DNA of 64,000 nucleotides from Desulfovibrio sp. TomC (GTDB taxonomy: Bacteria > Desulfobacterota > Desulfovibrionia > Desulfovibrionales > Desulfovibrionaceae): contig NZ_JSEH01000005.1 in assembly GCF_000801335.2 (NCBI RefSeq), positions 62,001 to 126,000 of the forward strand, read 5' to 3'. Made by a program: the position numbers and the translations under genes. The notes beneath the pieces are model-generated. The model had not been told where the DNA came from and searched no databases. It saw nothing but the letters and a program-made list of their open reading frames with translations. Every line of letters begins with the position of its first letter. The first letter of the stretch is position 1. This document shows, piece by piece, positions 1 to 64,000 of this stretch.

Positions 1-38
1 GGGGGTCAGTTTTTTTCCCGAGGCCAACCCATTGCAGC

Positions 39-67
39 TTGACATAGCGAGTCAGTGGGTCTATAGG
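39..67 (+). promoter_or_regulatory. sigma70 promoter of the str-S10 ribosomal array
   Basis: A perfect -35 TTGACA (39-44) is followed after 17 bp by TATAGG (62-67), about 45 bp before the rpsL start. The T-run at 11-16 upstream could be the end of a terminator of the preceding gene, which is outside the window. This is the only good vegetative promoter I see before the ribosomal array. Confidence 0.7.
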
Positions 68-113
68 CCTCTGTCTTTGCCATACACTACGATTTTTTCG
101 AACGGAGACGGCT

Positions 114-485
114 ATGCCCACGATCAACCAGCTCATCCGCAAGGAACGGGCTAAAGTGTCCAAACGGCGCAAGACGCCGGCCCTGCAGGCCTGCCCGCAG
201 CGCCGGGGCGTGTGCACTCGTGTGTACACCACCACGCCCAAAAAGCCGAACTCGGCCTTGCGTAAGGTCGCCCGCGTGCGCCTGACCAACGGTATCGAGG
301 TGACTTCCTACATCCCGGGCGAAGGCCATAACCTGCAAGAGCACTCGGTCGTTATGATCCGGGGCGGTCGCGTAAAAGACCTTCCCGGTGTTCGGTACCA
401 TATCATCCGTGGCACGCTCGATACGTCCGGCGTGTCTGATCGCCGCCAGAGCCGTTCCAAGTACGGCGCCAAGCGGCCCAAGTAA
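114..485 (+). CDS. rpsL: 30S ribosomal protein S12
   Basis: S12 sits in the 30S decoding centre and helps control translational accuracy. The 123-residue product matches the family length and carries the conserved [10 protein letters not shown] loop (Lys43/44) and [11 protein letters not shown] loop (Lys88, Asp89). These are the sites where streptomycin-resistance substitutions usually occur, and both look wild type here. Asp89 is the family's methylthiolation site. The gene starts with ATG after a GGAGACGG ribosome-binding site and is the first gene of the str operon, 21 bp before rpsG. Confidence 0.98.
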
Positions 486-506
486 TTTCGGTGCAAGGAG
501 ACGCGT

Positions 507-977
507 ATGCCGCGTAAAGGTCCAGTTTCCAAAAGGTCTGTGCTGCCCGATCCCAAGTACGGCAGCCATCTGATGACCAAGTTCATCAATCGGCTCATGC
601 ACGATGGGAAGAAAGGCGTGGCCGAAAACCTGTTTTACCAGGCCGTGGACGTGCTGGCCGACAAGTCCGGCGAAGATCCGCTGAAGGCTTTTGAAAAGGC
701 CATCGGCAACGTCAAGCCGCACATGGAAGTCAAGCCCCGCCGGGTCGGCGGCGCCACCTACCAGGTTCCCATGGAGGTGCGCCCCGAGCGCCAGGTCACC
801 CTGGCTCTGCGTTGGCTGATCAATCAGGCCCGGGCCCGCGGCGAAAAGGGCATGGCAGACAAGTTGTCGGGCGAGCTTCTGGACGCCTATAATAATCGCG
901 GCGGCGCCGTGAAAAAGAAAGAGGATACGCACCGCATGGCCGACGCTAACAAAGCGTTCGCCCATTACCGGTGGTAG
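507..977 (+). CDS. rpsG: 30S ribosomal protein S7
   Basis: S7 is a primary 16S rRNA binding protein that nucleates assembly of the 30S head. The 156-residue product shows the family N-terminus ([10 protein letters not shown]) and the conserved [11 protein letters not shown](M)EV segment at about 77-90. An AAGGAGACG ribosome-binding site precedes the ATG. It lies between rpsL and fusA in the usual str order. In other bacteria S7 can act as the autogenous repressor of this operon; I did not identify its RNA target here. Confidence 0.98.
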
Positions 978-996
978 TCGCCTAAAGGATATCGTC

Positions 997-3069
<2,073 letters not shown>

Positions 3070-3138
3070 CGCTCGCAGCGTTTCGGGCGAGGACGCCAAA
3101 ACGAAGACCCGCAAGCGCGGAAGTTCCAGGGGGACCCT

Positions 3139-4332
3139 ATGGGCAAGGCGAAATTTGAACGCACCAAGCCGCACGTCAATATCGGCACCATCGGTCACAT
3201 CGACCACGGCAAGACCACGCTGACCGCCGCCATCACACGGCTGGCCAGCATGAAGGGCTTTGGCGAGTACATTCCCTTCGACCAGATCGACAAGGCGCCG
3301 GAAGAAAAGGAACGCGGCATCACCATCGCCACGGCCCACGTCGAATATCAGACCGACAAGCGGCACTATGCCCACGTCGACTGCCCTGGTCACGCCGACT
3401 ACATCAAAAACATGATCACTGGCGCGGCCCAGATGGACGGCGGCATCATTGTCGTCGCCGCCACCGACGGTCCCATGCCCCAGACCCGTGAGCATATCCT
3501 GCTCGCCCGTCAGGTCGGCGTGCCCCAGTTGGTCGTGTTCATGAATAAAGTGGACCTGGTTGACGACCCGGAACTGCTGGAGCTGGTTGAACTGGAAGTG
3601 CGCGAGCTGCTCTCCAAGTACGGCTTCGACGGCGACGACATCCCGGTCATCAAGGGTTCGGCGCTCAAGGCTCTGGAAGCGGCCGACATCAACAGCCCCG
3701 ACGCCGCTCCGATCTTCGAGCTGCTCGACGCTTGCGACAGCTTCATTCCCGAGCCCAAGCGCGACATCGACAAGCCGTTTCTCATGCCCATCGAAGACGT
3801 CTTCTCCATCTCCGGCCGCGGCACCGTCGTGACCGGCCGCGTGGAGCGCGGGATCGTGACGATTGGCGACGAAGTGGCCATTATCGGCATCAAGGACACC
3901 GTCAAAACGACCTGCACCGGCGTTGAAATGTTCCGCAAGATCCTGGATCAGGGTCAGGCCGGCGACAACGTGGGTGTCCTTTTGCGCGGCGTCAAGCGCG
4001 ATGATGTCGAGCGGGGACAGGTCCTGGCCAAGCCGGGTTCCATCACCCCGCATCGGAAGTTCAAGGCCGAGGTGTACGTTCTCAACAAGGAAGAAGGCGG
4101 ACGTCACACCCCGTTTTTCACCGGCTACCGTCCCCAGTTCTACTTCCGTACCACGGACATCACCGGCGTGGTTACCCTCAACGAGGGTGTGGAAATGGTT
4201 ATGCCGGGCGACAATGCCACCTTTAACGTGGAACTGATCGCCCCCATCGCCATGGAAAAGGGCCTGCGCTTCGCCATTCGCGAAGGCGGCCGCACCGTCG
4301 GCGCGGGTGTCGTGTCGGAGATTGTGGAGTAA
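3139..4332 (+). CDS. tuf: elongation factor Tu
   Basis: EF-Tu delivers aminoacyl-tRNA to the ribosomal A site. The 397-residue protein has GHIDHGKTT (19-27), DCPGHADY and NKVD, followed by the two beta-barrel domains. It begins 69 bp after fusA with a GGGGGA ribosome-binding site. Its last codons carry the ribosome-binding site of rpsJ (GTGGAGTAA), so tuf and S10 are probably translationally coupled and the str and S10 operons are joined. No second tuf is in the window. Confidence 0.98.
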
Positions 4333-4336
4333 TATC

Positions 4337-4654
4337 ATGGTTTCCATGCAAAATGATCGCATTCGTATCAAACTGAAGGCCTACGACTACCGCATCCTGG
4401 ACAAAGCGGTGGCCGAGATCGTGGATACCGCCCGCAATACCGGAGCCGGCGTTGCCGGTCCCATTCCCTTGCCCACGGATATTCACAAGGTCACGGTCAA
4501 CCGCTCGGTGCACGTGGACAAAAAGTCCCGTGAACAGTTCGAGATGCGGGTTCACAAACGTCTCCTGGACATTATGGAGCCCACGCAGCAAACCGTGGAT
4601 GCGCTCGGGAAACTGAGCCTTCCTGCCGGTGTTGACGTGGAAATTAAGCTCTAA
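4337..4654 (+). CDS. rpsJ: 30S ribosomal protein S10
   Basis: S10 is a 30S head protein that also acts as NusE in antitermination complexes. The product starts [13 protein letters not shown] and is 105 residues. I chose the ATG at 4337 because GGAG, embedded in the end of tuf, lies 7 bp upstream; the alternative ATG at 4346 would give the exact E. coli-like N-terminus (MQNDRIR) but has a 16-bp spacing. The conserved GPIPLPT and [16 protein letters not shown] segments are present. It is the first gene of the S10 group. Confidence 0.95.
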
Positions 4655-4666
4655 GGAAGGGTTGGC

Positions 4667-5299
4667 ATGGCTGCCACGCTTGGAATTCTCGGCCGGAAAC
4701 TGGGCATGACCCGGATTTTCGGCGACGACGGCTCAATCATTCCGGTCACCGTTATTCAGGCCGGACCCTGCCCCGTCACCCAGGTCAAGAACCTGGAGAC
4801 CGACGGGTACAACGCCATGCAGATCGGGTTCGACGAGATCCCGGAACGCAAGGTCAACAAGCCCATGAAGGGCCACCTGGACAAGGCCGCTCGCGGTTTC
4901 TTCCGGGTGCTCAAGGAAATCCGCCTGGACGGCCCGGTGCCGTTCGAACAGGGCATGGACGTGACGGTGGACATCTTCGCCCCGGGCGAAGTGGTCAAAG
5001 TCACCGGCACCTCCATCGGCAAGGGCTTTGCCGGCGTTATGAAACGCTGGAACTTCAAGGGTCTCAAAAAGACCCACGGAACGGAAAAGGCCCATCGCTC
5101 CGGCGGTTCCATCGGTCACAACACCGAGCCGGGCAAGGTCATGAAGGGCAAGAAGATGGCCGGCCACATGGGCGCGCGCACGGTTACCGTGCCGAGCCTG
5201 CTGGTGGTCGACGTGCGCCCCGAAATGAATCTGATCCTGGTGAAGGGTCAGATACCCGGCCCGCGCAATGGCGTGGTCGTGGTCCGCAAGCAGGGATAA
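4667..5299 (+). CDS. rplC: 50S ribosomal protein L3
   Basis: L3 is an early 50S assembly protein whose long loop approaches the peptidyl transferase centre. The 210-residue product has the N-terminal [11 protein letters not shown] motif and the loop segment [23 protein letters not shown] near residues 145-165. An AAGGAAGGG ribosome-binding site precedes the ATG, 12 bp after rpsJ. Confidence 0.98.
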
Positions 5300-5310
5300 C
5301 GGGGTAAGCC

Positions 5311-5943
5311 ATGGCAAATGTGAAATTATACAACCAGGGCTACCAGGAAATCGGCACGGTCGATCTGGCTCCCGAGGTTTTTGAAGTCGAGGTGCAGCCC
5401 GAACTGCTGCATCTGGTGGTGCGCGCCCAGTTGGCCGCCAAACGTGCCGGTACCCATTCCGTCAAGACCCGCGCCTTTGTGCGCGGCGGCGGGCGCAAGC
5501 CCTGGCGCCAGAAGGGCACCGGTCGGGCTCGCGCCGGTTCCACCCGCTCCCCGCTGTGGCGCGGCGGCGCGGTGGTCCACGGACCCCAGCCCCGGGATTA
5601 CTCCTTCAAGGTGAACCGGAAGGTCCGCCAGCTGGCCATGCGCATGGCGCTTTCGGCCAAGCTTGGGGACGAGCAGCTGGTCCTTGTCGACGCCATCACC
5701 TTCCCCGAAGTCAAGACCAAGCAGATGGTCAAGGTGGTTTCGGATTTCGGTTTGAAAAAAGCCTTGATTGTCCTGCCTGATTCGGATAACAATCTCGAGC
5801 TTTCCGCCAGGAATATTCCCGGCATCAAGGTCATCCGTCAGGACATGCTCAACGTCTACGATGTGCTTTTGCACGATCATGTGATCATGTTCAAGGACGC
5901 GGCGCTCAAGGTTCAGGAGAGGCTTGGTTATGGAATACGCTAG
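5311..5943 (+). CDS. rplD: 50S ribosomal protein L4
   Basis: L4 binds domain I of 23S rRNA and lines the exit tunnel. The 210-residue product has the tunnel-loop signature GGGRKPWRQKGTGRARAGS at about 60-78 followed by SPLWRGGAVVHGP. It starts 11 bp after rplC, and its last 14 bp overlap rplW. In enterobacteria L4 represses the S10 operon through a leader hairpin; here there is almost no leader before rpsJ, so that mode is unlikely. Confidence 0.98.
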   Translation: MANVKLYNQGYQEIGTVDLAPEVFEVEVQPELLHLVVRAQLAAKRAGTHSVKTRAFVRGGGRKPWRQKGTGRARAGSTRSPLWRGGAVVHGPQPRDYSFKVNRKVRQLAMRMALSAKLGDEQLVLVDAITFPEVKTKQMVKVVSDFGLKKALIVLPDSDNNLELSARNIPGIKVIRQDMLNVYDVLLHDHVIMFKDAALKVQERLGYGIR

Positions 5944-6220
5944 CATCCTTTTACGGCCCGTCATTTCCGAGAAGGCCACGATGGTGAAAGACGCCCACAA
6001 TCAGGTGGTTTTTTTCGTCCATCCCGACGCCAACAAGATCGAGATCGCCAAGGCCGTGGCCAAGGCGTTTTCGGTGACGGTGACCGGTGTTCGCGTCGTC
6101 AAGCACCGCAGCCTCGCCCGTTCCCGCATGGGTCGTGTGACCGGCCGTATCGCCGGCTACAAGAAAGCCTATGTGACCCTGGCCCAGGGCGACAAAATTG
6201 AGTTCTTCGAAGGGGTTTAG
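5930..6220 (+). CDS. rplW: 50S ribosomal protein L23
   Basis: L23 forms the docking site at the tunnel exit for trigger factor and SRP. The product starts [16 protein letters not shown] and is 96 residues. I chose the ATG at 5930 over the in-frame TTG at 5924 because GGAGAGG (5915-5921) is correctly spaced only for the ATG. The gene overlaps the end of rplD by 14 bp, which suggests translational coupling. Confidence 0.96.
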
Positions 6221-6222
6221 AC

Positions 6223-7053
6223 ATGTCCATCCGCAAGCTTAAGCCCACGTCGGCCGGCCGCCGGTTCCAGACGGTCTCGACCTTCGAGGAAATCACCCGG
6301 ACCGAGCCTGAAAAGTCCCTGTGCGAAGGCCTGCCGCATGCCTCCGGCCGCAACTGTTACGGTCGGATCACCTCGCGTCGGCGCGGGGGCGGCAACAAAC
6401 GTTTGTACCGTATCATCGACTTCAAGCGTGATAAATTCGCCATCCCGGCCAAGGTCTTCTCTGTGGAGTATGACCCGAACCGTAGCGCCCGAATTGCGCT
6501 TTTGCATTACGCTGACGGTGAGAAACGTTACATTTTGGCTCCGGTTGGGATCAAGGTCGGCGATATGATCACGGCCGGCGACGGCGCTGACATCAAGCCC
6601 GGCAATGCCTTGCAGCTCAAAAAGATCCCGGTCGGCACCCTTTTGCACAACATTGAGCTCAATCCTGGCCGCGGCGGTCAGATGTGTCGGGCTGCCGGCA
6701 CCTACGCCCAGCTCGTGGCCAAGGAAGGCAAGTACGCGCTGCTTCGTCTGCCCTCGGGCGAAGTCCGCAACGTGCTGGCCAGCTGCCTGGCCACGGTCGG
6801 CCAGGTCGGCAACGTGATGCACGAGAACATCTCCATCGGCAAGGCCGGGCGCAACCGCTGGCTTGGCAACCGCCCCAAGGTTCGCGGCGTGGCCATGAAC
6901 CCGGTCGACCATCCCCTCGGCGGCGGCGAGGGCAAGAGCTCTGGCGGTCGTCACCCGGTCACTCCCTGGGGTAAGCCGACCAAGGGCTACAAGACCCGCA
7001 ACAAGAAAAAGCCCTCGTCCAAGCTTATCGTCAAGCGGCGCGGACAAAAGTAA
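6223..7053 (+). CDS. rplB: 50S ribosomal protein L2
   Basis: L2 is needed for subunit association and peptidyl transferase function. The 276-residue product has [17 protein letters not shown] in the N-terminal half and the C-terminal signature [18 protein letters not shown] at about residues 223-240, which includes the histidine (His231-like) implicated in activity in E. coli. The start is 3 bp after the rplW stop. Confidence 0.98.
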
Positions 7054-7065
7054 GAGGAAACGCCT

Positions 7066-7347
7066 ATGCCTCGGTCGCTCAAAAAAGGTCCGTTCGTGGA
7101 CGATCACCTTGAGAAGAAGGTCGCCTACGCCCTGGAGAACAAAGATCGGCGCGTGATCAAAACCTGGTCCCGTCGGTCCATGATCCTGCCTGAGATGGTG
7201 GGACTGACGTTCGCCGTGCATAACGGGAAAAAGTTCATTCCGGTTTTTGTTTCCGAGAACATGGTCGGCCACAAACTCGGCGAGTTTGCCCCCACGCGGA
7301 CCTTCCACGGCCATGCCGCGGACAAGAAAAGCAAAGTGAAAAAGTAG
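7066..7347 (+). CDS. rpsS: 30S ribosomal protein S19
   Basis: S19 forms the S13-S19 head contact near the A site. The 93-residue product begins [15 protein letters not shown] and contains [25 protein letters not shown] and GEFAPTR, all family hallmarks. An AGAGGAAACG ribosome-binding site precedes the ATG, 12 bp after rplB. Confidence 0.98.
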
Positions 7348-7378
7348 TCGGGGAGCGTACCCCGTCGGGACAAAAACC

Positions 7379-7711
7379 ATGGAAGCAAAAGCCATCGCCA
7401 GATACATCCGCGTGTCGCCCCAAAAGGCGCGGCTCGTAGCCGCCAATATCCTCGGCCGTCCGGTCGAGGAGGCCATGAACTTACTGAAGTTCACCCCCAA
7501 GAAATCGGCCAAGATCATCGGCAAGGTGCTCCACTCGGCCGTGGCCAACGCCGAGCAGATTTCCGGGGTGGATATCGACAACCTTACGGTCAAGCAGGTG
7601 ATCGTCAATCCCGGGCCGACCCACAAGCGGATAATGACCCGCTCCATGGGACGCGCCTTCCGGATCGTCAAGCGCACGAGCCATATCACCGTTGTTGTGG
7701 CCGAGAATTAG
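7379..7711 (+). CDS. rplV: 50S ribosomal protein L22
   Basis: L22 lines the exit tunnel with a long beta-hairpin; changes in that hairpin can give macrolide resistance in other bacteria. The 110-residue product contains [10 protein letters not shown] and the hairpin region [18 protein letters not shown] with no obvious deletions. It follows rpsS by 31 bp. Confidence 0.97.
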
Positions 7712-7720
7712 GAGCGACAC

Positions 7721-8362
7721 ATGGGACAGAAAGTACATCCCTACGGATTTCGCCTCGGATACAACAAGAATTGGCTCTCCCGCTGGTTTTCCAAAAAGGA
7801 TTATCCTGCGTTTGTCTTCGAGGACAGCAATATCCGTAAATTCGTGAAGAAGACCCTGTACCACGCCGGCATCTCGAAGATCGAGATCGAACGCGCCGGG
7901 GGCAAGATCCGGTTGATCATTCACACCGCCCGCCCCGGTATCGTCATCGGCCGCAAAGGTACGGAAATTGAGAAGGTTCGCGGCGATCTCAAGCAGCGTT
8001 TCGGTCGGGAGTTCACGGTGGAGGTCAATGAAATCCGCCGTCCCGAGATCGATTCCCAGCTGGTGGCCGAGAACATCGCCCTGCAACTCGAACGCCGCGT
8101 GGCCTTCCGCCGGGCCATGAAGCGCACCGTGGGCCTGTCCCGCAAATTCGGAGCCGAAGGCATCAAGGTTTCCTGCGCCGGCCGCTTGGCCGGAGCTGAA
8201 ATCGCCCGCTCCGAGTGGTACCGCGACGGCCGGGTGCCTTTGCAGACCCTGCGCGCCGACATTGATTACGGCTATGCCATCGCCAAGACCACCTACGGCG
8301 TCATTGGGGTCAAGGTCTGGATTTTCAAAGGCGAGATTTTGGACCATGAGGTGGAAGCGTAA
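7721..8362 (+). CDS. rpsC: 30S ribosomal protein S3
   Basis: S3 forms part of the mRNA entry channel and helicase. The 213-residue product begins [13 protein letters not shown] and has a KH domain with [11 protein letters not shown] (about 76-86) and the C-terminal signature [17 protein letters not shown]. It overlaps rplP by one base (TAATG), a tight translational coupling. Confidence 0.98.
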
Positions 8363-8775
8363 TGTTGGCTCCCAAAAAAACCAAATTCCGGAAGATGCAA
8401 AAGGGCCGCCTGCGCGGTCCGGCCATTCGTGGCGCCAGCATCGACTTCGGTGAAATCGGCATCAAGGCGATGGAGCACGGCAAGCTCACCAGCCAGCAGA
8501 TCGAGGCCGCCCGTGTCGCCATCATGCGCCACATCAAGCGCGGCGGCAAAGTCTGGATCCGGGTCTTCCCGGACCGGGTGCGCACTGAGAAGCCGGCTGA
8601 AGTCCGTCAGGGCAAAGGCAAAGGCTCGCCGGTCGGCTGGTTTGCTCCGGTCAAACCCGGCCGGGTGCTCTATGAGATCAAGGGCGTGGACATCGACACG
8701 GCCAAGGCGGCTTTGACCCGTGCCCAGCACAAGCTGCCCATCAAGACCAAGATCGTTGTCCGGGAGGGGTTCTAA
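8362..8775 (+). CDS. rplP: 50S ribosomal protein L16
   Basis: L16 organises the A-site region of the 50S subunit. The 137-residue product begins [16 protein letters not shown] and contains [22 protein letters not shown], which includes the conserved Arg-proximal loop. Its ATG shares the last A of the rpsC stop codon. Confidence 0.98.
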
Positions 8776-8776
8776 T

Positions 8777-8971
8777 ATGAAGTCCACTGAACTGCGCGAT
8801 CTGGACATCGATGCCCTGTCCAAGAAGCTTGGCGAGAGCCGCGAGGAACTCTTCAAGCTGCGTTTCCAGCATGCCACGGCCCAGCTGGAAAAAACCCACC
8901 GTCTGCGTCAGGTCCGCAAGGACATTGCCCGCATCCTTACGGTGCAAAACGACAAGAAGCGTCAAGGCTAA
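8777..8971 (+). CDS. rpmC: 50S ribosomal protein L29
   Basis: L29 is a small helical protein beside L23 at the tunnel exit. The product starts MKSTELRDLDIDALSKKL and is 64 residues, with the family core ELFKLRFQHATAQLE. I set the start at 8777, one base after the rplP stop; upstream in-frame codons lie inside rplP. The GGGAGGGG ribosome-binding site is at the end of rplP. Confidence 0.96.
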   Translation: MKSTELRDLDIDALSKKLGESREELFKLRFQHATAQLEKTHRLRQVRKDIARILTVQNDKKRQG

Positions 8972-8983
8972 TCGGGGATCACC

Positions 8984-9244
8984 ATGGAAGAACATAAAAG
9001 CAATCGCCGGATGCTGACCGGTGTCGTGGTCTCCGACAAGGCCGACAAGACTATCGTGGTCATGGTCGAGACCCTGGTCAAGCATCCCTTGTACAAAAAG
9101 TACATCCGTCGCCGCAACAAGTTCATGGCCCACGATCCGCAAAACGATTGCGGCATCGGGGATACGGTCAGCATTATCGAGCATCGGCCGCTGTCCGCCC
9201 GCAAACGCTGGCATCTTGAAAAAATCATGGAAAAAGCGGTCTAG
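8984..9244 (+). CDS. rpsQ: 30S ribosomal protein S17
   Basis: S17 is an early 30S assembly protein with an OB fold. The 86-residue product contains LTGVVVSDKADKTIVVMVET and HDPQNDCGIGDTVSIIEHRPLS, the family signature, in the usual rpmC-rpsQ-rplN order. Confidence 0.98.
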   Translation: MEEHKSNRRMLTGVVVSDKADKTIVVMVETLVKHPLYKKYIRRRNKFMAHDPQNDCGIGDTVSIIEHRPLSARKRWHLEKIMEKAV

Positions 9245-9253
9245 GAGCTCGAC

Positions 9254-9622
9254 ATGATTCAGGTTGAATCCAATCTCGACGTGGCGGACAATTCCGGCGC
9301 GAAACGAGTCTGCTGCATCAAGGTGCTGGGCGGCTCGCGCCGTCGGTACGCCTCGGTGGGCGACATCATTGTCGTGTCGGTAAAGGACGCCCTGCCCAAT
9401 TCCAAAGTGAAGAAGGGCGCGGTGATGAAGGCTGTGGTTGTTCGGACCAAGAAGGAAGTCGGCCGGCCCGACGGTTCCTATATCAAGTTCGACTCCAATT
9501 CCGCCGTGCTTCTGTCGGCTTCCCTCGAGCCGGTCGGTACCCGTATCTTCGGACCGGTCGCGCGCGAACTGCGGCAGAAAAACTTCATGAAAATCGTGTC
9601 GCTGGCTCCCGAAGTCCTGTAG
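9254..9622 (+). CDS. rplN: 50S ribosomal protein L14
   Basis: L14 lies at the subunit interface near the GTPase factor site. The 122-residue product begins [19 protein letters not shown] and ends with [19 protein letters not shown], both typical of the family. It begins 9 bp after rpsQ and carries GAGCTCGAC upstream as a weak ribosome-binding site. Confidence 0.98.
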
Positions 9623-9651
9623 GACTTCTGCTCCCGCACATCGAGGACGAC

Positions 9652-9975
9652 ATGAAAACCTATCGGATTCGTAAAGATGACAAGGTGATGGTCACCACGG
9701 GCAAGGACAAGGGCAAAGTGGGGAAGATCTTGAAGATCCTGCCCAAGCGCAATGCCGTGCTGGTGGAAAAGGTGAACATGGTCAAGCGCCACACCAAGGC
9801 CAATCCCTACGCCAAAACCCCTGGCGGCATCATTGAAAAGGAAGCGCCCCTGGACATCTCCAACGTGGCTCTTCTGTGCGACGGTTGCGCCAAGCCGGCC
9901 AAGGTCGGCTACAAATACACCGCTGACGGCACCAAGGTGCGCTTCTGCAAGAAGTGCAACCACGAAATCGCCTAG
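9652..9975 (+). CDS. rplX: 50S ribosomal protein L24
   Basis: L24 starts 50S assembly and has a KOW motif ([18 protein letters not shown]). The 107-residue product also carries two CxxC pairs in its C-terminal half ([11 protein letters not shown] and CKKCNHEI), so it is the zinc-ribbon type of L24 seen in many bacteria. A GAGGACGAC segment precedes the ATG. Confidence 0.97.
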
Positions 9976-9992
9976 CGTCAAAAGGAAACGGT

Positions 9993-10532
9993 ATGACCCG
10001 CCTGGAACAAATCTATGCCGAGAAGGTAGCCCCGGATCTGAAAAAAGAGTTCGGGTACACCTCCAGCATGCAAATCCCCCGGCTTTCCTTTGTCTCGCTC
10101 AACATGGGTTTGGGTGAGGCGAGCAATAACAACAAGCTCATCGAGGAAGCCGTGGTCGAGCTGACTGCCATCGCTGGACAGAAGGCCGTGATCACACGGG
10201 CCCGCAAGTCCATCGCGGCCTTTAAGCTCCGGGAGGGCATGCCGGTGGGGTGCCGTGTGACCCTTCGCCGGGAGCGGATGTGGGATTTTCTGGACAAACT
10301 CATTAATTTTGCCCTGCCTCGGGTTCGGGACTTTCGCGGCGTGCCTGACCGCGGGTTCGACGGACGCGGCAACTTCACCCTCGGTATTCGGGAGCACAGC
10401 ATTTTCCCGGAAATCAACGTGGATCGCGTCGAACACGTCAAGGGCATGAACGTCACCATCGTCACAACGGCCGGTGCCGACAAGGAGGGCAAAATGATGC
10501 TCGACCTGCTCGGAATGCCGTTTAAAAAGTAA
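9993..10532 (+). CDS. rplE: 50S ribosomal protein L5
   Basis: L5 binds 5S rRNA and contacts the P-site tRNA and the S13 bridge. The product is 179 residues starting [21 protein letters not shown] chose the ATG at 9993 because AAAAGGAAA is correctly spaced and the N-terminus matches the family; upstream in-frame codons lie within rplX. The family motifs [22 protein letters not shown] and [17 protein letters not shown] are present. Confidence 0.97.
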
Positions 10533-10543
10533 GGAGAACGGCC

Positions 10544-10729
10544 GTGGCCCGTAAATCTTTGATGGTGAAAGCCAGCCGCAAACCGAAGTTTTCTACTCGG
10601 GGTTATAATCGTTGCCCCATTTGCGGTCGTCCCAGGGCGTTTCTTCGCAAGTTCGGCGTGTGCCGTATTTGTTTTCGTAACATGTCGCTGACCGGCGAAA
10701 TGCCCGGCGTGCGCAAGTCGAGCTGGTAG
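10544..10729 (+). CDS. rpsN: 30S ribosomal protein S14, zinc-binding type
   Basis: This is the short 61-residue S14 with two intact CxxC pairs (CPICGRPR and CRICFR), so it should bind zinc, unlike the longer E. coli form. It starts with GTG (10544), set by AAGGAGAACG. It lies between rplE and rpsH in the spc order. Confidence 0.97.
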
Positions 10730-10745
10730 CAAGGAGCAGGACGCC

Positions 10746-11129
10746 ATGTCGGTGACCGATCCCATTTCCGATATGTTGACCCGCATTCGCAATGCCCATC
10801 GGGCCTTGCACGCGGATCTTTCGTTGCCCACTTCCAAACTGAAGTTTGCCATTGCCGGCATCCTGAAGGACGAAGGATACATCGGCGAATACGCCGTTGA
10901 CGGGGCAGCCTTGAACATCAACCTTAAATACCATGGCGGGAAACCGATCATTTCGGGGCTCAAAAGGGTGAGCAAGCCTGGGCGTCGCGTCTACGTGCCG
11001 GCCGAGGCTATCCCCAAGGTCCAAAACGGCCTGGGCATCAGCATCCTGTCTACTTCCCGGGGTATCCTGGAAGGAGCCAAGGCTCGCGAGCTCAACGTTG
11101 GCGGCGAGCTCCTGTGCGAAATCTGGTAA
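10746..11129 (+). CDS. rpsH: 30S ribosomal protein S8
   Basis: S8 binds helix 21 of 16S rRNA and, in E. coli, represses the spc operon. The 127-residue product begins [17 protein letters not shown] and ends with the signature [26 protein letters not shown]. An AAGGAGCAGG ribosome-binding site precedes it. Confidence 0.98.
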
Positions 11130-11154
11130 GAAGACCCATCGCGGAGAAGATGTC

Positions 11155-11694
11155 ATGTCCAGGATAGGAAAACGCGAAATCGAGCTGCCCGCCGGCGTGT
11201 CCGTCGAAGTGGCTTCCGAGGCGGTTATGGTCAAGGGTCCCAAGGGCCAGTTGTCCACGCCGACCCACCCCAAGATCACCTATGCCGTGGCCGACGGCAA
11301 GGTGCAGGTGGCCCGGGTAGATGATACCCGGATCGCCCGCGCCCAGCACGGCCTGCGCCGGACCCTGCTTGCCAACCTCGTTGAGGGTGTCAGCAAAGGG
11401 TTCTCCAAGACCCTCGAGGTCATCGGCGTGGGCTACAAGGTCGCAACCTCCGGAACCACGGTGTCGCTTGCCGTCGGGTTTTCCCACCCGGTGGAGTTCA
11501 AGCTGCCCGAGGGCGTCGAGGCCAAAGTCGAGGGCAGCAAGCTGACCTTGTCGGGTATCGACAAGGTGCTTATTGGCGAGACTGCCGCCCGTATCCGCCG
11601 CGTCCGGCCGCCTGAACCTTTCAAGGGCAAGGGCATCAAGTACGAAAACGAAGTCATTCGCCGCAAGGCCGGTAAGTCCGGCGGCAAGAAATAG
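11155..11694 (+). CDS. rplF: 50S ribosomal protein L6
   Basis: L6 sits near the sarcin-ricin loop and the factor-binding site. The product starts MSRIGKREIELPAGV and is 179 residues, with the C-terminal signature RIRRVRPPEPFKGKGIKYENE. The start at 11155 follows GCGGAGAAGA; in-frame codons further upstream overlap rpsH and lack family similarity. Confidence 0.97.
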   Translation: MSRIGKREIELPAGVSVEVASEAVMVKGPKGQLSTPTHPKITYAVADGKVQVARVDDTRIARAQHGLRRTLLANLVEGVSKGFSKTLEVIGVGYKVATSGTTVSLAVGFSHPVEFKLPEGVEAKVEGSKLTLSGIDKVLIGETAARIRRVRPPEPFKGKGIKYENEVIRRKAGKSGGKK

Positions 11695-11705
11695 GGGCTT
11701 GACAG

Positions 11706-12065
11706 ATGAAGATGACCAAGACCCTGGCGCGAGCGCGTCGGAAAGTCCGCATCCGCAAGAAACTGGCCGGCACGGTTGCTCGCCCGAGGCTCGTCGTGTA
11801 CCGGTCCAACCGGCACATCTATGCCCAGGTGATCGACGATCTGACCGGACAGACCATGGTGTCCTCCTCCAGTCTGACGCTTTTGAGGGGCGGCGAGGCG
11901 ATCAAGGCCGACAAGGAAGCTGCTGCCAAGGTTGGTAAAGACCTGGCTGCCAAGGCCCTTGAACGCAACATCCAGACCGTTGTGTTTGACCGCAACGGCT
12001 ACATCTACCATGGCAGGGTCCAAGCCCTTGCCGACGGAGCGCGGGATGGCGGCCTCAAATTCTAA
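11706..12065 (+). CDS. rplR: 50S ribosomal protein L18
   Basis: L18 binds 5S rRNA in the central protuberance. The 119-residue product has [20 protein letters not shown] and ends [27 protein letters not shown], the usual family termini. It starts 11 bp after rplF. Confidence 0.97.
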
Positions 12066-12084
12066 ACGCGTGAAGGAAGACGGC

Positions 12085-12579
12085 ATGGACCAGCAGACCG
12101 ATCTGTCTCAGATCGAAAAGATTGTGTATCTCAATCGCGTCGCCAAGGTCGTCAAAGGCGGCCGCCGGTTCAGCTTTAGCGCCCTGGTTGTCGTTGGCGA
12201 CGGCAAAGGGTCGGTGGGCTACGGTTTGGGCAAGGCCAACGAAGTGCCGGAAGCCATCCGCAAGGCCACGGAACAGGCCAGAAAGTCCATGATCTGCGTG
12301 CCGCTGCTCGATGGCACGCTGCCCTATGAGACCCTGGGACAGTTCGGGGCCGGCCGGGTCATGCTCAAGCCCGCATCCAAGGGTACCGGCATCATCGCCG
12401 GCGGCCCGGTGCGCGCCATCATGGAGGCCTGCGGCGTCCATGACATCCTGACCAAGGCCATTGGCACCAACAACCCGCACAACGTTTTGCGCGCCACCAT
12501 GGAAGGGCTGGCCTCGCTGCGCAGCGCCGACTCGGTCAGCGCCATGCGCGGCAAGGCGCTTTCCACGCCGCGCAAATAA
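12085..12579 (+). CDS. rpsE: 30S ribosomal protein S5
   Basis: S5 contributes to decoding fidelity and mRNA unwinding. The product is 164 residues starting [19 protein letters not shown], with the RNA-binding S5 domain ([20 protein letters not shown]) and the second-domain motif [22 protein letters not shown] set the ATG at 12085 using AAGGAAGA 5 bp upstream. The loop around VKGGRRF, where spectinomycin-resistance changes arise in other species, looks wild type. Confidence 0.96.
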
Positions 12580-12591
12580 GGATTGCATGCC

Positions 12592-12771
12592 ATGGCAACC
12601 ATCACTGTCAAGTTGACCAGAAGCCGCTACGGCAATACACCCAAGCAGCGGGGCACTCTGGCTTCCCTTGGGCTGAAAAAAATCCGGCAGGAACGTTCCT
12701 TCGAAAAAACCGACACCGTTGTCGGCATGATCGCGAAGGTCAAGCATCTCGTTGAGGTGACCGAGTCATGA
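12592..12771 (+). CDS. rpmD: 50S ribosomal protein L30
   Basis: L30 is a small 50S protein. The product is 59 residues, MATITVKLTRSRYGNTPKQR, ending KHLVEVTES. The ATG at 12592 is preferred to the TTG at 12583 because AAGGA (12578-12582) is 9 bp away rather than adjacent. The stop overlaps the rplO start (ATGA). Confidence 0.95.
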   Translation: MATITVKLTRSRYGNTPKQRGTLASLGLKKIRQERSFEKTDTVVGMIAKVKHLVEVTES

Positions 12772-13247
12772 AGCTCCACGAGCTCTACCCCTTTCCCGAA
12801 GAGCGGGTCGCCCGCAAGCGTCTCGGTCGTGGTCGGGCTTCCGGCTGGGGCTGCACTGCCGGCCGCGGCAACAAAGGCCAGAATTCCCGGGCCGGCGCCA
12901 AGCACCGCGCCTGGTTTGAAGGCGGCCAGATGCCGATCGCCCGCCGTCTGCCCAAGCGCGGCTTTAAGAACTATCCTTTCCGGATTATCTTTCAGCCGTT
13001 GAACCTGGACCGCCTGCTGGCCTCCTTTGACGGCAAGGACTCCATCACTCTCGACGATATCTATGATCGCGGTCTGGCTCCGGCCGGCGCCCTGATCAAG
13101 ATCTTGAGCGACGGTGAAGTCTCGGTTGCCGTGACGGTTGAAGCCCACAAGTTCAGCGCCAAGGCTGCTGCCAAAATCACTGCCGCCGGCGGCAAGGTCA
13201 TTGCCCTGGGAACGCCCGAGGCCCTGGCCGAAACCCCTACTGAATAA
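12768..13247 (+). CDS. rplO: 50S ribosomal protein L15
   Basis: L15 is a late 50S assembly protein. The 159-residue product has the family N-terminus MKLHELYPF, the glycine-rich KRLGRGRASGWGCTAGRGNKGQ and RLPKRGFKN. The ATG overlaps the rpmD stop, and secY follows after 12 bp. Confidence 0.97.
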   Translation: MKLHELYPFPEERVARKRLGRGRASGWGCTAGRGNKGQNSRAGAKHRAWFEGGQMPIARRLPKRGFKNYPFRIIFQPLNLDRLLASFDGKDSITLDDIYDRGLAPAGALIKILSDGEVSVAVTVEAHKFSAKAAAKITAAGGKVIALGTPEALAETPTE

Positions 13248-13259
13248 ACGGAAGTTGCT

Positions 13260-14573
13260 GTGGCCCTTACTGGAGTAGAGAATCTGGCCCGTCTGCCGGA
13301 GCTGAAAAAAAAGCTCCTTTGGACTTTCCTGCTTGTGGCCGTCTACCGCATCGGCGTGCACGTGCCTGTGCCCGGCGTGGATTCGGCCGCCCTGGCCGAT
13401 TTCTTCGAAAGTGCCAAGAATACCCTTTTTGGCCTTTTCGACATGTTCTCCGGCGGAGGGCTGCGCAACCTTTCCATCTTCGCCCTGGGAATCATGCCCT
13501 ACATCTCTTCCTCCATCATCATCCAGCTCCTGACTGTCGTCAGCCCGGAGCTGGCCAAGATGCAGAAAGAGGAGGGGGCGGCCGGACGCAAGAAGATCAC
13601 GGAGTACACCCGCTACGGCACGGTGCTCATCACGGTGATCCAGGGCTTCGGCATTGCCGTGGGCCTGGAAAGCATGGCCAGTCCCACAGGGGCGCCGGTG
13701 GTGCTTGTCGCTGGCTGGGGCTTTCGCCTCATGACCATTGTGACGCTTACCGCCGGGACGGTTTTCCTCATGTGGCTGGGTGAACAACTCACCGAGCGCG
13801 GCATTGGCAATGGCATTTCGCTGATCATTTATTCTGGTATCGTGGCTGGCCTCCCCCGGGCGGTGCTGTCCACCTTTGACCTGCTCAAGGCTGGCGAGCT
13901 TTCGCCGCTCATGCTGCTCCTCATCGTCGCCTTGATGCTTGCCGTCCTGGTGGCCATCGTGTTTATGGAACGGGGACAGCGGCGAATTCCCATACAATAC
14001 GCCAAGCGCATGGTCGGTCGGAAGATGTACGGCGGCCAGACCACCCATCTGCCGCTGCGGGTCAATACGGCTGGAGTCATTCCACCGATCTTCGCCTCGT
14101 CGATTCTGCTTTTCCCGGCGACCCTCGGCGAGTTCTCCAGTATTCCGTGGCTGAAGACCGTGGCTGCTTTTTTCAGCCCCCAGACGATAACCTACAACGT
14201 CATCTTTGTGGCCCTGATTGTGTTCTTCTGCTATTTCTATACGGCCATCATCTTTGATCCGGCCGATATTGCCGAGAACATTCGCAAGCAGGGTGGTTTT
14301 ATCCCCGGCATCCGGCCTGGGATCAAGACCAAGGAATACATCGACAAGGTGCTTGTGCGCATTACCCTGTGGGGGTCGATGTACATCTCTATCGTCTGTG
14401 TGTTGCCCATGATGTTGATCCAGCAGTTCAACGTACCCTTCTATTTCGGCGGTACGTCGCTTCTGATTGTCGTGGGCGTGGCCATGGATTTCATGTCCCA
14501 GATCGAGTCGTATCTTATCTCCCGTCAGTATGAAGGTCTCATGCAGAAGGGGAGAATCAAGGGTAGGCAGTAG
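13260..14573 (+). CDS. secY: protein translocase subunit SecY
   Basis: SecY is the channel of the SecYEG translocon. The 437-residue protein starts with GTG (13260), carries about ten hydrophobic membrane segments, and shows the family motifs VYRIGVHVPVPGVD, LGIMPYISSSIIIQLLTVV (TM2), GIGNGISLIIYSGIVAG and ANPADIAEN-type IIFDPADIAENIRKQGGFIPGI, split here only by my quoting. It is full length. The next gene is map with no adk between, unlike many spc operons. Confidence 0.98.
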   Translation: MALTGVENLARLPELKKKLLWTFLLVAVYRIGVHVPVPGVDSAALADFFESAKNTLFGLFDMFSGGGLRNLSIFALGIMPYISSSIIIQLLTVVSPELAKMQKEEGAAGRKKITEYTRYGTVLITVIQGFGIAVGLESMASPTGAPVVLVAGWGFRLMTIVTLTAGTVFLMWLGEQLTERGIGNGISLIIYSGIVAGLPRAVLSTFDLLKAGELSPLMLLLIVALMLAVLVAIVFMERGQRRIPIQYAKRMVGRKMYGGQTTHLPLRVNTAGVIPPIFASSILLFPATLGEFSSIPWLKTVAAFFSPQTITYNVIFVALIVFFCYFYTAIIFDPADIAENIRKQGGFIPGIRPGIKTKEYIDKVLVRITLWGSMYISIVCVLPMMLIQQFNVPFYFGGTSLLIVVGVAMDFMSQIESYLISRQYEGLMQKGRIKGRQ

Positions 14574-14575
14574 AT

Positions 14576-15343
14576 TTGAAAAAGGTCAGGGGAATCTTCC
14601 TCAAAAACGACCTTGAGCTGGCTTCCATGCGGGAAGCCTGCCGCATCGTGGCAGTGATCCTGCGCGATTTGTCGGAAGCGGTCAAACCGGGAGTGCAAAC
14701 AAAGGTTTTTGAAGCGTTGGCGCGTAAGCGCTGTGCGGACTTCAAGGTCAAGCCTGGTTTTCTCGGTATGTATGGGTTTCCGTTTGCACTGTGTTGTTCG
14801 GTCAATGAAGAGGTTGTCCATGGGTTCCCTTCTGAACGCGTGCTGGTGGAAGGGGATTTAGTCAGTTTTGACATGGGCGTGGTCTATGACGGTTTTTACG
14901 GGGATGCGGCCACGACGGTTCCGGTCGGGACCATCAACAGCGATCAGGCGGCGCTTTTACAGGTGACGCAGGAATCCCTGGCCAAGGGCATCGCCGAGGC
15001 CAAAGCCGGCAATGACCTCTATGACATTTCGCGGGCCGTGCAAAAACATGTTGAAGGCCATGGCCTAAGTGTAGTAAGACGGTTCGTTGGTCACGGCATC
15101 GGGAGAAAGCTCCATGAAAAGCCCGAAATTCCCAATTTCGAGCCCAAGGACGCTCCCCGCATCCCGCTGCTCCCGGGAATGGTGCTCGCCATCGAACCCA
15201 TGGTGACGGCAGGCGGGCCTGACGTCGAGGTTCTGTCCGATAATTGGACAGCCGTGACCAAGGACCGCAGCCTGTCCGCGCATTTCGAGCATACGGTGGC
15301 TGTGACCAAAAACGGTCCTCGGATTTTAAGCCTGGCTGAATGA
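14576..15343 (+). CDS. map: methionine aminopeptidase, type I
   Basis: The enzyme removes the initiator methionine from nascent chains using two divalent metal ions. The 255-residue protein has the type I metal ligands in order: [18 protein letters not shown] (two Asp), [10 protein letters not shown] (His), LAIEPM (Glu) and HFEHTVAVT (Glu). The substrate-binding His is in EVVHGFP. I use the TTG at 14576, two bases after the secY stop, because the N-terminus [14 protein letters not shown] matches the family; the ribosome-binding site GGGTAGG is modest. Confidence 0.93.
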
Positions 15344-15401
15344 CGCGACCGGTGCCCGGGCGGCATCGGTCGTTTCCGTCGCCAGGAGACGGAGAGACGA
15401 C

Positions 15402-15515
15402 ATGAAAGTTAGACCTTCGGTGAAAAAGCTTTGTCCTAAGTGCAAAATCATCCGGCGTCACGGCGTTGTGCGGGTGATCTGCGATAACCCCCGGCACAAG
15501 CAGCGTCAGGGATAA
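15402..15515 (+). CDS. rpmJ: 50S ribosomal protein L36
   Basis: A 37-residue reading frame begins [17 protein letters not shown] and ends RHKQRQG. It carries the complete zinc ribbon of the C+ type L36 (Cys11, Cys14, Cys27, His32). A strong ribosome-binding site (AGGAGACGGAGAG) precedes it. It lies in the canonical place between map and rpsM. infA, which often precedes rpmJ, is missing. Confidence 0.96.
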
Positions 15516-15527
15516 CGGAGGAACGTC

Positions 15528-15899
15528 GTGGCCAGAATCGCGGGAGTCGACCTTCCCAAAAATAAGCGGATGGATATTGCGCTGACCTACATCTTCGGCA
15601 TCGGCCGGACTACGGCTCTGCGCATTCTCGAAGTCACCGGTGTTGATTGGACGAAAAATTCCGATGCCCTGACTTCCGAGGAAACCAACACCATCCGTAA
15701 GGAAATTGAAGCCAACCACAAGGTCGAGGGCGATCTGCGGCGTGAAGTCACCGCCAGCATCAAACGCCTCATGGACATCGGCTGCTACCGTGGTTTGCGT
15801 CACCGTCGCGGGCTTCCCTGCCGCGGACAGCGCACCCACACCAATTCGCGTACCCGCAAGGGGCCGCGTCGCGGCGTGATGGCCAAGAAGAAGAAGTAA
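15528..15899 (+). CDS. rpsM: 30S ribosomal protein S13
   Basis: S13 contacts P-site tRNA and bridges to L5. The 123-residue protein starts with GTG (15528) behind CGGAGGAACG and reads [16 protein letters not shown], with the helix-turn-helix region GIGRTTA and the basic tail [19 protein letters not shown]. It heads the alpha operon segment. Confidence 0.97.
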
Positions 15900-15974
15900 C
15901 CTTCTGCTGGCGCGCGCCTCGCGCCGCAGACAACACGGCAACATGCCCGAACAGGGCTTTTTGGAGATACGCGT

Positions 15975-16361
15975 ATGGCGAAGCCACGCCGCACCGGCAA
16001 AAAGGAACGCAAGAACATTCCCGTGGGCGTCGCCCACATTCAGGCCACGTTCAACAATACCATCGTGACCTTCACCGATCAGAAGGGCAACGTGGTCAGC
16101 TGGGCCACCTCCGGTGGGGCAGGCTTCAAGGGGTCGCGCAAGTCCACCCCGTTTGCCGCCCAGGTTGCCGCCGAGAACGCCGCGCGCAAGGCCCAGGAAA
16201 ACGGGATGCGCACTGTGGGTGTTCTGGTCAAGGGACCCGGCTCCGGCCGGGAGGCCGCCATGCGCGCCATCCACAACGCTGGTTTCAAGATCAGCTTCAT
16301 CCGCGACATTACGCCCATCCCCCACAATGGATGCCGTCCGCCCAAGCGGCGTCGTGTCTAG
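15975..16361 (+). CDS. rpsK: 30S ribosomal protein S11
   Basis: S11 forms the 30S platform with S6 and S18. The 128-residue product contains [20 protein letters not shown] and ends [19 protein letters not shown], a near-invariant family tail. It is separated from rpsM by 75 bp containing no other gene; GGAGATACGCGT precedes the ATG. Confidence 0.97.
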
Positions 16362-16417
16362 GTTGGGACGATTGGCCAGCGGCTTTGGCCGCTTGGCGGC
16401 ATAGCGGTATTTTACGA

Positions 16418-16440
16418 CCAGGCCTCTCTCCGAGGCCTGG
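16418..16440 (+). promoter_or_regulatory. hairpin in the rpsK-rpsD leader
   Basis: An 8-bp perfect stem, CCAGGCCT (16418-16425) with AGGCCTGG (16433-16440) and a 7-base loop, lies in the unusually long 190-bp gap before rpsD. There is no U-tract, so it is not an intrinsic terminator. It could be an autogenous S4 target or an RNA-processing site; that is inference from position. Confidence 0.4.
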
Positions 16441-16551
16441 ATCATTATTCGGTCCCACCCGGCGCGCACTGCGCCGGAGGATCGGACACCCGCAGGGAAC
16501 ACACCCCCGGACTCGACCGGTTGCCCTGCGGTACATCGAGGAGGAACGACC

Positions 16552-17178
16552 TTGGCACGTTATACTGAAGCGAAATGCCGGATTTGCCGCCGGGAAGGGG
16601 CCAAGCTGTTTTTGAAGGGCGATCGCTGTTACACCGATAAGTGCGCCTACGAGCGCCGCCCCTACGCCCCTGGACAGCACGGCCGCATCCGCAAAAAGAT
16701 GAGCGATTACGCCGTCCAGCTGCGCGAGAAGCAAAAGACCCGTAAAATGTACGGCATTCTTGAAGAACAGTTCCGCGACTACTTCAAGCGCGCCGACATG
16801 AAGAAGGGCGTCACCGGCGAAAACCTGCTCTCCTCCCTGGAGCGCCGTCTGGACAACACGATCTACCGCCTCGGCTTCGCCACCTCGCGCGCCCAGGCCC
16901 GCCAGCTCGTGCGTCACGGCCTCTTTACCCTGAACGGCCGCCGCGTGAACATCCCTTCGCTGCAGGTCAAAGTCGGCGACGTGCTTGAAGTTCGCGAGCG
17001 CAACCGGCAGTCCCCCATTATCCAGGAAGCCCAGCAGGTCATCGCCCGCCGTGGTTGCCCGGCTTGGCTCGAAGTGGAAGGCGACAAGCTCAAGGGCAAA
17101 GTCATCGCGCTGCCCACCCGCGAGGACGTGCAGTTCCCGATCAACGAGCAGCTCATCGTTGAGCTTTACTCCAAGTAA
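16552..17178 (+). CDS. rpsD: 30S ribosomal protein S4
   Basis: S4 starts 30S assembly and, in enteric bacteria, represses the alpha operon. The 208-residue protein starts with TTG (16552) after CGAGGAGGAACG and reads [16 protein letters not shown], with four cysteines (9, 12, 26, 31) forming the zinc-binding N-terminus. The S4 RNA-binding domain ([35 protein letters not shown]) is at about 98-125. The long leader before it is unusual for the array. Confidence 0.96.
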
Positions 17179-17209
17179 TCGGCAAAGACCCTTTGCCTAA
17201 GGTGACGCC

Positions 17210-18253
17210 ATGTTGACTCGTAACGGCCAAAGGCTCATCAACTCCCGCAACTGGACCGAACTGGTGAAGCCCGAAGTCCTGGAAAAGGACTCCACTTCCA
17301 CCAATATGTTCGGACGGTTCGTGTGCGAGCCCCTGGAACGCGGGTTCGGCACGACGCTTGGCAACGCCCTGCGTCGTGTCCTCCTGTCGTCCCTGCAGGG
17401 CGCGGCCATTGTCGCCGCCCGCATCGAGGGCGTGCAGCACGAATTCTCCACTATTCCGGGAGTCATTGAGGATGTCACTGAGATCATCCTCAACCTCAAG
17501 CAGGTCCGGCTGGCCATGGCCACCGACGAGCCCCAGCGGCTTACCCTGTTCGCCAAGGAAAAGGGCGAAGTTCGGGCCAGCGCCATCCAGGGCAACCATA
17601 ACGTCTCCGTTTTGAGCGAAGACGTGCTGATCGCCACGCTTTCCGAAGACCGCGATTTTCGCATCGATCTCGAAGTGCGCATGGGCAAGGGCTACGTCCC
17701 GGCTGACGTGCATGAAGGGCTCGAATCCGAAATCGGCCTGATTCTCCTCGATGCGAGCTTCTCGCCTGTCAAGAAGGTGGCCTACACCATCGAGCAGGCC
17801 CGTGTCGGTCAGATGACCAACTATGACAAGCTCGTGCTGGAAGTCACCACGGACGGCTCCATTGCCCCCGAGGACGCCATTTCCTACAGCGCCAAGATCC
17901 TCAAGGATCAGCTCACGGTCTTCATCAATTTCGACGAAAAGGAATCCGAGGCGGAGAAGAATCGACGTCGTGACGACATCGAGCTCAATCCCAGCCTCTT
18001 TAAGAGCATTGATGAGCTTGAGCTTTCGGTGCGCGCCACCAACTGCCTCAAGTCCGCCAACATCCAGACCGTTGGCGAGTTGATGCAGAAAACCGAACAC
18101 GAGATGCTCAAAACCAAGAACTTCGGCAAGAAATCCCTTGAGGAAATCCGCCGGGTTCTGGAAGATATGGGACTCGAATTCGGAATGCGCATCGAGAACT
18201 TTGAGCAAAAATACCAGGAATGGCTGAAGAGGAAGCAGGCCGATGAGACATAA
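17210..18253 (+). CDS. rpoA: RNA polymerase alpha subunit
   Basis: Alpha dimerises to start RNA polymerase assembly, and its C-terminal domain binds UP elements and activators. The 347-residue protein has the assembly domain ([19 protein letters not shown] at about 44-62), a linker near 235-250, and the C-terminal domain with [16 protein letters not shown], where the Arg corresponds to E. coli Arg265. It overlaps rplQ by 11 bp. Confidence 0.98.
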
Positions 18254-18662
18254 AAAATCCGGACGCAAACTTGGCAGGACCGCCGCTCACCGTAAAGCCA
18301 TGCTGCGCAATATGGCCCGTTCGCTGCTGGTCCACGAGCGGATCCGCACCACCGAACACAAGGCCAAGGAACTTCGCGGCGTTGTTGAAAACCTTGTGAC
18401 CCTGGCCCAGACCGACAGCGTGCACGCTCGCCGCATGGCCTACAAGGTTCTTGAAAACCACCAGCTCGTGGCCCGCCTCTTTGACGAGATTGGTCCCCGT
18501 TTTCAGGGCCAGCCCGGCGGGTTCACCCGCGTGGTCAAGATGGGATTGCCCCGGGCCGGCGACTGCGCCCCCATGGCCGTCATTGAGTTGACCAAACAGG
18601 CTGGCGAAACCGCAGCCGCTCCCAAGGCCGAAGGAGCCCAGGCTGCTCCTGCCGAGGCTTAA
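18243..18662 (+). CDS. rplQ: 50S ribosomal protein L17
   Basis: L17 lies near the tunnel exit. The 139-residue product begins [20 protein letters not shown] and contains [13 protein letters not shown], both family hallmarks. An Ala/Pro-rich tail of about 20 residues at the C-terminus extends beyond the E. coli length. It is the last gene of the array; a strong terminator begins 13 bp after the stop. Confidence 0.97.
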
Positions 18663-18674
18663 TTCCCGCATCAC

Positions 18675-18705
18675 AAGCAGGGCCATCCGGCCCTGCTTTT
18701 TTTTT
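18675..18705 (+). terminator. intrinsic terminator of the ribosomal array
   Basis: A perfect 10-bp stem, AAGCAGGGCC with GGCCCTGCTT and an ATCC loop, runs into nine consecutive T (18697-18705). This is a textbook rho-independent terminator immediately after rplQ. Confidence 0.95.
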
Positions 18706-18715
18706 GGGAAAACAT

Positions 18716-18730
18716 ATAGCTTTTATCTAT
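18716..18730 (+). promoter_or_regulatory. candidate LysR-type operator (T-N11-A)
   Basis: ATAGCTTTTATCTAT is a dyad (ATAG-N7-CTAT) containing the T-N11-A pattern used by LysR-type regulators, 16 bp before the LysR start. Autoregulatory use is inference. Confidence 0.45.
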
Positions 18731-18746
18731 AGGGCATATCCGAGTT

Positions 18747-19637
18747 ATGGATGTACGCAGGCTTCACGCCTTTGCCAAAGTATATGAGTTGCGCAGTTTC
18801 TCCAGGGCTGGCGAAGAGCTGTTGCTGTCCCAGCCGACCATCAGCGCGCATATCTCCGCTCTGGAAGATGAACTCGACACCCAGCTCTTCGACCGGCTCG
18901 GGCGCACGGTCCTGCCGACCCAGGCCGGGGACGTGCTGTATCGGTATTGCACCACCATTTTCACCCAGCTCGACCACGCCAAGGCCGACATCATGGCTTT
19001 GTCCCAGCGGGTGGCCGGGGAACTGGTGATCGGCGGCAGCACCATTCCCGCCCACTACATCATCCCAAGGCTCATTGCCCGGTATGCTGCCGCCTATCCC
19101 GAGGTGCGCCTTGACCTGACCGGCGGCGACACCAGCGAAATCGCCCAAAAGGTGGCCGAAGGGACCGTCCATGTGGGCATTATTGGCGCGCCCGCACCCT
19201 ATCCGGAACTGGTCAGTCTGCCGTTTCTCGACGATTCCCTGGTGTTGGTAGCCCCAACCAATCTCCCGCCTGTCAGCCTGGACGGGCCTGGCTGGCAGGA
19301 CCGGTTGAGTCAACTGCCCTGGATCATGCGGGAACAGGGATCGGGAACGCGGCAGACCCTGGACGCCGCCTTGGCCAGGGCCGGCATTGAAATGCGTATG
19401 ATTGCCCCGGTCCTTGTTGTCCACACCTCCCTGGCCGTGCTGGAGTGCGTCGAAGCTGGCCTGGGCGTAGCCGCTGTTTCCACGCTGGCGGCCCGCTCCT
19501 ATCTGGAACGGGGCGGGGTGGTTGGCCTGGATGTGCCTGGACTGGATATGCGCCGAAGTTTTTACGTGGTCCATCACGGCAAGCGCTACCTCTTTCCAGC
19601 CTTGCGCTATTTCCTCAAGACCTGCGGCTGCGTCTGA
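18747..19637 (+). CDS. LysR-family transcriptional regulator
   Basis: The 296-residue protein has a winged helix-turn-helix at 1-60 (LHAFAKVYELRSFSRAGEEL, LSQPTISAHISALEDELDTQLF) and a periplasmic-binding-protein-like effector domain (about 90-296: VIGGSTIPAHYIIPRL, GIIGAPAPYPEL). The N-terminus closely resembles the subgroup annotated as selenium-metabolism-associated LysR regulators in sulfate reducers, but no selenium gene is in the window, so the effector is unassigned. It stands alone on the + strand, with a T-N11-A dyad in front. Confidence 0.9.
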   Translation: MDVRRLHAFAKVYELRSFSRAGEELLLSQPTISAHISALEDELDTQLFDRLGRTVLPTQAGDVLYRYCTTIFTQLDHAKADIMALSQRVAGELVIGGSTIPAHYIIPRLIARYAAAYPEVRLDLTGGDTSEIAQKVAEGTVHVGIIGAPAPYPELVSLPFLDDSLVLVAPTNLPPVSLDGPGWQDRLSQLPWIMREQGSGTRQTLDAALARAGIEMRMIAPVLVVHTSLAVLECVEAGLGVAAVSTLAARSYLERGGVVGLDVPGLDMRRSFYVVHHGKRYLFPALRYFLKTCGCV

Positions 19638-19780
19638 TTTTTCCGCTTTTTCAAGGCCGTCCACTGTGCCCGGGGCAGTCAGTAAAGCGTATGCCGCCCA
19701 GTGCGATTAGGGCTGGCGCCTGTTCACGGCTCTTCCACCGCAAGAGGGCTTTTTCGCGACACTGCCTCCTGAGCAACAAT

Positions 19781-19816
19781 ACAAGGCCTGCCCCGGGATT
19801 CCGGGACAGGCCTTGT
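19781..19816 (-). terminator. hairpin terminator between LysR gene and flagellin
   Basis: A 16-bp stem with one mismatch (arms 19781-19796 and 19801-19816, loop GATT) lies 36 bp past the flagellin stop, between convergent genes. On the - strand it is followed by ATTGTTG, a weak U-rich tail. It may act in both directions. Confidence 0.65.
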
Positions 19817-19851
19817 GTGTTGCGGTCAGTCTGGCTGTGTCGCGGTTTTTA

Positions 19852-20745
19852 TTAACCGCCGATCAGCTGCATAGCCATCTTGGGCAGGGAGTTGGCCTGG
19901 GAGAGCATGGCAATGGCGGACTGGGTCAGGATCTGTTCACGGACGAACTGGGTCATTTCCGTGGCCACATCCACGTCCGAGATCTGCGATTCAGCGGCCT
20001 GCAGGTTTTCACCCTGGATCTGCAGGTTGGAGATGGTGTTTTCCAGCCGGTTCTGCAGAGCACCCAGGTTGGCGCGGATCTTATCCTTGGAGACAATGGC
20101 GCTCTTGATCGCGTCCAGGGACTTCTGAGCCAGTTCCTGGGTGGAAATGCTGCGTCCCTTCGCCGAGCTGCTCGCGCCGATGCCAACACCAAGGGCCGAA
20201 GCAGTGGAGGTGCCGATCTGGACGTAGTAGTAGTCTTCGGCCGAGTTGTTGCCGGAACCGAAATGCACCTTGAGCTTGCCTGTGGCGTTCAGACCGGCGC
20301 CGCTGTGGGTGCTCCCGGAAAGGTTGCCGTTGAGCAGGTAGATGCCGTTGAAATCCGTGGCATTGGCGATTCGGGTAATTTCCGAAGCCATGGCCTGGTA
20401 TTCCGAGTCGATGATCAGACGCTGATCCGAGGTGTAGGTACCGGTGGAAGCCTGTTCGGCCAGTTCCTTCATGCGGATGAGCTTTTCGTCGACGACCTGA
20501 AGCGCGCCGTCTGCGGTCTGAATCATCGAAATGGCGTCGTTGGCGTTGCGGACACCTTGGTTGATGGAGGCAATATCGGAGCGCATGAGTTCGCGAATGG
20601 CCAAACCGGCCGCGTCGTCAGCAGCGGTATTGATACGAAGACCGGAAGACAGTCGGGACGTCGAAGTAGCGAGCTGGCCGTAAGAGTTTGAAAGGTTGCG
20701 CGACGCATTCATGGCCATCATATTGTGATTGATAACGAGTGACAT
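19852..20745 (-). CDS. fliC: flagellin
   Basis: The flagellar filament protein, 297 residues, starts MSLVINHNMMAMNASRNL at 20745 behind GGAGGAAAAG. It has the conserved N-terminal D0/D1 domain (SGLRINTAADDAAGLAI at about 38-54, NDAISMIQTADGAL) and the C-terminal D0/D1 helix (QNRLENTISNLQIQGENLQAAESQI, SQANSLPKMAMQLIGG), joined by a short variable middle. Flagellins of this size with a reduced D2/D3 are usual in Desulfovibrio. It is monocistronic and has a sigma28 promoter about 200 bp upstream. Confidence 0.95.
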   Translation of the reverse strand: MSLVINHNMMAMNASRNLSNSYGQLATSTSRLSSGLRINTAADDAAGLAIRELMRSDIASINQGVRNANDAISMIQTADGALQVVDEKLIRMKELAEQASTGTYTSDQRLIIDSEYQAMASEITRIANATDFNGIYLLNGNLSGSTHSGAGLNATGKLKVHFGSGNNSAEDYYYVQIGTSTASALGVGIGASSSAKGRSISTQELAQKSLDAIKSAIVSKDKIRANLGALQNRLENTISNLQIQGENLQAAESQISDVDVATEMTQFVREQILTQSAIAMLSQANSLPKMAMQLIGG

Positions 20746-20941
20746 GGCTTTTCCTCCGTGAAAAGTTTGTGCATCCAGCTGGTTTCCCATGGTGGCGAGA
20801 GGGTCGCCGGTAGCATGGGGTGTTGATTATCGGTCTATGGCTTTCGCCGACCTGCTCCGTATTAATGATTGTATGGTAAGCCTCCTATGCCGGTAAATCT
20901 TGTAAGCGGCTTTGCTTTCATTCGCTGCTGCTTTGACCCAC

Positions 20942-20968
20942 TTATCGGCCCATGGTGAAAACCCTTTA
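20942..20968 (-). promoter_or_regulatory. sigma28 (FliA) promoter of the flagellin gene
   Basis: Read on the - strand, TAAA (20968-20965), 15 bp, then GCCGATAA (20949-20942) is an exact match to the sigma28 consensus TAAA-N15-GCCGATAA. It points at fliC and implies a leader of about 190 nt before the start codon. Confidence 0.9.
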
Positions 20969-21004
20969 GTCAAATAATTTTTATTTTTCTCAAAATTTTG
21001 GCCT

Positions 21005-21050
21005 AAAAAAACCGAGCAACCGCCATTTCAGGCCGGTTGCTCGGTTTTTT
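21005..21050. terminator. orphan bidirectional terminator upstream of fliC promoter
   Basis: CCGAGCAACCG and CGGTTGCTCGG form an 11-bp stem flanked by seven A on the left and six T on the right, so it can terminate on either strand. No gene ends near it: it lies between the fliC promoter and tupA, two divergent units. It may insulate them or end a small RNA. Confidence 0.8.
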
Positions 21051-21248
21051 GTTTCGCTGTGGCTGTGGTATTTGAGTGGGTTAGAGATTCATTGCAGTCA
21101 TGCACGTGAAAGGATCAAAAAATTGCTTTGTCATCACTCCTATCGGACGCTTTAAAAAACCCATTAGGCGCGGTCGAATTTTTTTTTGATCCAGCCTGAA
21201 GTTTGTTGCTCCGGCGGCCGGGGCCAGGTGAGAAAAGGCGGAAGAGAA

Positions 21249-21277
21249 CCGGCGGCCAAAGGGGTAGCCCCCTTTGG
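21249..21277 (+). repeat. intergenic hairpin repeat, copy 1
   Basis: CCGGCGGCC runs into a hairpin CCAAAGGGG-TAGC-CCCCTTTGG and then GGACTCCC. The layout [CCGGCGGCC]-[G-rich/C-rich stem]-[GGAC(T/C)CC] recurs at 28522, 37701 (inverted) and 44328, so it is a dispersed REP-like family. Confidence 0.7.
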
Positions 21278-21491
21278 ACTCCCACCGGGGGGGGGGTGCT
21301 TTGCCCGAGGACGCGGCCAAAGCGGCGGGCGGAAGTTCGGCAAGAGAAGACGGGAAAAGCGGCGGGGCCGCCCCATGCGGCGTTTGACCTTGACGAGAAC
21401 CATTGTTGCTCCGGCTGGCCTGATTGCCTACTGTCCATGAATATGTCATAGTTCTTGTTATGTTAAGTCAAGTCTAACAGAGGAGGAAGCG

Positions 21492-22325
21492 ATGCGTTCA
21501 AAACTTATCGGCCGGTTGCTGCTGGCCCTGGCCCTGACCATGCTGGTGGCCGGACAGGCCTTGGCTGCCGGCGAGACGTTGATGATGGCCACCACCACAA
21601 GCACGGATGATACCGGCTTGTTGCCGGTGCTGGGCGAGGCCTTCAAAAAGGACACCGGCATCGAGCTCAAATGGGTGGCCGTGGGCACAGGCAAGGCCCT
21701 GGAACACGGCAAGAACTGCGACGTGGATGTGCTTCTGGTCCATGCTCCCGCAGCGGAGAAAAAGTTCGTGGAAGAGGGCCACGGCACCAAGCGCACCGAA
21801 GTCATGTATAATGACTTCGTCCTTGTCGGCCCGGCTGCCGACCCGGCCAAGATCAAGGGCAAAACGGCCGGCGAAGCCCTGGCCGCCATTGCTGCCGCCA
21901 AAGCGCCTTTCATCAGCCGCGGCGACGATTCCGGAACCCACAAGATGGAACAATCCCTGTGGAAGGGTGCTTCGATGTCCCTGCCGGACAAGGAAAGCTG
22001 GTATGTGTCGGCCGGGCAAGGCATGATGGCCACGCTCAACATGGCCGGCGAACGCAAGGGCTACACCCTGGTGGACCGGGGAACCTACATTGCGTATGAA
22101 GATCTGGCCAAGGGCAAACCGGCGCTGGTGGTGTTGGTTGAAGGCGACAAGCCGTTGCTCAACCAGTACAGCGTCATTCCGGTCAATCCGGCCCAGTGCC
22201 CCAAGGTCAAGATCAAGGACGCCGAAACGTTCAACAACTGGCTGGCCTCGGCCAAGGGCCAGAAGGTCGTGGGCGATTTCGCGCTGAAGGGCAAGAAGCT
22301 CTTTACCCCCAACGCCGCGAAGTAA
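21492..22325 (+). CDS. tupA: tungstate ABC transporter, substrate-binding protein
   Basis: The periplasmic binding protein for tungstate. The 277-residue precursor has a cleavable signal peptide (residues about 1-26, ending AGQALAA) followed by the TupA hallmark ATTTSTDDTGLL, which forms the oxyanion pocket, and DDSGTHKMEQSLWK, a second family motif. GAGGAGGAAGCG precedes the ATG. It is the first gene of tupA-tupB-tupC-mobB. TupA is distinguished from the molybdate protein ModA by the TTTSTxDTG motif. Tungstate serves formate dehydrogenases and aldehyde oxidoreductases in these bacteria. Confidence 0.93.
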   Translation: MRSKLIGRLLLALALTMLVAGQALAAGETLMMATTTSTDDTGLLPVLGEAFKKDTGIELKWVAVGTGKALEHGKNCDVDVLLVHAPAAEKKFVEEGHGTKRTEVMYNDFVLVGPAADPAKIKGKTAGEALAAIAAAKAPFISRGDDSGTHKMEQSLWKGASMSLPDKESWYVSAGQGMMATLNMAGERKGYTLVDRGTYIAYEDLAKGKPALVVLVEGDKPLLNQYSVIPVNPAQCPKVKIKDAETFNNWLASAKGQKVVGDFALKGKKLFTPNAAK

Positions 22326-22400
22326 GCCGTTCGGCGAAATACAACCGGCCGTCCCGGCTGCATCAGGAAACTCCGGCGCAGCCGGGACGGGGACTAGGGC

Positions 22401-23096
22401 ATGAACTATATTCTGGATGGACTGCAACAGGCGCTTGGGCTGCTTTTCGGAGGCGATCCGGAAACCTTTTCCGCAGTCTGGACCACCCTGATTGTAACGC
22501 TTGAAGCCATGGCCGCCACCTTGATCCTGGGCGCGCCGGCCGGCTTTTTCCTCGGCTATACGGATTTTCCCGGCAAGCGGACCATCCGTCTGGTTGTCGA
22601 AACCTTTCTTTCCTTCCCCACCGTGGTCATCGGGCTTGTGGTCTATGCCTTCATTTCCAGGCGCGGGCCTCTGGGTGAACTCGGACTGCTCTTTACCGTC
22701 TCGGGCATGGCTATCGGCCTGACCATCCTCGGGTTGCCCATCGTCATCGCCCTGACCGCCCAGGCCGTGGAGAATCTGGACAGCCGGCTGCGTCCGACGC
22801 TCCTCACCCTGGGGGCCGGGCCGCGGCAGGTCTTTTTCGCCACCCTCGGCGAGGCCCGGTTCGGCCTGCTCCTGGCAGCCACGGCCGCCTTTGGCCGCAT
22901 CTTTTCCGAAATCGGGATCTCCATGATGCTTGGCGGCAACATCAAGTGGTCCACCCGGACCATTACCACGGCCATTGCCCTGGAAACGGGCAAGGGCGAG
23001 TTCGCAACCGGCATCGCCCTTGGGATCGTGCTTATGCTTATCGCCTTTGCCGTCAATCTGGCGGCTTCGGCCTTTCGCCGGCGGGCCGTGGCATGA
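22401..23096 (+). CDS. tupB: tungstate ABC transporter, permease
   Basis: The 231-residue inner-membrane permease has about five to six hydrophobic segments and the binding-protein-dependent transport signature (TLGAGPRQVFFATLGEARFGLLLA, an EAA-type loop at about 133-156) that docks the ATPase. It lies 75 bp after tupA and overlaps tupC by 4 bp (ATGA). The sequence ASVI-type N-terminal region ETFSAVWTTLIVTLEAMAA fits the TupB/permease family. Confidence 0.92.
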   Translation: MNYILDGLQQALGLLFGGDPETFSAVWTTLIVTLEAMAATLILGAPAGFFLGYTDFPGKRTIRLVVETFLSFPTVVIGLVVYAFISRRGPLGELGLLFTVSGMAIGLTILGLPIVIALTAQAVENLDSRLRPTLLTLGAGPRQVFFATLGEARFGLLLAATAAFGRIFSEIGISMMLGGNIKWSTRTITTAIALETGKGEFATGIALGIVLMLIAFAVNLAASAFRRRAVA

Positions 23097-23821
23097 GCGC
23101 CCTCTACGAGCTTGACGGCGTGGTGCAGCGCTACGGCGAACGCGAGGTGTTGCGCATACGCGACCTGAGCATTGCCGAGGGCGTCATCCTGGGGTTGGCC
23201 GGACCCAACGGCGGCGGCAAATCCACCTTGCTTCGCCTGTTGGCTTTTCTTGAATTTCCGGCCGAAGGCCTGATTCGCTACCAGGGAGAGCCGACGGTTG
23301 GCCGGGAATACGTCCTGCGCGGCGAGGTGACCTGCTTTCCCCAGGAGCCGTATCTGCTCAAGCGGTCGGTGCGGGCCAACGTGGGCTACGGGCTTTCGGT
23401 ACGGGGCGAAACCGACGTGCGCGCCCGGGTGGACGCGGCCCTGGCTCTGGTCGGGCTTGACCCCGGACGCTTTGCCGGGCGCATGTGGCATCAGCTGTCC
23501 GGCGGCGAGGTCAAGCGCGTGGCCCTGGCGGCCCGTCTGGCCCTGCATCCCCGGGTGCTGTTGCTTGACGAACCCACGGCCAATCTCGACCGCGACAGCG
23601 CCGAACTGGTCCGCCGGGCCGTGGTCGCCGCCCGGGAAGAGCACGGCACGACCCTGGTGATAAGCGGCCACGACCATACCTGGTTGCGGGCCATCTGCGA
23701 CGACATCCTCTGGCTGCGCGACGGCGGCATTGCCCAGCCGATCCTGGAGGGCGGACACCCCCGGTCGCCCCAGTTCACCGACGAATCCCAGTGTAGAGAC
23801 AGCAACAGGAGCGAGTCATGA
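23093..23821 (+). CDS. tupC: tungstate ABC transporter, ATP-binding protein
   Basis: The 242-residue ATPase has Walker A GPNGGGKST (about 36-44), a Q-loop (CFPQEPYLL), the signature LSGGEVKRVALAARLA, Walker B VLLLDEPTANLD and the switch His (VISGHDH). I set the start at 23093, overlapping the tupB stop, because MSALYELDGVVQRYG matches the family N-terminus; longer in-frame extensions lie inside tupB. Its stop overlaps the following mobB start (ATGA). It lacks the C-terminal TOBE domain of ModC. Confidence 0.93.
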   Translation: MSALYELDGVVQRYGEREVLRIRDLSIAEGVILGLAGPNGGGKSTLLRLLAFLEFPAEGLIRYQGEPTVGREYVLRGEVTCFPQEPYLLKRSVRANVGYGLSVRGETDVRARVDAALALVGLDPGRFAGRMWHQLSGGEVKRVALAARLALHPRVLLLDEPTANLDRDSAELVRRAVVAAREEHGTTLVISGHDHTWLRAICDDILWLRDGGIAQPILEGGHPRSPQFTDESQCRDSNRSES

Positions 23822-24525
23822 TGCGAGGCGTTTCGGTCCTTGGTTTCAAGAAGTCCGGGAAGACCACGCTGTGCCGGTCCCTGCTGCAACAGCTGGTGTC
23901 CCTTGGCCATGCGCCCTGTGCCCTCAAGTGCACCCACAATCCCGGCATCGATAAGGAAGATACCGACACCGACCAGTTTTTGGCCCATTGCCGGACGGTC
24001 GGGGCCATTGCCGGCCGGGAGAGCGCGCTTTTCTGGAACGATCCGCGCAAAATTTCCGATATGCTGGCCATGCTCGATGGCGACGTGCTGGTCATGGAAG
24101 GCGGGCGGGAACATGCGGTTGCCCCCCGGGTGCTGGTGCTGCGCGATCCGGCCGAGGCCGGCGAGCTGTCCGACCCCGCGCTGGTGCTGGCCACCTTCGG
24201 TCCGGTGCGCGCCCCGGGGCTGCCCCAGGTCGCATCCATTGAAGAACTGGCTGCCCTGGTTCTGGAGCGGGGCTTCGTGCTGCCGGGCCTGGACTGCGGG
24301 GCTTGTGAGCGCGACAGTTGCGCTGCCCTTGCGGCCGACATCATGGCCGGTCGGGCCACGCCCGAGGACTGCGCCACCCGCCACGTGTCGCTGGCCATCA
24401 CCGTGGGCGGCCGGCCGCTGACGCTCAATCCTTTTGTCGAGCGCATCCTGGCCTCGGGCATCCGGGGGCTGGCGTCCCAACTCAAGGGCTTCGGCCCGGG
24501 GCCCATCGACATCCACATCGACTGA
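23818..24525 (+). CDS. mobB: MobB-like molybdopterin-guanine dinucleotide GTPase with Cys-motif extension
   Basis: The 235-residue protein has a P-loop GFKKSGKTT at residues 9-17 and the MobB-like region KCTHNPGIDKEDTDTDQF, where MobB proteins have the cofactor-binding loop. MobB assists guanylation of the Mo/W pterin cofactor. It is longer than a typical MobB: the last ~85 residues contain CGACERDSC, a possible metal site. It starts in the tupC stop codon, so uptake and cofactor maturation are co-expressed. The function of the extension is not known to me. Confidence 0.8.
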   Translation: MMRGVSVLGFKKSGKTTLCRSLLQQLVSLGHAPCALKCTHNPGIDKEDTDTDQFLAHCRTVGAIAGRESALFWNDPRKISDMLAMLDGDVLVMEGGREHAVAPRVLVLRDPAEAGELSDPALVLATFGPVRAPGLPQVASIEELAALVLERGFVLPGLDCGACERDSCAALAADIMAGRATPEDCATRHVSLAITVGGRPLTLNPFVERILASGIRGLASQLKGFGPGPIDIHID

Positions 24526-24829
24526 ACTTCCGGCCGGAGGCCTGGCGCAGCGCCTGGAAACCCCGGCTGTCGACAGTCAGTATCCGGCCTGGGCGCGGCG
24601 CCTCCTGGAGGCGCAGGCGTGGCGGCGCGGCGACTGCGCTGGCCGGCCAGTCCCCGATGGCGGGGCGCCGTGCCCCGCGGTGGTGGTGTTTCCCGTCGTC
24701 CCGCGACATTGGCCGGGGCGGCCTGTCCGGGCAGCCTGGACTATTCTCGTGCCGACAAACAGTGGTTCGTGTTGTCTTCGGCCTGCTTCACGGGTATTGA
24801 GAGGGAAACTGCATCCGGGAGGGGCCGCA
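24526..24829. other. 304-bp gap between mobB and histidine kinase gene
   Basis: GC-rich sequence with two short hairpins (GGCGCCTCCTGGAGGCGC near 24598 and GCGGGGC/GCCCCGC near 24661) but no U-tract and no convincing gene. The kinase frame stays open through it but has no ribosome-binding site or family similarity there. Confidence 0.5.
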
Positions 24830-26269
24830 ATGACCAGCGCCTGGGACGCCGATGATTCCAGTATGGGCTTTGACCTCGGCGCTGCCGTGGACCCTGCTCT
24901 GCTGGACAGGCAGGTCATTGACGTCGTGGCCCGGCGCATCCATCAGAAGATGGATGATTACGACGCCTACAATTTCACGGCCAAGCAAAGCATCGCGCTC
25001 AATGTCTTCTTCGATCTGGCCCAGGAGTTTCCCCAGCTCGAGCATCTGTACGCGGTCTGTCTGCTGATCCCCAAGTTGTTTTTCGATATCGAGTGCAATC
25101 TGTACGTGCTCGACAGCAAAAGTGGCGCGATCCGCCGCTGCGCCTACCAGTGCATGGACAGCGATGCCGGAGAAGTGGGCGATCTGCCCTTTGCCCAGAA
25201 GAGCATTGTCCGCGACGACAGGCTCTTTATCCCCATCAAGGGCAATCACGAACTGATTTCCCAGTTGCCGTTCACCCCCCGGGAAGATGTGTTCGGCATG
25301 TTGGAAATCTATCCGGTCAGCCAGCTTTCCGAGCATGACCGGCTTTTTTTCGAGCGCTACGCCAATCGTTTCGGCTTCCAGCTCCATAACCGCATTCTGG
25401 CCAACAAGAACAAGGAGCATCTCCAGTTCATCAGAAGTCTTGTCAAAGATATCGGGCACAACGTCATTGTTCCCAATATCTACTTCAAGCTCTACTATAA
25501 GCGGCTGCGCTCCAAGATCGATCTGCTCAAATTCTTCGAATGGAAGCTTAAACAGTTTTTCGAGACAGATGCCTTGCCGGAAGAGGAGTTGCCGGCCACC
25601 AAGGAGAAGCTCCTGCGCGACCTGGGCTACATCCATGAAGGACTCATGGACCAGTACCGCCAGATCCTCACCCATTACGAGCAGACGAGCCTCTTTCTGG
25701 AGACGTTGTTGCGACGGTCGCACTTCGAAGAAGGGCGGTACGTGCTGGAAAAGCGGGCCTGCAACTTCAAAAAGCAGGTCATCGACCTCCAGCTCGAACG
25801 CTACCGGCCCCGGTTCGAAGAGCGCGGCATCGAGATTGACACGTCCCTTGGCGGCGTGCCGGACCAGGAAATCGAAGTGGTGGTGGACATCGGTCTGGTC
25901 AGTCAGGTCTATGCCAACCTCTTTTCCAATGCCGTCAAATACACCCGCGAGGTCGTTGATCCGGCCTCGGGGCAGCGCCGGCGTTTCATTTCCTTTGGCT
26001 GGGAGCGCAAGGCCAATTTCTTCGGCCCCGGCCGCGACGGCATCAAACTCAACGTCTTCACCTCCGGCCCGGCCATCCCGCCCGAGACCGCCGCCCATCT
26101 GTTCGAAGAGGGCGTGCGCGGTGAAAACGCCTCTGGCGAATACGGCACCGGCCACGGCCTGTACTTCATCCGCGAAGTGGTACGCCTGCACGGCGGCGTG
26201 GAAGGGTACGAGGCCACCGATCTCGGCAACAATTTCTTCTTCGTCCTGCCCATGGACCCGGTCATCTGA
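24830..26269 (+). CDS. sensor histidine kinase (cytoplasmic, GAF-like input)
   Basis: A 479-residue protein without membrane segments. Residues about 50-195 look like a GAF-type input domain. A candidate phosphoacceptor is His210 in DIGHNVIVPN, which keeps the H-x4-P spacing of H-boxes. The C-terminal ATPase shows an N-box (VYANLFSNAVKYTREVV) and a G-box (GEYGTGHGLYFIREVVRLHGG). I set the ATG at 24830 from GGGAGGGGCC. No response regulator is adjacent; the nearest are the receivers 24 kb away. Input and partner are unknown. Confidence 0.8.
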   Translation: MTSAWDADDSSMGFDLGAAVDPALLDRQVIDVVARRIHQKMDDYDAYNFTAKQSIALNVFFDLAQEFPQLEHLYAVCLLIPKLFFDIECNLYVLDSKSGAIRRCAYQCMDSDAGEVGDLPFAQKSIVRDDRLFIPIKGNHELISQLPFTPREDVFGMLEIYPVSQLSEHDRLFFERYANRFGFQLHNRILANKNKEHLQFIRSLVKDIGHNVIVPNIYFKLYYKRLRSKIDLLKFFEWKLKQFFETDALPEEELPATKEKLLRDLGYIHEGLMDQYRQILTHYEQTSLFLETLLRRSHFEEGRYVLEKRACNFKKQVIDLQLERYRPRFEERGIEIDTSLGGVPDQEIEVVVDIGLVSQVYANLFSNAVKYTREVVDPASGQRRRFISFGWERKANFFGPGRDGIKLNVFTSGPAIPPETAAHLFEEGVRGENASGEYGTGHGLYFIREVVRLHGGVEGYEATDLGNNFFFVLPMDPVI

Positions 26270-26401
26270 CCGTCTGGTCCGCCGCTTCCAGCTGCTTTCA
26301 CCCCTTTCCCGGCCGCGCCTGTTCTTGGCCTCCTTGCCCCCGGCCGTTGCGCCGGGCCACAGCCTCGCGTGGCCTGTCCGCTGGCCGATGCATCCGGGCG
26401 T

Positions 26402-26902
26402 CTAGCGGACCCGTCCCTGCCGCCACAACCGCCACATGGTCGTGCCGTTGACCACGGCGATGATCGATTCCAGCAGGGTGCCGCCGATGGAGCCCGAGGC
26501 GATGTTGTTGGAGAGCCAGCACAGGGTGGCCAAAAAGAGCAGCGCCCGCAGCCGGATGCCGGTCATGAAAAAGGCCCCGACCGTGCCCAGGCAGCCGGCG
26601 GCGATGGAGAACGAGGCGGTCCAGGAATGGGCCAGCCACAGGCCCAGGCCAATGTTGGCGGCCAGAAAGAACGCCGCCAGAGAGGGCGAACGCGTTTTGA
26701 GCGAGGCAAACATCCGCACCGCTGACAAGGCTGCGGAAGACGAGGCCGTGCCATTGCCGAGCATGGCAAAATGTACGGTATAGGCCAGACATTCCACGGC
26801 CACCAAGGTCTTGAGTTTCCAGTCGATGCGTTGGGCAAAGGCGGTCACGCCCAGGATAAAGGCCAGGTAGCCGACGATCTGGGCCGGGGAGAGAAAATCC
26901 AT
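26402..26902 (-). CDS. YgjV-family inner membrane protein
   Basis: A 166-residue hydrophobic protein with five or six membrane segments, starting MDFLSPAQIVGYLAFILG and containing RIDWKLKTLVAVECLAYTVHF and SGSIGGTLLESIIAVVNG. These match the YgjV (Imp-YgjV) family, whose function is not established. The start at 26902 has AAGGAAC 8 bp upstream. It is monocistronic and convergent with the kinase gene, divergent from the TrmB-like regulator. Confidence 0.8.
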   Translation of the reverse strand: MDFLSPAQIVGYLAFILGVTAFAQRIDWKLKTLVAVECLAYTVHFAMLGNGTASSSAALSAVRMFASLKTRSPSLAAFFLAANIGLGLWLAHSWTASFSIAAGCLGTVGAFFMTGIRLRALLFLATLCWLSNNIASGSIGGTLLESIIAVVNGTTMWRLWRQGRVR

Positions 26903-27091
26903 GCGGGGGTTCCTTTGCGGACCGGAACGTGGCCTTGTTGGCGCTGGACATGCCCCGGACAGGAAGGCCGAAGGGGGGCAGGCGGCCGACGCTCCTGGTC
27001 CAAGTCTCGCTGCGCCCGGCAACTGGTTGTCATCGTGCCGGACCAGGAGCGGCCTTACGCCTCTGGCCCGGCATTGGCAAGCCGGCGGCGG

Positions 27092-27114
27092 TTGACACCA
27101 CTTTATAGTGGTGT
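27092..27114 (+). promoter_or_regulatory. promoter/operator of the TrmB-like regulator
   Basis: A -35 box TTGACA (27092-27097) overlaps a perfect 20-bp palindrome ACACCACT-TTAT-AGTGGTGT (27095-27114). The -10, 17 bp downstream, is TTAGCC and weak. An operator in this place suggests autorepression by the gene it precedes. Confidence 0.65.
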
Positions 27115-27123
27115 TAGCCAGAT

Positions 27124-27147
27124 TGTCACCACGAGGAGGTGGTGACA
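27124..27147 (+). promoter_or_regulatory. hairpin enclosing the ribosome-binding site of the TrmB-like gene
   Basis: TGTCACCAC (27124-27132) pairs perfectly with GTGGTGACA (27139-27147); the 6-base loop GAGGAG is the ribosome-binding site and the ATG follows one base later. Its arms share CACCAC/GTGGTG with the upstream palindrome, so it may also be a second operator. Confidence 0.65.
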
Positions 27148-27148
27148 C

Positions 27149-27955
27149 ATGATCGAAGCCCAGGAATTGGCGGTCCTCGGTCTGACCAGCTACGAAGCCG
27201 CAGCCTATCTGGCCCTGCTTGGCCGGCCCGAACTGGCCCCGGCCGAGGTGGCGGCCCGGGGGGCCATCCCCCGGCAGCGGGTCTATGACGTGCTGGCCTC
27301 GCTTACGGCCAAGGGGCTGTGTCTGGCCCGGGACGGTTCGCCGCGCGTGTACGCCGCTGTGGCTCCGGCCATTGCCCTGGAGTTGTTGGCCGGGGAACGG
27401 ACGGCCCAGCTTGCCCGGCAACGCCTGGAGGCCGAGGCGGCGGCGGCCCGGCTGACCCTGGCCCTGGCCCCGATTTTTGCCGGCGGACGCGGCCAAAGCG
27501 ATCCCCTGGCCTATGCCGAGGTGCTCACCGGCCCCACCCGCATCGCCCACCGGGCCTTGGCCCTGGCCCGGGGCGCTGCCCACCGGGTCCATTCCTGCAT
27601 CACCCGGCCCATGATTTTATCCAACGATCAGAACAAGACCTTTATGGAAGCGCCGCTGGGCCGGGGGCTGGCCTACCGGGCGCTGTGCGATGCCGCCACC
27701 GTGGCCGAGCCGGGCTTTGCCCCATTGCTCGACTCCCTGTGCGGCCAGGGCCTCGAGGTGCGGTTGGCCGAAGTCCTGCCCCTCAAGATGCAGGCCTTTG
27801 ACGACGAGACCGTGCTGTTGTCCATGCAGGACCCGGCCGGAGGGCCGCCGAGTTTTACGGCCGTGGTCATCCATAACCGGGGTGTGGCCGCCATGCTCAA
27901 TCTGGCCTTTGAGCAGCTTTGGGCCGGGGCCAAGCCCTATCCTGGAGGTGCCTGA
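27149..27955 (+). CDS. TrmB-like transcriptional regulator
   Basis: The 268-residue protein has an N-terminal TrmB-type winged helix (LGLTSYEAAAYLALLGR, ARGAIPRQRVYDVLASLTAKGL at about 10-58) followed by a short coiled region and a C-terminal domain that resembles the TrmB effector domain. TrmB proteins respond to sugars in archaea; the bacterial ones are mostly uncharacterised. It is coupled to the next gene (TGATG). Two dyads, one over the promoter and one over the ribosome-binding site, suggest tight autoregulation. Confidence 0.82.
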   Translation: MIEAQELAVLGLTSYEAAAYLALLGRPELAPAEVAARGAIPRQRVYDVLASLTAKGLCLARDGSPRVYAAVAPAIALELLAGERTAQLARQRLEAEAAAARLTLALAPIFAGGRGQSDPLAYAEVLTGPTRIAHRALALARGAAHRVHSCITRPMILSNDQNKTFMEAPLGRGLAYRALCDAATVAEPGFAPLLDSLCGQGLEVRLAEVLPLKMQAFDDETVLLSMQDPAGGPPSFTAVVIHNRGVAAMLNLAFEQLWAGAKPYPGGA

Positions 27956-28494
27956 TGTCGTTTGCCGCAAGTCGTTGTGAGGAGGCCGGGCGTGCCCCGT
28001 CCGATGCGGAATTTCACATCCATCGAGGCTACCTCCCCGGAGTGATCGGCCGGGCTGCGGAACTCCATGGCCGCTACTACGCCGAGGCCTGGGGGTCAGG
28101 TGCGCCGTTTGAGTCGCTCATTGCCCGGGAGTTCGGCGAATTTATGGAAGGCTACGACGAGCGCTTTGATCTGCTGCTCTCGGCCAACCAAGATGGCCGC
28201 TGTATCGGGACCATTGCCATCTACGGCCGCCGCCGGTTGCCCGAGGGGGCACAGCTGCGTTTTTTCATCGTCGACCCGGACTGCCACGGCTGCGGGGCCG
28301 GCAAGGCGCTGTTGGCCGAGGCGCTCGCCTGGTGCCGGGAGCAGGGCCTGGCCAAGGTCTTTCTCTGGACCGTGGACGGTCTGCCCGCCTCGCGCCGGCT
28401 CTATGAAAAAGCCGGGTTCCGGGTGACCGAGCGGGTGCCCGACGACCGCTACACCGTACTGCGCGACAACCTGCGCCTGGAGCTTGAGTTGTAA
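27955..28494 (+). CDS. GNAT-family N-acetyltransferase
   Basis: The 179-residue protein has the acetyl-CoA binding motif A of GNAT enzymes (LRFFIVDPDCHGCGAGKALL at about 99-118) and motif B (ASRRLYEKAGFRVTER). The substrate is unknown. The ATG at 27955 shares a base with the stop of the TrmB-like gene, with GGAGGTG upstream, so the two are one operon. The regulator may control acetyltransferase dosage; that is inference. Confidence 0.85.
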   Translation: MSFAASRCEEAGRAPSDAEFHIHRGYLPGVIGRAAELHGRYYAEAWGSGAPFESLIAREFGEFMEGYDERFDLLLSANQDGRCIGTIAIYGRRRLPEGAQLRFFIVDPDCHGCGAGKALLAEALAWCREQGLAKVFLWTVDGLPASRRLYEKAGFRVTERVPDDRYTVLRDNLRLELEL

Positions 28495-28521
28495 GCGGGA
28501 GAGGGGAGGAGGGGGAAGAGT

Positions 28522-28557
28522 GCCTCCGGCGGCCGGGAGGGGGTAACCCCCTCCCGG
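28522..28557 (+). repeat. intergenic hairpin repeat, copy 2
   Basis: GCCTCCGGCGG (28522-28532) leads into a perfect 11-bp stem CCGGGAGGGGG-TAA-CCCCCTCCCGG (28533-28557), then GGACCCTCCC. It sits between convergent genes, where it could end or stabilise transcripts. Confidence 0.75.
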
Positions 28558-28657
28558 ACCCTCCCTGCCTGGGGTGGGCTTTGGCCTCAGGCCGGCCCTG
28601 ACCCACAGCCAACCTATTTATTGCTGCCCGTCACGGCTTCCGGCGTCCCATCCAATC

Positions 28658-29380
28658 CTAAAATAACCAGATGTGGTCGAGCGCCTCGCCTTCTTTGCCG
28701 TCGGTGCGGCGCTCGCGCAAAATCTTTGCCGGCCGGCCAGCCACCACCATGTTCTCCGGCACGTCGTGGACAACCAGGGAACCGGCGGCAACAATGGCTT
28801 GTCGGCCGACGGTCACGCCGGGAAACAACATGGCCCCGGAGTAAACCTTGGCGTAATCCCCCACCGCAACCGGTTTGTAGATCCGCTCAATATGCGACGC
28901 TTCGCCATGGGTGTGGGTGATGATCCGCACATCTTCGGCCAAAGCCACGCCATGCCCGAGAGTGATGCCGCCCTTGGTGTCGAGAAAGACGTTGCGGTTG
29001 ATAAAGACGCCGTCGCCAACACGAAGCAGCGGGGCGAAATTGAAACGCACATTCTCTTCTGCGGTAAAGGCCGCGCCGCATGCGGCGAACAGCCGACGCG
29101 CCAGCAGGCGGCGAAAGGGGATCGAGAAGGGGACCACCAGACTCAGCGGGAGTTTGTCAAAGGCGTCCCACAGGAAGTGCATATGCCGTTGCGCCAGGGT
29201 GAGCGGGCATTGCTGGGCCATGGGCAGGGTCTCGGCATACAGGTGGAGGCGACAGACCGTATTGAGTTCAATGGGCGCGGCCTCCAGGATGGCCATGATA
29301 TCGACAACAGCCTCCGGCTGGTCAATATGCTCCAAAAGCTCCTCCACCTGCCGCAGGCGGGTTGAAAACCACGTCGCCAT
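28658..29380 (-). CDS. hexapeptide-repeat acyltransferase (maltose/galactoside O-acetyltransferase-like)
   Basis: A 240-residue protein with a left-handed beta-helix of hexapeptide repeats in the second half (VGDGVFINRNVFLD, GHGVALAEDVRI, VGDYAKVYSGAMLFPGVTVGRQAIVAAGSLV) and VPENMVVAGRPAKIL, the end signature of the LacA/Maa group. HTHGEASH contains the catalytic His region. The N-terminal ~100 residues are helical and unlike LacA. The start at 29380 follows GGAGGGAGAG. The acceptor is unknown. Confidence 0.85.
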   Translation of the reverse strand: MATWFSTRLRQVEELLEHIDQPEAVVDIMAILEAAPIELNTVCRLHLYAETLPMAQQCPLTLAQRHMHFLWDAFDKLPLSLVVPFSIPFRRLLARRLFAACGAAFTAEENVRFNFAPLLRVGDGVFINRNVFLDTKGGITLGHGVALAEDVRIITHTHGEASHIERIYKPVAVGDYAKVYSGAMLFPGVTVGRQAIVAAGSLVVHDVPENMVVAGRPAKILRERRTDGKEGEALDHIWLF

Positions 29381-29621
29381 TGTCTCTCCCTCCGATCTGC
29401 TGTTGCAGCCAGTCCGGGTACTGCGGCTTTGGTGCAGCCTGTCCTTTCCCCTGTAGAGGAAAAATTCCGCCCGCGCCAGATTCGTCTCAAGGCAGCGTGG
29501 GGATTGGGTCCATCGGCCGTGTCTGGGCCCGAATGGCTGCCGTGACGCCGGGCGCAGGCCGCCGGCGCGGGCAGGGACAAGCCCGCGCCGTTGGACGTGC
29601 GCGCCATGCTGCAGCAGGCCG

Positions 29622-30158
29622 TTACAGCCAGTATTCGGGATAGCGGCGGGTCGGGGCGGCGTTGACCGCGACAAGGGCCACGGCCAGCATGACCAGCGCC
29701 CCGGAGAGCACCGGAAACAGCACGTAAAGATAGCCCAGGGCGGCAATCTTGGGGCCGCCGCTGACCGCGATAAGGGCCGTGGCTCCGCCCGGGGGATGGA
29801 GGGTGCCGGTGGCGTGCATGAGGGCAATGGCCAACGCCACGGCCAGGGCGCAGACCAGCCACTGGGGTCCCGGCACGGCCAGCCCGACGCTGACCCCGAC
29901 CAGAGCCGAAACGACATGGCCGCCGATCAGGTTTCGCGGCTGGGCCAGCGGGCTTTTGGGCGCGCCGTAGAGGAGCACCGCCGAGGCCCCGAAGGAGCCG
30001 AGCAGCATGGTCAGGCCGGCTGGATCGGCCACGCGCTGGTGCAGCCAGGCAACCGCCCCGATGCCGCCTGCGGCCCCGAGAAACGACCAGACGATTTCCG
30101 CCGCGCCGACCCGGGGCGGGCTGGTCCCGGCCCCGCGCATTTTGGCAAAAAAGTTCAT
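29622..30158 (-). CDS. HPP-family membrane protein
   Basis: A 178-residue protein with four or five membrane segments and the family HPP motif in ATGTLHPPGGATALIAV. HPP proteins have been proposed as nitrite transporters in plastids and cyanobacteria and are often found fused or linked to CBS domains in bacteria. The ATG at 30158 overlaps, in ATGA, the stop of the frame that would complete the upstream CBS gene, which supports this start and an original coupling of the two genes. Confidence 0.88.
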   Translation of the reverse strand: MNFFAKMRGAGTSPPRVGAAEIVWSFLGAAGGIGAVAWLHQRVADPAGLTMLLGSFGASAVLLYGAPKSPLAQPRNLIGGHVVSALVGVSVGLAVPGPQWLVCALAVALAIALMHATGTLHPPGGATALIAVSGGPKIAALGYLYVLFPVLSGALVMLAVALVAVNAAPTRRYPEYWL

Positions 30159-30786
30159 AAGCCGCACTCCCCGGGCGCCCCCGGCAGGAACCGACCACAT
30201 CGGCCCGGCTGACCAGGCCGCACAGGCCGTTGGCGTCGACCACAGGCAGGCGGTTGCAGCCTTTCGCGGCCATGAGGGCCGCCGCCTGGCTGCGCGGCGT
30301 GTCCGGGCCGATGACCACGGCCGGGCTGGTCATGAGGGCCGAGACCGGGGCGTCGCCCGGAGGCGGGGCCGGCGCTGGGGCCGAGCAATCGGCCGGGGCC
30401 AGAAGCCGGGCGGCCAGGGCGGCCGGGCTGGCGTCGCCGGGCAGAGCGAGCAGGCGCAGCAGATCCTTGACTGATACGACGCCGACCACTGTCCGGCCGG
30501 AGACGACCGGCAGTCCCGAAACGCCGGCGGCGGCCATGATTCGGGCGGCCTCCCGGGCTGTGGCTCCGGGCGCGACCACCGCGACGTCGCGGGTCATGAT
30601 CTCGGCCACAGGGACGTCGCGGGCCAGTCGGGCACTGGCGTGGGCGTAGGCCAGCCGGTACAGGGCCAGGGCGTCGGCCGGGGAAATATCCACATAGCCG
30701 CCCAAACGGCGCATGGCGTCCAGAATGTCTTCGACGTCCATGGCATCCATAGCCGGGGGCCGGGCCGGGGAGTGGTCGGTTGGCAT
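30155..30786 (-). CDS. CBS-domain protein with an apparent 1-nt deletion near its 3' end
   Basis: Starts MPTDHSPARPP at 30786 behind AGGAGG. Two CBS domains follow: PVAEIMTRDVAVVAPGATA to VVSVKDLLRLL, and PVSALMTSPAVVIGPDTP to GLVSRADVV. After RADVV the frame is lost: as sequenced it stays open far into the neighbouring gene, but restoring one base at about 30193 gives RADVVRFLPGAPGECGL then TGA, overlapping the HPP start. The two CBS domains would bind adenine nucleotides and gate HPP function. The deletion could be real or a sequencing error. Confidence 0.8.
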
Positions 30787-30876
30787 GGTGCGTCCTCCTT
30801 GGGGGGCAGTCTGCCCGGCGGGCGGCGCGCAGTCCATGACCTAAGTCAAGCTCTCCAGGCGGGGTGGGGCAGATGC

Positions 30877-30908
30877 AAAAAGGGAACGCCGTTGCCGGCG
30901 TTCCCTTT
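30877..30908 (-). terminator. terminator of amtB-glnK
   Basis: AAAGGGAACGCCG (30879-30891) pairs with CGGCGTTCCCTTT (30896-30908) around TTGC. On the - strand the stem runs into five T (30881-30877 complement), 26 bp past the glnK stop. Confidence 0.88.
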
Positions 30909-30933
30909 GCGTTTTCACAGGGGCGCTTGGGCG

Positions 30934-32876
<1,943 letters not shown>

Positions 32877-33524
32877 GTTTCTCTCCGAAGCCTGGGGTTC
32901 TACCGACAGGAGCGTCGGCTATGCACCGATTGCCGCCACGCGGCGTGTCGCCGGACCGGTTAGGAGGAATCGAAGGGAGTAAACATGGGGGGCCTCCGGG
33001 GACTATTGCGTTGTTGTGTCTGTAAAGGATCTTGCAATGTTGGGGCCACGTTTAAAATGGCCTGTAATAAAACGATTTTCTTGATTCCTGCGCGTGACTT
33101 TCGGAGAAATCCAGGGTTTGCTACATTTTTGTCGTACAGTTTGGTGTCAAGTGTGTCGCAGTCAGGAACTGTGAACAATTTTCAATGCCAGACGCCCGCC
33201 TTCAGTAGCGCAAAGACAGGTTTTTGTAACATTTCAAGTTAGTAATGTTGTCGTTATTGTTAATTCTTGCGATTGTCCCCATTGGAGCGCATAAAGAACG
33301 ATCGCACCCTTTTGCTCTGTCCGGACACCGTCGGCTGCCGTGCGTCACGGCAACGCAGGCTCCCGGACGCTGTTTGCCGCATTAAGCGCCGCCTCCCGCC
33401 GGTGGCTGGCCTGCAAACGCGGGTTGTGACGCAGTTGTCCGGCGTGGTTTGTCGGCGGCCGGTCCGGCAATCCTTCCTGGAAAGGATGCTGGACATTTTT
33501 GTCTGTACAGCGCAGCCTGACGCC
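32877..33524. other. 648-bp intergenic region between amtB and ynfA
   Basis: Holds the amtB sigma54 promoter and an AT-rich stretch (33060-33270) unlike the surrounding GC-rich DNA. I see no convincing gene; short open frames lack ribosome-binding sites and family similarity. Enhancer sites for an NtrC-type activator would be expected at about 33100-33250, but I could not pick a clear dyad. Confidence 0.5.
33034..33048 (-). promoter_or_regulatory. sigma54 promoter of amtB-glnK
   Basis: On the - strand TGGC (33048-33045), seven bases, TTGC (33037-33034) matches the -24/-12 spacing of RpoN promoters. It lies about 160 bp before amtB and implies NtrC-type activation under nitrogen limitation. 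Confidence 0.75.
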
Positions 33525-33848
33525 ATGGTTCGCACCGCATTCTGGTATGCGCTGGCCGCTGTGGGCGAAATCGCCGGCTGCTACGCCTTCTACGCCTGGC
33601 TGCGCCTTGGCCGTTCGCCCTGGTGGATTGTGCCCGGACTGGCCTCCCTGGCCGCCTTCGCCCTGGCGCTCACCCGGGTGGAGGCCGCTGCGGCCGGACG
33701 CATCTTCGCCGCCTACGGCGGCATCTACATCCTGGCCTCCCTGGTCTGGATGCATGTTGTCGAGGGGCAGTCCCCGGACCGCTTTGATCTGGCCGGCGCG
33801 GCCCTGTGTCTGGCCGGCAGCGCCCTCATCCTCCTGGCTCCGCGCTAA
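33525..33848 (+). CDS. YnfA/UPF0060 family small membrane protein
   Basis: A 107-residue protein with four membrane segments, starting [22 protein letters not shown] and containing [39 protein letters not shown] and [20 protein letters not shown], all family hallmarks. YnfA resembles small multidrug resistance transporters. I chose the ATG at 33525 for family length; an in-frame ATG at 33486 with an adjacent GGAAAGG is possible. Confidence 0.9.
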
Positions 33849-33899
33849 GCTGTCGCTGCGTCCCTTGCCCCGGGCCGGTCCATGGCCTAGACTGCGGCC

Positions 33900-34781
33900 A
33901 TGACGCCCGATACGACTTCTGTCACGCCGGTGGCCTGGAACGGCGTCCGCCTGCAGGTGCCGGCGGACTGGCGGCCGACCCGTCTGGGGCTTGGCTATCT
34001 GCTCTTTGAAGACGGCAGCGGTCCGGCCTTTGAACTCAAATGGCGGCGAAACGCCGGCCGGGAAGGCATGGAATCCGCCTTTCGGGCCATGACGCCCAAG
34101 GGCCGGGCCAGACAGGCCGAGGCCCTGCCAACGGCCTGGACGCGCCGGCTGGCCGATTTTGAATCCATGCCCATCACCTGGACCACCGGGCAGCACGCCG
34201 GCTGCGGGGCTGCGCTGTTTTGTCCGGACTGTGGTCTGGCCGCCATCTTTCAAGGCTACGGCGGCCCGGACGGGCCAAGTCCCGCCCGGGTGGCGGAAAT
34301 CGCCGCCGTGCTGGGCAGCCTGGCCCATCACGAACCCGGACCGCCGGCCTTTGCCCTCTATGGTCTGGCCTATGTGCCGCCGCCGGACTACCTGCTTTCC
34401 GCCTTTCAGTTCGTCCCGGGCCGCTTCAGCCTGACTTTTGCCAAAGGGCGCAACCGCCTGGACGTCGTGCGGCTGGCTCCGGCCGAGGTGTTGCTGGCCC
34501 GCAGCGAGCTGCCCCGGCTGGCGGCCCAGACCTTCGGTTTCGAGGCCGACGCCGGCGCAACCACGGCCTCCATGGGCCGGTCTCCGGCCGTGTGGCTGGC
34601 CGAACGCCAGGACACGGGCTGGGTGTCCCGCATCGCCCGGGCCTTGGGCCGGCCGGCCCGGCTGGCCGTGCTGCGTCACGACACGACCGTGGACAAGCTC
34701 CTTGGCGCGGCAGCCTCCGGTCCCAAACCCATCGATGCCGGCTGGCTGGCCGAAACAGCGGGGCGCTGTGTTTCCCTTTAG
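33900..34781 (+). CDS. protein of unknown function, first gene of PqqD/molybdopterin cassette
   Basis: A 293-residue soluble protein I do not recognise. The N-terminal part (WNGVRLQVPADWRPTRLGLGYL, FELKWRR) reads like a DcrB/PsbP-type small beta domain, which is a guess. A CxxC in FCPDCGLAAIFQGY (about 110-123) could bind metal. There is no signal peptide. Its last 14 bases overlap the next gene, so it is cotranslated with a PqqD-like protein and a molybdopterin oxidoreductase. Confidence 0.75.
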   Translation: MTPDTTSVTPVAWNGVRLQVPADWRPTRLGLGYLLFEDGSGPAFELKWRRNAGREGMESAFRAMTPKGRARQAEALPTAWTRRLADFESMPITWTTGQHAGCGAALFCPDCGLAAIFQGYGGPDGPSPARVAEIAAVLGSLAHHEPGPPAFALYGLAYVPPPDYLLSAFQFVPGRFSLTFAKGRNRLDVVRLAPAEVLLARSELPRLAAQTFGFEADAGATTASMGRSPAVWLAERQDTGWVSRIARALGRPARLAVLRHDTTVDKLLGAAASGPKPIDAGWLAETAGRCVSL

Positions 34782-35187
34782 ATCGAAAAAACCTCCGGTC
34801 CCGGTCATGAGCCGGGATGCGGCCATGGCCCTGGCCCCGGTTGCCAGCCGCGACGTGGAGCAAAGCAGCACGTCGGACGGGCTGGTGCGCCTGTCCGTGC
34901 CCGTGTCCGTGCGACCGGCCCTGGCCGGGCTGGCCAAGCGGTTCGGAGCCTGGGACGGCCGGGTACTGCGAAAAACCGTGGAACTCGACGCCGTGGGCAC
35001 GTTTGTGTGGCAACACATCAACGGCCGGGCGACGGTGGGGGAAATTGCCGCCGCCCTGGCCGCCCGCTACGGCTTGGACGCCAATGAGGCCCGACTGGCG
35101 GTAGCGGAATTTTTGCGCCAACTCGGTCGCCGGGGAGCGGTGGGATTTGCCGAACCCGGGACCGGAAAGCGGGGAGCCCGACCATGA
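34768..35187 (+). CDS. PqqD-like peptide-binding protein
   Basis: The C-terminal ~65 residues fit the PqqD fold: ELDAVGTFVWQHINGRATV, EIAAALAARYGLDANEARLAV and FLRQLGRRGAV. PqqD proteins hold precursor peptides for radical-SAM or other modifying enzymes, but neither a precursor nor such an enzyme is nearby. I use the GTG at 34768 (139 residues), inside the end of the previous gene; the ATG at 34807 is an alternative. The stop overlaps the following ATG. Confidence 0.78.
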   Translation: MFPFRSKKPPVPVMSRDAAMALAPVASRDVEQSSTSDGLVRLSVPVSVRPALAGLAKRFGAWDGRVLRKTVELDAVGTFVWQHINGRATVGEIAAALAARYGLDANEARLAVAEFLRQLGRRGAVGFAEPGTGKRGARP

Positions 35188-35894
35188 CGCGCATCACCAG
35201 ACGACTGGCGCTCAAACTGCTTGGAGCCGCCGTTGCCGTGGGGCATCTGCCGGCCCGGGCCTGGGCTTATTTCATTGCCGCGCTGCCGACGCGCACGGTG
35301 GAGATCGAGGATTTCACCTTTGATGCCGCAACCGGACTTGTGCGCCAGGGCGGGGCGGCCAACCCCTACGTTCTGACCGTGGACGGGCTGGTGGATCGTC
35401 CGGCCAGCCTGGATTATGCCGCCCTTGGCGCTTTGCCCCAGGTCTCCCAGACCGTGGATTTCCACTGCGTCGAGGGCTGGTCCGTGGCCGATCTGGCCTG
35501 GAGCGGGGTGCGCCCGGCGACCATTGCCGCGCTGGTTGGTCCCAAACCCGAGGCGCGCTACGTGATCTTTCACGCCCTGGGCCGGACCCGATCCCGGCCC
35601 GAGGGCCTTGACCATTATGTCGAATGCCTGCCCCTGGCCGATCTGCTGCACCCGGCCATGGACTGCCTGCTGGCCCTGAACCTGGGAGGCGCACCCCTGC
35701 CTCTGGCCCATGGCGCACCGCTGCGGCTCCTTTCGCCCTATGACCTGGCCTACAAGTCCATCAAGTTCGTCACGCGCCTGGAGTTCGCCGCCAAGCCGGT
35801 GGACGGCTGGTGGACCCGGGCCAACGACGTTTACGACCGCATCGCCCCCGTGCCCCCCGACCGCCTGCGCCAAAAAGACCCGCGTACGCGTTGA
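35184..35894 (+). CDS. periplasmic molybdopterin-dependent oxidoreductase (sulfite oxidase/MsrP-like)
   Basis: The 236-residue protein has a twin-arginine leader (TRRLALKLLG, residues 5-14) and a single sulfite-oxidase-type pterin domain. The Mo-ligand Cys is in VDFHCVEGWSV (about residue 95), and LSPYDLAYKSIKFVTRLEF is the conserved end of the domain. It lacks the dimerisation domain of sulfite oxidase and so resembles MsrP/YedY. The substrate is unknown. It completes a three-gene cassette by an ATGA overlap; the tup-mob genes in this window could supply its cofactor. Confidence 0.87.
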   Translation: MTRITRRLALKLLGAAVAVGHLPARAWAYFIAALPTRTVEIEDFTFDAATGLVRQGGAANPYVLTVDGLVDRPASLDYAALGALPQVSQTVDFHCVEGWSVADLAWSGVRPATIAALVGPKPEARYVIFHALGRTRSRPEGLDHYVECLPLADLLHPAMDCLLALNLGGAPLPLAHGAPLRLLSPYDLAYKSIKFVTRLEFAAKPVDGWWTRANDVYDRIAPVPPDRLRQKDPRTR

Positions 35895-35903
35895 CGGGAG
35901 GAG

Positions 35904-35949
35904 CAAAGGCCCGGTTCTCCATCGGGTTTGACGGATGACCGGGCCTTTG
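35904..35949. terminator. hairpin between convergent genes
   Basis: CAAAGGCCCGGT (35904-35915) and ACCGGGCCTTTG (35938-35949) form a perfect 12-bp stem around 22 bases, 10 bp after the oxidoreductase and 57 bp from the end of the DUF1254 gene. There is no U-tract, so termination efficiency is uncertain. Confidence 0.55.
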
Positions 35950-36005
35950 CCGGGAGGGGGGCTCGTGGGACATTGCAGCGCCCGCCGCCACCGATTGTGC
36001 TTTGA

Positions 36006-37433
36006 TTACTTGCTCTGCACGATAACCGGCGGCTTCCAGTCGCCCTTGCCGATCGGCAGGATCGTCGGGGACTCCACGCGCGGCCAGTAGAGGCGCATGG
36101 CGAGGTAGATCGGACCATCGGGGGCAGGGAGCCAGTTGCTTTCTTTTTCGGCTCCCGGGCTGTCCTTTTGAATGTAGAGCGTCAACGATCCATCGGCGTT
36201 CTTTTTCAAGTCCGGCAGCATCGGCGAATTGATCAGGTAGCGGTTGATCTTGTTCTTGATCAGAAACTGGGTCTGGCCGTCGTACATGGTCACCGACCAG
36301 AAGGCGTTTACCGGCGGGAATTCATTGGCCGGAAAGGTGAGCGTGTAGTTGCTCTTGCTTCCATCGAGCGGCGAGCCGTCGGCCAGTCTTGTGGCCAGCG
36401 GATAGGCGGCTTCGATGGACTCGTTGCCATAGATTCCCGCTTGCGCCCCTGCAGCGCGTTTCAGCCAATCGCCGTTGAAAAAGGCGCGATCCCCAAAAAA
36501 GTTGCTGAGCTCCCAGCCATTTAACCGAATCAGCTGCGTCTTGAGGTATTCTGCGATTTTGGCTTTGCCGTCCTCCATGCCTGCCGCCATTGCTTTCTTT
36601 TGCTCTAAAGAGAGCGCGTCAAAGTTGAAGGTCTTGCCCGAGCCAACTCCGATCTTGGCGAGCTTCGCGCGAATTTCCTTTTCCTCGGGACCGGCAGGCG
36701 CGAATTGGAGCGAGAAATCCAGGTAGTCGAAAAATTTCGTTTTCACCATTTCTTTGCTGAACTTCGGGAAATCGATCTTCGGCGCCCGGCCGGGGGCTGG
36801 CTGGCCGAGGAACGCGGAGAGCGGTTTCACGCCGTAACCGGACTGGACTTTCACCACGTTTGGCATGTCTTGCGGATTGAAGAGCTGGGTGCGGTAGGCC
36901 ACCAGCGAGAATTGGGTGGTGGAGTGAAAAACTTTCTTGATCCCTTTCGGGGTCTCTCCCTTCCAGCCTGGGCCGACAACCATATAGTCGCCCGCTTCGG
37001 ACCCGGTGGCGCGGCTTCCGATGTAGCCGTAAATGAATGTGTTGCCGTCCTCAAGCATCACCGAGTAGTAACGGCCCTTTTCCACAGCGGGAACGGACAG
37101 GACAATTGGCTCCGCCCGTAGGTCGAGCCACAGCAACGAGTAAGGCGTGTCGCTGTTTGGCGTGATGATCGCAGTGTCTTTGTAGGTGAAGACGCGCGCC
37201 TCGTTTTTGATGTGGTTGAACGGGGCCTTGAACTGGCCGGAATCGCGGTTGACGACGTATTCGTTCATCACCCCATAGTTCATGACGATAGGGAGACCGT
37301 AGATGAAGCCTTCCTCGGCGATGGCCTCAATTTCGGATGAAGTGAGGCCTATGTCCGCGTGGGCTGTAAGGAGAGGGAGCAACGCGAGCACAAGCATCGT
37401 GCTCAGAAGGACCTTCGGCAGTGTGGTTTTCAT
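36006..37433 (-). CDS. DUF1254/DUF1214 secreted protein
   Basis: A 475-residue precursor with a signal peptide (residues 1-26, ending TAHA). It shows the DUF1254 region (EGFIYGLPIVMNYGVMNEYVV, NSDTPYSLLWLDLRAEPIVL) and the DUF1214 region (FPPVNAFWSVTMYDGQTQFLI, NRYLINSPMLPDLKKNADGSLTLYIQ, WLPAPDGPIYLAMRLYWP). The family is widespread and uncharacterised. Codon use is visibly less GC-rich than its neighbours, and it stands alone with its own AT-rich promoter region, which suggests acquisition by transfer. Confidence 0.88.
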   Translation of the reverse strand: MKTTLPKVLLSTMLVLALLPLLTAHADIGLTSSEIEAIAEEGFIYGLPIVMNYGVMNEYVVNRDSGQFKAPFNHIKNEARVFTYKDTAIITPNSDTPYSLLWLDLRAEPIVLSVPAVEKGRYYSVMLEDGNTFIYGYIGSRATGSEAGDYMVVGPGWKGETPKGIKKVFHSTTQFSLVAYRTQLFNPQDMPNVVKVQSGYGVKPLSAFLGQPAPGRAPKIDFPKFSKEMVKTKFFDYLDFSLQFAPAGPEEKEIRAKLAKIGVGSGKTFNFDALSLEQKKAMAAGMEDGKAKIAEYLKTQLIRLNGWELSNFFGDRAFFNGDWLKRAAGAQAGIYGNESIEAAYPLATRLADGSPLDGSKSNYTLTFPANEFPPVNAFWSVTMYDGQTQFLIKNKINRYLINSPMLPDLKKNADGSLTLYIQKDSPGAEKESNWLPAPDGPIYLAMRLYWPRVESPTILPIGKGDWKPPVIVQSK

Positions 37434-37507
37434 GAAATTGGGTCTCCTTTATTCGGCTGGGGCCAACTCACGGTGAATACCAACGACGTGCTTCTCATGA
37501 TTACAGA

Positions 37508-37524
37508 GGAATTAGTATAATTCC
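37508..37524. promoter_or_regulatory. palindrome upstream of DUF1254 gene
   Basis: GGAATTA-GTA-TAATTCC is a perfect 17-bp palindrome 75 bp upstream of the DUF1254 start and contains TATACT on the - strand, a good -10 candidate. It could be an operator overlapping the promoter. Confidence 0.5.
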
Positions 37525-37700
37525 AACTCGACAACAAGTCGCAAGAACGGTGGGTTGCCGAACGCCGGTCAGGGGACCCCTCAAGACGTTGTCATTGCGA
37601 GAGAAGTATTTCTGAGCGCGTTTCATTTCCCGTTTTCTGAAGCGACCCAGAGTGCCGCCAGCGCCGCGAACCCCCGAAAGAGCTTCTTCCGGTTGGGGGT

Positions 37701-37731
37701 CCGGGGGCCTGGGCCCCCGGCCGCCGGAGGC
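37701..37731 (-). repeat. intergenic hairpin repeat, copy 3 (inverted)
   Basis: On the - strand GCCTCCGGCGG precedes an 8-bp stem CCGGGGGC/GCCCCCGG and then GGACCCCC. It lies 23 bp past the purine nucleoside phosphorylase stop, in the same orientation as that gene, as expected for a 3'-end element. Confidence 0.75.
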
Positions 37732-37753
37732 GTCTTCTCTTCTTTTTCCTTTC

Positions 37754-38578
37754 CTAACATGCTGGAATAACGGAGGTCAGTAGCCGCGTCAGGTTGCCTT
37801 CGGCTTGTTTGGCCGTGGCGATGACGGCTTCCAGGGTGGTTTCGGCCATGCAGTCGGGCAGATTGAGGTTGGTCAGGCAGGAGATGGCCAGCACGGAAAG
37901 GCCCAGATGTCGGGCGGCGATGACCTCGGTCACGGTGGACATGCCGACCGCATCGGCTCCAAGCAGGCGCAGCATCCGGGTTTCGGCCGGCGTTTCCAGG
38001 CTTGGCCCGGCCACCCCGGCGTAGACGCCGCGTTCCAGCCGGATGCCCAGTTCCAGGGCCTTGGCGTCGGCAAGCTCGCCCAGGCGTCGGCTGTAGGCCT
38101 GGCTCATGTCCGGGAAACGCGGTCCGGCTCCGTCGTCGTTGGGGCCGGTCAGGGGGTTTTTCCCGGTCAGGTTGATGTGATCGGTGATGCGCATGAGGCC
38201 GCCGGCGGCGAAGTGGGGATCGAGGGCCCCGGCGGCGTTGGTCAGCACCAGGGTCTTGACGCCCAGTCCGGCCAGCAGGCGCACGCCGGAGGCCACGTCG
38301 CTGGGGGAGTGGCCTTCGTACAGATGCAGCCGGCCGGAGAGGAGCAGCACCGGTTTGGATTCGATCCGTCCCAGGGCCAGAAGGCCGGCATGGCTTGGGG
38401 CCGTGGACCGGGGAAAGCCCGGAAGGTCTGCGGTGGCGATTTCCCGGCGGTCGGCCAGGGCGGCGGCGATGCCGCCAAGGCCCGTGCCGGACACCAGGCC
38501 CACGCACTGCGCCGGGATCGACCCGAGCCGCGAGGCCGCCGCTTCGGTGGCGCGCTTTACATCATCGTTATAATACAT
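37754..38578 (-). CDS. purine nucleoside phosphorylase
   Basis: The trimeric (type II) enzyme cleaves inosine and guanosine to base and ribose-1-phosphate. The 274-residue protein has GLVSGTGLGGIAAAL (phosphate loop), GRLHLYEGHSPSDV (the family GHS... segment), LVLTNAAGAL and GPSLETPAETRMLRLLGADAVGMSTVTEV, which holds the base- and ribose-binding residues. I set the start at 38578 (MYYNDDVKRATEAA), giving the usual family length; GGGGG lies 8 bp upstream. It is divergent from motA. Confidence 0.92.
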   Translation of the reverse strand: MYYNDDVKRATEAAASRLGSIPAQCVGLVSGTGLGGIAAALADRREIATADLPGFPRSTAPSHAGLLALGRIESKPVLLLSGRLHLYEGHSPSDVASGVRLLAGLGVKTLVLTNAAGALDPHFAAGGLMRITDHINLTGKNPLTGPNDDGAGPRFPDMSQAYSRRLGELADAKALELGIRLERGVYAGVAGPSLETPAETRMLRLLGADAVGMSTVTEVIAARHLGLSVLAISCLTNLNLPDCMAETTLEAVIATAKQAEGNLTRLLTSVIPAC

Positions 38579-38688
38579 AAGAATAACCCCCGTTGCCTGC
38601 CGTCGTAGCATGGGACCGGCGTCTCGGGAAAGGGATGCCTTTTCCGTCGACGCCGTTACATAAATACCCCGCCAATACGGACGGATCC

Positions 38689-39444
38689 ATGGATATTGCC
38701 ACTTTTCTTGGCCTGATCGTAGGCATTTTCATGGTGCTTGGCGCCATTTTTATGGGCGGTACGCTTGGCCCTTTTCTGAACATACATGCCATCATGATCG
38801 TTTTTGGCGGCTCGTTGGCTTCCATTTGCGTCACCTATCCCTTTCAGGAAGTCTTTCAGGCCTTCTCGGCCATGCTGCAGATTTTTTCCTCGCGCAAAGT
38901 CCGTGACGCCGAAGTGGTCGACATGATGGTGCGCATCGCCGAGATCAGTCGCCGCGAGGGCCTGATCGCCCTGGAGAACATCCAGACCGACAACGCCATC
39001 CTGAAAAAAGCCTGCCAGCTCATTGCCGACAACGCCAACCCAAGTCTCATCCGTGAGACCTTGCGTATCGAGATCGGTTCCATGAAGCAGCGCCACGCCG
39101 TGGGCGAGGCGGTGTTCAAGTCTCTGGCCGGGTACGCCCCGGCTTTCGGACTGGTCGGCACCTTGATTGGTCTGGTCCAAATGTTCTCCCGCCTTGATGA
39201 CCCCAAGAGTCTGGGGCCGGCCATGGCCGTGGCCATCACGGCCACCTTCTACGGGGCGCTGTTGTGCAACCTCTTTTTCCTGCCCGTGGCCGGCAAACTC
39301 CGCTCCAGAACGCTTAACGAGACGCTCCAGCTTGAAATCATCTTCGAAGGGGCCAAGTGCATCCTGGAGAACAACAACCCCCGTCTGGTTTACGAAAAGC
39401 TCTCTTCTTTCGTACCGCCCAAGGACCGCCATTATGGCCGATGA
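38689..39444 (+). CDS. motA: flagellar motor stator protein MotA
   Basis: The 251-residue stator subunit has four membrane segments (MDIATFLGLIVGIFMVLGAIF, IMIVFGGSLASICVTY, and the pair near 160-215: YAPAFGLVGTLIGLVQMF, AVAITATFYGALLCNLFFL) with the cytoplasmic torque loop between. The ATG at 38689 gives the family N-terminus. It overlaps motB by 11 bp. The sequence is of the MotA/PomA type; which ion drives it cannot be told from MotA alone. Confidence 0.95.
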   Translation: MDIATFLGLIVGIFMVLGAIFMGGTLGPFLNIHAIMIVFGGSLASICVTYPFQEVFQAFSAMLQIFSSRKVRDAEVVDMMVRIAEISRREGLIALENIQTDNAILKKACQLIADNANPSLIRETLRIEIGSMKQRHAVGEAVFKSLAGYAPAFGLVGTLIGLVQMFSRLDDPKSLGPAMAVAITATFYGALLCNLFFLPVAGKLRSRTLNETLQLEIIFEGAKCILENNNPRLVYEKLSSFVPPKDRHYGR

Positions 39445-40174
39445 CGACTACGACGCCCTGGGGGAAGAGCGCGAGGAATCCGGGCCGTCCCATCACTGGC
39501 TCATTTCCCTGGCAGACATGTCCATGTTGTTGATGAGCTTTTTTATTTTGCTTTTTTCCATGTCCAGCGTCGACTCGAAGAAATTTTCGGAATCGGTGTC
39601 CTCGGTCAAGTCGGCGTTGGGCGGCAAGGACAGCGGCGCGACCATGGCTCCGATTTCCTCCGGCGACATGAATGTGCTGGTGGAACAGGCCAAGATCAAG
39701 CAGCGCATTATCGGCGAGCAGCGGCGCGTCTACGACCAGTTCCGCTCCTTCGTGTCCAGCAAAGGGCTTGAGGGCGTTGTTGCGGCCACCCTGGAAGCTG
39801 GTAAGATCACAGTCAATTTCCCGGCCGGCGTGCTGTTCCCCAAGGATGGCGTGGATCTCACCGACGAGGGCAAGGCCAGAATTCGCACCATGTTTGAATT
39901 TCTCATTAAAACCTCCGGCGAACGGATCAATATCCGGGGGTTCACCGATGACGCCCCGCCGGGAGGCGGCAGCCGGTTTCGGGACAACTGGGAAATCTCG
40001 TCGTTACGGGCAGTTGCCGTTTTGCGCTATCTCGTCTCCCTGGGGATGGCCCCCAACCGATTGACAGCCACCGGATTAGCTGATTTAGAACCCCTCTACC
40101 CCAACGACACCCCCGATCACCGGGCCAGGAATCAACGCGTGGAGTTTGTGTTGGAACGCTGGATCGGCGAATAG
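39434..40174 (+). CDS. motB: flagellar motor protein MotB
   Basis: The 246-residue protein has one membrane segment with the ion-binding Asp in WLISLADMSMLLMSFFILLFS (about residues 23-43) and a C-terminal OmpA-type peptidoglycan-binding domain (GFTDDAPPGGGSRFRDNWEISSLRA, RARNQRVEFVLER). A plug/linker lies between. Together with MotA it forms the torque-generating stator. The start lies in the last codons of motA. Confidence 0.95.
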   Translation: MADDDYDALGEEREESGPSHHWLISLADMSMLLMSFFILLFSMSSVDSKKFSESVSSVKSALGGKDSGATMAPISSGDMNVLVEQAKIKQRIIGEQRRVYDQFRSFVSSKGLEGVVAATLEAGKITVNFPAGVLFPKDGVDLTDEGKARIRTMFEFLIKTSGERINIRGFTDDAPPGGGSRFRDNWEISSLRAVAVLRYLVSLGMAPNRLTATGLADLEPLYPNDTPDHRARNQRVEFVLERWIGE

Positions 40175-40184
40175 GAGGCGGGGT

Positions 40185-40607
40185 ATGATGGACGTCACGT
40201 TCCAGCTGGAAGGCGAGGGCGGCAAACGAGCGGCCCATCGTGAGCGCGTGAAGGGCCTCGTGGCCCGCCTTGACGATGAGAATACGGTGTATGTCGTCCA
40301 TGACGTCAGCGCCTCGGGCGTGGCCCTGGTCGACGCCGAAGGACGGCTTGTTGCCGGACGCGTCTGCCGTCTGGCCCTGGGCATCGGCCCACGGGAACTC
40401 ATTGCCGGACTGCCGGCCACGGTGGTTCGCCGGGCCGACGCCGGCCTTGTCGGACTGGCCTTTGGCGCGCTCGGTTTGCGGCAGGAAGCCTGGCTCGACA
40501 AGCTGATCCTGGAGATTCAAAAGCGGCGCATCGATTTGCGCAGATCGCGCGAGGACGCCGAAAACCCTGAGGATAAAAAGACCGATCGTGTCGACGAAAA
40601 AACATAA
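40185..40607 (+). CDS. PilZ-domain c-di-GMP-binding protein
   Basis: The 140-residue protein contains the two PilZ signatures: RERVKGLVAR (arginine motif RxxxR) and DVSASGVAL (D/N-x-S-x-x-G), spaced as in known c-di-GMP receptors. It starts 10 bp after motB behind AGGAGGCGGGG, so it is in the stator operon and may act as a c-di-GMP-dependent brake on the motor, as YcgR does in enterics. That role is inferred from the location. Its last 20 bases overlap the next gene. Confidence 0.85.
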   Translation: MMDVTFQLEGEGGKRAAHRERVKGLVARLDDENTVYVVHDVSASGVALVDAEGRLVAGRVCRLALGIGPRELIAGLPATVVRRADAGLVGLAFGALGLRQEAWLDKLILEIQKRRIDLRRSREDAENPEDKKTDRVDEKT

Positions 40608-42006
40608 AGTCCTGGTGGCCAACCGGGGCGAAATAGCCATTCGCATCATCCAGGCTTGCGTTTCGCTCGGCCTGGATTTTGTTTGCGTCTACACCCGGGC
40701 CGACGAAGCCTCGGGCCATCTGGCCCTGGCCCGGTCGCTCGGCGGCCCTGACGCGGCCTACCGCGTCAGCTCCTACCATGACGCCAATGAAATTCTGGCC
40801 GTGGCCGACCACGCCGGAGCAACCGCCATCCATCCCGGCTACGGCTTTTTCGCCGAGGATTTCCGCTTTGCCCGTCGGGTGGCCGAACGCAAGCGCAGCC
40901 TGATCTTTATCGGACCGACCTGGCGCATCATCCGGTCGCTTGGCGACAAGATCAACACCAAGCGTCTGGCCCGCAGCCTGTCCATCCCCACCGTTCCCGG
41001 TTCCGACCGGCCCGTCTACGACGAGCTGGAGGCCGAGGAGATCGCCGAAACCCTGTTCGCCTTCCAGGCCGAGCAGGGCATCAGCAATTCCGTGGTCCTG
41101 GTCAAGGCCTCGGCCGGCGGCGGCGGCATGGGCATCGAGGAAATCTACGACATCGAGCAATTCAAGACCGTGTACCGGCGCATCCGCAACTATGCCAAGC
41201 GCCAGTTCCACGACGAGGGCGTGCTGATCGAACAGCGCATCTTCGATTTCAACCACCTCGAAGTCCAGATCGTGGCCGACCGGACCGGCAAGGGCATTGT
41301 CCATTTCGGCACGCGCAACTGCACCATCCAGTCCACCGGCCGGCAAAAGCGCGTGGAAATCGCCCCGGGCTTCCGCCCCGGCGAGGTCAGCTACGCCTTT
41401 GACGCGGCCAAGGTCCTTGACGATATCGTGGGCTACTCCCTGGCCATGGCCAGAGAGACCGGCTACGACAACGTCGGCACCTGGGAGTGGATCGTCTCGC
41501 CCACGGGCCAGCCCTTCCTCATGGAAGTCAACACCCGCATCCAGGTGGAAAACGGGGTGTCGGCAGCCATTTCGCGCGTGCGCGGCCAGGGCGGCGTCAA
41601 CATCATCGCCGAACAGATCCGCCTGGGTCTGGGCGATCCCATCGGCTACGACCAGTCCGACATCACTTTTGAGGGCGTTGGCATCGAGTACCGCATCATT
41701 GCCGAGGACCCGGCCAACCGGTTCACCCCCTGGGTGGGACGCATTGACCAGTTCCTGGCCCCGACCCTGCCCTATGCCTCCCTGCACACCCACATCCCCA
41801 TGGACGCGCCCTACGAGATTCCCACCGAATACGATCCCAACCTCGCCCTGGCCATTGTCTGGGGCAAGGACTTGGCCGAGGCCAAGAAACGGGGCGTGGA
41901 GTATCTTGACGAGCTGACCTTGTCCGGGGCTGACGGCACGGGAACGGAACTCAAGTCCAACGTCCGTTTCCTGCGGGAAAAAACCGCCACGATCCTGCAA
42001 TTTTAA
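40588..42006 (+). CDS. accC: biotin carboxylase, divergent
   Basis: The 472-residue ATP-grasp enzyme carboxylates biotin with bicarbonate. It has VANRGEIAIRII (N-terminal domain), VKASAGGGGMGIEEI (Gly-rich loop), the region RNCTIQSTGRQKRVE and MEVNTRIQVENGVSAAISRV with the catalytic Glu, Asn and Arg. It differs from typical AccC in the loop (GGGGMG for GGGGRG), in QSTGRQK where others have QRRHQK, and in VEN for VEH. It starts with GTG inside the PilZ gene. The fused carboxyltransferase follows. Confidence 0.85.
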   Translation: MSTKKHKVLVANRGEIAIRIIQACVSLGLDFVCVYTRADEASGHLALARSLGGPDAAYRVSSYHDANEILAVADHAGATAIHPGYGFFAEDFRFARRVAERKRSLIFIGPTWRIIRSLGDKINTKRLARSLSIPTVPGSDRPVYDELEAEEIAETLFAFQAEQGISNSVVLVKASAGGGGMGIEEIYDIEQFKTVYRRIRNYAKRQFHDEGVLIEQRIFDFNHLEVQIVADRTGKGIVHFGTRNCTIQSTGRQKRVEIAPGFRPGEVSYAFDAAKVLDDIVGYSLAMARETGYDNVGTWEWIVSPTGQPFLMEVNTRIQVENGVSAAISRVRGQGGVNIIAEQIRLGLGDPIGYDQSDITFEGVGIEYRIIAEDPANRFTPWVGRIDQFLAPTLPYASLHTHIPMDAPYEIPTEYDPNLALAIVWGKDLAEAKKRGVEYLDELTLSGADGTGTELKSNVRFLREKTATILQF

Positions 42007-42048
42007 CGTCCGCTGCCTCCAACGCGGGCGTTTTCGGGAAGACGCATT

Positions 42049-44298
42049 ATGGAAATTGAAAAGCGTGTGGTCGAACTGACCGATCGCCTGAACTATATCA
42101 AGGACATCTTCGGCGGCCGGGAAAACGCCAATATCGCGTTGATGCAGGCGCGGCTCGACGAGTTCTCCGGCCGCGAGGGCGCGGCCTCCCCGGGCGAAAA
42201 GGCGCAGATGGTCCGGCAGATCGAGGATCTTTTCGAGTTTTTGGAAAAGAAACTCGACGAAGAACTCGTGCCCATGGATATGGTCCGCATCGTGCGCCAC
42301 CCGGCCCGGGTGTCGCTCAAAGACATCCTGGAAAACGTCTACGACAACTACACCGAGATCGGCGGCCAGGACGAATACTCCATCGATCCGAGCATGCTCA
42401 TCGCCCGGGCCTACATCACCCGCCGCCAGGGCGACAAGGTGGTCAACCAGCCGGTCATGGTCATCGGCCAGGAAAAGGGCCACGGCCAGGAATTTCGCAA
42501 CGGCGGTTCGGTCAAGCCCTGGGGCAATGCCAAGGCCCTGCAATACATGAAGGTGGCCGAGACCGAGCGCATCCCGATCCACACCTATGTCTTTACCCCC
42601 GGCGCGTTCCCGGTGGAGGACTATCCCGGCGCGGCCCAGCAGATCGCCCGCAATCTCTATGAGATGGGCGGCCTTCGGGTGCCGGTGGTGTCGGTCATTT
42701 CCGAGGGCGGCTCCGGCGGGGCCGAGGCCATCGGCCTGTCCGACGTGCGCATGATGCTCTCGCGCGGCTATTATTCCGTCATCTCCCCCGAGGGCGCGGC
42801 CGCCATCGAGTCCGGCATCCGCCAGGGCCAGCGCGTGGTCCCGGAACTCATTGCCGAGTGCGCCAAACGGCTCAACATCACCGCTGCCGACAACCTGCGC
42901 ATGGGCTATATCGACAAGGTCCTCGAAGAGCCGGCCCTGGGCGCGCGGCCGCATCACTACGATTTCTTCAAGACCCTGCGCCAGGAAGTCATCCAGGCCA
43001 CGGATCAGGTGTTCCTCGGCATCGCCGGCTTCAAGCTATTTCGGGCCTTGGTGGCCTCGCGGCGCAAGGGCAACGACGCCGACAACATGTTCGTGCGCTG
43101 GACCCTTGACGATGCCGCTGCCGACCGCCTCGTCTGGAAACGCTACTGCAAATACCGCCGCATGGCCGAAACAGCCTTCCGCGACGGCCGGCCCTCGGGC
43201 CAGCGCATCGCCTCCCGGGCCAAAAGCCTGGCCTGGTCGGGCTATTCCTTTATCCGCTACGATTTTCTGCGCAAACACACCAAGAATCTGGCCAAGGCCG
43301 CCGGCGACCTCGAAGCCGAACTGCGCCTCGTTGCCCACAAGCTGACTGCGCCGCTGCGCAAGACCCGCGACAAGAACGCGCCCGTGGTCTGCGACCCGGA
43401 AAAAAGCCGGATGCTCACCGAACTCTCCCAGCCCGAGCAGGGCGCCTGCCTGGAGGAATTCGGCTGGAGCTACGTCAGCCCCAAGGCGGCCGAAGACCGG
43501 GCCGTCACCTGCCCCGGAGCCAAGACCTACGGTTGCCCCGACCTCTGGGCCCCGGACCTCTACGGCGACTTTGCCGGGGTGTGCGTCAATTGCGGCCACC
43601 ATTTTCCCATGGAATACCAGTGGGTCATGGGCAACGTCTTTGACGCCGGGTCTATCGTTGACTACGACGCCGAAATCGAGGCCGGAAACCCGCTGGACTA
43701 TCCCGGGTTCGAGGAAAAGCTCGACGCGGCCAAGAAAAAAACCGGCCTCAAATCCGGCTGCGTCTCCATCGACGCCAAGATCGAGGGCATAAAGCTCGTC
43801 TCCACCGTGCTCTATTCCGCCTTCCGGGGCGGCTCGGTCGGCGCGGCCGAAGGCGAAAAGTTCATCCGGGCTCTGGCCCGGGCGCGCCGCCGCCACTATC
43901 CCTTCCTGGCCTATGTCCACGGCACGGCCGGCATCCGAATCCAGGAAAGCCTAAACGGCCTGATCCAGATGCCGCGGGTCACCCTGGCCGTGCGGCGCTA
44001 CATCGAGGCCGGCGGGCTTTACGTGGTCCTGTACGACACCAACTCCTACGCCGGCCCGGTGGCCAGCTTCCTCGGCTGCTCGCCCTACCAGTTCGCCGTG
44101 CGCTCCTCCAATATCGGCTTCGCCGGACCGGGCGTCATCCGGGAGACCACCGGCGTCGACATCCCGCCGGACTACCACCAGGCCCATAACGCCCTGGCCC
44201 GGGGCCATATCCAGGGCATCTGGGACCGCCGCGAGATTCGCAAGAATCTCAAGCAGGTGCTCCTGACCATTGGCGGCCGGAATTTGTATTATCGGTGA
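42049..44298 (+). CDS. acetyl-CoA carboxylase carboxyltransferase, fused alpha-beta
   Basis: The 749-residue protein joins both carboxyltransferase halves. The N-terminal half is AccA-like (PGAAQQIARNLYEMGGL, ISEGGSGGAEAIGLSDVRMM, YYSVISPEGAAAIE at about 198-255). The C-terminal half is AccD-like (VNCGHHF as a partial zinc ribbon, KTGLKSGCVSIDAKIEG, FRGGSVGAAEGEKFIRAL, SSNIGFAGPGVIRETT). The alpha-first order and single-chain form differ from the separate E. coli subunits. Between them (about 340-450) is a basic helical linker. It transfers CO2 from biotin to acetyl-CoA or a related acyl-CoA. Confidence 0.88.
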   Translation: MEIEKRVVELTDRLNYIKDIFGGRENANIALMQARLDEFSGREGAASPGEKAQMVRQIEDLFEFLEKKLDEELVPMDMVRIVRHPARVSLKDILENVYDNYTEIGGQDEYSIDPSMLIARAYITRRQGDKVVNQPVMVIGQEKGHGQEFRNGGSVKPWGNAKALQYMKVAETERIPIHTYVFTPGAFPVEDYPGAAQQIARNLYEMGGLRVPVVSVISEGGSGGAEAIGLSDVRMMLSRGYYSVISPEGAAAIESGIRQGQRVVPELIAECAKRLNITAADNLRMGYIDKVLEEPALGARPHHYDFFKTLRQEVIQATDQVFLGIAGFKLFRALVASRRKGNDADNMFVRWTLDDAAADRLVWKRYCKYRRMAETAFRDGRPSGQRIASRAKSLAWSGYSFIRYDFLRKHTKNLAKAAGDLEAELRLVAHKLTAPLRKTRDKNAPVVCDPEKSRMLTELSQPEQGACLEEFGWSYVSPKAAEDRAVTCPGAKTYGCPDLWAPDLYGDFAGVCVNCGHHFPMEYQWVMGNVFDAGSIVDYDAEIEAGNPLDYPGFEEKLDAAKKKTGLKSGCVSIDAKIEGIKLVSTVLYSAFRGGSVGAAEGEKFIRALARARRRHYPFLAYVHGTAGIRIQESLNGLIQMPRVTLAVRRYIEAGGLYVVLYDTNSYAGPVASFLGCSPYQFAVRSSNIGFAGPGVIRETTGVDIPPDYHQAHNALARGHIQGIWDRREIRKNLKQVLLTIGGRNLYYR

Positions 44299-44327
44299 GC
44301 GAAGGGTGAAGGGAGAAGAGGGAAGAG

Positions 44328-44359
44328 GCCTCCGGCGGCCGGGGGGATGATCCCCCCGG
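44328..44359 (+). repeat. intergenic hairpin repeat, copy 4
   Basis: GCCTCCGGCGGCC (44328-44340) leads into a 9-bp stem CCGGGGGGA-TGA-TCCCCCCGG (44339-44359), then GGACCCC. It lies 30 bp after the carboxyltransferase stop. Confidence 0.75.
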
Positions 44360-44473
44360 ACCCCTGCAAAGGGGAAAAGGGTTAAACGGGTGGTTTGCCC
44401 GTGAGATCCGGTCGGCCGGGAGACTGTGGCCGGTGCTGCTTGGGCTTGCCGGGAACCGCCGCTGCTCCGGCCC

Positions 44474-44491
44474 CCGGGGGGTGATCCCCGG
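44474..44491 (+). repeat. degenerate hairpin repeat, copy 5
   Basis: CCGGGG-GGTGAT-CCCCGG with CTCCGGC just upstream resembles copies 1-4 but has a shorter stem and lacks the full GCCTCCGGCGG lead. Confidence 0.4.
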
Positions 44492-44685
44492 CCCCCCCTT
44501 GAAAGAGTGGGGGATGCGCCGCAGGACCGCTGCGTTGCGAACGCAGCGCTCGCTGTTCTCCCGCCCCTGCCGGGACAATCCGGCCACCGGCCGGAAAGGC
44601 ACATCCGATTTGGCTTGCGACGCACTCCGCCGCATTGTAAAGAGCCGTAAATTGCCAATGTCGCGCCGCCAGCGGCCGACGGGGG

Positions 44686-45345
44686 ATGCTACTTGTGATC
44701 GACGTCAAAGCCCTGCTTGAAAATATCAAGGCCGCGCCCTACGAGGAAATCGTGGTGGCCGCTCCCCATACCGGCGTGGCCACCTTCGCCGGCATCGAAG
44801 TCGGTTCCCATGTGACCGGCATCACCGGCGTCTACGGCGAAAAGCCGGGCACGCTGTTGGCCAAACTGACCCGGGAAAACAACGACAAGCCGCTTTTCGC
44901 CAACGCCAAGGGCATCGTCGGGGTCGTCAACCGCGAATATGAAGGCCGCTTCGTCGAGGCCGGCACGCCGCTGGTGGTCATCCGCCACTACCTGTCCAAA
45001 GACGAGGTCATCGCCAATATCCTGCAAAAGGTGCTCTATCTCTTCTGCGCCCCGGAGCGGGCCAAGTACTATTTTATTCCGAGCATCGACAAAAAGGTCA
45101 AGGCGTCGGGGCCGCGTTCGGTCACGGTCAAGCCCGGCCTGGAACTCTTTATCGTTTCGCGCATGAAGCGGGAAAAACCGCTGCTCTACGAAGGTCCCGA
45201 AGGCATCATCTATGCCGTCTACTTCCAGCACGACCAGAACGTGGACCAGGGCGCGCCCCTTGTGGGCGTGTGTCCGGCCGACCAGACCGACCTTATCCAG
45301 GACGTGGTCAACAGGGTTCGCACGGACTGGGAGGAAAAGGAGTAG
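44686..45345 (+). CDS. biotin carboxyl carrier-like protein
   Basis: A 219-residue protein with two biotinyl/lipoyl-like hammerheads. The N-terminal one (NAKGIVGVVNREYEGRFVEAGTPLVVI) has no lysine in the turn. The C-terminal one (RMKREKPLLYEGPEGII, then NVDQGAPLVGVCP) puts a Lys after Met where BCCP has the biotinylated Lys of AMKM, so Lys in RMKR is the likely biotin site. It would serve the preceding carboxylase. The start may be the GTG at 44695, which has better ribosome-binding spacing than the ATG at 44686. Confidence 0.78.
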   Translation: MLLVIDVKALLENIKAAPYEEIVVAAPHTGVATFAGIEVGSHVTGITGVYGEKPGTLLAKLTRENNDKPLFANAKGIVGVVNREYEGRFVEAGTPLVVIRHYLSKDEVIANILQKVLYLFCAPERAKYYFIPSIDKKVKASGPRSVTVKPGLELFIVSRMKREKPLLYEGPEGIIYAVYFQHDQNVDQGAPLVGVCPADQTDLIQDVVNRVRTDWEEKE

Positions 45346-45348
45346 TTC

Positions 45349-45696
45349 ATGGGCGAGTATCTGCAGATTCGCGTCATAGCCCAGACCTTTGACGCCGAGG
45401 CGGCCGAGAAGCGCTACCCCAAACTGTATGCCCTGGCCTGGCCGGTGGAGGCCACCCCGGCCGACAGCCATCGCGGGCTGATCGAATTGGCCGCGACGCT
45501 TGACGACAAGGTGCGCCTGGGCGATCTGCCGGCCCCTGAGCGTCAGGCGCTGGCCCCGGCCCTGGACAAGGTCACGGCGGCCAAGGCCGCCCTGGAAGGG
45601 GCGCTTGGCGAGCGCGACGCCAAGGCTGCCGACCAGGCCTCGTACCAACTCGAAGACGCCCTGGCCGAGCTGGAAAAGCTCGCGCCGCGTCCCTAA
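45349..45696 (+). CDS. small conserved-type protein, unknown function
   Basis: A 115-residue, highly charged, helical protein ([20 protein letters not shown] at the start; the last 60 residues read as a continuous helix with Ala/Glu/Lys heptads). I do not recognise it. It starts 3 bp after the biotin carrier gene with GGAAAAGGAG upstream and ends 26 bp before ssb, so it is in that operon. It may be an accessory factor of the carboxylase. Confidence 0.7.
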
Positions 45697-45722
45697 TATT
45701 CGCCACGCCACAAGGAGGCCCC

Positions 45723-46313
45723 ATGGCCGGCAGCATCAATAAAGTCATTCTCGTCGGACGCCTCGGGCAGGACCCCAAACTGACCTATCTGCCTTCGGGC
45801 CAGCCGGTGGCCGAGTTCTCCGTGGCCACCGACGAATCCTACAAGGACCGCGAAGGCAACAAGGTGGACCGGGTGGAATGGCACCGGGTCAAGGTGTTCG
45901 GCCGTTCGGCGGAATTTTGTAATAATTATCTGGCCAAGGGCCGTCTGGTCTATATCGAGGGCGCGATCCGCACCCGTAGTTGGGACGACCAGCAGGGCCA
46001 GAAGCGTTACATCACCGAGGTGGTGGTGACCGCCCCCGGCCACACGGTCCAGGGCCTGGATTCGCGCAGCGGCCAGACCGCCGACGCCCCCATGGGCGAC
46101 GAAGGCTTTGCGCCCCAGCAGCCGCCCCGGCGTCCCGGTCCGGCGGCCGGCGGCCAGGGTGGGCCGCAAGGCGGCGGGTATGGCGGCGGAGCCCCCCGGC
46201 AGCAGGGCGGGGCACCCCGACCGCAGCATGGTGGCGGACAGTCCCGCCCCGACGAGGACCTCGGACCGGCCTTTCCCTCCGAAGCCTCGGGCATGGACGA
46301 CGTGCCGTTCTAA
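45723..46313 (+). CDS. ssb: single-stranded DNA-binding protein
   Basis: A 196-residue SSB with an N-terminal OB fold ([51 protein letters not shown]), a Gly/Gln/Pro-rich disordered linker (about 115-175) and the acidic tip MDDVPF that recruits partner proteins. AAGGAGGCCCC precedes the ATG. Confidence 0.97.
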
Positions 46314-46327
46314 GGCTTTTCCGGGTG

Positions 46328-46403
46328 CCTCCCCTGCCAGGGCAGGGGAGGCCGGCAAATGGAGCCGGTGCGACTGCCGCTTTTGGGCTGGTCGCACCGG
46401 CTC
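46328..46403 (+). terminator. two tandem hairpins after ssb
   Basis: CCTCCCCTGC-CAGG-GCAGGGGAGG (46328-46351) is followed by a perfect 13-bp stem GAGCCGGTGCGAC/GTCGCACCGGCTC (46362-46403). Neither has a long U-tract. Their position between convergent ssb and the SDR gene fits a terminator or 3'-end stabiliser. Confidence 0.6.
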
Positions 46404-46421
46404 TGTTGCGTTGGAAGGCGT

Positions 46422-47171
46422 TTAGGCGGCGAAGCCGCCGTCGATGGCCAGGGCTGTGCCGGTGATGTAGGCCGCCCCCGGACCGGCCAGGAAGGCGATG
46501 CCGGCGGCGATGTCCTCGGGGCTGGCGAAGCGGCCAAGGGCCGTGTTGGCCTTGAGCACGGCGGCAAAGTCGCCGGAATCGGGGCTCATGTCCGTGGCCG
46601 TGGGGCCGGGCTGGACCACGTTGACGGTGATGCCGCGCGGGCCCAGGTCATGGGCAGCGCCTTTGGCGTAGCCGGCCACGGCCGCCTTGGTGGCGACGTA
46701 ATCGGCCAACCCGGGAAAGGCGGCCCGGGAGGCCACGCACGAGCCCACGATGATGATGCGCCCGCCGTCGGCCATGACCGGGACGGCGGCTCGCATGGCC
46801 GTGGTCACGCCGCCGATGTTGACGGCGTACTGTCGGGCCAGGGCGTCGGGGTCCACGCTGGGATCATCCAGGCGGCCCGGCGTCAGAACCCCGGCGTTGT
46901 TGACCAGGATGTCCAGGCGGCCGAAGTGGGCGACCACGTCGGCGATCAACCCCCGGACCTGGGCCGGGGCGGCTTGGTCGGCCTTGAAGGCTGCGGCCCG
47001 GACCCCGAGAGCGGTCAACTCCTTGACCACGGCTTCGGCCTTTTCGGCCGAGGCTGCGTAGCTCACTGCCACATCCGCGCCTTTATCCGCGAGCGCCCGG
47101 GCCGTGGCTGCGCCGATGCCGCGCGACCCGCCGGTGACCAGGGCGACTTTTCCAGTCAGTTCCTTTTGCAT
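46422..47171 (-). CDS. short-chain dehydrogenase/reductase (SDR)
   Basis: A 249-residue NAD(P)-dependent oxidoreductase of the classical SDR family. It has the TGGSRGIG cofactor loop (14-21), NNAG, the catalytic Ser (VGSCVAS), the YxxxK pair (YVATK) and the end motif AAYITGTALAIDGGFA. The start at 47171 has AGGAG 7 bp upstream. The substrate is unknown; the sequence is of the FabG-like type, but the location gives no support for a fatty-acid role. Confidence 0.88.
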   Translation of the reverse strand: MQKELTGKVALVTGGSRGIGAATARALADKGADVAVSYAASAEKAEAVVKELTALGVRAAAFKADQAAPAQVRGLIADVVAHFGRLDILVNNAGVLTPGRLDDPSVDPDALARQYAVNIGGVTTAMRAAVPVMADGGRIIIVGSCVASRAAFPGLADYVATKAAVAGYAKGAAHDLGPRGITVNVVQPGPTATDMSPDSGDFAAVLKANTALGRFASPEDIAAGIAFLAGPGAAYITGTALAIDGGFAA

Positions 47172-47258
47172 ACGACAACTCCTGTATGCGGTTTCCAAAC
47201 TTCTCCCATAGGTATGGCCGGGAGACAGTCTGTCAAACCGCAGCCGGGGCATTGCCCG

Positions 47259-49619
47259 CTAGCGCCGCAAGAGCCGCAGCCCATTGGCAATGACCAGCAG
47301 GCTGGTGCCCATGTCGGCAAAGACGGCCAAAAGCATGGAGCCATAGCCGAGGAAGGTCAGGGCCAGCACGACTCCCTTCAGGCCAAGGGCCAGGGCGATA
47401 TTTTGCTTAAGCGTCGCAACGGTCGCCCGGGAGAGCCGGATAAAGGCCGCGATCTTGCGCAGGTCGTCGTCCATGATGGCCACGTCGGCCGTTTCGATGG
47501 CCGCGTCCGTGCCGGCCGCGCCCATGGCAAAGCCGATGTCGGCCCGGGCCAGAGCCGGGGCGTCGTTGATGCCGTCCCCGACCATGCCGATCAGGGCCGC
47601 GCCGCCGGCCTGGGCCGCCTGGGCTGCCAGGGCATCCACGGCTGCGGCCTTGTCCTCGGGCAACTGGTCGCCCTTGGCCGCGTCGATGCCGACGGCCTGG
47701 GCAATGGCTGCGGCCGTGTGGGCGTTGTCCCCGGAGAGCATGACGGTTTTGACCCCAAGGGCGTGCAGTTCGGCCACGGCCTCGCGGCTGTGCGGGCGCA
47801 GGGCGTCGGCAGCGGCAAAAAGGGTCAGGACGCCGGTGGCGTCGGCCAGGAGCACGGCTGTCTTGCCGGCGCCCTCCAGGGCGTCCAGCCGGGCTTCGAT
47901 GGCCGGCGAACACAGGCCGAGTTCTTCAATGAGCCGGTGGTTGCCCAGGTGGTAGGGCGTGGCCTCAACCATGGCCCGCACGCCGCGTCCGGGCAGGGCG
48001 GTGAAGTCGGTAACGGGCAGCAGGGCCACGCCGTCCTCGCGTCCGGCCCGGGCCACGGCCTTGGACACGGGATGATCCGACCGGGCGGCCAGACTGACGG
48101 CAATCGACCGGTTGACGCCAGGGTCGCCGGCCAGATTCTCAACATCCGTAGCCACCGGCCGGCCGGTGGTGATGGTGCCGGTCTTGTCTAAGACAAGCGT
48201 GCCGATGGCGTGCCCCTGTTCGAGAAACAGGCCGCCCTTGATCAGGATGCCGCGCCGGGCCGCCGCGGCCAGACCGCTGACCACCGACACCGGGGTGGAA
48301 ATGACCAGGGCGCAGGGGCAGGCGATGACCAGGATGACCAGCGCCTTGTAGATCCACTCGGCAAAGGATGCGCCAAGGACCAGCGGCGGCAGCACGGCCA
48401 CGGCCACGGCGGCCGTAAAAACCGAGGGCGTGTAGAGAGCGGCGAAGCGGTCCACGAACCGCTGGGTGCGGGCCTGTTTGCCCGGCGAGGCCACAACCGC
48501 CCGGGTGATGCGGGCCAGGGTGGAATCGGTGGCCAGGGCCGTGGTCTGGTAGTGCAGTTCGCCTTCCTGGTTGACGCTGCCGGCAAAGAGCGGATCGCCC
48601 GGAGCCTTTTCCACGGGCAGGCTCTCGCCGGTGATGGCCGACTGGTCCAGCGACGACCGGCCGGCCGTGACCATGCCGTCCAGGGCCACGCGCTCACCGG
48701 GCCTCAGGCGCACGGTGGTCCCGACGGGCACGGCGTCGGCCGGGACCACGGCAAAGCTGCCGTCCGTCCGGCCCACGGTCGCTTCCTGGGGGGCCAGGGC
48801 CAACAGGGCGGTGACCGCGTTTTTGGCCCGGGTCAGCGAGGCGGATTCGAGCTTCTCGGCCACGGCAAAAAGGGTCATGACCATGGCCGCCTCGGGGAAC
48901 TGCCCCAGGAACAGTGCGCCGGTTGCAGCCACGCTCATGAGCGCATTGATGTTGAGGTCGCGGTGGCGCAGGGCAATAAGCCCCTTTTTGTAGATGGGCA
49001 GGCCGCTTAAAGCGATGGCCAGCAGGGCGCATCCAGCCGGCAGCCAGGGTGTCCCCAGCCCGAACCATTCCAATAATTCCGAGGCCACAGACAGGACCAG
49101 GGCCACGGCCAGGGTGGGGGAGAGCCAGGACGTCGCCGCCCCGGCGCGGGTGGCCCCCGCCGTCCCCGGGACCACCGGCACGGCGGTCATGCCGAGATCG
49201 GCTATGGCCAAAACGATGGGCCCGGGGTCTGGCAGATCGTGGCAGACAGTCAGTTCCCGGCCAAGCAGGTTAAAGGCCAGTCCCTTGACCCCGGGCATGG
49301 GCTCCAGGGCCTTTCGGAGCATGCGTTCTTCGGTTGGGCAGTCCATGGCTTCGATGCGGTAGGTGTCGGTATGGGCGGCCTGGGGCAGCTCGGCGGACGT
49401 TGTCCCGGCGGTCGGCGCGGCGCAGGAGCCACCGCAACAACAGGGAAACGGATTGACCGCCTCAAGGCGACCCAGGACCGACGGCCCGGCAGCCGGGGCA
49501 TGATCCTGGCCGTGGCTGGAACCAGGCCCCGGGCTGTGATCGTGGGCACGGTCGTGGCTGTGGATATGGCTCTGGGGCTGGTCATGGCCGGGGCCATGGT
49601 CGTGGTCGTTATGGGGCAT
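47259..49619 (-). CDS. zntA: Zn/Cd/Pb-transporting P1B-type ATPase
   Basis: A 786-residue efflux pump. The first ~45 residues are His/Asp-rich (HNDHDHGPGHD, HIHSHDRAHDH), followed by PCCCGGSC and a heavy-metal domain with the zinc/lead-type site MDCPTEE. The pump core has the membrane CPC motif (CPCALVISTPVSVV, the P1B-2 form), the phosphorylation site DKTGTITTG, SDHPVSKA and GDGINDAPALARADI. The start at 49619 is fixed by AGGAGG 6 bp upstream. The divergent MerR gene and shared operator indicate metal-induced expression. It could be named cadA. Confidence 0.93.
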   Translation of the reverse strand: MPHNDHDHGPGHDQPQSHIHSHDRAHDHSPGPGSSHGQDHAPAAGPSVLGRLEAVNPFPCCCGGSCAAPTAGTTSAELPQAAHTDTYRIEAMDCPTEERMLRKALEPMPGVKGLAFNLLGRELTVCHDLPDPGPIVLAIADLGMTAVPVVPGTAGATRAGAATSWLSPTLAVALVLSVASELLEWFGLGTPWLPAGCALLAIALSGLPIYKKGLIALRHRDLNINALMSVAATGALFLGQFPEAAMVMTLFAVAEKLESASLTRAKNAVTALLALAPQEATVGRTDGSFAVVPADAVPVGTTVRLRPGERVALDGMVTAGRSSLDQSAITGESLPVEKAPGDPLFAGSVNQEGELHYQTTALATDSTLARITRAVVASPGKQARTQRFVDRFAALYTPSVFTAAVAVAVLPPLVLGASFAEWIYKALVILVIACPCALVISTPVSVVSGLAAAARRGILIKGGLFLEQGHAIGTLVLDKTGTITTGRPVATDVENLAGDPGVNRSIAVSLAARSDHPVSKAVARAGREDGVALLPVTDFTALPGRGVRAMVEATPYHLGNHRLIEELGLCSPAIEARLDALEGAGKTAVLLADATGVLTLFAAADALRPHSREAVAELHALGVKTVMLSGDNAHTAAAIAQAVGIDAAKGDQLPEDKAAAVDALAAQAAQAGGAALIGMVGDGINDAPALARADIGFAMGAAGTDAAIETADVAIMDDDLRKIAAFIRLSRATVATLKQNIALALGLKGVVLALTFLGYGSMLLAVFADMGTSLLVIANGLRLLRR

Positions 49620-49647
49620 GGACATCCTCCTTGCTACTTCGACTCCG

Positions 49648-49678
49648 ATGAGACACCTTGGAGCTGGTACAGGGTCAA
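49648..49678 (-). promoter_or_regulatory. MerR-type operator-promoter of the metal ATPase
   Basis: A 21-bp imperfect dyad ACCTTGGA-GCTGG-TACAGGGT (49655-49675) lies between -35 TTGACC (49678-49673 on the - strand) and -10 TCTCAT (49653-49648). The 19-bp spacer and the dyad inside it are the hallmark of MerR-activated promoters. Confidence 0.8.
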
Positions 49679-49701
49679 GGGATATTTTCAAGGAGGCGTC
49701 C

Positions 49702-50178
49702 ATGCGTATCGGCGAATTGGCCAAACGGTCGGATTGTCTGCCCGAGACGGTGCGGTATTATGAGCGCGAGGGCCTGCTCCCCAAGCCGGACCGGTCGGAA
49801 GGCAACTACCGGCTCTATGCCGAGGGGCATCTGTCCCGGCTGCTTTTCATCCGCAACTGCCGGGCCTTGGAGATGAGTCTGGGGGAAATCCGGGCGCTTT
49901 TGGCCATAAAGGACGGGGCCGGGGCGGATTGCCGGGAGGTGTGCGCCCTGCTCGAGGCCCATATCGGCCATGTGACCGAGCGGCTGACGCGTCTGGCCGA
50001 TCTTCGGGAGCAGCTTGTCGGGCTGCGGGACCGGTGCGGCGGGGTGACGCCGGTTGCCAGCTGCGGCATCCTGCAGGGCCTGACCGAGCCTGTGCCCGGG
50101 GGGCGTGTTGACGCCAGCCCGGCCGAAGGCCACGTCTGTCTGGGGGATAGCGGCAGCTTGTGCGGCCGGGGGCGCTGA
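49702..50178 (+). CDS. MerR-family metal-responsive regulator (CadR/PbrR-like)
   Basis: A 158-residue regulator with the N-terminal MerR helix-turn-helix (MRIGELAKRSDCLPETVRYYEREGLLP), a dimerisation helix, and cysteines in the metal-binding places of the Cd/Pb branch: Cys in the GADCREVC region (about 75-79) and the C-terminal pair RCGGVTPVASC (about 113-123). An extra Cys-containing tail (GHVCLGDSGSLC) follows. AAGGAGGCG sets the start. It is divergent from the ATPase and shares its control region. Confidence 0.9.
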   Translation: MRIGELAKRSDCLPETVRYYEREGLLPKPDRSEGNYRLYAEGHLSRLLFIRNCRALEMSLGEIRALLAIKDGAGADCREVCALLEAHIGHVTERLTRLADLREQLVGLRDRCGGVTPVASCGILQGLTEPVPGGRVDASPAEGHVCLGDSGSLCGRGR

Positions 50179-50227
50179 GGTCCGGGCGTGCGGCCAAAAC
50201 CCTGGTTCGCCGTCCAGGCGTCGGCCA

Positions 50228-50257
50228 TAAAAAAAGGCGGGACCAGTTGGTCCCGCC
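50228..50257 (-). terminator. terminator of the receiver gene at 50290
   Basis: GGCGGGACCA (50236-50245) and TGGTCCCGCC (50248-50257) form a perfect stem. Seven A precede it on the + strand, giving a U-tract on the - strand, 32 bp past the stop. Confidence 0.85.
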
Positions 50258-50289
50258 CGGAAAAAACCAATGCGGCTGCGGAAGGGACG

Positions 50290-50646
50290 TTACTCGCCCA
50301 GGGCCTTTTTCACGGCCACGAGCACCGCTTCCGGCTCAAAGGGTTTGCGGATGGCGGCAACCGCCTTGCGGATGGATTGGTCATGGCCGTCCAGTCCGCT
50401 GATGACGATGACCGGAATGTCCTTGAATTCTTCTTTCTGCGAATACTTGCGGTAAAAGCGCGGCCCCCACTCGTTGGGCATTTCCAGGTCCAGGGTGATG
50501 CAGTCCGGGCGTTCTTTTTCCAGGACTTTGAGCGCGACTTCGCCGTCGGACGCGCTGCAGGTGTCGTAGCCGTTGTCGGAAAAAAGGGTCGTCAGATACG
50601 CGATGATCTGCGGATCATCGTCGACCACCATGATTTTCTTCGCCAT
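50290..50646 (-). CDS. single-domain response regulator (receiver 1)
   Basis: A 118-residue stand-alone receiver: acidic pocket VDDDP (8-12), phosphoacceptor Asp in ITLDLEMP (about 53), the switch Ser in IVISGLDG, and Lys in IRKPFEP. It has no output domain. It lies 141 bp after receiver 2 on the same strand, near the haem-type kinase. It is less close to the other two receivers of the region (it lacks GLKYVIP). Confidence 0.93.
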   Translation of the reverse strand: MAKKIMVVDDDPQIIAYLTTLFSDNGYDTCSASDGEVALKVLEKERPDCITLDLEMPNEWGPRFYRKYSQKEEFKDIPVIVISGLDGHDQSIRKAVAAIRKPFEPEAVLVAVKKALGE

Positions 50647-50787
50647 ACCCGCCTCCTTGTGGAATTGGCCCGGAGGATGGCTTCGTCCCGGGCGTGCCGT
50701 ATCGCATCCTGTTGGTATCTACCGCGAATCACGTCTGTTGCCAACCGTGAATTGCACCGATCCCCCAATCCAGGCCTGACGCCGTTT

Positions 50788-51147
50788 TTAGACCTCGGGC
50801 GGCCCCAGGATGTCACGGAGTGCGGCCAGAAGGGCCAGCCGGTCGATGGGTTTGTCAAAGACTGCCCGAGCGCCGGGAATGACATATTTGAGGCCAGGAT
50901 GGCCGGTGATGACCACAATGGGGATGTCGCGGCCGGATTTCTCCAGGGCACGGTTGAATTTGGGACCGGTCATATCCGGCATCTCCAGATCCAACGTGAT
51001 GGCGTCCGGGCGTTCGGATTCAATAGCGGCCAGGGCCAGCCTGCCGTTTCGGGCGGAGATGGTGTCGTAGCCTTCGTCGGAAAATACGTCTTCCAGGTAG
51101 GCGACAATATCCGGATCGTCGTCCACGATCAGGATTTTCTGAGCCAT
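50788..51147 (-). CDS. single-domain response regulator (receiver 2)
   Basis: A 119-residue stand-alone receiver with VDDDP, the phosphoacceptor in ITLDLEMPD, VVITGHPGLKYVIP and DKPIDR. The stretch FNRAL plus ITGHxGLKYVIP is also found in the receiver at 62416, so the two are paralogues placed on opposite sides of hmc. It lies 97 bp after the kinase gene on the same strand and is its likely partner. Confidence 0.93.
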   Translation of the reverse strand: MAQKILIVDDDPDIVAYLEDVFSDEGYDTISARNGRLALAAIESERPDAITLDLEMPDMTGPKFNRALEKSGRDIPIVVITGHPGLKYVIPGARAVFDKPIDRLALLAALRDILGPPEV

Positions 51148-51244
51148 GATGGGGGCCTCCGGCGGCGTTGGTGTGCCTTGCCGTTATGGAACGGATTGCC
51201 GGCGGCAGGCAAGGAAAAAACGTCGGCGTCGGCAGGGGAATGCC

Positions 51245-53593
51245 TCAGGTGCGTGTGACTCCGGGCTCCTGCCAGACCGGCAGGCGGATGGTGAACATCG
51301 CGCCGCCTTCGGGACCAGGGGCGGCCACAATGTCGCCGCCGTAATCCTTGATGATTCCGTAGCTGATGGACAGCCCCAGGCCGGTTCCCTTGCCCACTTC
51401 CTTGGTGGTGAAAAACGGCTCGAAGATGCGTCCGAGCACCTCCGGGGGGATGCCGGCCCCGTTGTCGGCGATGCTCGCGGTCACGAATTGCCGCTCCCCG
51501 ATCGTTTCGACGCCGGCCGTGATGGCGATGCGCTTTTCACCCGGCCGGCTGGCGGAGCCGTAGTGCTCGTCCACGGCGTCGCGGGCGTTAAGGAGCAGAT
51601 TCATAAACACCTGTTCCAGCGGGTTGGCCTGGGCGGCAACCGTGGGCAGGCCTTCGGGAATGTCGAAGGCGACCTCGATGTTGCGTACCTTGAGCTGCTG
51701 GGAAAAAAGCTCGAACGTGCGGTGCAGGACCGTCCCCATGTCCACGGCGGTCAGGTTGCGGTCGGCTTTGCGGCCAAATTCCCGCATGTGGTTGATGATG
51801 CCGGTGGCCCGGGCGATGTGGCGGCTGATCCCCTCGGCCATTTCGGTGAGCGTGGCCTGATCCACGCACTGGCCCTTGCGCACCTTGCGCACCAGCAGAT
51901 CGGAAATCGTCTGGATGACGGTCATGGGCTGGTTGAGTTCGTGGGCCACGCTGGTGGACATTTCGCCAAGGGTCGCCATCTTGCTGGCCTGGATGAGCTG
52001 CTGTTCGGTCTCCAGGCGGTTGGTGATGTCGGTGACCGAGGCCAGATAGACCTGGCTGCCGGGAAAGGCGGCGGTGGAGACGCGCAGCGCGGCAAAGAAA
52101 TGCTGGCCGTTCTTGCGGCGGTGGCGCGCCCGGTCGATGGGGCGTTCGGCCCGGATGGCCGCCTCAAAGGGGGCAAGGTCGGGTTCGTCGAAAAGGGCCA
52201 GAAACGACGTGCCGAGCAGTTCTCCCGGTTCGTAGCCGTACAGCGCCTGGGGCCGGGTGTTGCATTCGAGGATGGTCAGGTCGTCCAGGCTCAGCACGAA
52301 AAGGGCGGTGGGGATGCAGCTGAAGATGGCTTGGTATTTCTTGCGCGAGCGTTCCAGTTCCTCTTCCAGGAACTTGCTTTGGGAAATGTCCAGGCTGATT
52401 TCCATGACCGAGGTGACCTTGCCGGACTCGTCGGTCATGGGCGAGGTGCTGACGAACAAGGTCCGTTTGCAGCCGTCGCGGTCGAGGGTGATCTCTTCGG
52501 TGGAATGGGGCAGGCCGTCCTCAAAGGTGCGGATGACCGGGCAATTGTCGCACGGCTCCTCGCGGCCCTTGTAGGCCTTGTAGCAATACTGGCCGGGATG
52601 GACGTGAAACTCGTCGGCAAAGGCCTGATTGTAGCTGAGAAGACGCAGGTTGCTGTCCTGCACCGTGATGGTGCAGGGCACGTGTTCGAAAAGATCCTGG
52701 TAGCGGTTTTTCTGGCGCACCAGCTCGGCCTGTTTGGAGAGGACCTCCCGGCCCATGCTGTCGATGGCCCGGCCCAGCTCGCCCAGCTCGTCGGCCTGGC
52801 GGATGTCCACCCCCCGGAAGGTGCGCCCGGCCGCAATGGTCCGGGTGGCCTGGATCATGGCCCGCACGGGGCGGTTGACCAGCAGGTGGGTAAACAGAAA
52901 CAACACCAGGAAGGTGCCGCCGGCCACGGCCAGGGCAGCCAGGAAGTTGCGTTCGGTGTAGTTGGCCAGGGTGGCCTCGTTGGCGGCCTGGGACACGGTG
53001 ATGTCGAGCAGCCCGAGAATTTTCTTGTCGGCCGGGTGGACGTGGCAGGCGTCGTTGACGCAGGCCGGTTCGTTCTCGATGGGTCGCAGAATGCCGATGC
53101 AGGGCTGGCCGGATTCATCGGTAAAAAAACGGGTGCGTTCGCGCAGGGCCAGATGGACCTGGGGCGGGGCCGTGCGGTGGCAGACGTAGCAGCCCTCTTC
53201 CTTGATGTCGGTGAGCTCGTCGATCTCCGAGATCAGGTTGGAATACTTGATCTGGCCCTTTTTATTGTAGACGCGGATGGACAGGATGCCCTGCTGGGTG
53301 CCGATGCTTTTGATGATTTCCCGGATGGTGTCCGGGGCATAGGTCAGCATGGCGTAGTGCAGGCCAAGATTGATGGTGTTTCCCAGCCGGTTCATGTCCG
53401 ACATGGTGGCTTCGGTGGTCAGGGTCTTCATGGCGTTGATGTTGAGCGACGACCACAGAAAAAAGAAAAACATCAAGGCCACGCCGGAGACGATGGCCAG
53501 CTTGGTAATGAGCGAACAGCGGATGGTGCGCAACAGGCGCGGCAGGGCCTGGGCCAGATCGGCCAGCCCCAGGGGCAGGAAACGGGGCCTCAT
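51245..53593 (-). CDS. membrane histidine kinase with di-haem c periplasmic domain and two PAS domains
   Basis: A 782-residue sensor. Membrane segments at about 31-50 and 218-238 bound a ~165-residue periplasmic domain with two haem c sites: CYVCH (135-139) and CVNDACH (178-184, the C-x4-CH form). A HAMP domain and two PAS domains follow; the first PAS has a Cys cluster ([18 protein letters not shown]). The kinase has its H-box in [14 protein letters not shown]-box [10 protein letters not shown], and G-boxes DNGAGIP and [14 protein letters not shown]. It probably reads periplasmic redox state or a haem ligand. Two receivers follow. Confidence 0.9.
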
Positions 53594-53686
53594 GGCGCAA
53601 CCCTCCTTGTCCTTCAGACGGCCGAGGGGCGGCGTCCACCCCGGTATGGACCGGCCCGGGCGGGTCCGGCCTTGGGACGCCGGACG

Positions 53687-54787
53687 TCAGCCGGCGGCCA
53701 CGATCACGGAAAAGGCGCTGGCCCCGGCCCAGACGCCGTCGCCTTGGCCCAGATGCATGTCGCGCAAGGCATCCAGTCCCACCGTGGCGGAAAGCTTGGT
53801 GCCGTCGGTCAGGACCACCACCACTTCAGCCGCGTCCCCCCCCTGAGTCACCCGTTCCACCACCCCGCGAAAGCGGTTTTCCGCCCCGGTTGCATCTTCG
53901 GCCGGCGCGGCGTCCAGGGTCACCCACGGGGCCTTGATCCGGGCCGTGGCCAGTCCCCCCTCCCGCAGGCCGAGACTCTCCAGACTTTTGGTGGAGATGA
54001 TGGCGGTCAGCAGATGGCCGCCCAGGGTGCGCACGGTCAGGCGCGACTGGATCTCGCCGATCTCGACCGTGGCCACTTTGCCGAAAAAGGTGTTGTGCAC
54101 CCCGGCCGAGCGCCGGTTCTCCCGGTCCAGAAAATGCTTCTCCATCCGTTTTTGTTCTTCCTCGGGCAGATCGAGGAAGGCGGCGGTGGAGTTGGCGGTC
54201 AGATGCCCCAGAATGCGCTGGACAACGGTGAGCGGCACGCCGTTGTGCAGCAGTTCCACGGCCCTGGAACGGCGCAGGGTGTTGGGGTTGGCCAGATGCT
54301 TGGGGATGCCGGCCTCACTGGCCCGGTCATAGATGACCCGGCGCATGTAGCCTTGGTCGAGATGGAAAATACCCCCGCGGTGGGGGGTGTAATCCGGGTC
54401 GCGCAACAGCTGCTTGAGTTCGGCGTGCAGCTCGCCCGGCAGATAGACCTCGCGCCGGGGTTTGGCGTCCTCGCCCTTGCCGCCGCCAAGGAGCACCTTG
54501 CGGTAAGCCAGGACGAAGTCGGTCCGGTCATCGATGGCCAGGATTTCTCCGAGTTTGGCCCCGGTTGCACGCAACAGTAAAAAGACCAGTCTGGCTCGGT
54601 TTCGGGAGACGACCGAACGTTTGCCTTTGGCCTTGGACACCCAGGCGGTGAAGGCGGCGTCGAGGCGCTGCATCTGTTCGGCCGAGAGGAAATTCGGCTC
54701 GTGCGGCTCGGCCGGGGCCACGGAGGAGTCATCGTGCATGGGCTGTCCCATATCATCCAGGATATGCTCAAGGTCAATGCCGCTCAA
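53687..54787 (-). CDS. tunR: TunR-type tungstate-responsive regulator
   Basis: A 366-residue protein with a tyrosine-recombinase-like DNA-binding domain (about 30-235) and two C-terminal TOBE/Mop oxyanion domains (about 240-300, 310-366: VEIGEIQSRLTVRTLGGHLLTAIIS and RFRGVVERVTQGGDAAEVVVVL). The recombinase active site is degraded: ATGAKLGEI has Lys for the first Arg, NTLRRS has Asn for His, and the Tyr position reads Phe (STAAFLDL). This matches TunR, which controls Mo/W homeostasis in sulfate reducers. I choose the TTG at 54787 behind GGAGG. Confidence 0.87.
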   Translation of the reverse strand: MSGIDLEHILDDMGQPMHDDSSVAPAEPHEPNFLSAEQMQRLDAAFTAWVSKAKGKRSVVSRNRARLVFLLLRATGAKLGEILAIDDRTDFVLAYRKVLLGGGKGEDAKPRREVYLPGELHAELKQLLRDPDYTPHRGGIFHLDQGYMRRVIYDRASEAGIPKHLANPNTLRRSRAVELLHNGVPLTVVQRILGHLTANSTAAFLDLPEEEQKRMEKHFLDRENRRSAGVHNTFFGKVATVEIGEIQSRLTVRTLGGHLLTAIISTKSLESLGLREGGLATARIKAPWVTLDAAPAEDATGAENRFRGVVERVTQGGDAAEVVVVLTDGTKLSATVGLDALRDMHLGQGDGVWAGASAFSVIVAAG

Positions 54788-55059
54788 CGGGGCCTCCGGG
54801 TTTCGTTTATCACGAAATGAAAAAAGAAGGTGACAATTTTCACAAAAGCGGTTAGTTTTATTGTCACGCAAGTTTTGCAACTCGTGACAAGTTTGGCTGA
54901 CACTGTCAAGAGACAGTTTCTGCCAAAGCTGCCTGCGGGTTGTGTTGGGCAGGAACTCACGCGACCACGGACCAAGGGAGGTGCGCGGGCAGGAGCACGA
55001 CGTCTATTGCCAACCGGGGAAGGGCGAACGCAACACGTAAGCAGAGGGTCGAAGAAGGT
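54788..55059. other. 272-bp divergent control region between tunR and hmcA
   Basis: AT-rich and full of dyads. Besides the TunR-like sites it holds ACTGTC-AAGA-GACAGT (54902-54917) nested in TTTGGC...GCCAAA (54892-54927). I cannot place -35/-10 hexamers with confidence on either strand. hmcA starts at 55060. Confidence 0.6.
54830..54890. promoter_or_regulatory. candidate TunR binding sites
   Basis: A 30-bp dyad TTGTCACG-N14-CGTGACAA (54861-54890) has the length reported for TunR sites and a XerC/D-like two-arm layout. A further half-site GTGACAAT (54830-54837) faces ATTGTCAC (54860-54867). The sites lie 74 bp before tunR and 170 bp before hmcA. Confidence 0.7.
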
Positions 55060-56826
55060 ATGAAAAACGGAAAACGGCGCATGAGACAGCTGCTGGCCGT
55101 CCTGGCCATTTGTGGCGTGGGCGGTTTGTCCGCCTTGCCGGCCAGCCGGGCAATGGCCAGCCAGCCAGGTAGCGACAAACAGCGGGCCGACATCGTCACC
55201 ATTGACGGAATGCAGGCCTATGGTTCCCTGTCGCAGCCCAAGGTGGTCTTTCTCCACGACAAGCACACCACAGCGTTGGGCAAACAAAAAGATTTTTACA
55301 AGAAAGAATGCGGCACCTGCCACACGTCCGACAAGGACGGCGTGATGCAGCTGGGCTTCAAGCGCGACGGTGCGCCTGTGTCCGGCGAAAAGCTGCGCGA
55401 CGTCTATCACAATGGCTGCATCAGCTGCCACAAGGACATGGCGGCCGCCGGACAGAAGACCGGCCCCACCGATGTCCAGTGCAAAGGCTGCCACAACGCC
55501 ACGCCGGATGTCGCTTCCAACTGGCAGCCCATCACCGTGGACAAGCGCCTGCACTACCGGCACGCCGCCACTCAGGAAAAAGCCGAGAACAAATGCGGCT
55601 CCTGCCACCACATTTACAGCGAAAAGGCCGGCAAGACCATTGCCGCCCCCAAGCCGGAAGACGTCCCCGGGTCCTGCTCCTACTGTCACGGCGAGACCAC
55701 GACCGTGGACGCCAAGCGTCAGCCCAAGGAGATCCGCTCCCTGCGTCTGGCCGCTCACGGCGAGTGCGTGACCTGCCACAAGGCCACGGCCGCTGCCGGC
55801 AAGGATGTGGCCACCGGTCCGGTCACCTGCGCCGGCTGCCATGGCCCGCTGGACCAGAAGGCCATTGCCGAAACGTCGCTTAAAAAGGTTCCCCAGGGAG
55901 CCGATCTGCGCATCAAGCGCGGCCAGCCCGATCTGGTCATGGTGCGTCCGGCCGTGGCCGAAGCGCCCCTGATCGTTGACGGCAAGCCGGTCAAGCCCTA
56001 CGCCGGCATGCCGGCCGTGCCTTTTGACCACAAGTCCCACGAAGCCCAAAACGAGACCTGCGTTTCCTGCCACCATGCCTCCCTGACGTCCTGCGCGGCC
56101 AAGTGCCACACGCCGGCCGGCAATAAGGACGGCGGCTTCGTCACCCTGGAAGCGTCCATGCACAAGGTCGGCGCCTCCCAGAGCTGCGCCGGCTGCCACG
56201 CCGTCCTCCAGAAGAAGCCCGAGTGCGCCGGCTGCCACGACTCCCGCGTCAAGGGCGTTGGCGACGTTGCCCAGTGCGGGTCCTGCCACGTCAAGCCCGA
56301 AGGCGACCTCAAGGAAGCCGCGGCCGTCATGATGGCCAAGCCGGCCGCCAAGGAAACCGCCGCCGCCGAAGCCGACATGGCCAAGAAGCTCCTGGCCGGC
56401 AAACGCGACGTCACGGCCACCTTCCCGGCCGAGGACATCCCCGAGACCGTGACCATCGGGTCGCTGTCCAAGGACTACGAGCCGTCGGTCCTGCCGCACC
56501 GCAAGATCGTCCTGTCCATGCTCGCCGGCATGAAGGACAGCAAGCTGGCCGGGGCCTTCCACGCCGCCGATGCGGCCGTCTGCCAGGGCTGCCACCACAA
56601 CAGCCCGGCTTCGACGACTCCGCCGCGGTGCAGCAATTGCCATCAGGCCGTCGAAACCACCACTGCTTCGGCTCGTCCGGCGCTCAAGGCCGCCTACCAC
56701 ACCCAGTGCATGGGCTGTCATACGTCGATGGGAATTGCCGGCAAGGTTGTGGACAAGGCTGCGGATGCCAAGCCTGTTCCTGTGGCCACGGATTGCACCG
56801 GTTGCCACAAGGACAAGAAGAAATAG
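55060..56826 (+). CDS. hmcA: high-molecular-weight cytochrome c HmcA, 16 haems
   Basis: A periplasmic multihaem cytochrome that takes electrons from hydrogenase/type I cytochrome c3 and passes them to the membrane Hmc complex. The 588-residue precursor has a signal peptide (about 1-34, ending RAMA) and 16 haem motifs: 15 CxxCH and one CxxxCH (CAAKCH, the ninth). This is the count of HmcA. There is a haem-free insert at about residues 270-310 and another at 420-500. AGAAGGT precedes the ATG at 55060. Confidence 0.95.
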
Positions 56827-56854
56827 GACCCAAACCAGCAGAGGTCTCGCTACG

Positions 56855-57907
56855 ATGAAACGAAGACACTTTCTGGGCTTGCTGGGCGCAGCCGGGGTGA
56901 CCATGGGCACGGGCGTTTCGGCCCAGGCCGCCTCCAGCGCCGATGTCAAGGGCCTGCCCAATGCGGGCGGCGTGCTCTTTGACGCCACGCGCTGCATCGG
57001 CTGCCGCAAATGCGAAGCGGCCTGCAACCAGGTCAATGAGCTGCCCAAACCGGCTAAGGCCTTTGACGATCTCTCGGTGCTCGATACCATTCGCCGCACC
57101 GATGCCAAAACCTATACCATCGTCAACAAATACGTTCCCGAGGCCGGCAAGCCGCCGGTCTTTCGCAAGAGCCAGTGCAACCACTGCATGGAGCCGGCCT
57201 GCGCTTCGGCCTGCTTCGTGGCGGCCTTTAAGAAGACGGAAACCGGCGCGGTCGTGTACGACGAGTCGGTCTGCGTCGGCTGCCGCTACTGCATGGTGGC
57301 CTGTCCGTTCAACATCCCGACCTACGAATACGACAAGGCGTTTACCCCGCGCGTGATGAAATGCACCATGTGCTACCCGCGCCTGCTCGAAGGCAAACTG
57401 CCGGGTTGCGTCGAGGCCTGCCCCAAAGAGGCGTTGCTCTTCGGCAAGCGCCGCGAACTGCTCAACATCGCCTGGGACCGCATTGGCGGGACTCCGGGCC
57501 GCTACGTCGAGCATGTCTACGGCGAGCGGGAGATGGGCGGCACGAGCTGGCTCTACATCGCGCCCAAGCCGTCCTTTGCCGCCATCGGCATGGATGAGAA
57601 CCTGGGCACGGCCTCGGCTCCGGAACTGACCTCCGGGGCGCTGGCCGCCGTGCCGGCCGTGGCCGGCATCTGGCCGGTGCTTTTGACCGGCCTGTACGCC
57701 ATCACCAAGCGCAAGGACAAGATCGCCGAGGCCGAGAAGCAGGCTGCCGTGGCCGCTGCCATTGCCACGGCCAGCGCCGATGCCGCCGCCAAACTCTCCG
57801 AAGAGCTGGCCAAGGCCGAGGTCGCCAACAAGCGGCGCATCGAGGTCGAGGTCACAAAGGCCCTTGAAGCCGCCGCCAAGGCCGCCGAAGAAGGGGAGGA
57901 CGCCTAA
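56855..57907 (+). CDS. hmcB: Hmc complex iron-sulfur protein HmcB
   Basis: A 350-residue ferredoxin-like subunit with a twin-arginine leader ([10 protein letters not shown] at 2-11), so it faces the periplasm. Four cysteine clusters for [4Fe-4S] centres: [35 protein letters not shown] and CTMC...CVEAC. A C-terminal membrane segment ([18 protein letters not shown]) anchors it, followed by an Ala/Glu/Lys helical tail of ~65 residues. It would pass electrons from HmcA to HmcC. It overlaps hmcC by one base (TAATG). Confidence 0.94.
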
Positions 57908-59082
57908 TGTCGACGGAACACACCAAAAGCGGTACGCTGTTTACGCCGTGGAACATCCTGGCCGGCATTATCCTGGCCGCCGGCGTCGTGGCCACCATCA
58001 TGCGCTTTACCATGGGCATCGGCTCGGTCACCAACCTCTCGGACAACAACCCCTGGGGCATCTGGATCGGCTTTGACCTCCTGTGCGGCGTCGCCCTGGC
58101 CGCCGGCGGCTACACCACCTCGGCCGCCTGCTACATCTTCGGGTTCAAGCGCTTTCACGGCGCGGTGCGCCCGGCCATCCTGACCGCCTTCCTGGGCTAC
58201 GCCCTGGTCGTCTTTGCCCTCAACTACGACGTGGGCCGGCCCTGGCGGCTGCCCTATCCGATCTTCTACCAGCAGGGCACCACGTCGATCCTGTTTGAAG
58301 TCGGCCTGTGCGTGTTCATCTACCTGACGGTGCTTTTCCTCGAATACCTGCCGGTCGCTCTCGAGTGGAAGCGGGGCTTTGACAAGTACCGGGGCATCCT
58401 TATCAAGCTCACCATGGGGCTGACCATCTTCGGCGTCATCCTCTCGACCCTGCACCAGAGCTCGCTTGGCGCGCTGTATCTCATCGTCCCGTCCAAGCTG
58501 CACCCGCTCTGGTATACCCCGTACCTGCCGGTGATGTTTTTCATGTCGAGCATGTTTGCCGGCATGTCCATGGTCATCACCGAGGGCACGATCTCGCACA
58601 AGTACTTCCATCATAAGATGGACGGCGAGTACAACGAGGGCTACCTCGACCTGCAGTTCGCCTTTGCCAAGGCCTCGGCCTGGGTCATGGCCGGCTATCT
58701 GGCCATGAAGGTGCTCGGTCTGGCCATGGACAACCGCTGGCCCTACCTGTTCACCGGTTACGGCGCCTGGTGGCTCTTCGAGGTCGTCGGCTTCGTGGTC
58801 CTGCCCTGCTACTGCTACGCCGTGGGCTACCGCGATCGCAACATCGGACTGGTCCGGGTGGCTGCCCCCTGGACCGTTATCGGCATCATGCTCAACCGTT
58901 TCGACGTGAGCCTCATTGCCTTTAACTGGCAGTTGCCCAGCGCCGATCGCTACTTCCCGAGCATTGGCGAGATCACCATCTCACTGTTCGTGATCACCCT
59001 TGGCATCATCGCCTTCCGGTTCATCGTCACGCGGATGCCGATCTTCTACGTCCACCCGGCTTATAAAGACTCGTCCCACTAG
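57907..59082 (+). CDS. hmcC: Hmc complex NrfD-like membrane subunit HmcC
   Basis: A 391-residue integral membrane protein with about ten hydrophobic segments of the NrfD/PsrC family (NPWGIWIGFDLLCGVALAAGGY, AVRPAILTAFLGYALVVFALNYDVGRPWRLPYP, both quoted in part). The family conducts electrons or quinol chemistry across the membrane. It shares its first base with the hmcB stop. Confidence 0.94.
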   Translation: MSTEHTKSGTLFTPWNILAGIILAAGVVATIMRFTMGIGSVTNLSDNNPWGIWIGFDLLCGVALAAGGYTTSAACYIFGFKRFHGAVRPAILTAFLGYALVVFALNYDVGRPWRLPYPIFYQQGTTSILFEVGLCVFIYLTVLFLEYLPVALEWKRGFDKYRGILIKLTMGLTIFGVILSTLHQSSLGALYLIVPSKLHPLWYTPYLPVMFFMSSMFAGMSMVITEGTISHKYFHHKMDGEYNEGYLDLQFAFAKASAWVMAGYLAMKVLGLAMDNRWPYLFTGYGAWWLFEVVGFVVLPCYCYAVGYRDRNIGLVRVAAPWTVIGIMLNRFDVSLIAFNWQLPSADRYFPSIGEITISLFVITLGIIAFRFIVTRMPIFYVHPAYKDSSH

Positions 59083-59099
59083 GATAGGGGAACTACGCC

Positions 59100-59234
59100 A
59101 TGTTTAATACGCTGCAAGACCTGATGCTCCACAACAAGAGCATCACCTACGTGCTCATGGGCGTGCTGCTGATCTGCTTTGTCGGATTCTGGCACTTCCT
59201 CACGGACAAGGAAGAGCGTAAACGCCGCTACTAG
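59100..59234 (+). CDS. hmcD: small Hmc membrane subunit HmcD
   Basis: A 44-residue protein starting MFNTLQDLMLHNKSITYVLM with one membrane segment (ITYVLMGVLLICFVGFWHF) and a basic end (KEERKRRY). Its size and position, between hmcC and hmcE, match HmcD. AGGATAGGGG precedes the ATG at 59100, 17 bp after hmcC. Confidence 0.9.
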   Translation: MFNTLQDLMLHNKSITYVLMGVLLICFVGFWHFLTDKEERKRRY

Positions 59235-59267
59235 GCTGATCGGACCGCGATCACCAAGGAGAACACC

Positions 59268-59945
59268 ATGTATGCATTCCTGACGGGTCCGATGCTGTGG
59301 CTGTCGTTTGCCATATGCATCCTCGGCTGCGCCTGGCGCGCCTACAAATACGTCAAGGGCTTAAGTTGGCAGCTTGACCGGGTGGCCTACGGCCACTACC
59401 CCGATCTGGCCTTCAAAGGCGCGATGAAGTCCATCTTCCATTGGCTCATCCCGTTCGCCTCGTGCAGCTGGCGGGCCAAGCCGGTCTTTGCCACGGCCTT
59501 CTTCCTGCTGCACATCGGCCTTGTCGTCGTGCCGCTGTTCCTGTTTGGCCACGTCATGATCGTGGCCGAACGCTTCGGCCTGTCCTGGCCGACCATGCCG
59601 GCCGGACTGGCCGATGTCCTGACCATCCTGGCCGTGTTGGCCGGCGTGTTCATCCTGCTGCGCCGCTTTGCCTTAAGCGAAGTGCGCATCATCACCACGC
59701 GCCACGATCTGATGATCATGGCCATCAGCCTCGCCCCCCTGGTGACCGGCTTTGTGGCCGCCCACCAGTCCGGCGACGGCAATGGCTGGCTTCTGGCCCA
59801 TATCATCACCGGCGAAATCTGGCTGATTGCCGTGCCCTTTACCAAGCTGTCCCACGCGGTGCTGTTTTTCTGCTCCCGGGCTCAGATCGGGATTGATTTC
59901 GGCGTCAAACGCGGCGGCCAGCGCGGCAGCGGCATCGTCTGGTAA
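59268..59945 (+). CDS. hmcE: Hmc complex cytochrome-b-like membrane subunit HmcE
   Basis: A 225-residue membrane protein with five segments and conserved His residues in them (LLHIGLVVVPLFLFGHVMI, LLAHIITGEIW, FTKLSHAVLFF), as in NarI-type di-haem cytochromes b. It would hold haem b and link the periplasmic electron path to the cytoplasmic HmcF. AAGGAGAACACC sets the start. Confidence 0.92.
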   Translation: MYAFLTGPMLWLSFAICILGCAWRAYKYVKGLSWQLDRVAYGHYPDLAFKGAMKSIFHWLIPFASCSWRAKPVFATAFFLLHIGLVVVPLFLFGHVMIVAERFGLSWPTMPAGLADVLTILAVLAGVFILLRRFALSEVRIITTRHDLMIMAISLAPLVTGFVAAHQSGDGNGWLLAHIITGEIWLIAVPFTKLSHAVLFFCSRAQIGIDFGVKRGGQRGSGIVW

Positions 59946-59981
59946 ACCGGCCGGCGGGACATCGCCAAGGAGTGAAACGTC

Positions 59982-61388
59982 ATGCCTGAAGGGATTTTTT
60001 GTAATAAGCGGCCGATCAACACGGAGGAGGAGCTCAAGGCTCTGCTCTCCGATACGCGCGGCACGAAATACTACGAGGAAATGCTGTCGCTGGAGGTTGA
60101 CCGCGAGAAATTGTGGGCCACCATCCAGAAAACCTGTAAATCGCGCACCCAGACCTGGCTCGACGTCTGCGCCCGCTGCGGGTTGTGCGCCGACTCCTGC
60201 TTCCTGTATCTGGTCAACGACTGCAAGCCCGAGCAGGTGCCGTCGTACAAGATCCAGTCCACGCTTGGCGAAATGGTTCGCCGCAAGGGCGATGTGGACA
60301 ACGAGTTCATGCGCCATGCCATGGAAGTGGCCTGGTCCCAGTGCACCTGCTGCAACCGCTGCGCCATGTACTGCCCGCACGGCATCGATATGGGCGTCAT
60401 GATGGGCTACACCCGCGGCCTGCTCTATTCCCAGGGCTTTGTTCCCTGGGAGTTGAAGATTGGCGCGGGCATGCACCGCGTCTACCGCGCCCAGATGGAC
60501 GTCACCACCGAAGATTGGGTGGAGACCTGCGTGTGGATGGAGGAGGAGCAGCAGGACGATTGGCCGGGCCTTGAAATCCCGGTGGACAAGGAAGACGCGG
60601 ACATCATGTACACCTGCAATGCCCGCGAACCCAAACACTATCCCGAGGATCTGGCCGAAGCGGCCATCCTGTTCCATATTGCCGGCGAGAATTGGACCGT
60701 GCCCAGCGAAGGCTGGGAACAGACCAGCCTGTCCATGTTTGCAGGCGACTGGGAAGCCTGCAAGCTGCAGGTGGAAAACGTCTACGCCGCCATCGACCGC
60801 CTGAAACCCAAACGGGTCATCGGCACCGAATGCGGCCACGCCCACCGGGCCACCGTCATCGAAGGCCCGTACTGGGCCGGACGTCCCGACGGCCAGCCGC
60901 CTGCGCCGTACATCCACTACGTGCAGTGGGTGGCCGAGGCGCTTCGCACCGGCAAGCTCAAGATCGACCCGGCCAAGCGGATCAAGCAGACCGTCACCTA
61001 CCAGGACTCCTGCAACTACATCCGCAACTGGGGTCTGGCCGAGACCGCCCGCGAGATCCTCTCCTACCTCGTGGAACCGGGCTATCTCGTTGAAATGACG
61101 CCCAACAAAGAGCATAACTACTGCTGCGGCGGCGGCGGCGGCTTCAACGGCATCGGCAAGTTCCGGCCCCAGCGCAACAAGGCGCTGTTGACCAAGCGCG
61201 ATCAGATTTTGGCCACCGGAGCCAAGCTGGTCATTGCGCCCTGCCACAACTGCTGGGACGCCATCCGCGACCTCGAGGAAGAGTACCACATCCACATTGA
61301 CTGGTCCTTCCTCAAGCCCTTGCTGATCAAGATGGTCATCGTGCCAGACCACCTCAAGCCCCAGGAAGAAGCGGGCGACGAGGAATAG
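59982..61388 (+). CDS. hmcF: Hmc complex cytoplasmic iron-sulfur/CCG subunit HmcF
   Basis: A 468-residue HdrD-like protein. It has two [4Fe-4S] motifs ([11 protein letters not shown]...CKP at about 63-82; [12 protein letters not shown] at about 117-128) and two CCG-type regions ([10 protein letters not shown] with [10 protein letters not shown]; an earlier CGHAH... partial and PCHNC later), the layout of heterodisulfide-reductase-like catalytic subunits. It would receive electrons on the cytoplasmic face. No membrane segment. CAAGGAGTG precedes the ATG. Confidence 0.93.
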
Positions 61389-61444
61389 GACGGGGTGCGC
61401 CAGTGCAGGCAACCTCCACCTCTAACCTGAAATAGGGGTTTGGA

Positions 61445-62374
61445 ATGTTTGAAAAGATACTCTTTGCGACCACAGGTTCGCCAGGCTGCGACAGCGCCGC
61501 CCGCGTGGCCTTCGACATGGCCCGCCAATACGGCTCCAAGCTGACGCTGTTCCACGTGCTCGGCATTCCGGGCAAGGGCGACAGCAATGTGGTGATCGAT
61601 ATCCGCAGCGGTGAAGAAGTCGACGTCGATGCCGAGTACATCGAGGGCGTGGCCGAAGAGCTGCGCACCACCTATGCCAAACAGCTCGAAGGCCTTTCCG
61701 GCGTCGAACTGGAAGTGGCCGTCGGCGTGCCGTCGCGCGAAGTGCTGCGCATCGCCCGGGCCAAGGACGTCGATATGATCGTCCTGTGCGGTCCGGCCGA
61801 AGGCCAGGAAGCCGGCTTTTACAAGCGCGGCGTGGTCGGCGACACCCTGCGCAAGGTGGCCAAGGCCGCCCGGTGCCCGGTTTTGACCGTCAGCCGCCCG
61901 TCGGCCTCCTTTTGGGGCGGGTTTTCCAATATCGTCTTCGCCACGGACTTCTCCAAGGCGTCCGAATCGGCCTTCCAGTTCGCCAAGACCGTGGCCCAGG
62001 CCGTGGACGGAGAACTGCACCTGTTTAACTGCGTGGATTTGAGCCGCTTCCAATCGGCCATTGCGCTGACCCAGGATGGCATCGAGGCCAAGCTGGCCGA
62101 AGCCCGGCGTCGGCTGCACCACGAATATGCCTTGCAACTTGGGGATTTCAAACGGTTTACTTCCGAGGTATGGGAAGGCACGCCGTACGTCGAAATCGTC
62201 AAGTTCGCCCGTGAACGCCAGGCCGACCTGATCGTTCTGGCCCACCACGCCCGCGACGTCGATCCCGACGAGCGCCCCTTCGGCAGCACGCTTGAGCAAG
62301 TCATCGTGCGGGCTTCCTGCCCGGTGGTGAGCGTCAACCGTCCCGACAAGCTGCCCCAGGCGGCCGAGGCGTAA
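61445..62374 (+). CDS. tandem universal stress protein
   Basis: A 309-residue protein made of two UspA domains (first: MFEKILFATTGSPGCDSAARVAF ... LCGPAEGQEAGFYKRGVVGDTLRKV; second: NIVFATDFSKASESAFQFAKTV ... LAHHARDVDPDERPFGSTLEQVIVRASCPVVSV, quoted in part). The G-x2-G-x9-G(S/T) ATP-binding pattern is partly kept in each. It lies 56 bp after hmcF on the same strand, where Desulfovibrio vulgaris has the rrf1-rrf2 regulators. Its role with Hmc is unknown. Confidence 0.9.
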   Translation: MFEKILFATTGSPGCDSAARVAFDMARQYGSKLTLFHVLGIPGKGDSNVVIDIRSGEEVDVDAEYIEGVAEELRTTYAKQLEGLSGVELEVAVGVPSREVLRIARAKDVDMIVLCGPAEGQEAGFYKRGVVGDTLRKVAKAARCPVLTVSRPSASFWGGFSNIVFATDFSKASESAFQFAKTVAQAVDGELHLFNCVDLSRFQSAIALTQDGIEAKLAEARRRLHHEYALQLGDFKRFTSEVWEGTPYVEIVKFARERQADLIVLAHHARDVDPDERPFGSTLEQVIVRASCPVVSVNRPDKLPQAAEA

Positions 62375-62415
62375 GCCCCCACACCTCCCGGGGACGCAAA
62401 AGGAGAAAGGGAACC

Positions 62416-62772
62416 ATGCCCAAGACCATCCTTATCGTGGACGACGATCCCAATATCCGGGAATACCTGGAGACCCTGCTCACCGACAACGGATACGAGA
62501 CCATCGTGGCCGAGAACGGGGAAAAGGCCCTGGAAGTGCTGGCCGCCCAAACACCCGACCTGATCACGCTCGACATCGAGATGCCGGACAAGACCGGTCC
62601 GTGGTTCAACCGGGCGCTGCAGCGGGGCAAGACCTACGCCAATATCCCGATCATTGTCATTACCGGCCATACGGGGCTTAAATACGTCATCCCCAACGCC
62701 GTGGGTTCGCTGGGCAAGCCCTTTGAACAAAAGGAACTGCTCGATCTTGTGCGCGAAACCATAGGCTCGTAA
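62416..62772 (+). CDS. single-domain response regulator (receiver 3, Rrf1-like position)
   Basis: A 118-residue stand-alone receiver: VDDDP (8-12), phosphoacceptor in ITLDIEMPD, IVITGHTGLKYVIP and GKPFEQ. It shares FNRAL and ITGHxGLKYVIP with receiver 2 (50788), not with receiver 1 to the same degree. It stands 42 bp after the Usp gene behind AAAAGGAGAAAGGG. Its position downstream of hmc recalls rrf1 of D. vulgaris, but I cannot show orthology. Confidence 0.92.
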   Translation: MPKTILIVDDDPNIREYLETLLTDNGYETIVAENGEKALEVLAAQTPDLITLDIEMPDKTGPWFNRALQRGKTYANIPIIVITGHTGLKYVIPNAVGSLGKPFEQKELLDLVRETIGS

Positions 62773-62778
62773 TCCCGA

Positions 62779-62815
62779 TTCCCCGGGGCGCGGCAACCGG
62801 CCGTGTCCCGGGGAA
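62779..62815 (+). terminator. hairpin between receiver 3 and the receiver-PAS gene
   Basis: TTCCCCGGG and CCCGGGGAA form a 9-bp stem around 19 bases, 7 bp past the receiver 3 stop. No U-tract; may attenuate or stabilise the hmc-side transcript. Confidence 0.5.
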
Positions 62816-62979
62816 ACGGATCATGAGCCACAAAACGCGGCTTGGCCCGCCCTGACCGCACACGCGGTCCAGGCGACGCCGGATCGTCCCGGGCTGTACT
62901 GGGGACGTCGGACGCCTGCCGGTTCCGGTCTCACGACTGCTGCCGGCGAAGCGGCCAAGGCGACACAGGACCCACGGCC

Positions 62980-64000
62980 ATGAGCGAACGCCTTTTGCTC
63001 GTCGATGACGAGGAAGATATCCGCCGCTTCCTCGGCATGTTCCTCGCCGACCTGGGCTATGAGGTCCATGCCGCCGAGAACGGCGCCCAGGCCCTGGAAA
63101 TGTTCGATGCCGTCGATCCGGCCATTGTCCTGACCGACATCAAGATGCCGGGCATGGACGGCCTGGAGCTGCTCAAACGCATCAAAGCCCACGCCCCGGA
63201 AACCGAAGTCGTCATGATCTCCGGCCACGGGGACATGGATCTGGCCATCGGCTGCCTGCAGTACGAAGCCGCTGATTTCGTCACCAAGCCCATCAATCAC
63301 GACATTCTGGACGCGGCCTTAAAGCGCATCGAAGAGAAGCTGGCCCTGCGCCGCCAACTCAAGCAGTACACCCAGAATCTGGAAAAACTCGTCCAGGAAA
63401 AGTCCCACCGCGTGGTCGAACTGGAGCGGCAGGTCGCTGCCGGCCAGATGGTCGAGACCATGTGCCAGGCCATCTCCGGCCTGTCGGCCGATTTTGGCGA
63501 CAAGGCCGGCTACTTCAATGAAATGCCGTGCTTTGTGGCCGTGCATAACCGCTCGCTCGAAGTCGTGGCCACCAACCAGCTCTACAAGGACCGCCTGGGC
63601 GAAATGGTCGGGCACCACAGCTGGGAAGTCTACGTGGGCCAGGCGCTTCGCGGCTTTGACGGCCCGGTCTGGAAGACTTTTGAAACCGGCAAGGGCCAGC
63701 GTTCCCGCGAGACCATGCTGTGCAAAAACGGCCGGGAACTGCCGGTCATGGTCCACACCTCGCCCATCAGCACCGTCGACGGCAAGCCCGAGCTGGTTCT
63801 GGAAATGGCTGTTGACGTCAGCGAAATCAAACGCCTCCAGGAAGAACTGCGGGTCACCCAGCAGAAGTACATGGACCTTTTCGAGGCCACGCCCTGCTAT
63901 ATTGCCGTGCGCGACCGCGACTACCGCATTGTGGCCAACAACACGCTTTTCAAGGAAGATTTTGGCGAAGGCGTTGGCAAACTGTGCTATGAAATTTTCC
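62980..64000 (+). CDS. response regulator-PAS sensor protein, runs off the window end
   Basis: An open frame from ATG 62980 to the window end (340 codons, no stop). A receiver domain comes first (LLVDDEEDIRRF, phosphoacceptor in VLTDIKMPGMDG, MISGHGDMD, TKPIN), then a coiled coil (about 115-165), a PAS domain (NEMPCFVAVHNRSLEVVATN) with PAC-type end, and the start of a second PAS (YMDLFEATPCYIAVRDRDYRIVANN). A histidine kinase domain probably follows. A 9-bp stem (62779-62787 with 62807-62815) separates it from receiver 3. Confidence 0.88.
   Translation, partial: MSERLLLVDDEEDIRRFLGMFLADLGYEVHAAENGAQALEMFDAVDPAIVLTDIKMPGMDGLELLKRIKAHAPETEVVMISGHGDMDLAIGCLQYEAADFVTKPINHDILDAALKRIEEKLALRRQLKQYTQNLEKLVQEKSHRVVELERQVAAGQMVETMCQAISGLSADFGDKAGYFNEMPCFVAVHNRSLEVVATNQLYKDRLGEMVGHHSWEVYVGQALRGFDGPVWKTFETGKGQRSRETMLCKNGRELPVMVHTSPISTVDGKPELVLEMAVDVSEIKRLQEELRVTQQKYMDLFEATPCYIAVRDRDYRIVANNTLFKEDFGEGVGKLCYEIF

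Follow-up and report, generated by a model that had tools for sequence, protein, structure and literature searches.

The tunR-A/hmc Locus

The window considered here is the whole stretch of 64,000 nucleotides of Desulfovibrio sp. TomC DNA, in which a 272-bp intergenic region separates two divergent genes, tunR-A and hmcA (Table 1). The regulator gene tunR-A starts with TTG, preceded by GGAGG, and is followed 93 nt downstream on the same strand by the gene for a sensor histidine kinase. Heme binding by this kinase is suggested by its motifs. On the other side, hmcA opens the operon hmcABCDEF.

Table 1. Features of the tunR-A/hmc region, in window coordinates.
Feature	Position	Strand	Remarks
Sensor histidine kinase	51245-53593	minus	CYVCH and CVNDACH (c-heme-type, CX4CH) motifs; PAS domains
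tunR-A	53687-54787	minus	366 aa; XerC/D-like DNA-binding domain and two TOBE/Mop domains
TunR-type 30-bp site 1	54807-54836	none	TTATCACG-N14-GGTGACAA; candidate operator
Conserved block	54828-54847	none	AGGTGACAATTTTCACAAAA, GTGA-N6-TCAC; overlaps right half of site 1
TunR-type 30-bp site 2	54861-54890	none	TTGTCACG-N14-CGTGACAA; candidate operator
hmcA, 16-heme cytochrome	55060-56826	plus	NF045713, 592.8 bits (cut-off 400)
hmcB	56855-57907	plus	NF045715, 535.8 bits (cut-off 420)
hmcC	57907-59082	plus	NF045714, 669.3 bits (cut-off 550)
hmcD-like small ORF	59100-59234	plus	44 aa; assigned by position alone
hmcE	59268-59945	plus	NF045716, 347.8 bits (cut-off 275)
hmcF	59982-61388	plus	NF045711, 924.9 bits (cut-off 750)
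Single-domain response regulator	62416-62772	plus	behind hmcF and Usp gene; rrf1-like position

Two 30-bp inverted repeats are found in the intergenic region. Site 2, spelled TTGTCACG-CAAGTTTTGCAACT-CGTGACAA, is a perfect 8-bp dyad with zero mismatches and a 14-bp spacer, which confirms the dyad claimed by a first-pass annotation of this DNA. Its distance from the hmcA ATG is 169 bp, in agreement with the approximately 170 bp given there. Site 1 lies just 19 bp from the tunR-A start codon, and the starts of the two sites are 54 bp apart. The annotation had also proposed a third half-site pair, 54830-54837 with 54860-54867. These octamers (GTGACAAT and ATTGTCAC) do form a literal inverted repeat, but it joins the facing ends of two adjacent 30-bp sites; site 1 is the better reading.

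The unbiased dyad test is weak, as dinucleotide shuffling of the intergenic region produced some 8-bp dyad (gap 4-24) in 30 of 300 trials. The dyad pattern, with at most three mismatches, occurs twice in the window versus 0.19 times expected, and 2/100 shuffles gave two. It is the agreement with the TunR-type motif, not the dyad as such, that exceeds chance. When the matrix described below was applied to shuffled versions of the intergenic region, a score of at least 22.4 was obtained in 1/2000 shuffles and a score of 28.1 in 0/2000. No sigma-70-like promoter was found by a scan of positions 54700-55100. Hand-made -35/-10 assignments were dropped, since TTGTCA-N18-TGACAA is already part of the dyad.

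The TunR-Type Motif

A search of 14 genus genomes allowed up to one mismatch to the pattern TRTCACR-N14-YGTGAYA. It yielded 69 sites versus nine for a reversed control, and seven versus two in the TomC genome alone. Of the 69 sites, 34, all outside hmc, served to train a matrix. This training set was chosen to exclude the 14 sites at hmc and a further 21 (a second copy in G119, and sites that occur in one genome or look coding). The matrix arms are partly circular, as the training sites came from a pattern modeled partly on the window dyads; of the scores of the two window sites, only 3.3 and 4.3 bits come from the spacer. Over 63,973 window positions, these two sites rank first (28.1 and 22.4), and the next best position scores 9.7.

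Three dyads with related half-sites precede tunR-C, a paralogue of tunR-A in the same genome (31.9, 28.4, and 14.9), and the half-site TGTCACG/CGTGACA is common to the tunR-A and tunR-C sites. The matrix also caught a site outside the training set, 196 bp before modB in the mod operon of this genome. The dyads of the window thus share their motif with tunR-C and mod genes of the same genus, which bears out the description of the first dyad as TunR-like and 30 bp long. The pattern recurs at four kinds of places, namely tunR-A/hmcA, tunR-C, pairs of TonB-dependent receptor and TonB genes, and a small gene without an assigned function (20 further places were fetched).

In the mod operon of TomC, two TunR-type sites (28.2 and 14.0) lie 80 bp apart before modB (L134:7634-7741), and the genes upstream of this operon have a nitrogenase-related look, as judged by eye.

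Conservation of the Arrangement and the Sites

The genes tunR-A and hmcA are divergent neighbors in 14/14 genus genomes, which are related and represent few independent events, and also in G032, which belongs to another genus. In each of the 14, the divergent neighbor is a multiheme hmcA homologue, confirmed by HMM for the six genus genomes in the hmcA sample. In a tree of the first 373-400 residues, the hmcA products of these 15 loci form one clade (100/100), with G032 as the sister of the genus.

Phylogenetic footprinting of the region, which the first-pass annotation had suggested as a check, was carried out on these loci. Site 2 is recognizable in all 15, and its distance to the hmcA ATG ranges from 145 to 178 bp. 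Both full sites are present in eight of the 15, that is, in seven genus genomes and G032, with scores of 20.3-28.2. A full site 1 is found in all seven genomes of the first genus clade (that of the window included) and in G032, where the two full sites are 53 bp apart. In the other seven genus genomes, which make up the second clade, site 1 lacks its left half and site 2 is weaker (11.2-15.7). Four chance hits of at least 11.2, the highest being 17.0, occur in approximately 191 kb of other sequence, so the assignment of site 2 in the second clade owes as much to position and alignment as to score. Among hmcA loci of other genera, 0/30 reach a score of 11 (a cut chosen after the data had been seen) within 500 bp upstream, and the highest value is 8.1. 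One of these loci, L110, has a best matrix score of -10.9 and no palindrome.

As a minor observation, G119 and G123 (L045 and L048) carry extra CGTGAC-N10-CGTGA direct half-site repeats closer to tunR-A.

TunR-A and Its Paralogues

TunR regulators are derived from XerC/D recombinases, sense tungstate or molybdate through TOBE domains, and are reported to bind a 30-bp motif; the tungstate-responsive TunR of D. vulgaris was reportedly described by Kazakov et al. in 2013. The profile matches of TunR-A (PF00589, 33.3 bits; PF03459, 79.7 bits; TIGR00638, 83.7 bits) include no family model named TunR, and the name used for this gene is based on its architecture and on the TunR literature. The C-terminal half aligns with ModE structures (1h9r, 1o7l), and the N-terminal half matches recombinases by sequence (PF00589; 5hxy, 1a0p). 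These matches support the earlier claim that a XerC/D-derived di-TOBE protein is encoded next to hmc.

The relation to known proteins is one of likeness in parts. As in XerC and XerD, the site consists of two inverted arms around a center, but the recombinase catalytic set is lost: TunR-A has K-N-R-H-F, versus R-H-R-H-Y in the Xer-like row L005, with Lys78, Asn169, and Phe204 in place of Arg I, His II, and Tyr. With ModE, TunR-A shares the C-terminal di-Mop/TOBE domain, but its DNA-binding domain is recombinase-like and its Ser and Arg ligand positions are changed. With TunR, it shares the XerC/D-like domain joined to a di-TOBE part, 30-bp dyad operators (predicted here), and a gene position beside a putative target. 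It differs in that its neighbors are hmc and the c-heme-type kinase gene, and not mod, TSUP, or other Mo/W transport genes, and in that the ligand residues are altered in the 15 hmc-linked members.

Three TOBE-bearing TunR-like genes are present in the TomC genome: A, B (49% identity to A), and C (36%), of which tunR-C sits near modC/modA/modB-like genes. In a tree of 94 rows of TunR-like proteins, none of them a characterized TunR, TunR-A falls among the TunR-like proteins encoded at mod loci. All 15 TunRs linked to hmc fall into a single clade (100/100) beside TunR-B (93/84), with a branch of 0.65. The TunR of G032 falls with the first genus clade on a long branch, which disagrees with the hmcA tree.

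A further open frame of 227 aa in the same genome (L004, G000:C14:89249-89860) encodes a TunR-like DNA-binding domain, with 41% identity over residues 21-215 and no match to the TOBE part.

The Oxyanion Pocket

Six ligand positions were compared, which we take to be the equivalents of S126, R128, T163, S166, K183, and A184 in ModE. TunR genes that are not linked to hmc encode S-R-T-S-K-A at all six positions in 78/78 cases, a count from which L005 (a Xer-like recombinase) and weaker TunR matches are left out and in which hmc linkage was judged by eye from coordinates. Both TunR-B and TunR-C are intact in this respect. In the hmc-linked TunRs, ligand residues are altered in 15/15, and the equivalent of Ser126 is always Gly or Asp. 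Their signatures are GHSSKA (three, the window included), GYSSKG (three), GHSSKG (one), DRSHRP (five), DCSHRP (two), and DVSTKA (one). In the second clade, Lys has become Arg and Ala has become Pro. The window protein has GHSSKA versus SRTSKA; its Thr-to-Ser change is conservative, and Ser268, Lys285, and Ala286 are kept. For the tungsten protein Tub (PMC11980592), the ligands given are Ser4, Lys60, the backbone of Arg6 and of Ala61, and Ser40 of the neighbor, and the Tub site is described as very similar to those of Mop and ModE.

Divergence is also faster in the TOBE half than in the DNA-binding half. Between the two genus clades, in three genome pairs, the identity of TunR-A is 63-66% over the DNA-binding half but 42-43% over the TOBE half. 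The corresponding values are 87-90% and 80-85% for TunR-B, and 75-80% and 78-83% for TunR-C.

Given these changes, TunR-A has probably lost the usual W/Mo response, and it may sense tungstate less well or not at all. Loss of oxyanion binding by the window protein is likely but not certain, because Ser268, Lys, and Ala remain, and this protein may still bind an oxyanion. The first-pass annotation had proposed that TunR could tie the Hmc conduit to W/Mo status. The hmc half of that proposal is well supported, though unproven, but the W/Mo half is weakened by a pocket altered in 15/15 hmc-linked TunRs versus 0/78 others. W/Mo formate dehydrogenases feed the periplasmic cytochrome pool, and on this ground TunR-A could be a normal tungstate/molybdate sensor that couples hmc to W/Mo supply. 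The TOBE/ModE similarity, the three retained residues, and the motif shared with mod operons speak for such a sensor, but the loss of the Ser126 equivalent throughout the clade, the Arg and Pro of the second clade, and the intact pockets of all other TunR genes make it unlikely. The tungstate transporter genes of the window point the same way, since its tupA has no TunR-type site within 500 bp. A literature search on hmcA with molybdate in Desulfovibrio found nothing.

The tupA-like (345.7 bits) and tupB-like (264.6 bits) genes just mentioned lie with a mobB-like gene at 21492-24525 of the window, and both scores are under the curated cut-offs.

Rrf2 and the Kinase Gene

To our knowledge, regulation of the Hmc conduit in sulfate reducers has been little studied outside D. 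vulgaris. In that species, Rrf2 is described as the repressor of the hmc operon (PMC1274295). Rrf2 linkage was assessed at 60 hmcA loci with a 15-kb rule (G073, which is split in two pieces, was left out). An Rrf2 match lies within this distance at no fewer than 39 of the 53 loci from other genera, but, among the matches listed, at 0/7 loci of the genus and G032. The remaining 14/53 other-genus loci have no nearby Rrf2 among the matches listed, and false negatives are possible among the 21 unlinked loci, as several contigs are short. At E 1e-6, rrf2 has no match in window positions 48001-64000, the part behind the response regulator included, or in the next 10 kb. The same holds for stretches behind the hmc operon of three genus genomes and for two from the hmc surroundings of G032 (the stretches searched being window 48001-64000, L017, L217-L219, L158, and L220). 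Rrf2-family genes are present elsewhere in the TomC genome, and these could act on hmc in trans. TACC-N-GGTA palindromes precede hmcA at 16/30 other-genus loci versus 0/15 tunR-linked loci.

The kinase gene connects the two kinds of loci. It follows tunR-A in 13/13 genus loci (L048 is outside this set) and in G032, and it adjoins rrf2 in 13 of 19 hmc regions from other genera (six genera). There, rrf2 stands directly before the kinase gene in g5, g8, and g11, as tunR-A does here, and directly after it in g3, g36, and g44. TunR-A thus occupies the seat held by Rrf2 in several genera, since both adjoin the same c-heme-type kinase. The two regulators are alike in this placement within the hmc locus but belong to unrelated families. 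The kinase occurs without an rrf2 match in one of the 19 regions (G036), and rrf2 occurs without the kinase in the fetched stretch in five (G011, G085, G028, G021, and G029). Because of these five regions and the 14/53 loci lacking a listed Rrf2 match, the ancestral arrangement is not a uniform one.

A Proposed Replacement of Rrf2 by a TunR Paralogue

Taken together, the sequence data support the sites, support the link to hmc well without proving it, and weaken the link to W/Mo. We consider it reasonably probable that a TunR paralogue took the control of hmc over from Rrf2 and that it probably no longer reports W/Mo normally. The two sites would be operators for TunR-A in a control region shared by tunR-A and the downstream kinase gene on one side and hmcABCDEF on the other. 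TunR-A, with its recombinase fold and no catalytic set, most likely binds both. It would repress its own gene through site 1 and set hmc transcription through site 2. The binding, the self-repression, the setting of hmc expression, and the direction of regulation are all predictions from sequence. Autoregulation and control of hmcA by TunR had been suggested by the first-pass annotation, and both fit the conserved divergent architecture.

In the ancestor of the genus and the genus of G032, a duplicated TunR would have replaced Rrf2 beside the c-heme-type kinase. The oxyanion pocket would have eroded after this replacement, so that the input is probably not ordinary tungstate/molybdate sensing. 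It is plausible, and put forward tentatively, that a copy of a metal-sensing TunR arose by duplication, lost the oxyanion pocket, and supplanted Rrf2 as the regulator dedicated to the transmembrane electron conduit Hmc and the kinase gene in a non-homologous swap. The recombinase-derived fold would then respond to a different input, perhaps one conveyed by the kinase or set by the redox state. If this is true, one lineage has rewired Hmc with a repurposed recombinase-fold regulator, this conserved locus is a clear example of one regulator being replaced by a non-homologous one, and a protein built like a W/Mo sensor is predicted not to sense W/Mo normally.

The sites might instead control tunR-A and the kinase gene only, with hmc as a mere neighbor that has its own promoter further downstream. 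The closeness of site 1 to the tunR-A start codon and the similar position of sites beside tunR-C are in keeping with such autoregulation. It is improbable, however, since the site kept in every tunR-linked locus is site 2, at 145-178 bp from hmcA (a weak argument), and since both rrf2 (in the stretches examined and among the matches listed) and the TACC/GGTA palindromes are missing here. It is also conceivable that the sites are used mainly by TunR-B or TunR-C and that TunR-A competes or partners with them. Both paralogues could bind the same sites, given the half-site shared with tunR-C, and both retain the six pocket residues. This possibility is a rather remote one, as the sites track the linked tunR-A (15/15, versus 0/30 hmcA loci of other genera).

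The last alternative concerns the GTGA-N6-TCAC block, which presumably resembles CRP/FNR or Rex sites. It is nearly unchanged in the 14 genus loci, and AGGTGACAAnnTTCAC is present in 14/14, including the loci in which site 1 has only its right half. The palindrome is absent from G032 and from the 450 bp before hmcA in 29/29 other-genus loci. It is very unlikely that a regulator of the CRP/FNR or Rex type uses this block as the principal operator, with the TunR dyads in a secondary role: AGGTGACAAnnTTCAC does outlast the loss of the site 1 half, but the palindrome is confined to the genus in this comparison and overlaps site 1.

Further TunR-Type Sites

Several sites away from hmc deserve mention. 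Upstream of tunR-B in some second-clade genomes (L058-L061), a dyad TCACG-N12-CGTGA has the same half-site with a shorter spacer. In five genomes (L136-L140), a TunR-type site precedes the gene for a protein of approximately 100 aa with the motif DPLRxLVExLCCxVYLD; a Pfam search with the L138 copy gave no match. TunR-type sites also stand beside TonB-dependent receptor and/or TonB genes in 6/14 genus genomes (L141-L144, L146, and L147), where a Pfam check covered L142, L143, and a further receptor at L145. Outer-membrane uptake of Mo/W under TunR control is a possible explanation for these TonB-linked sites.
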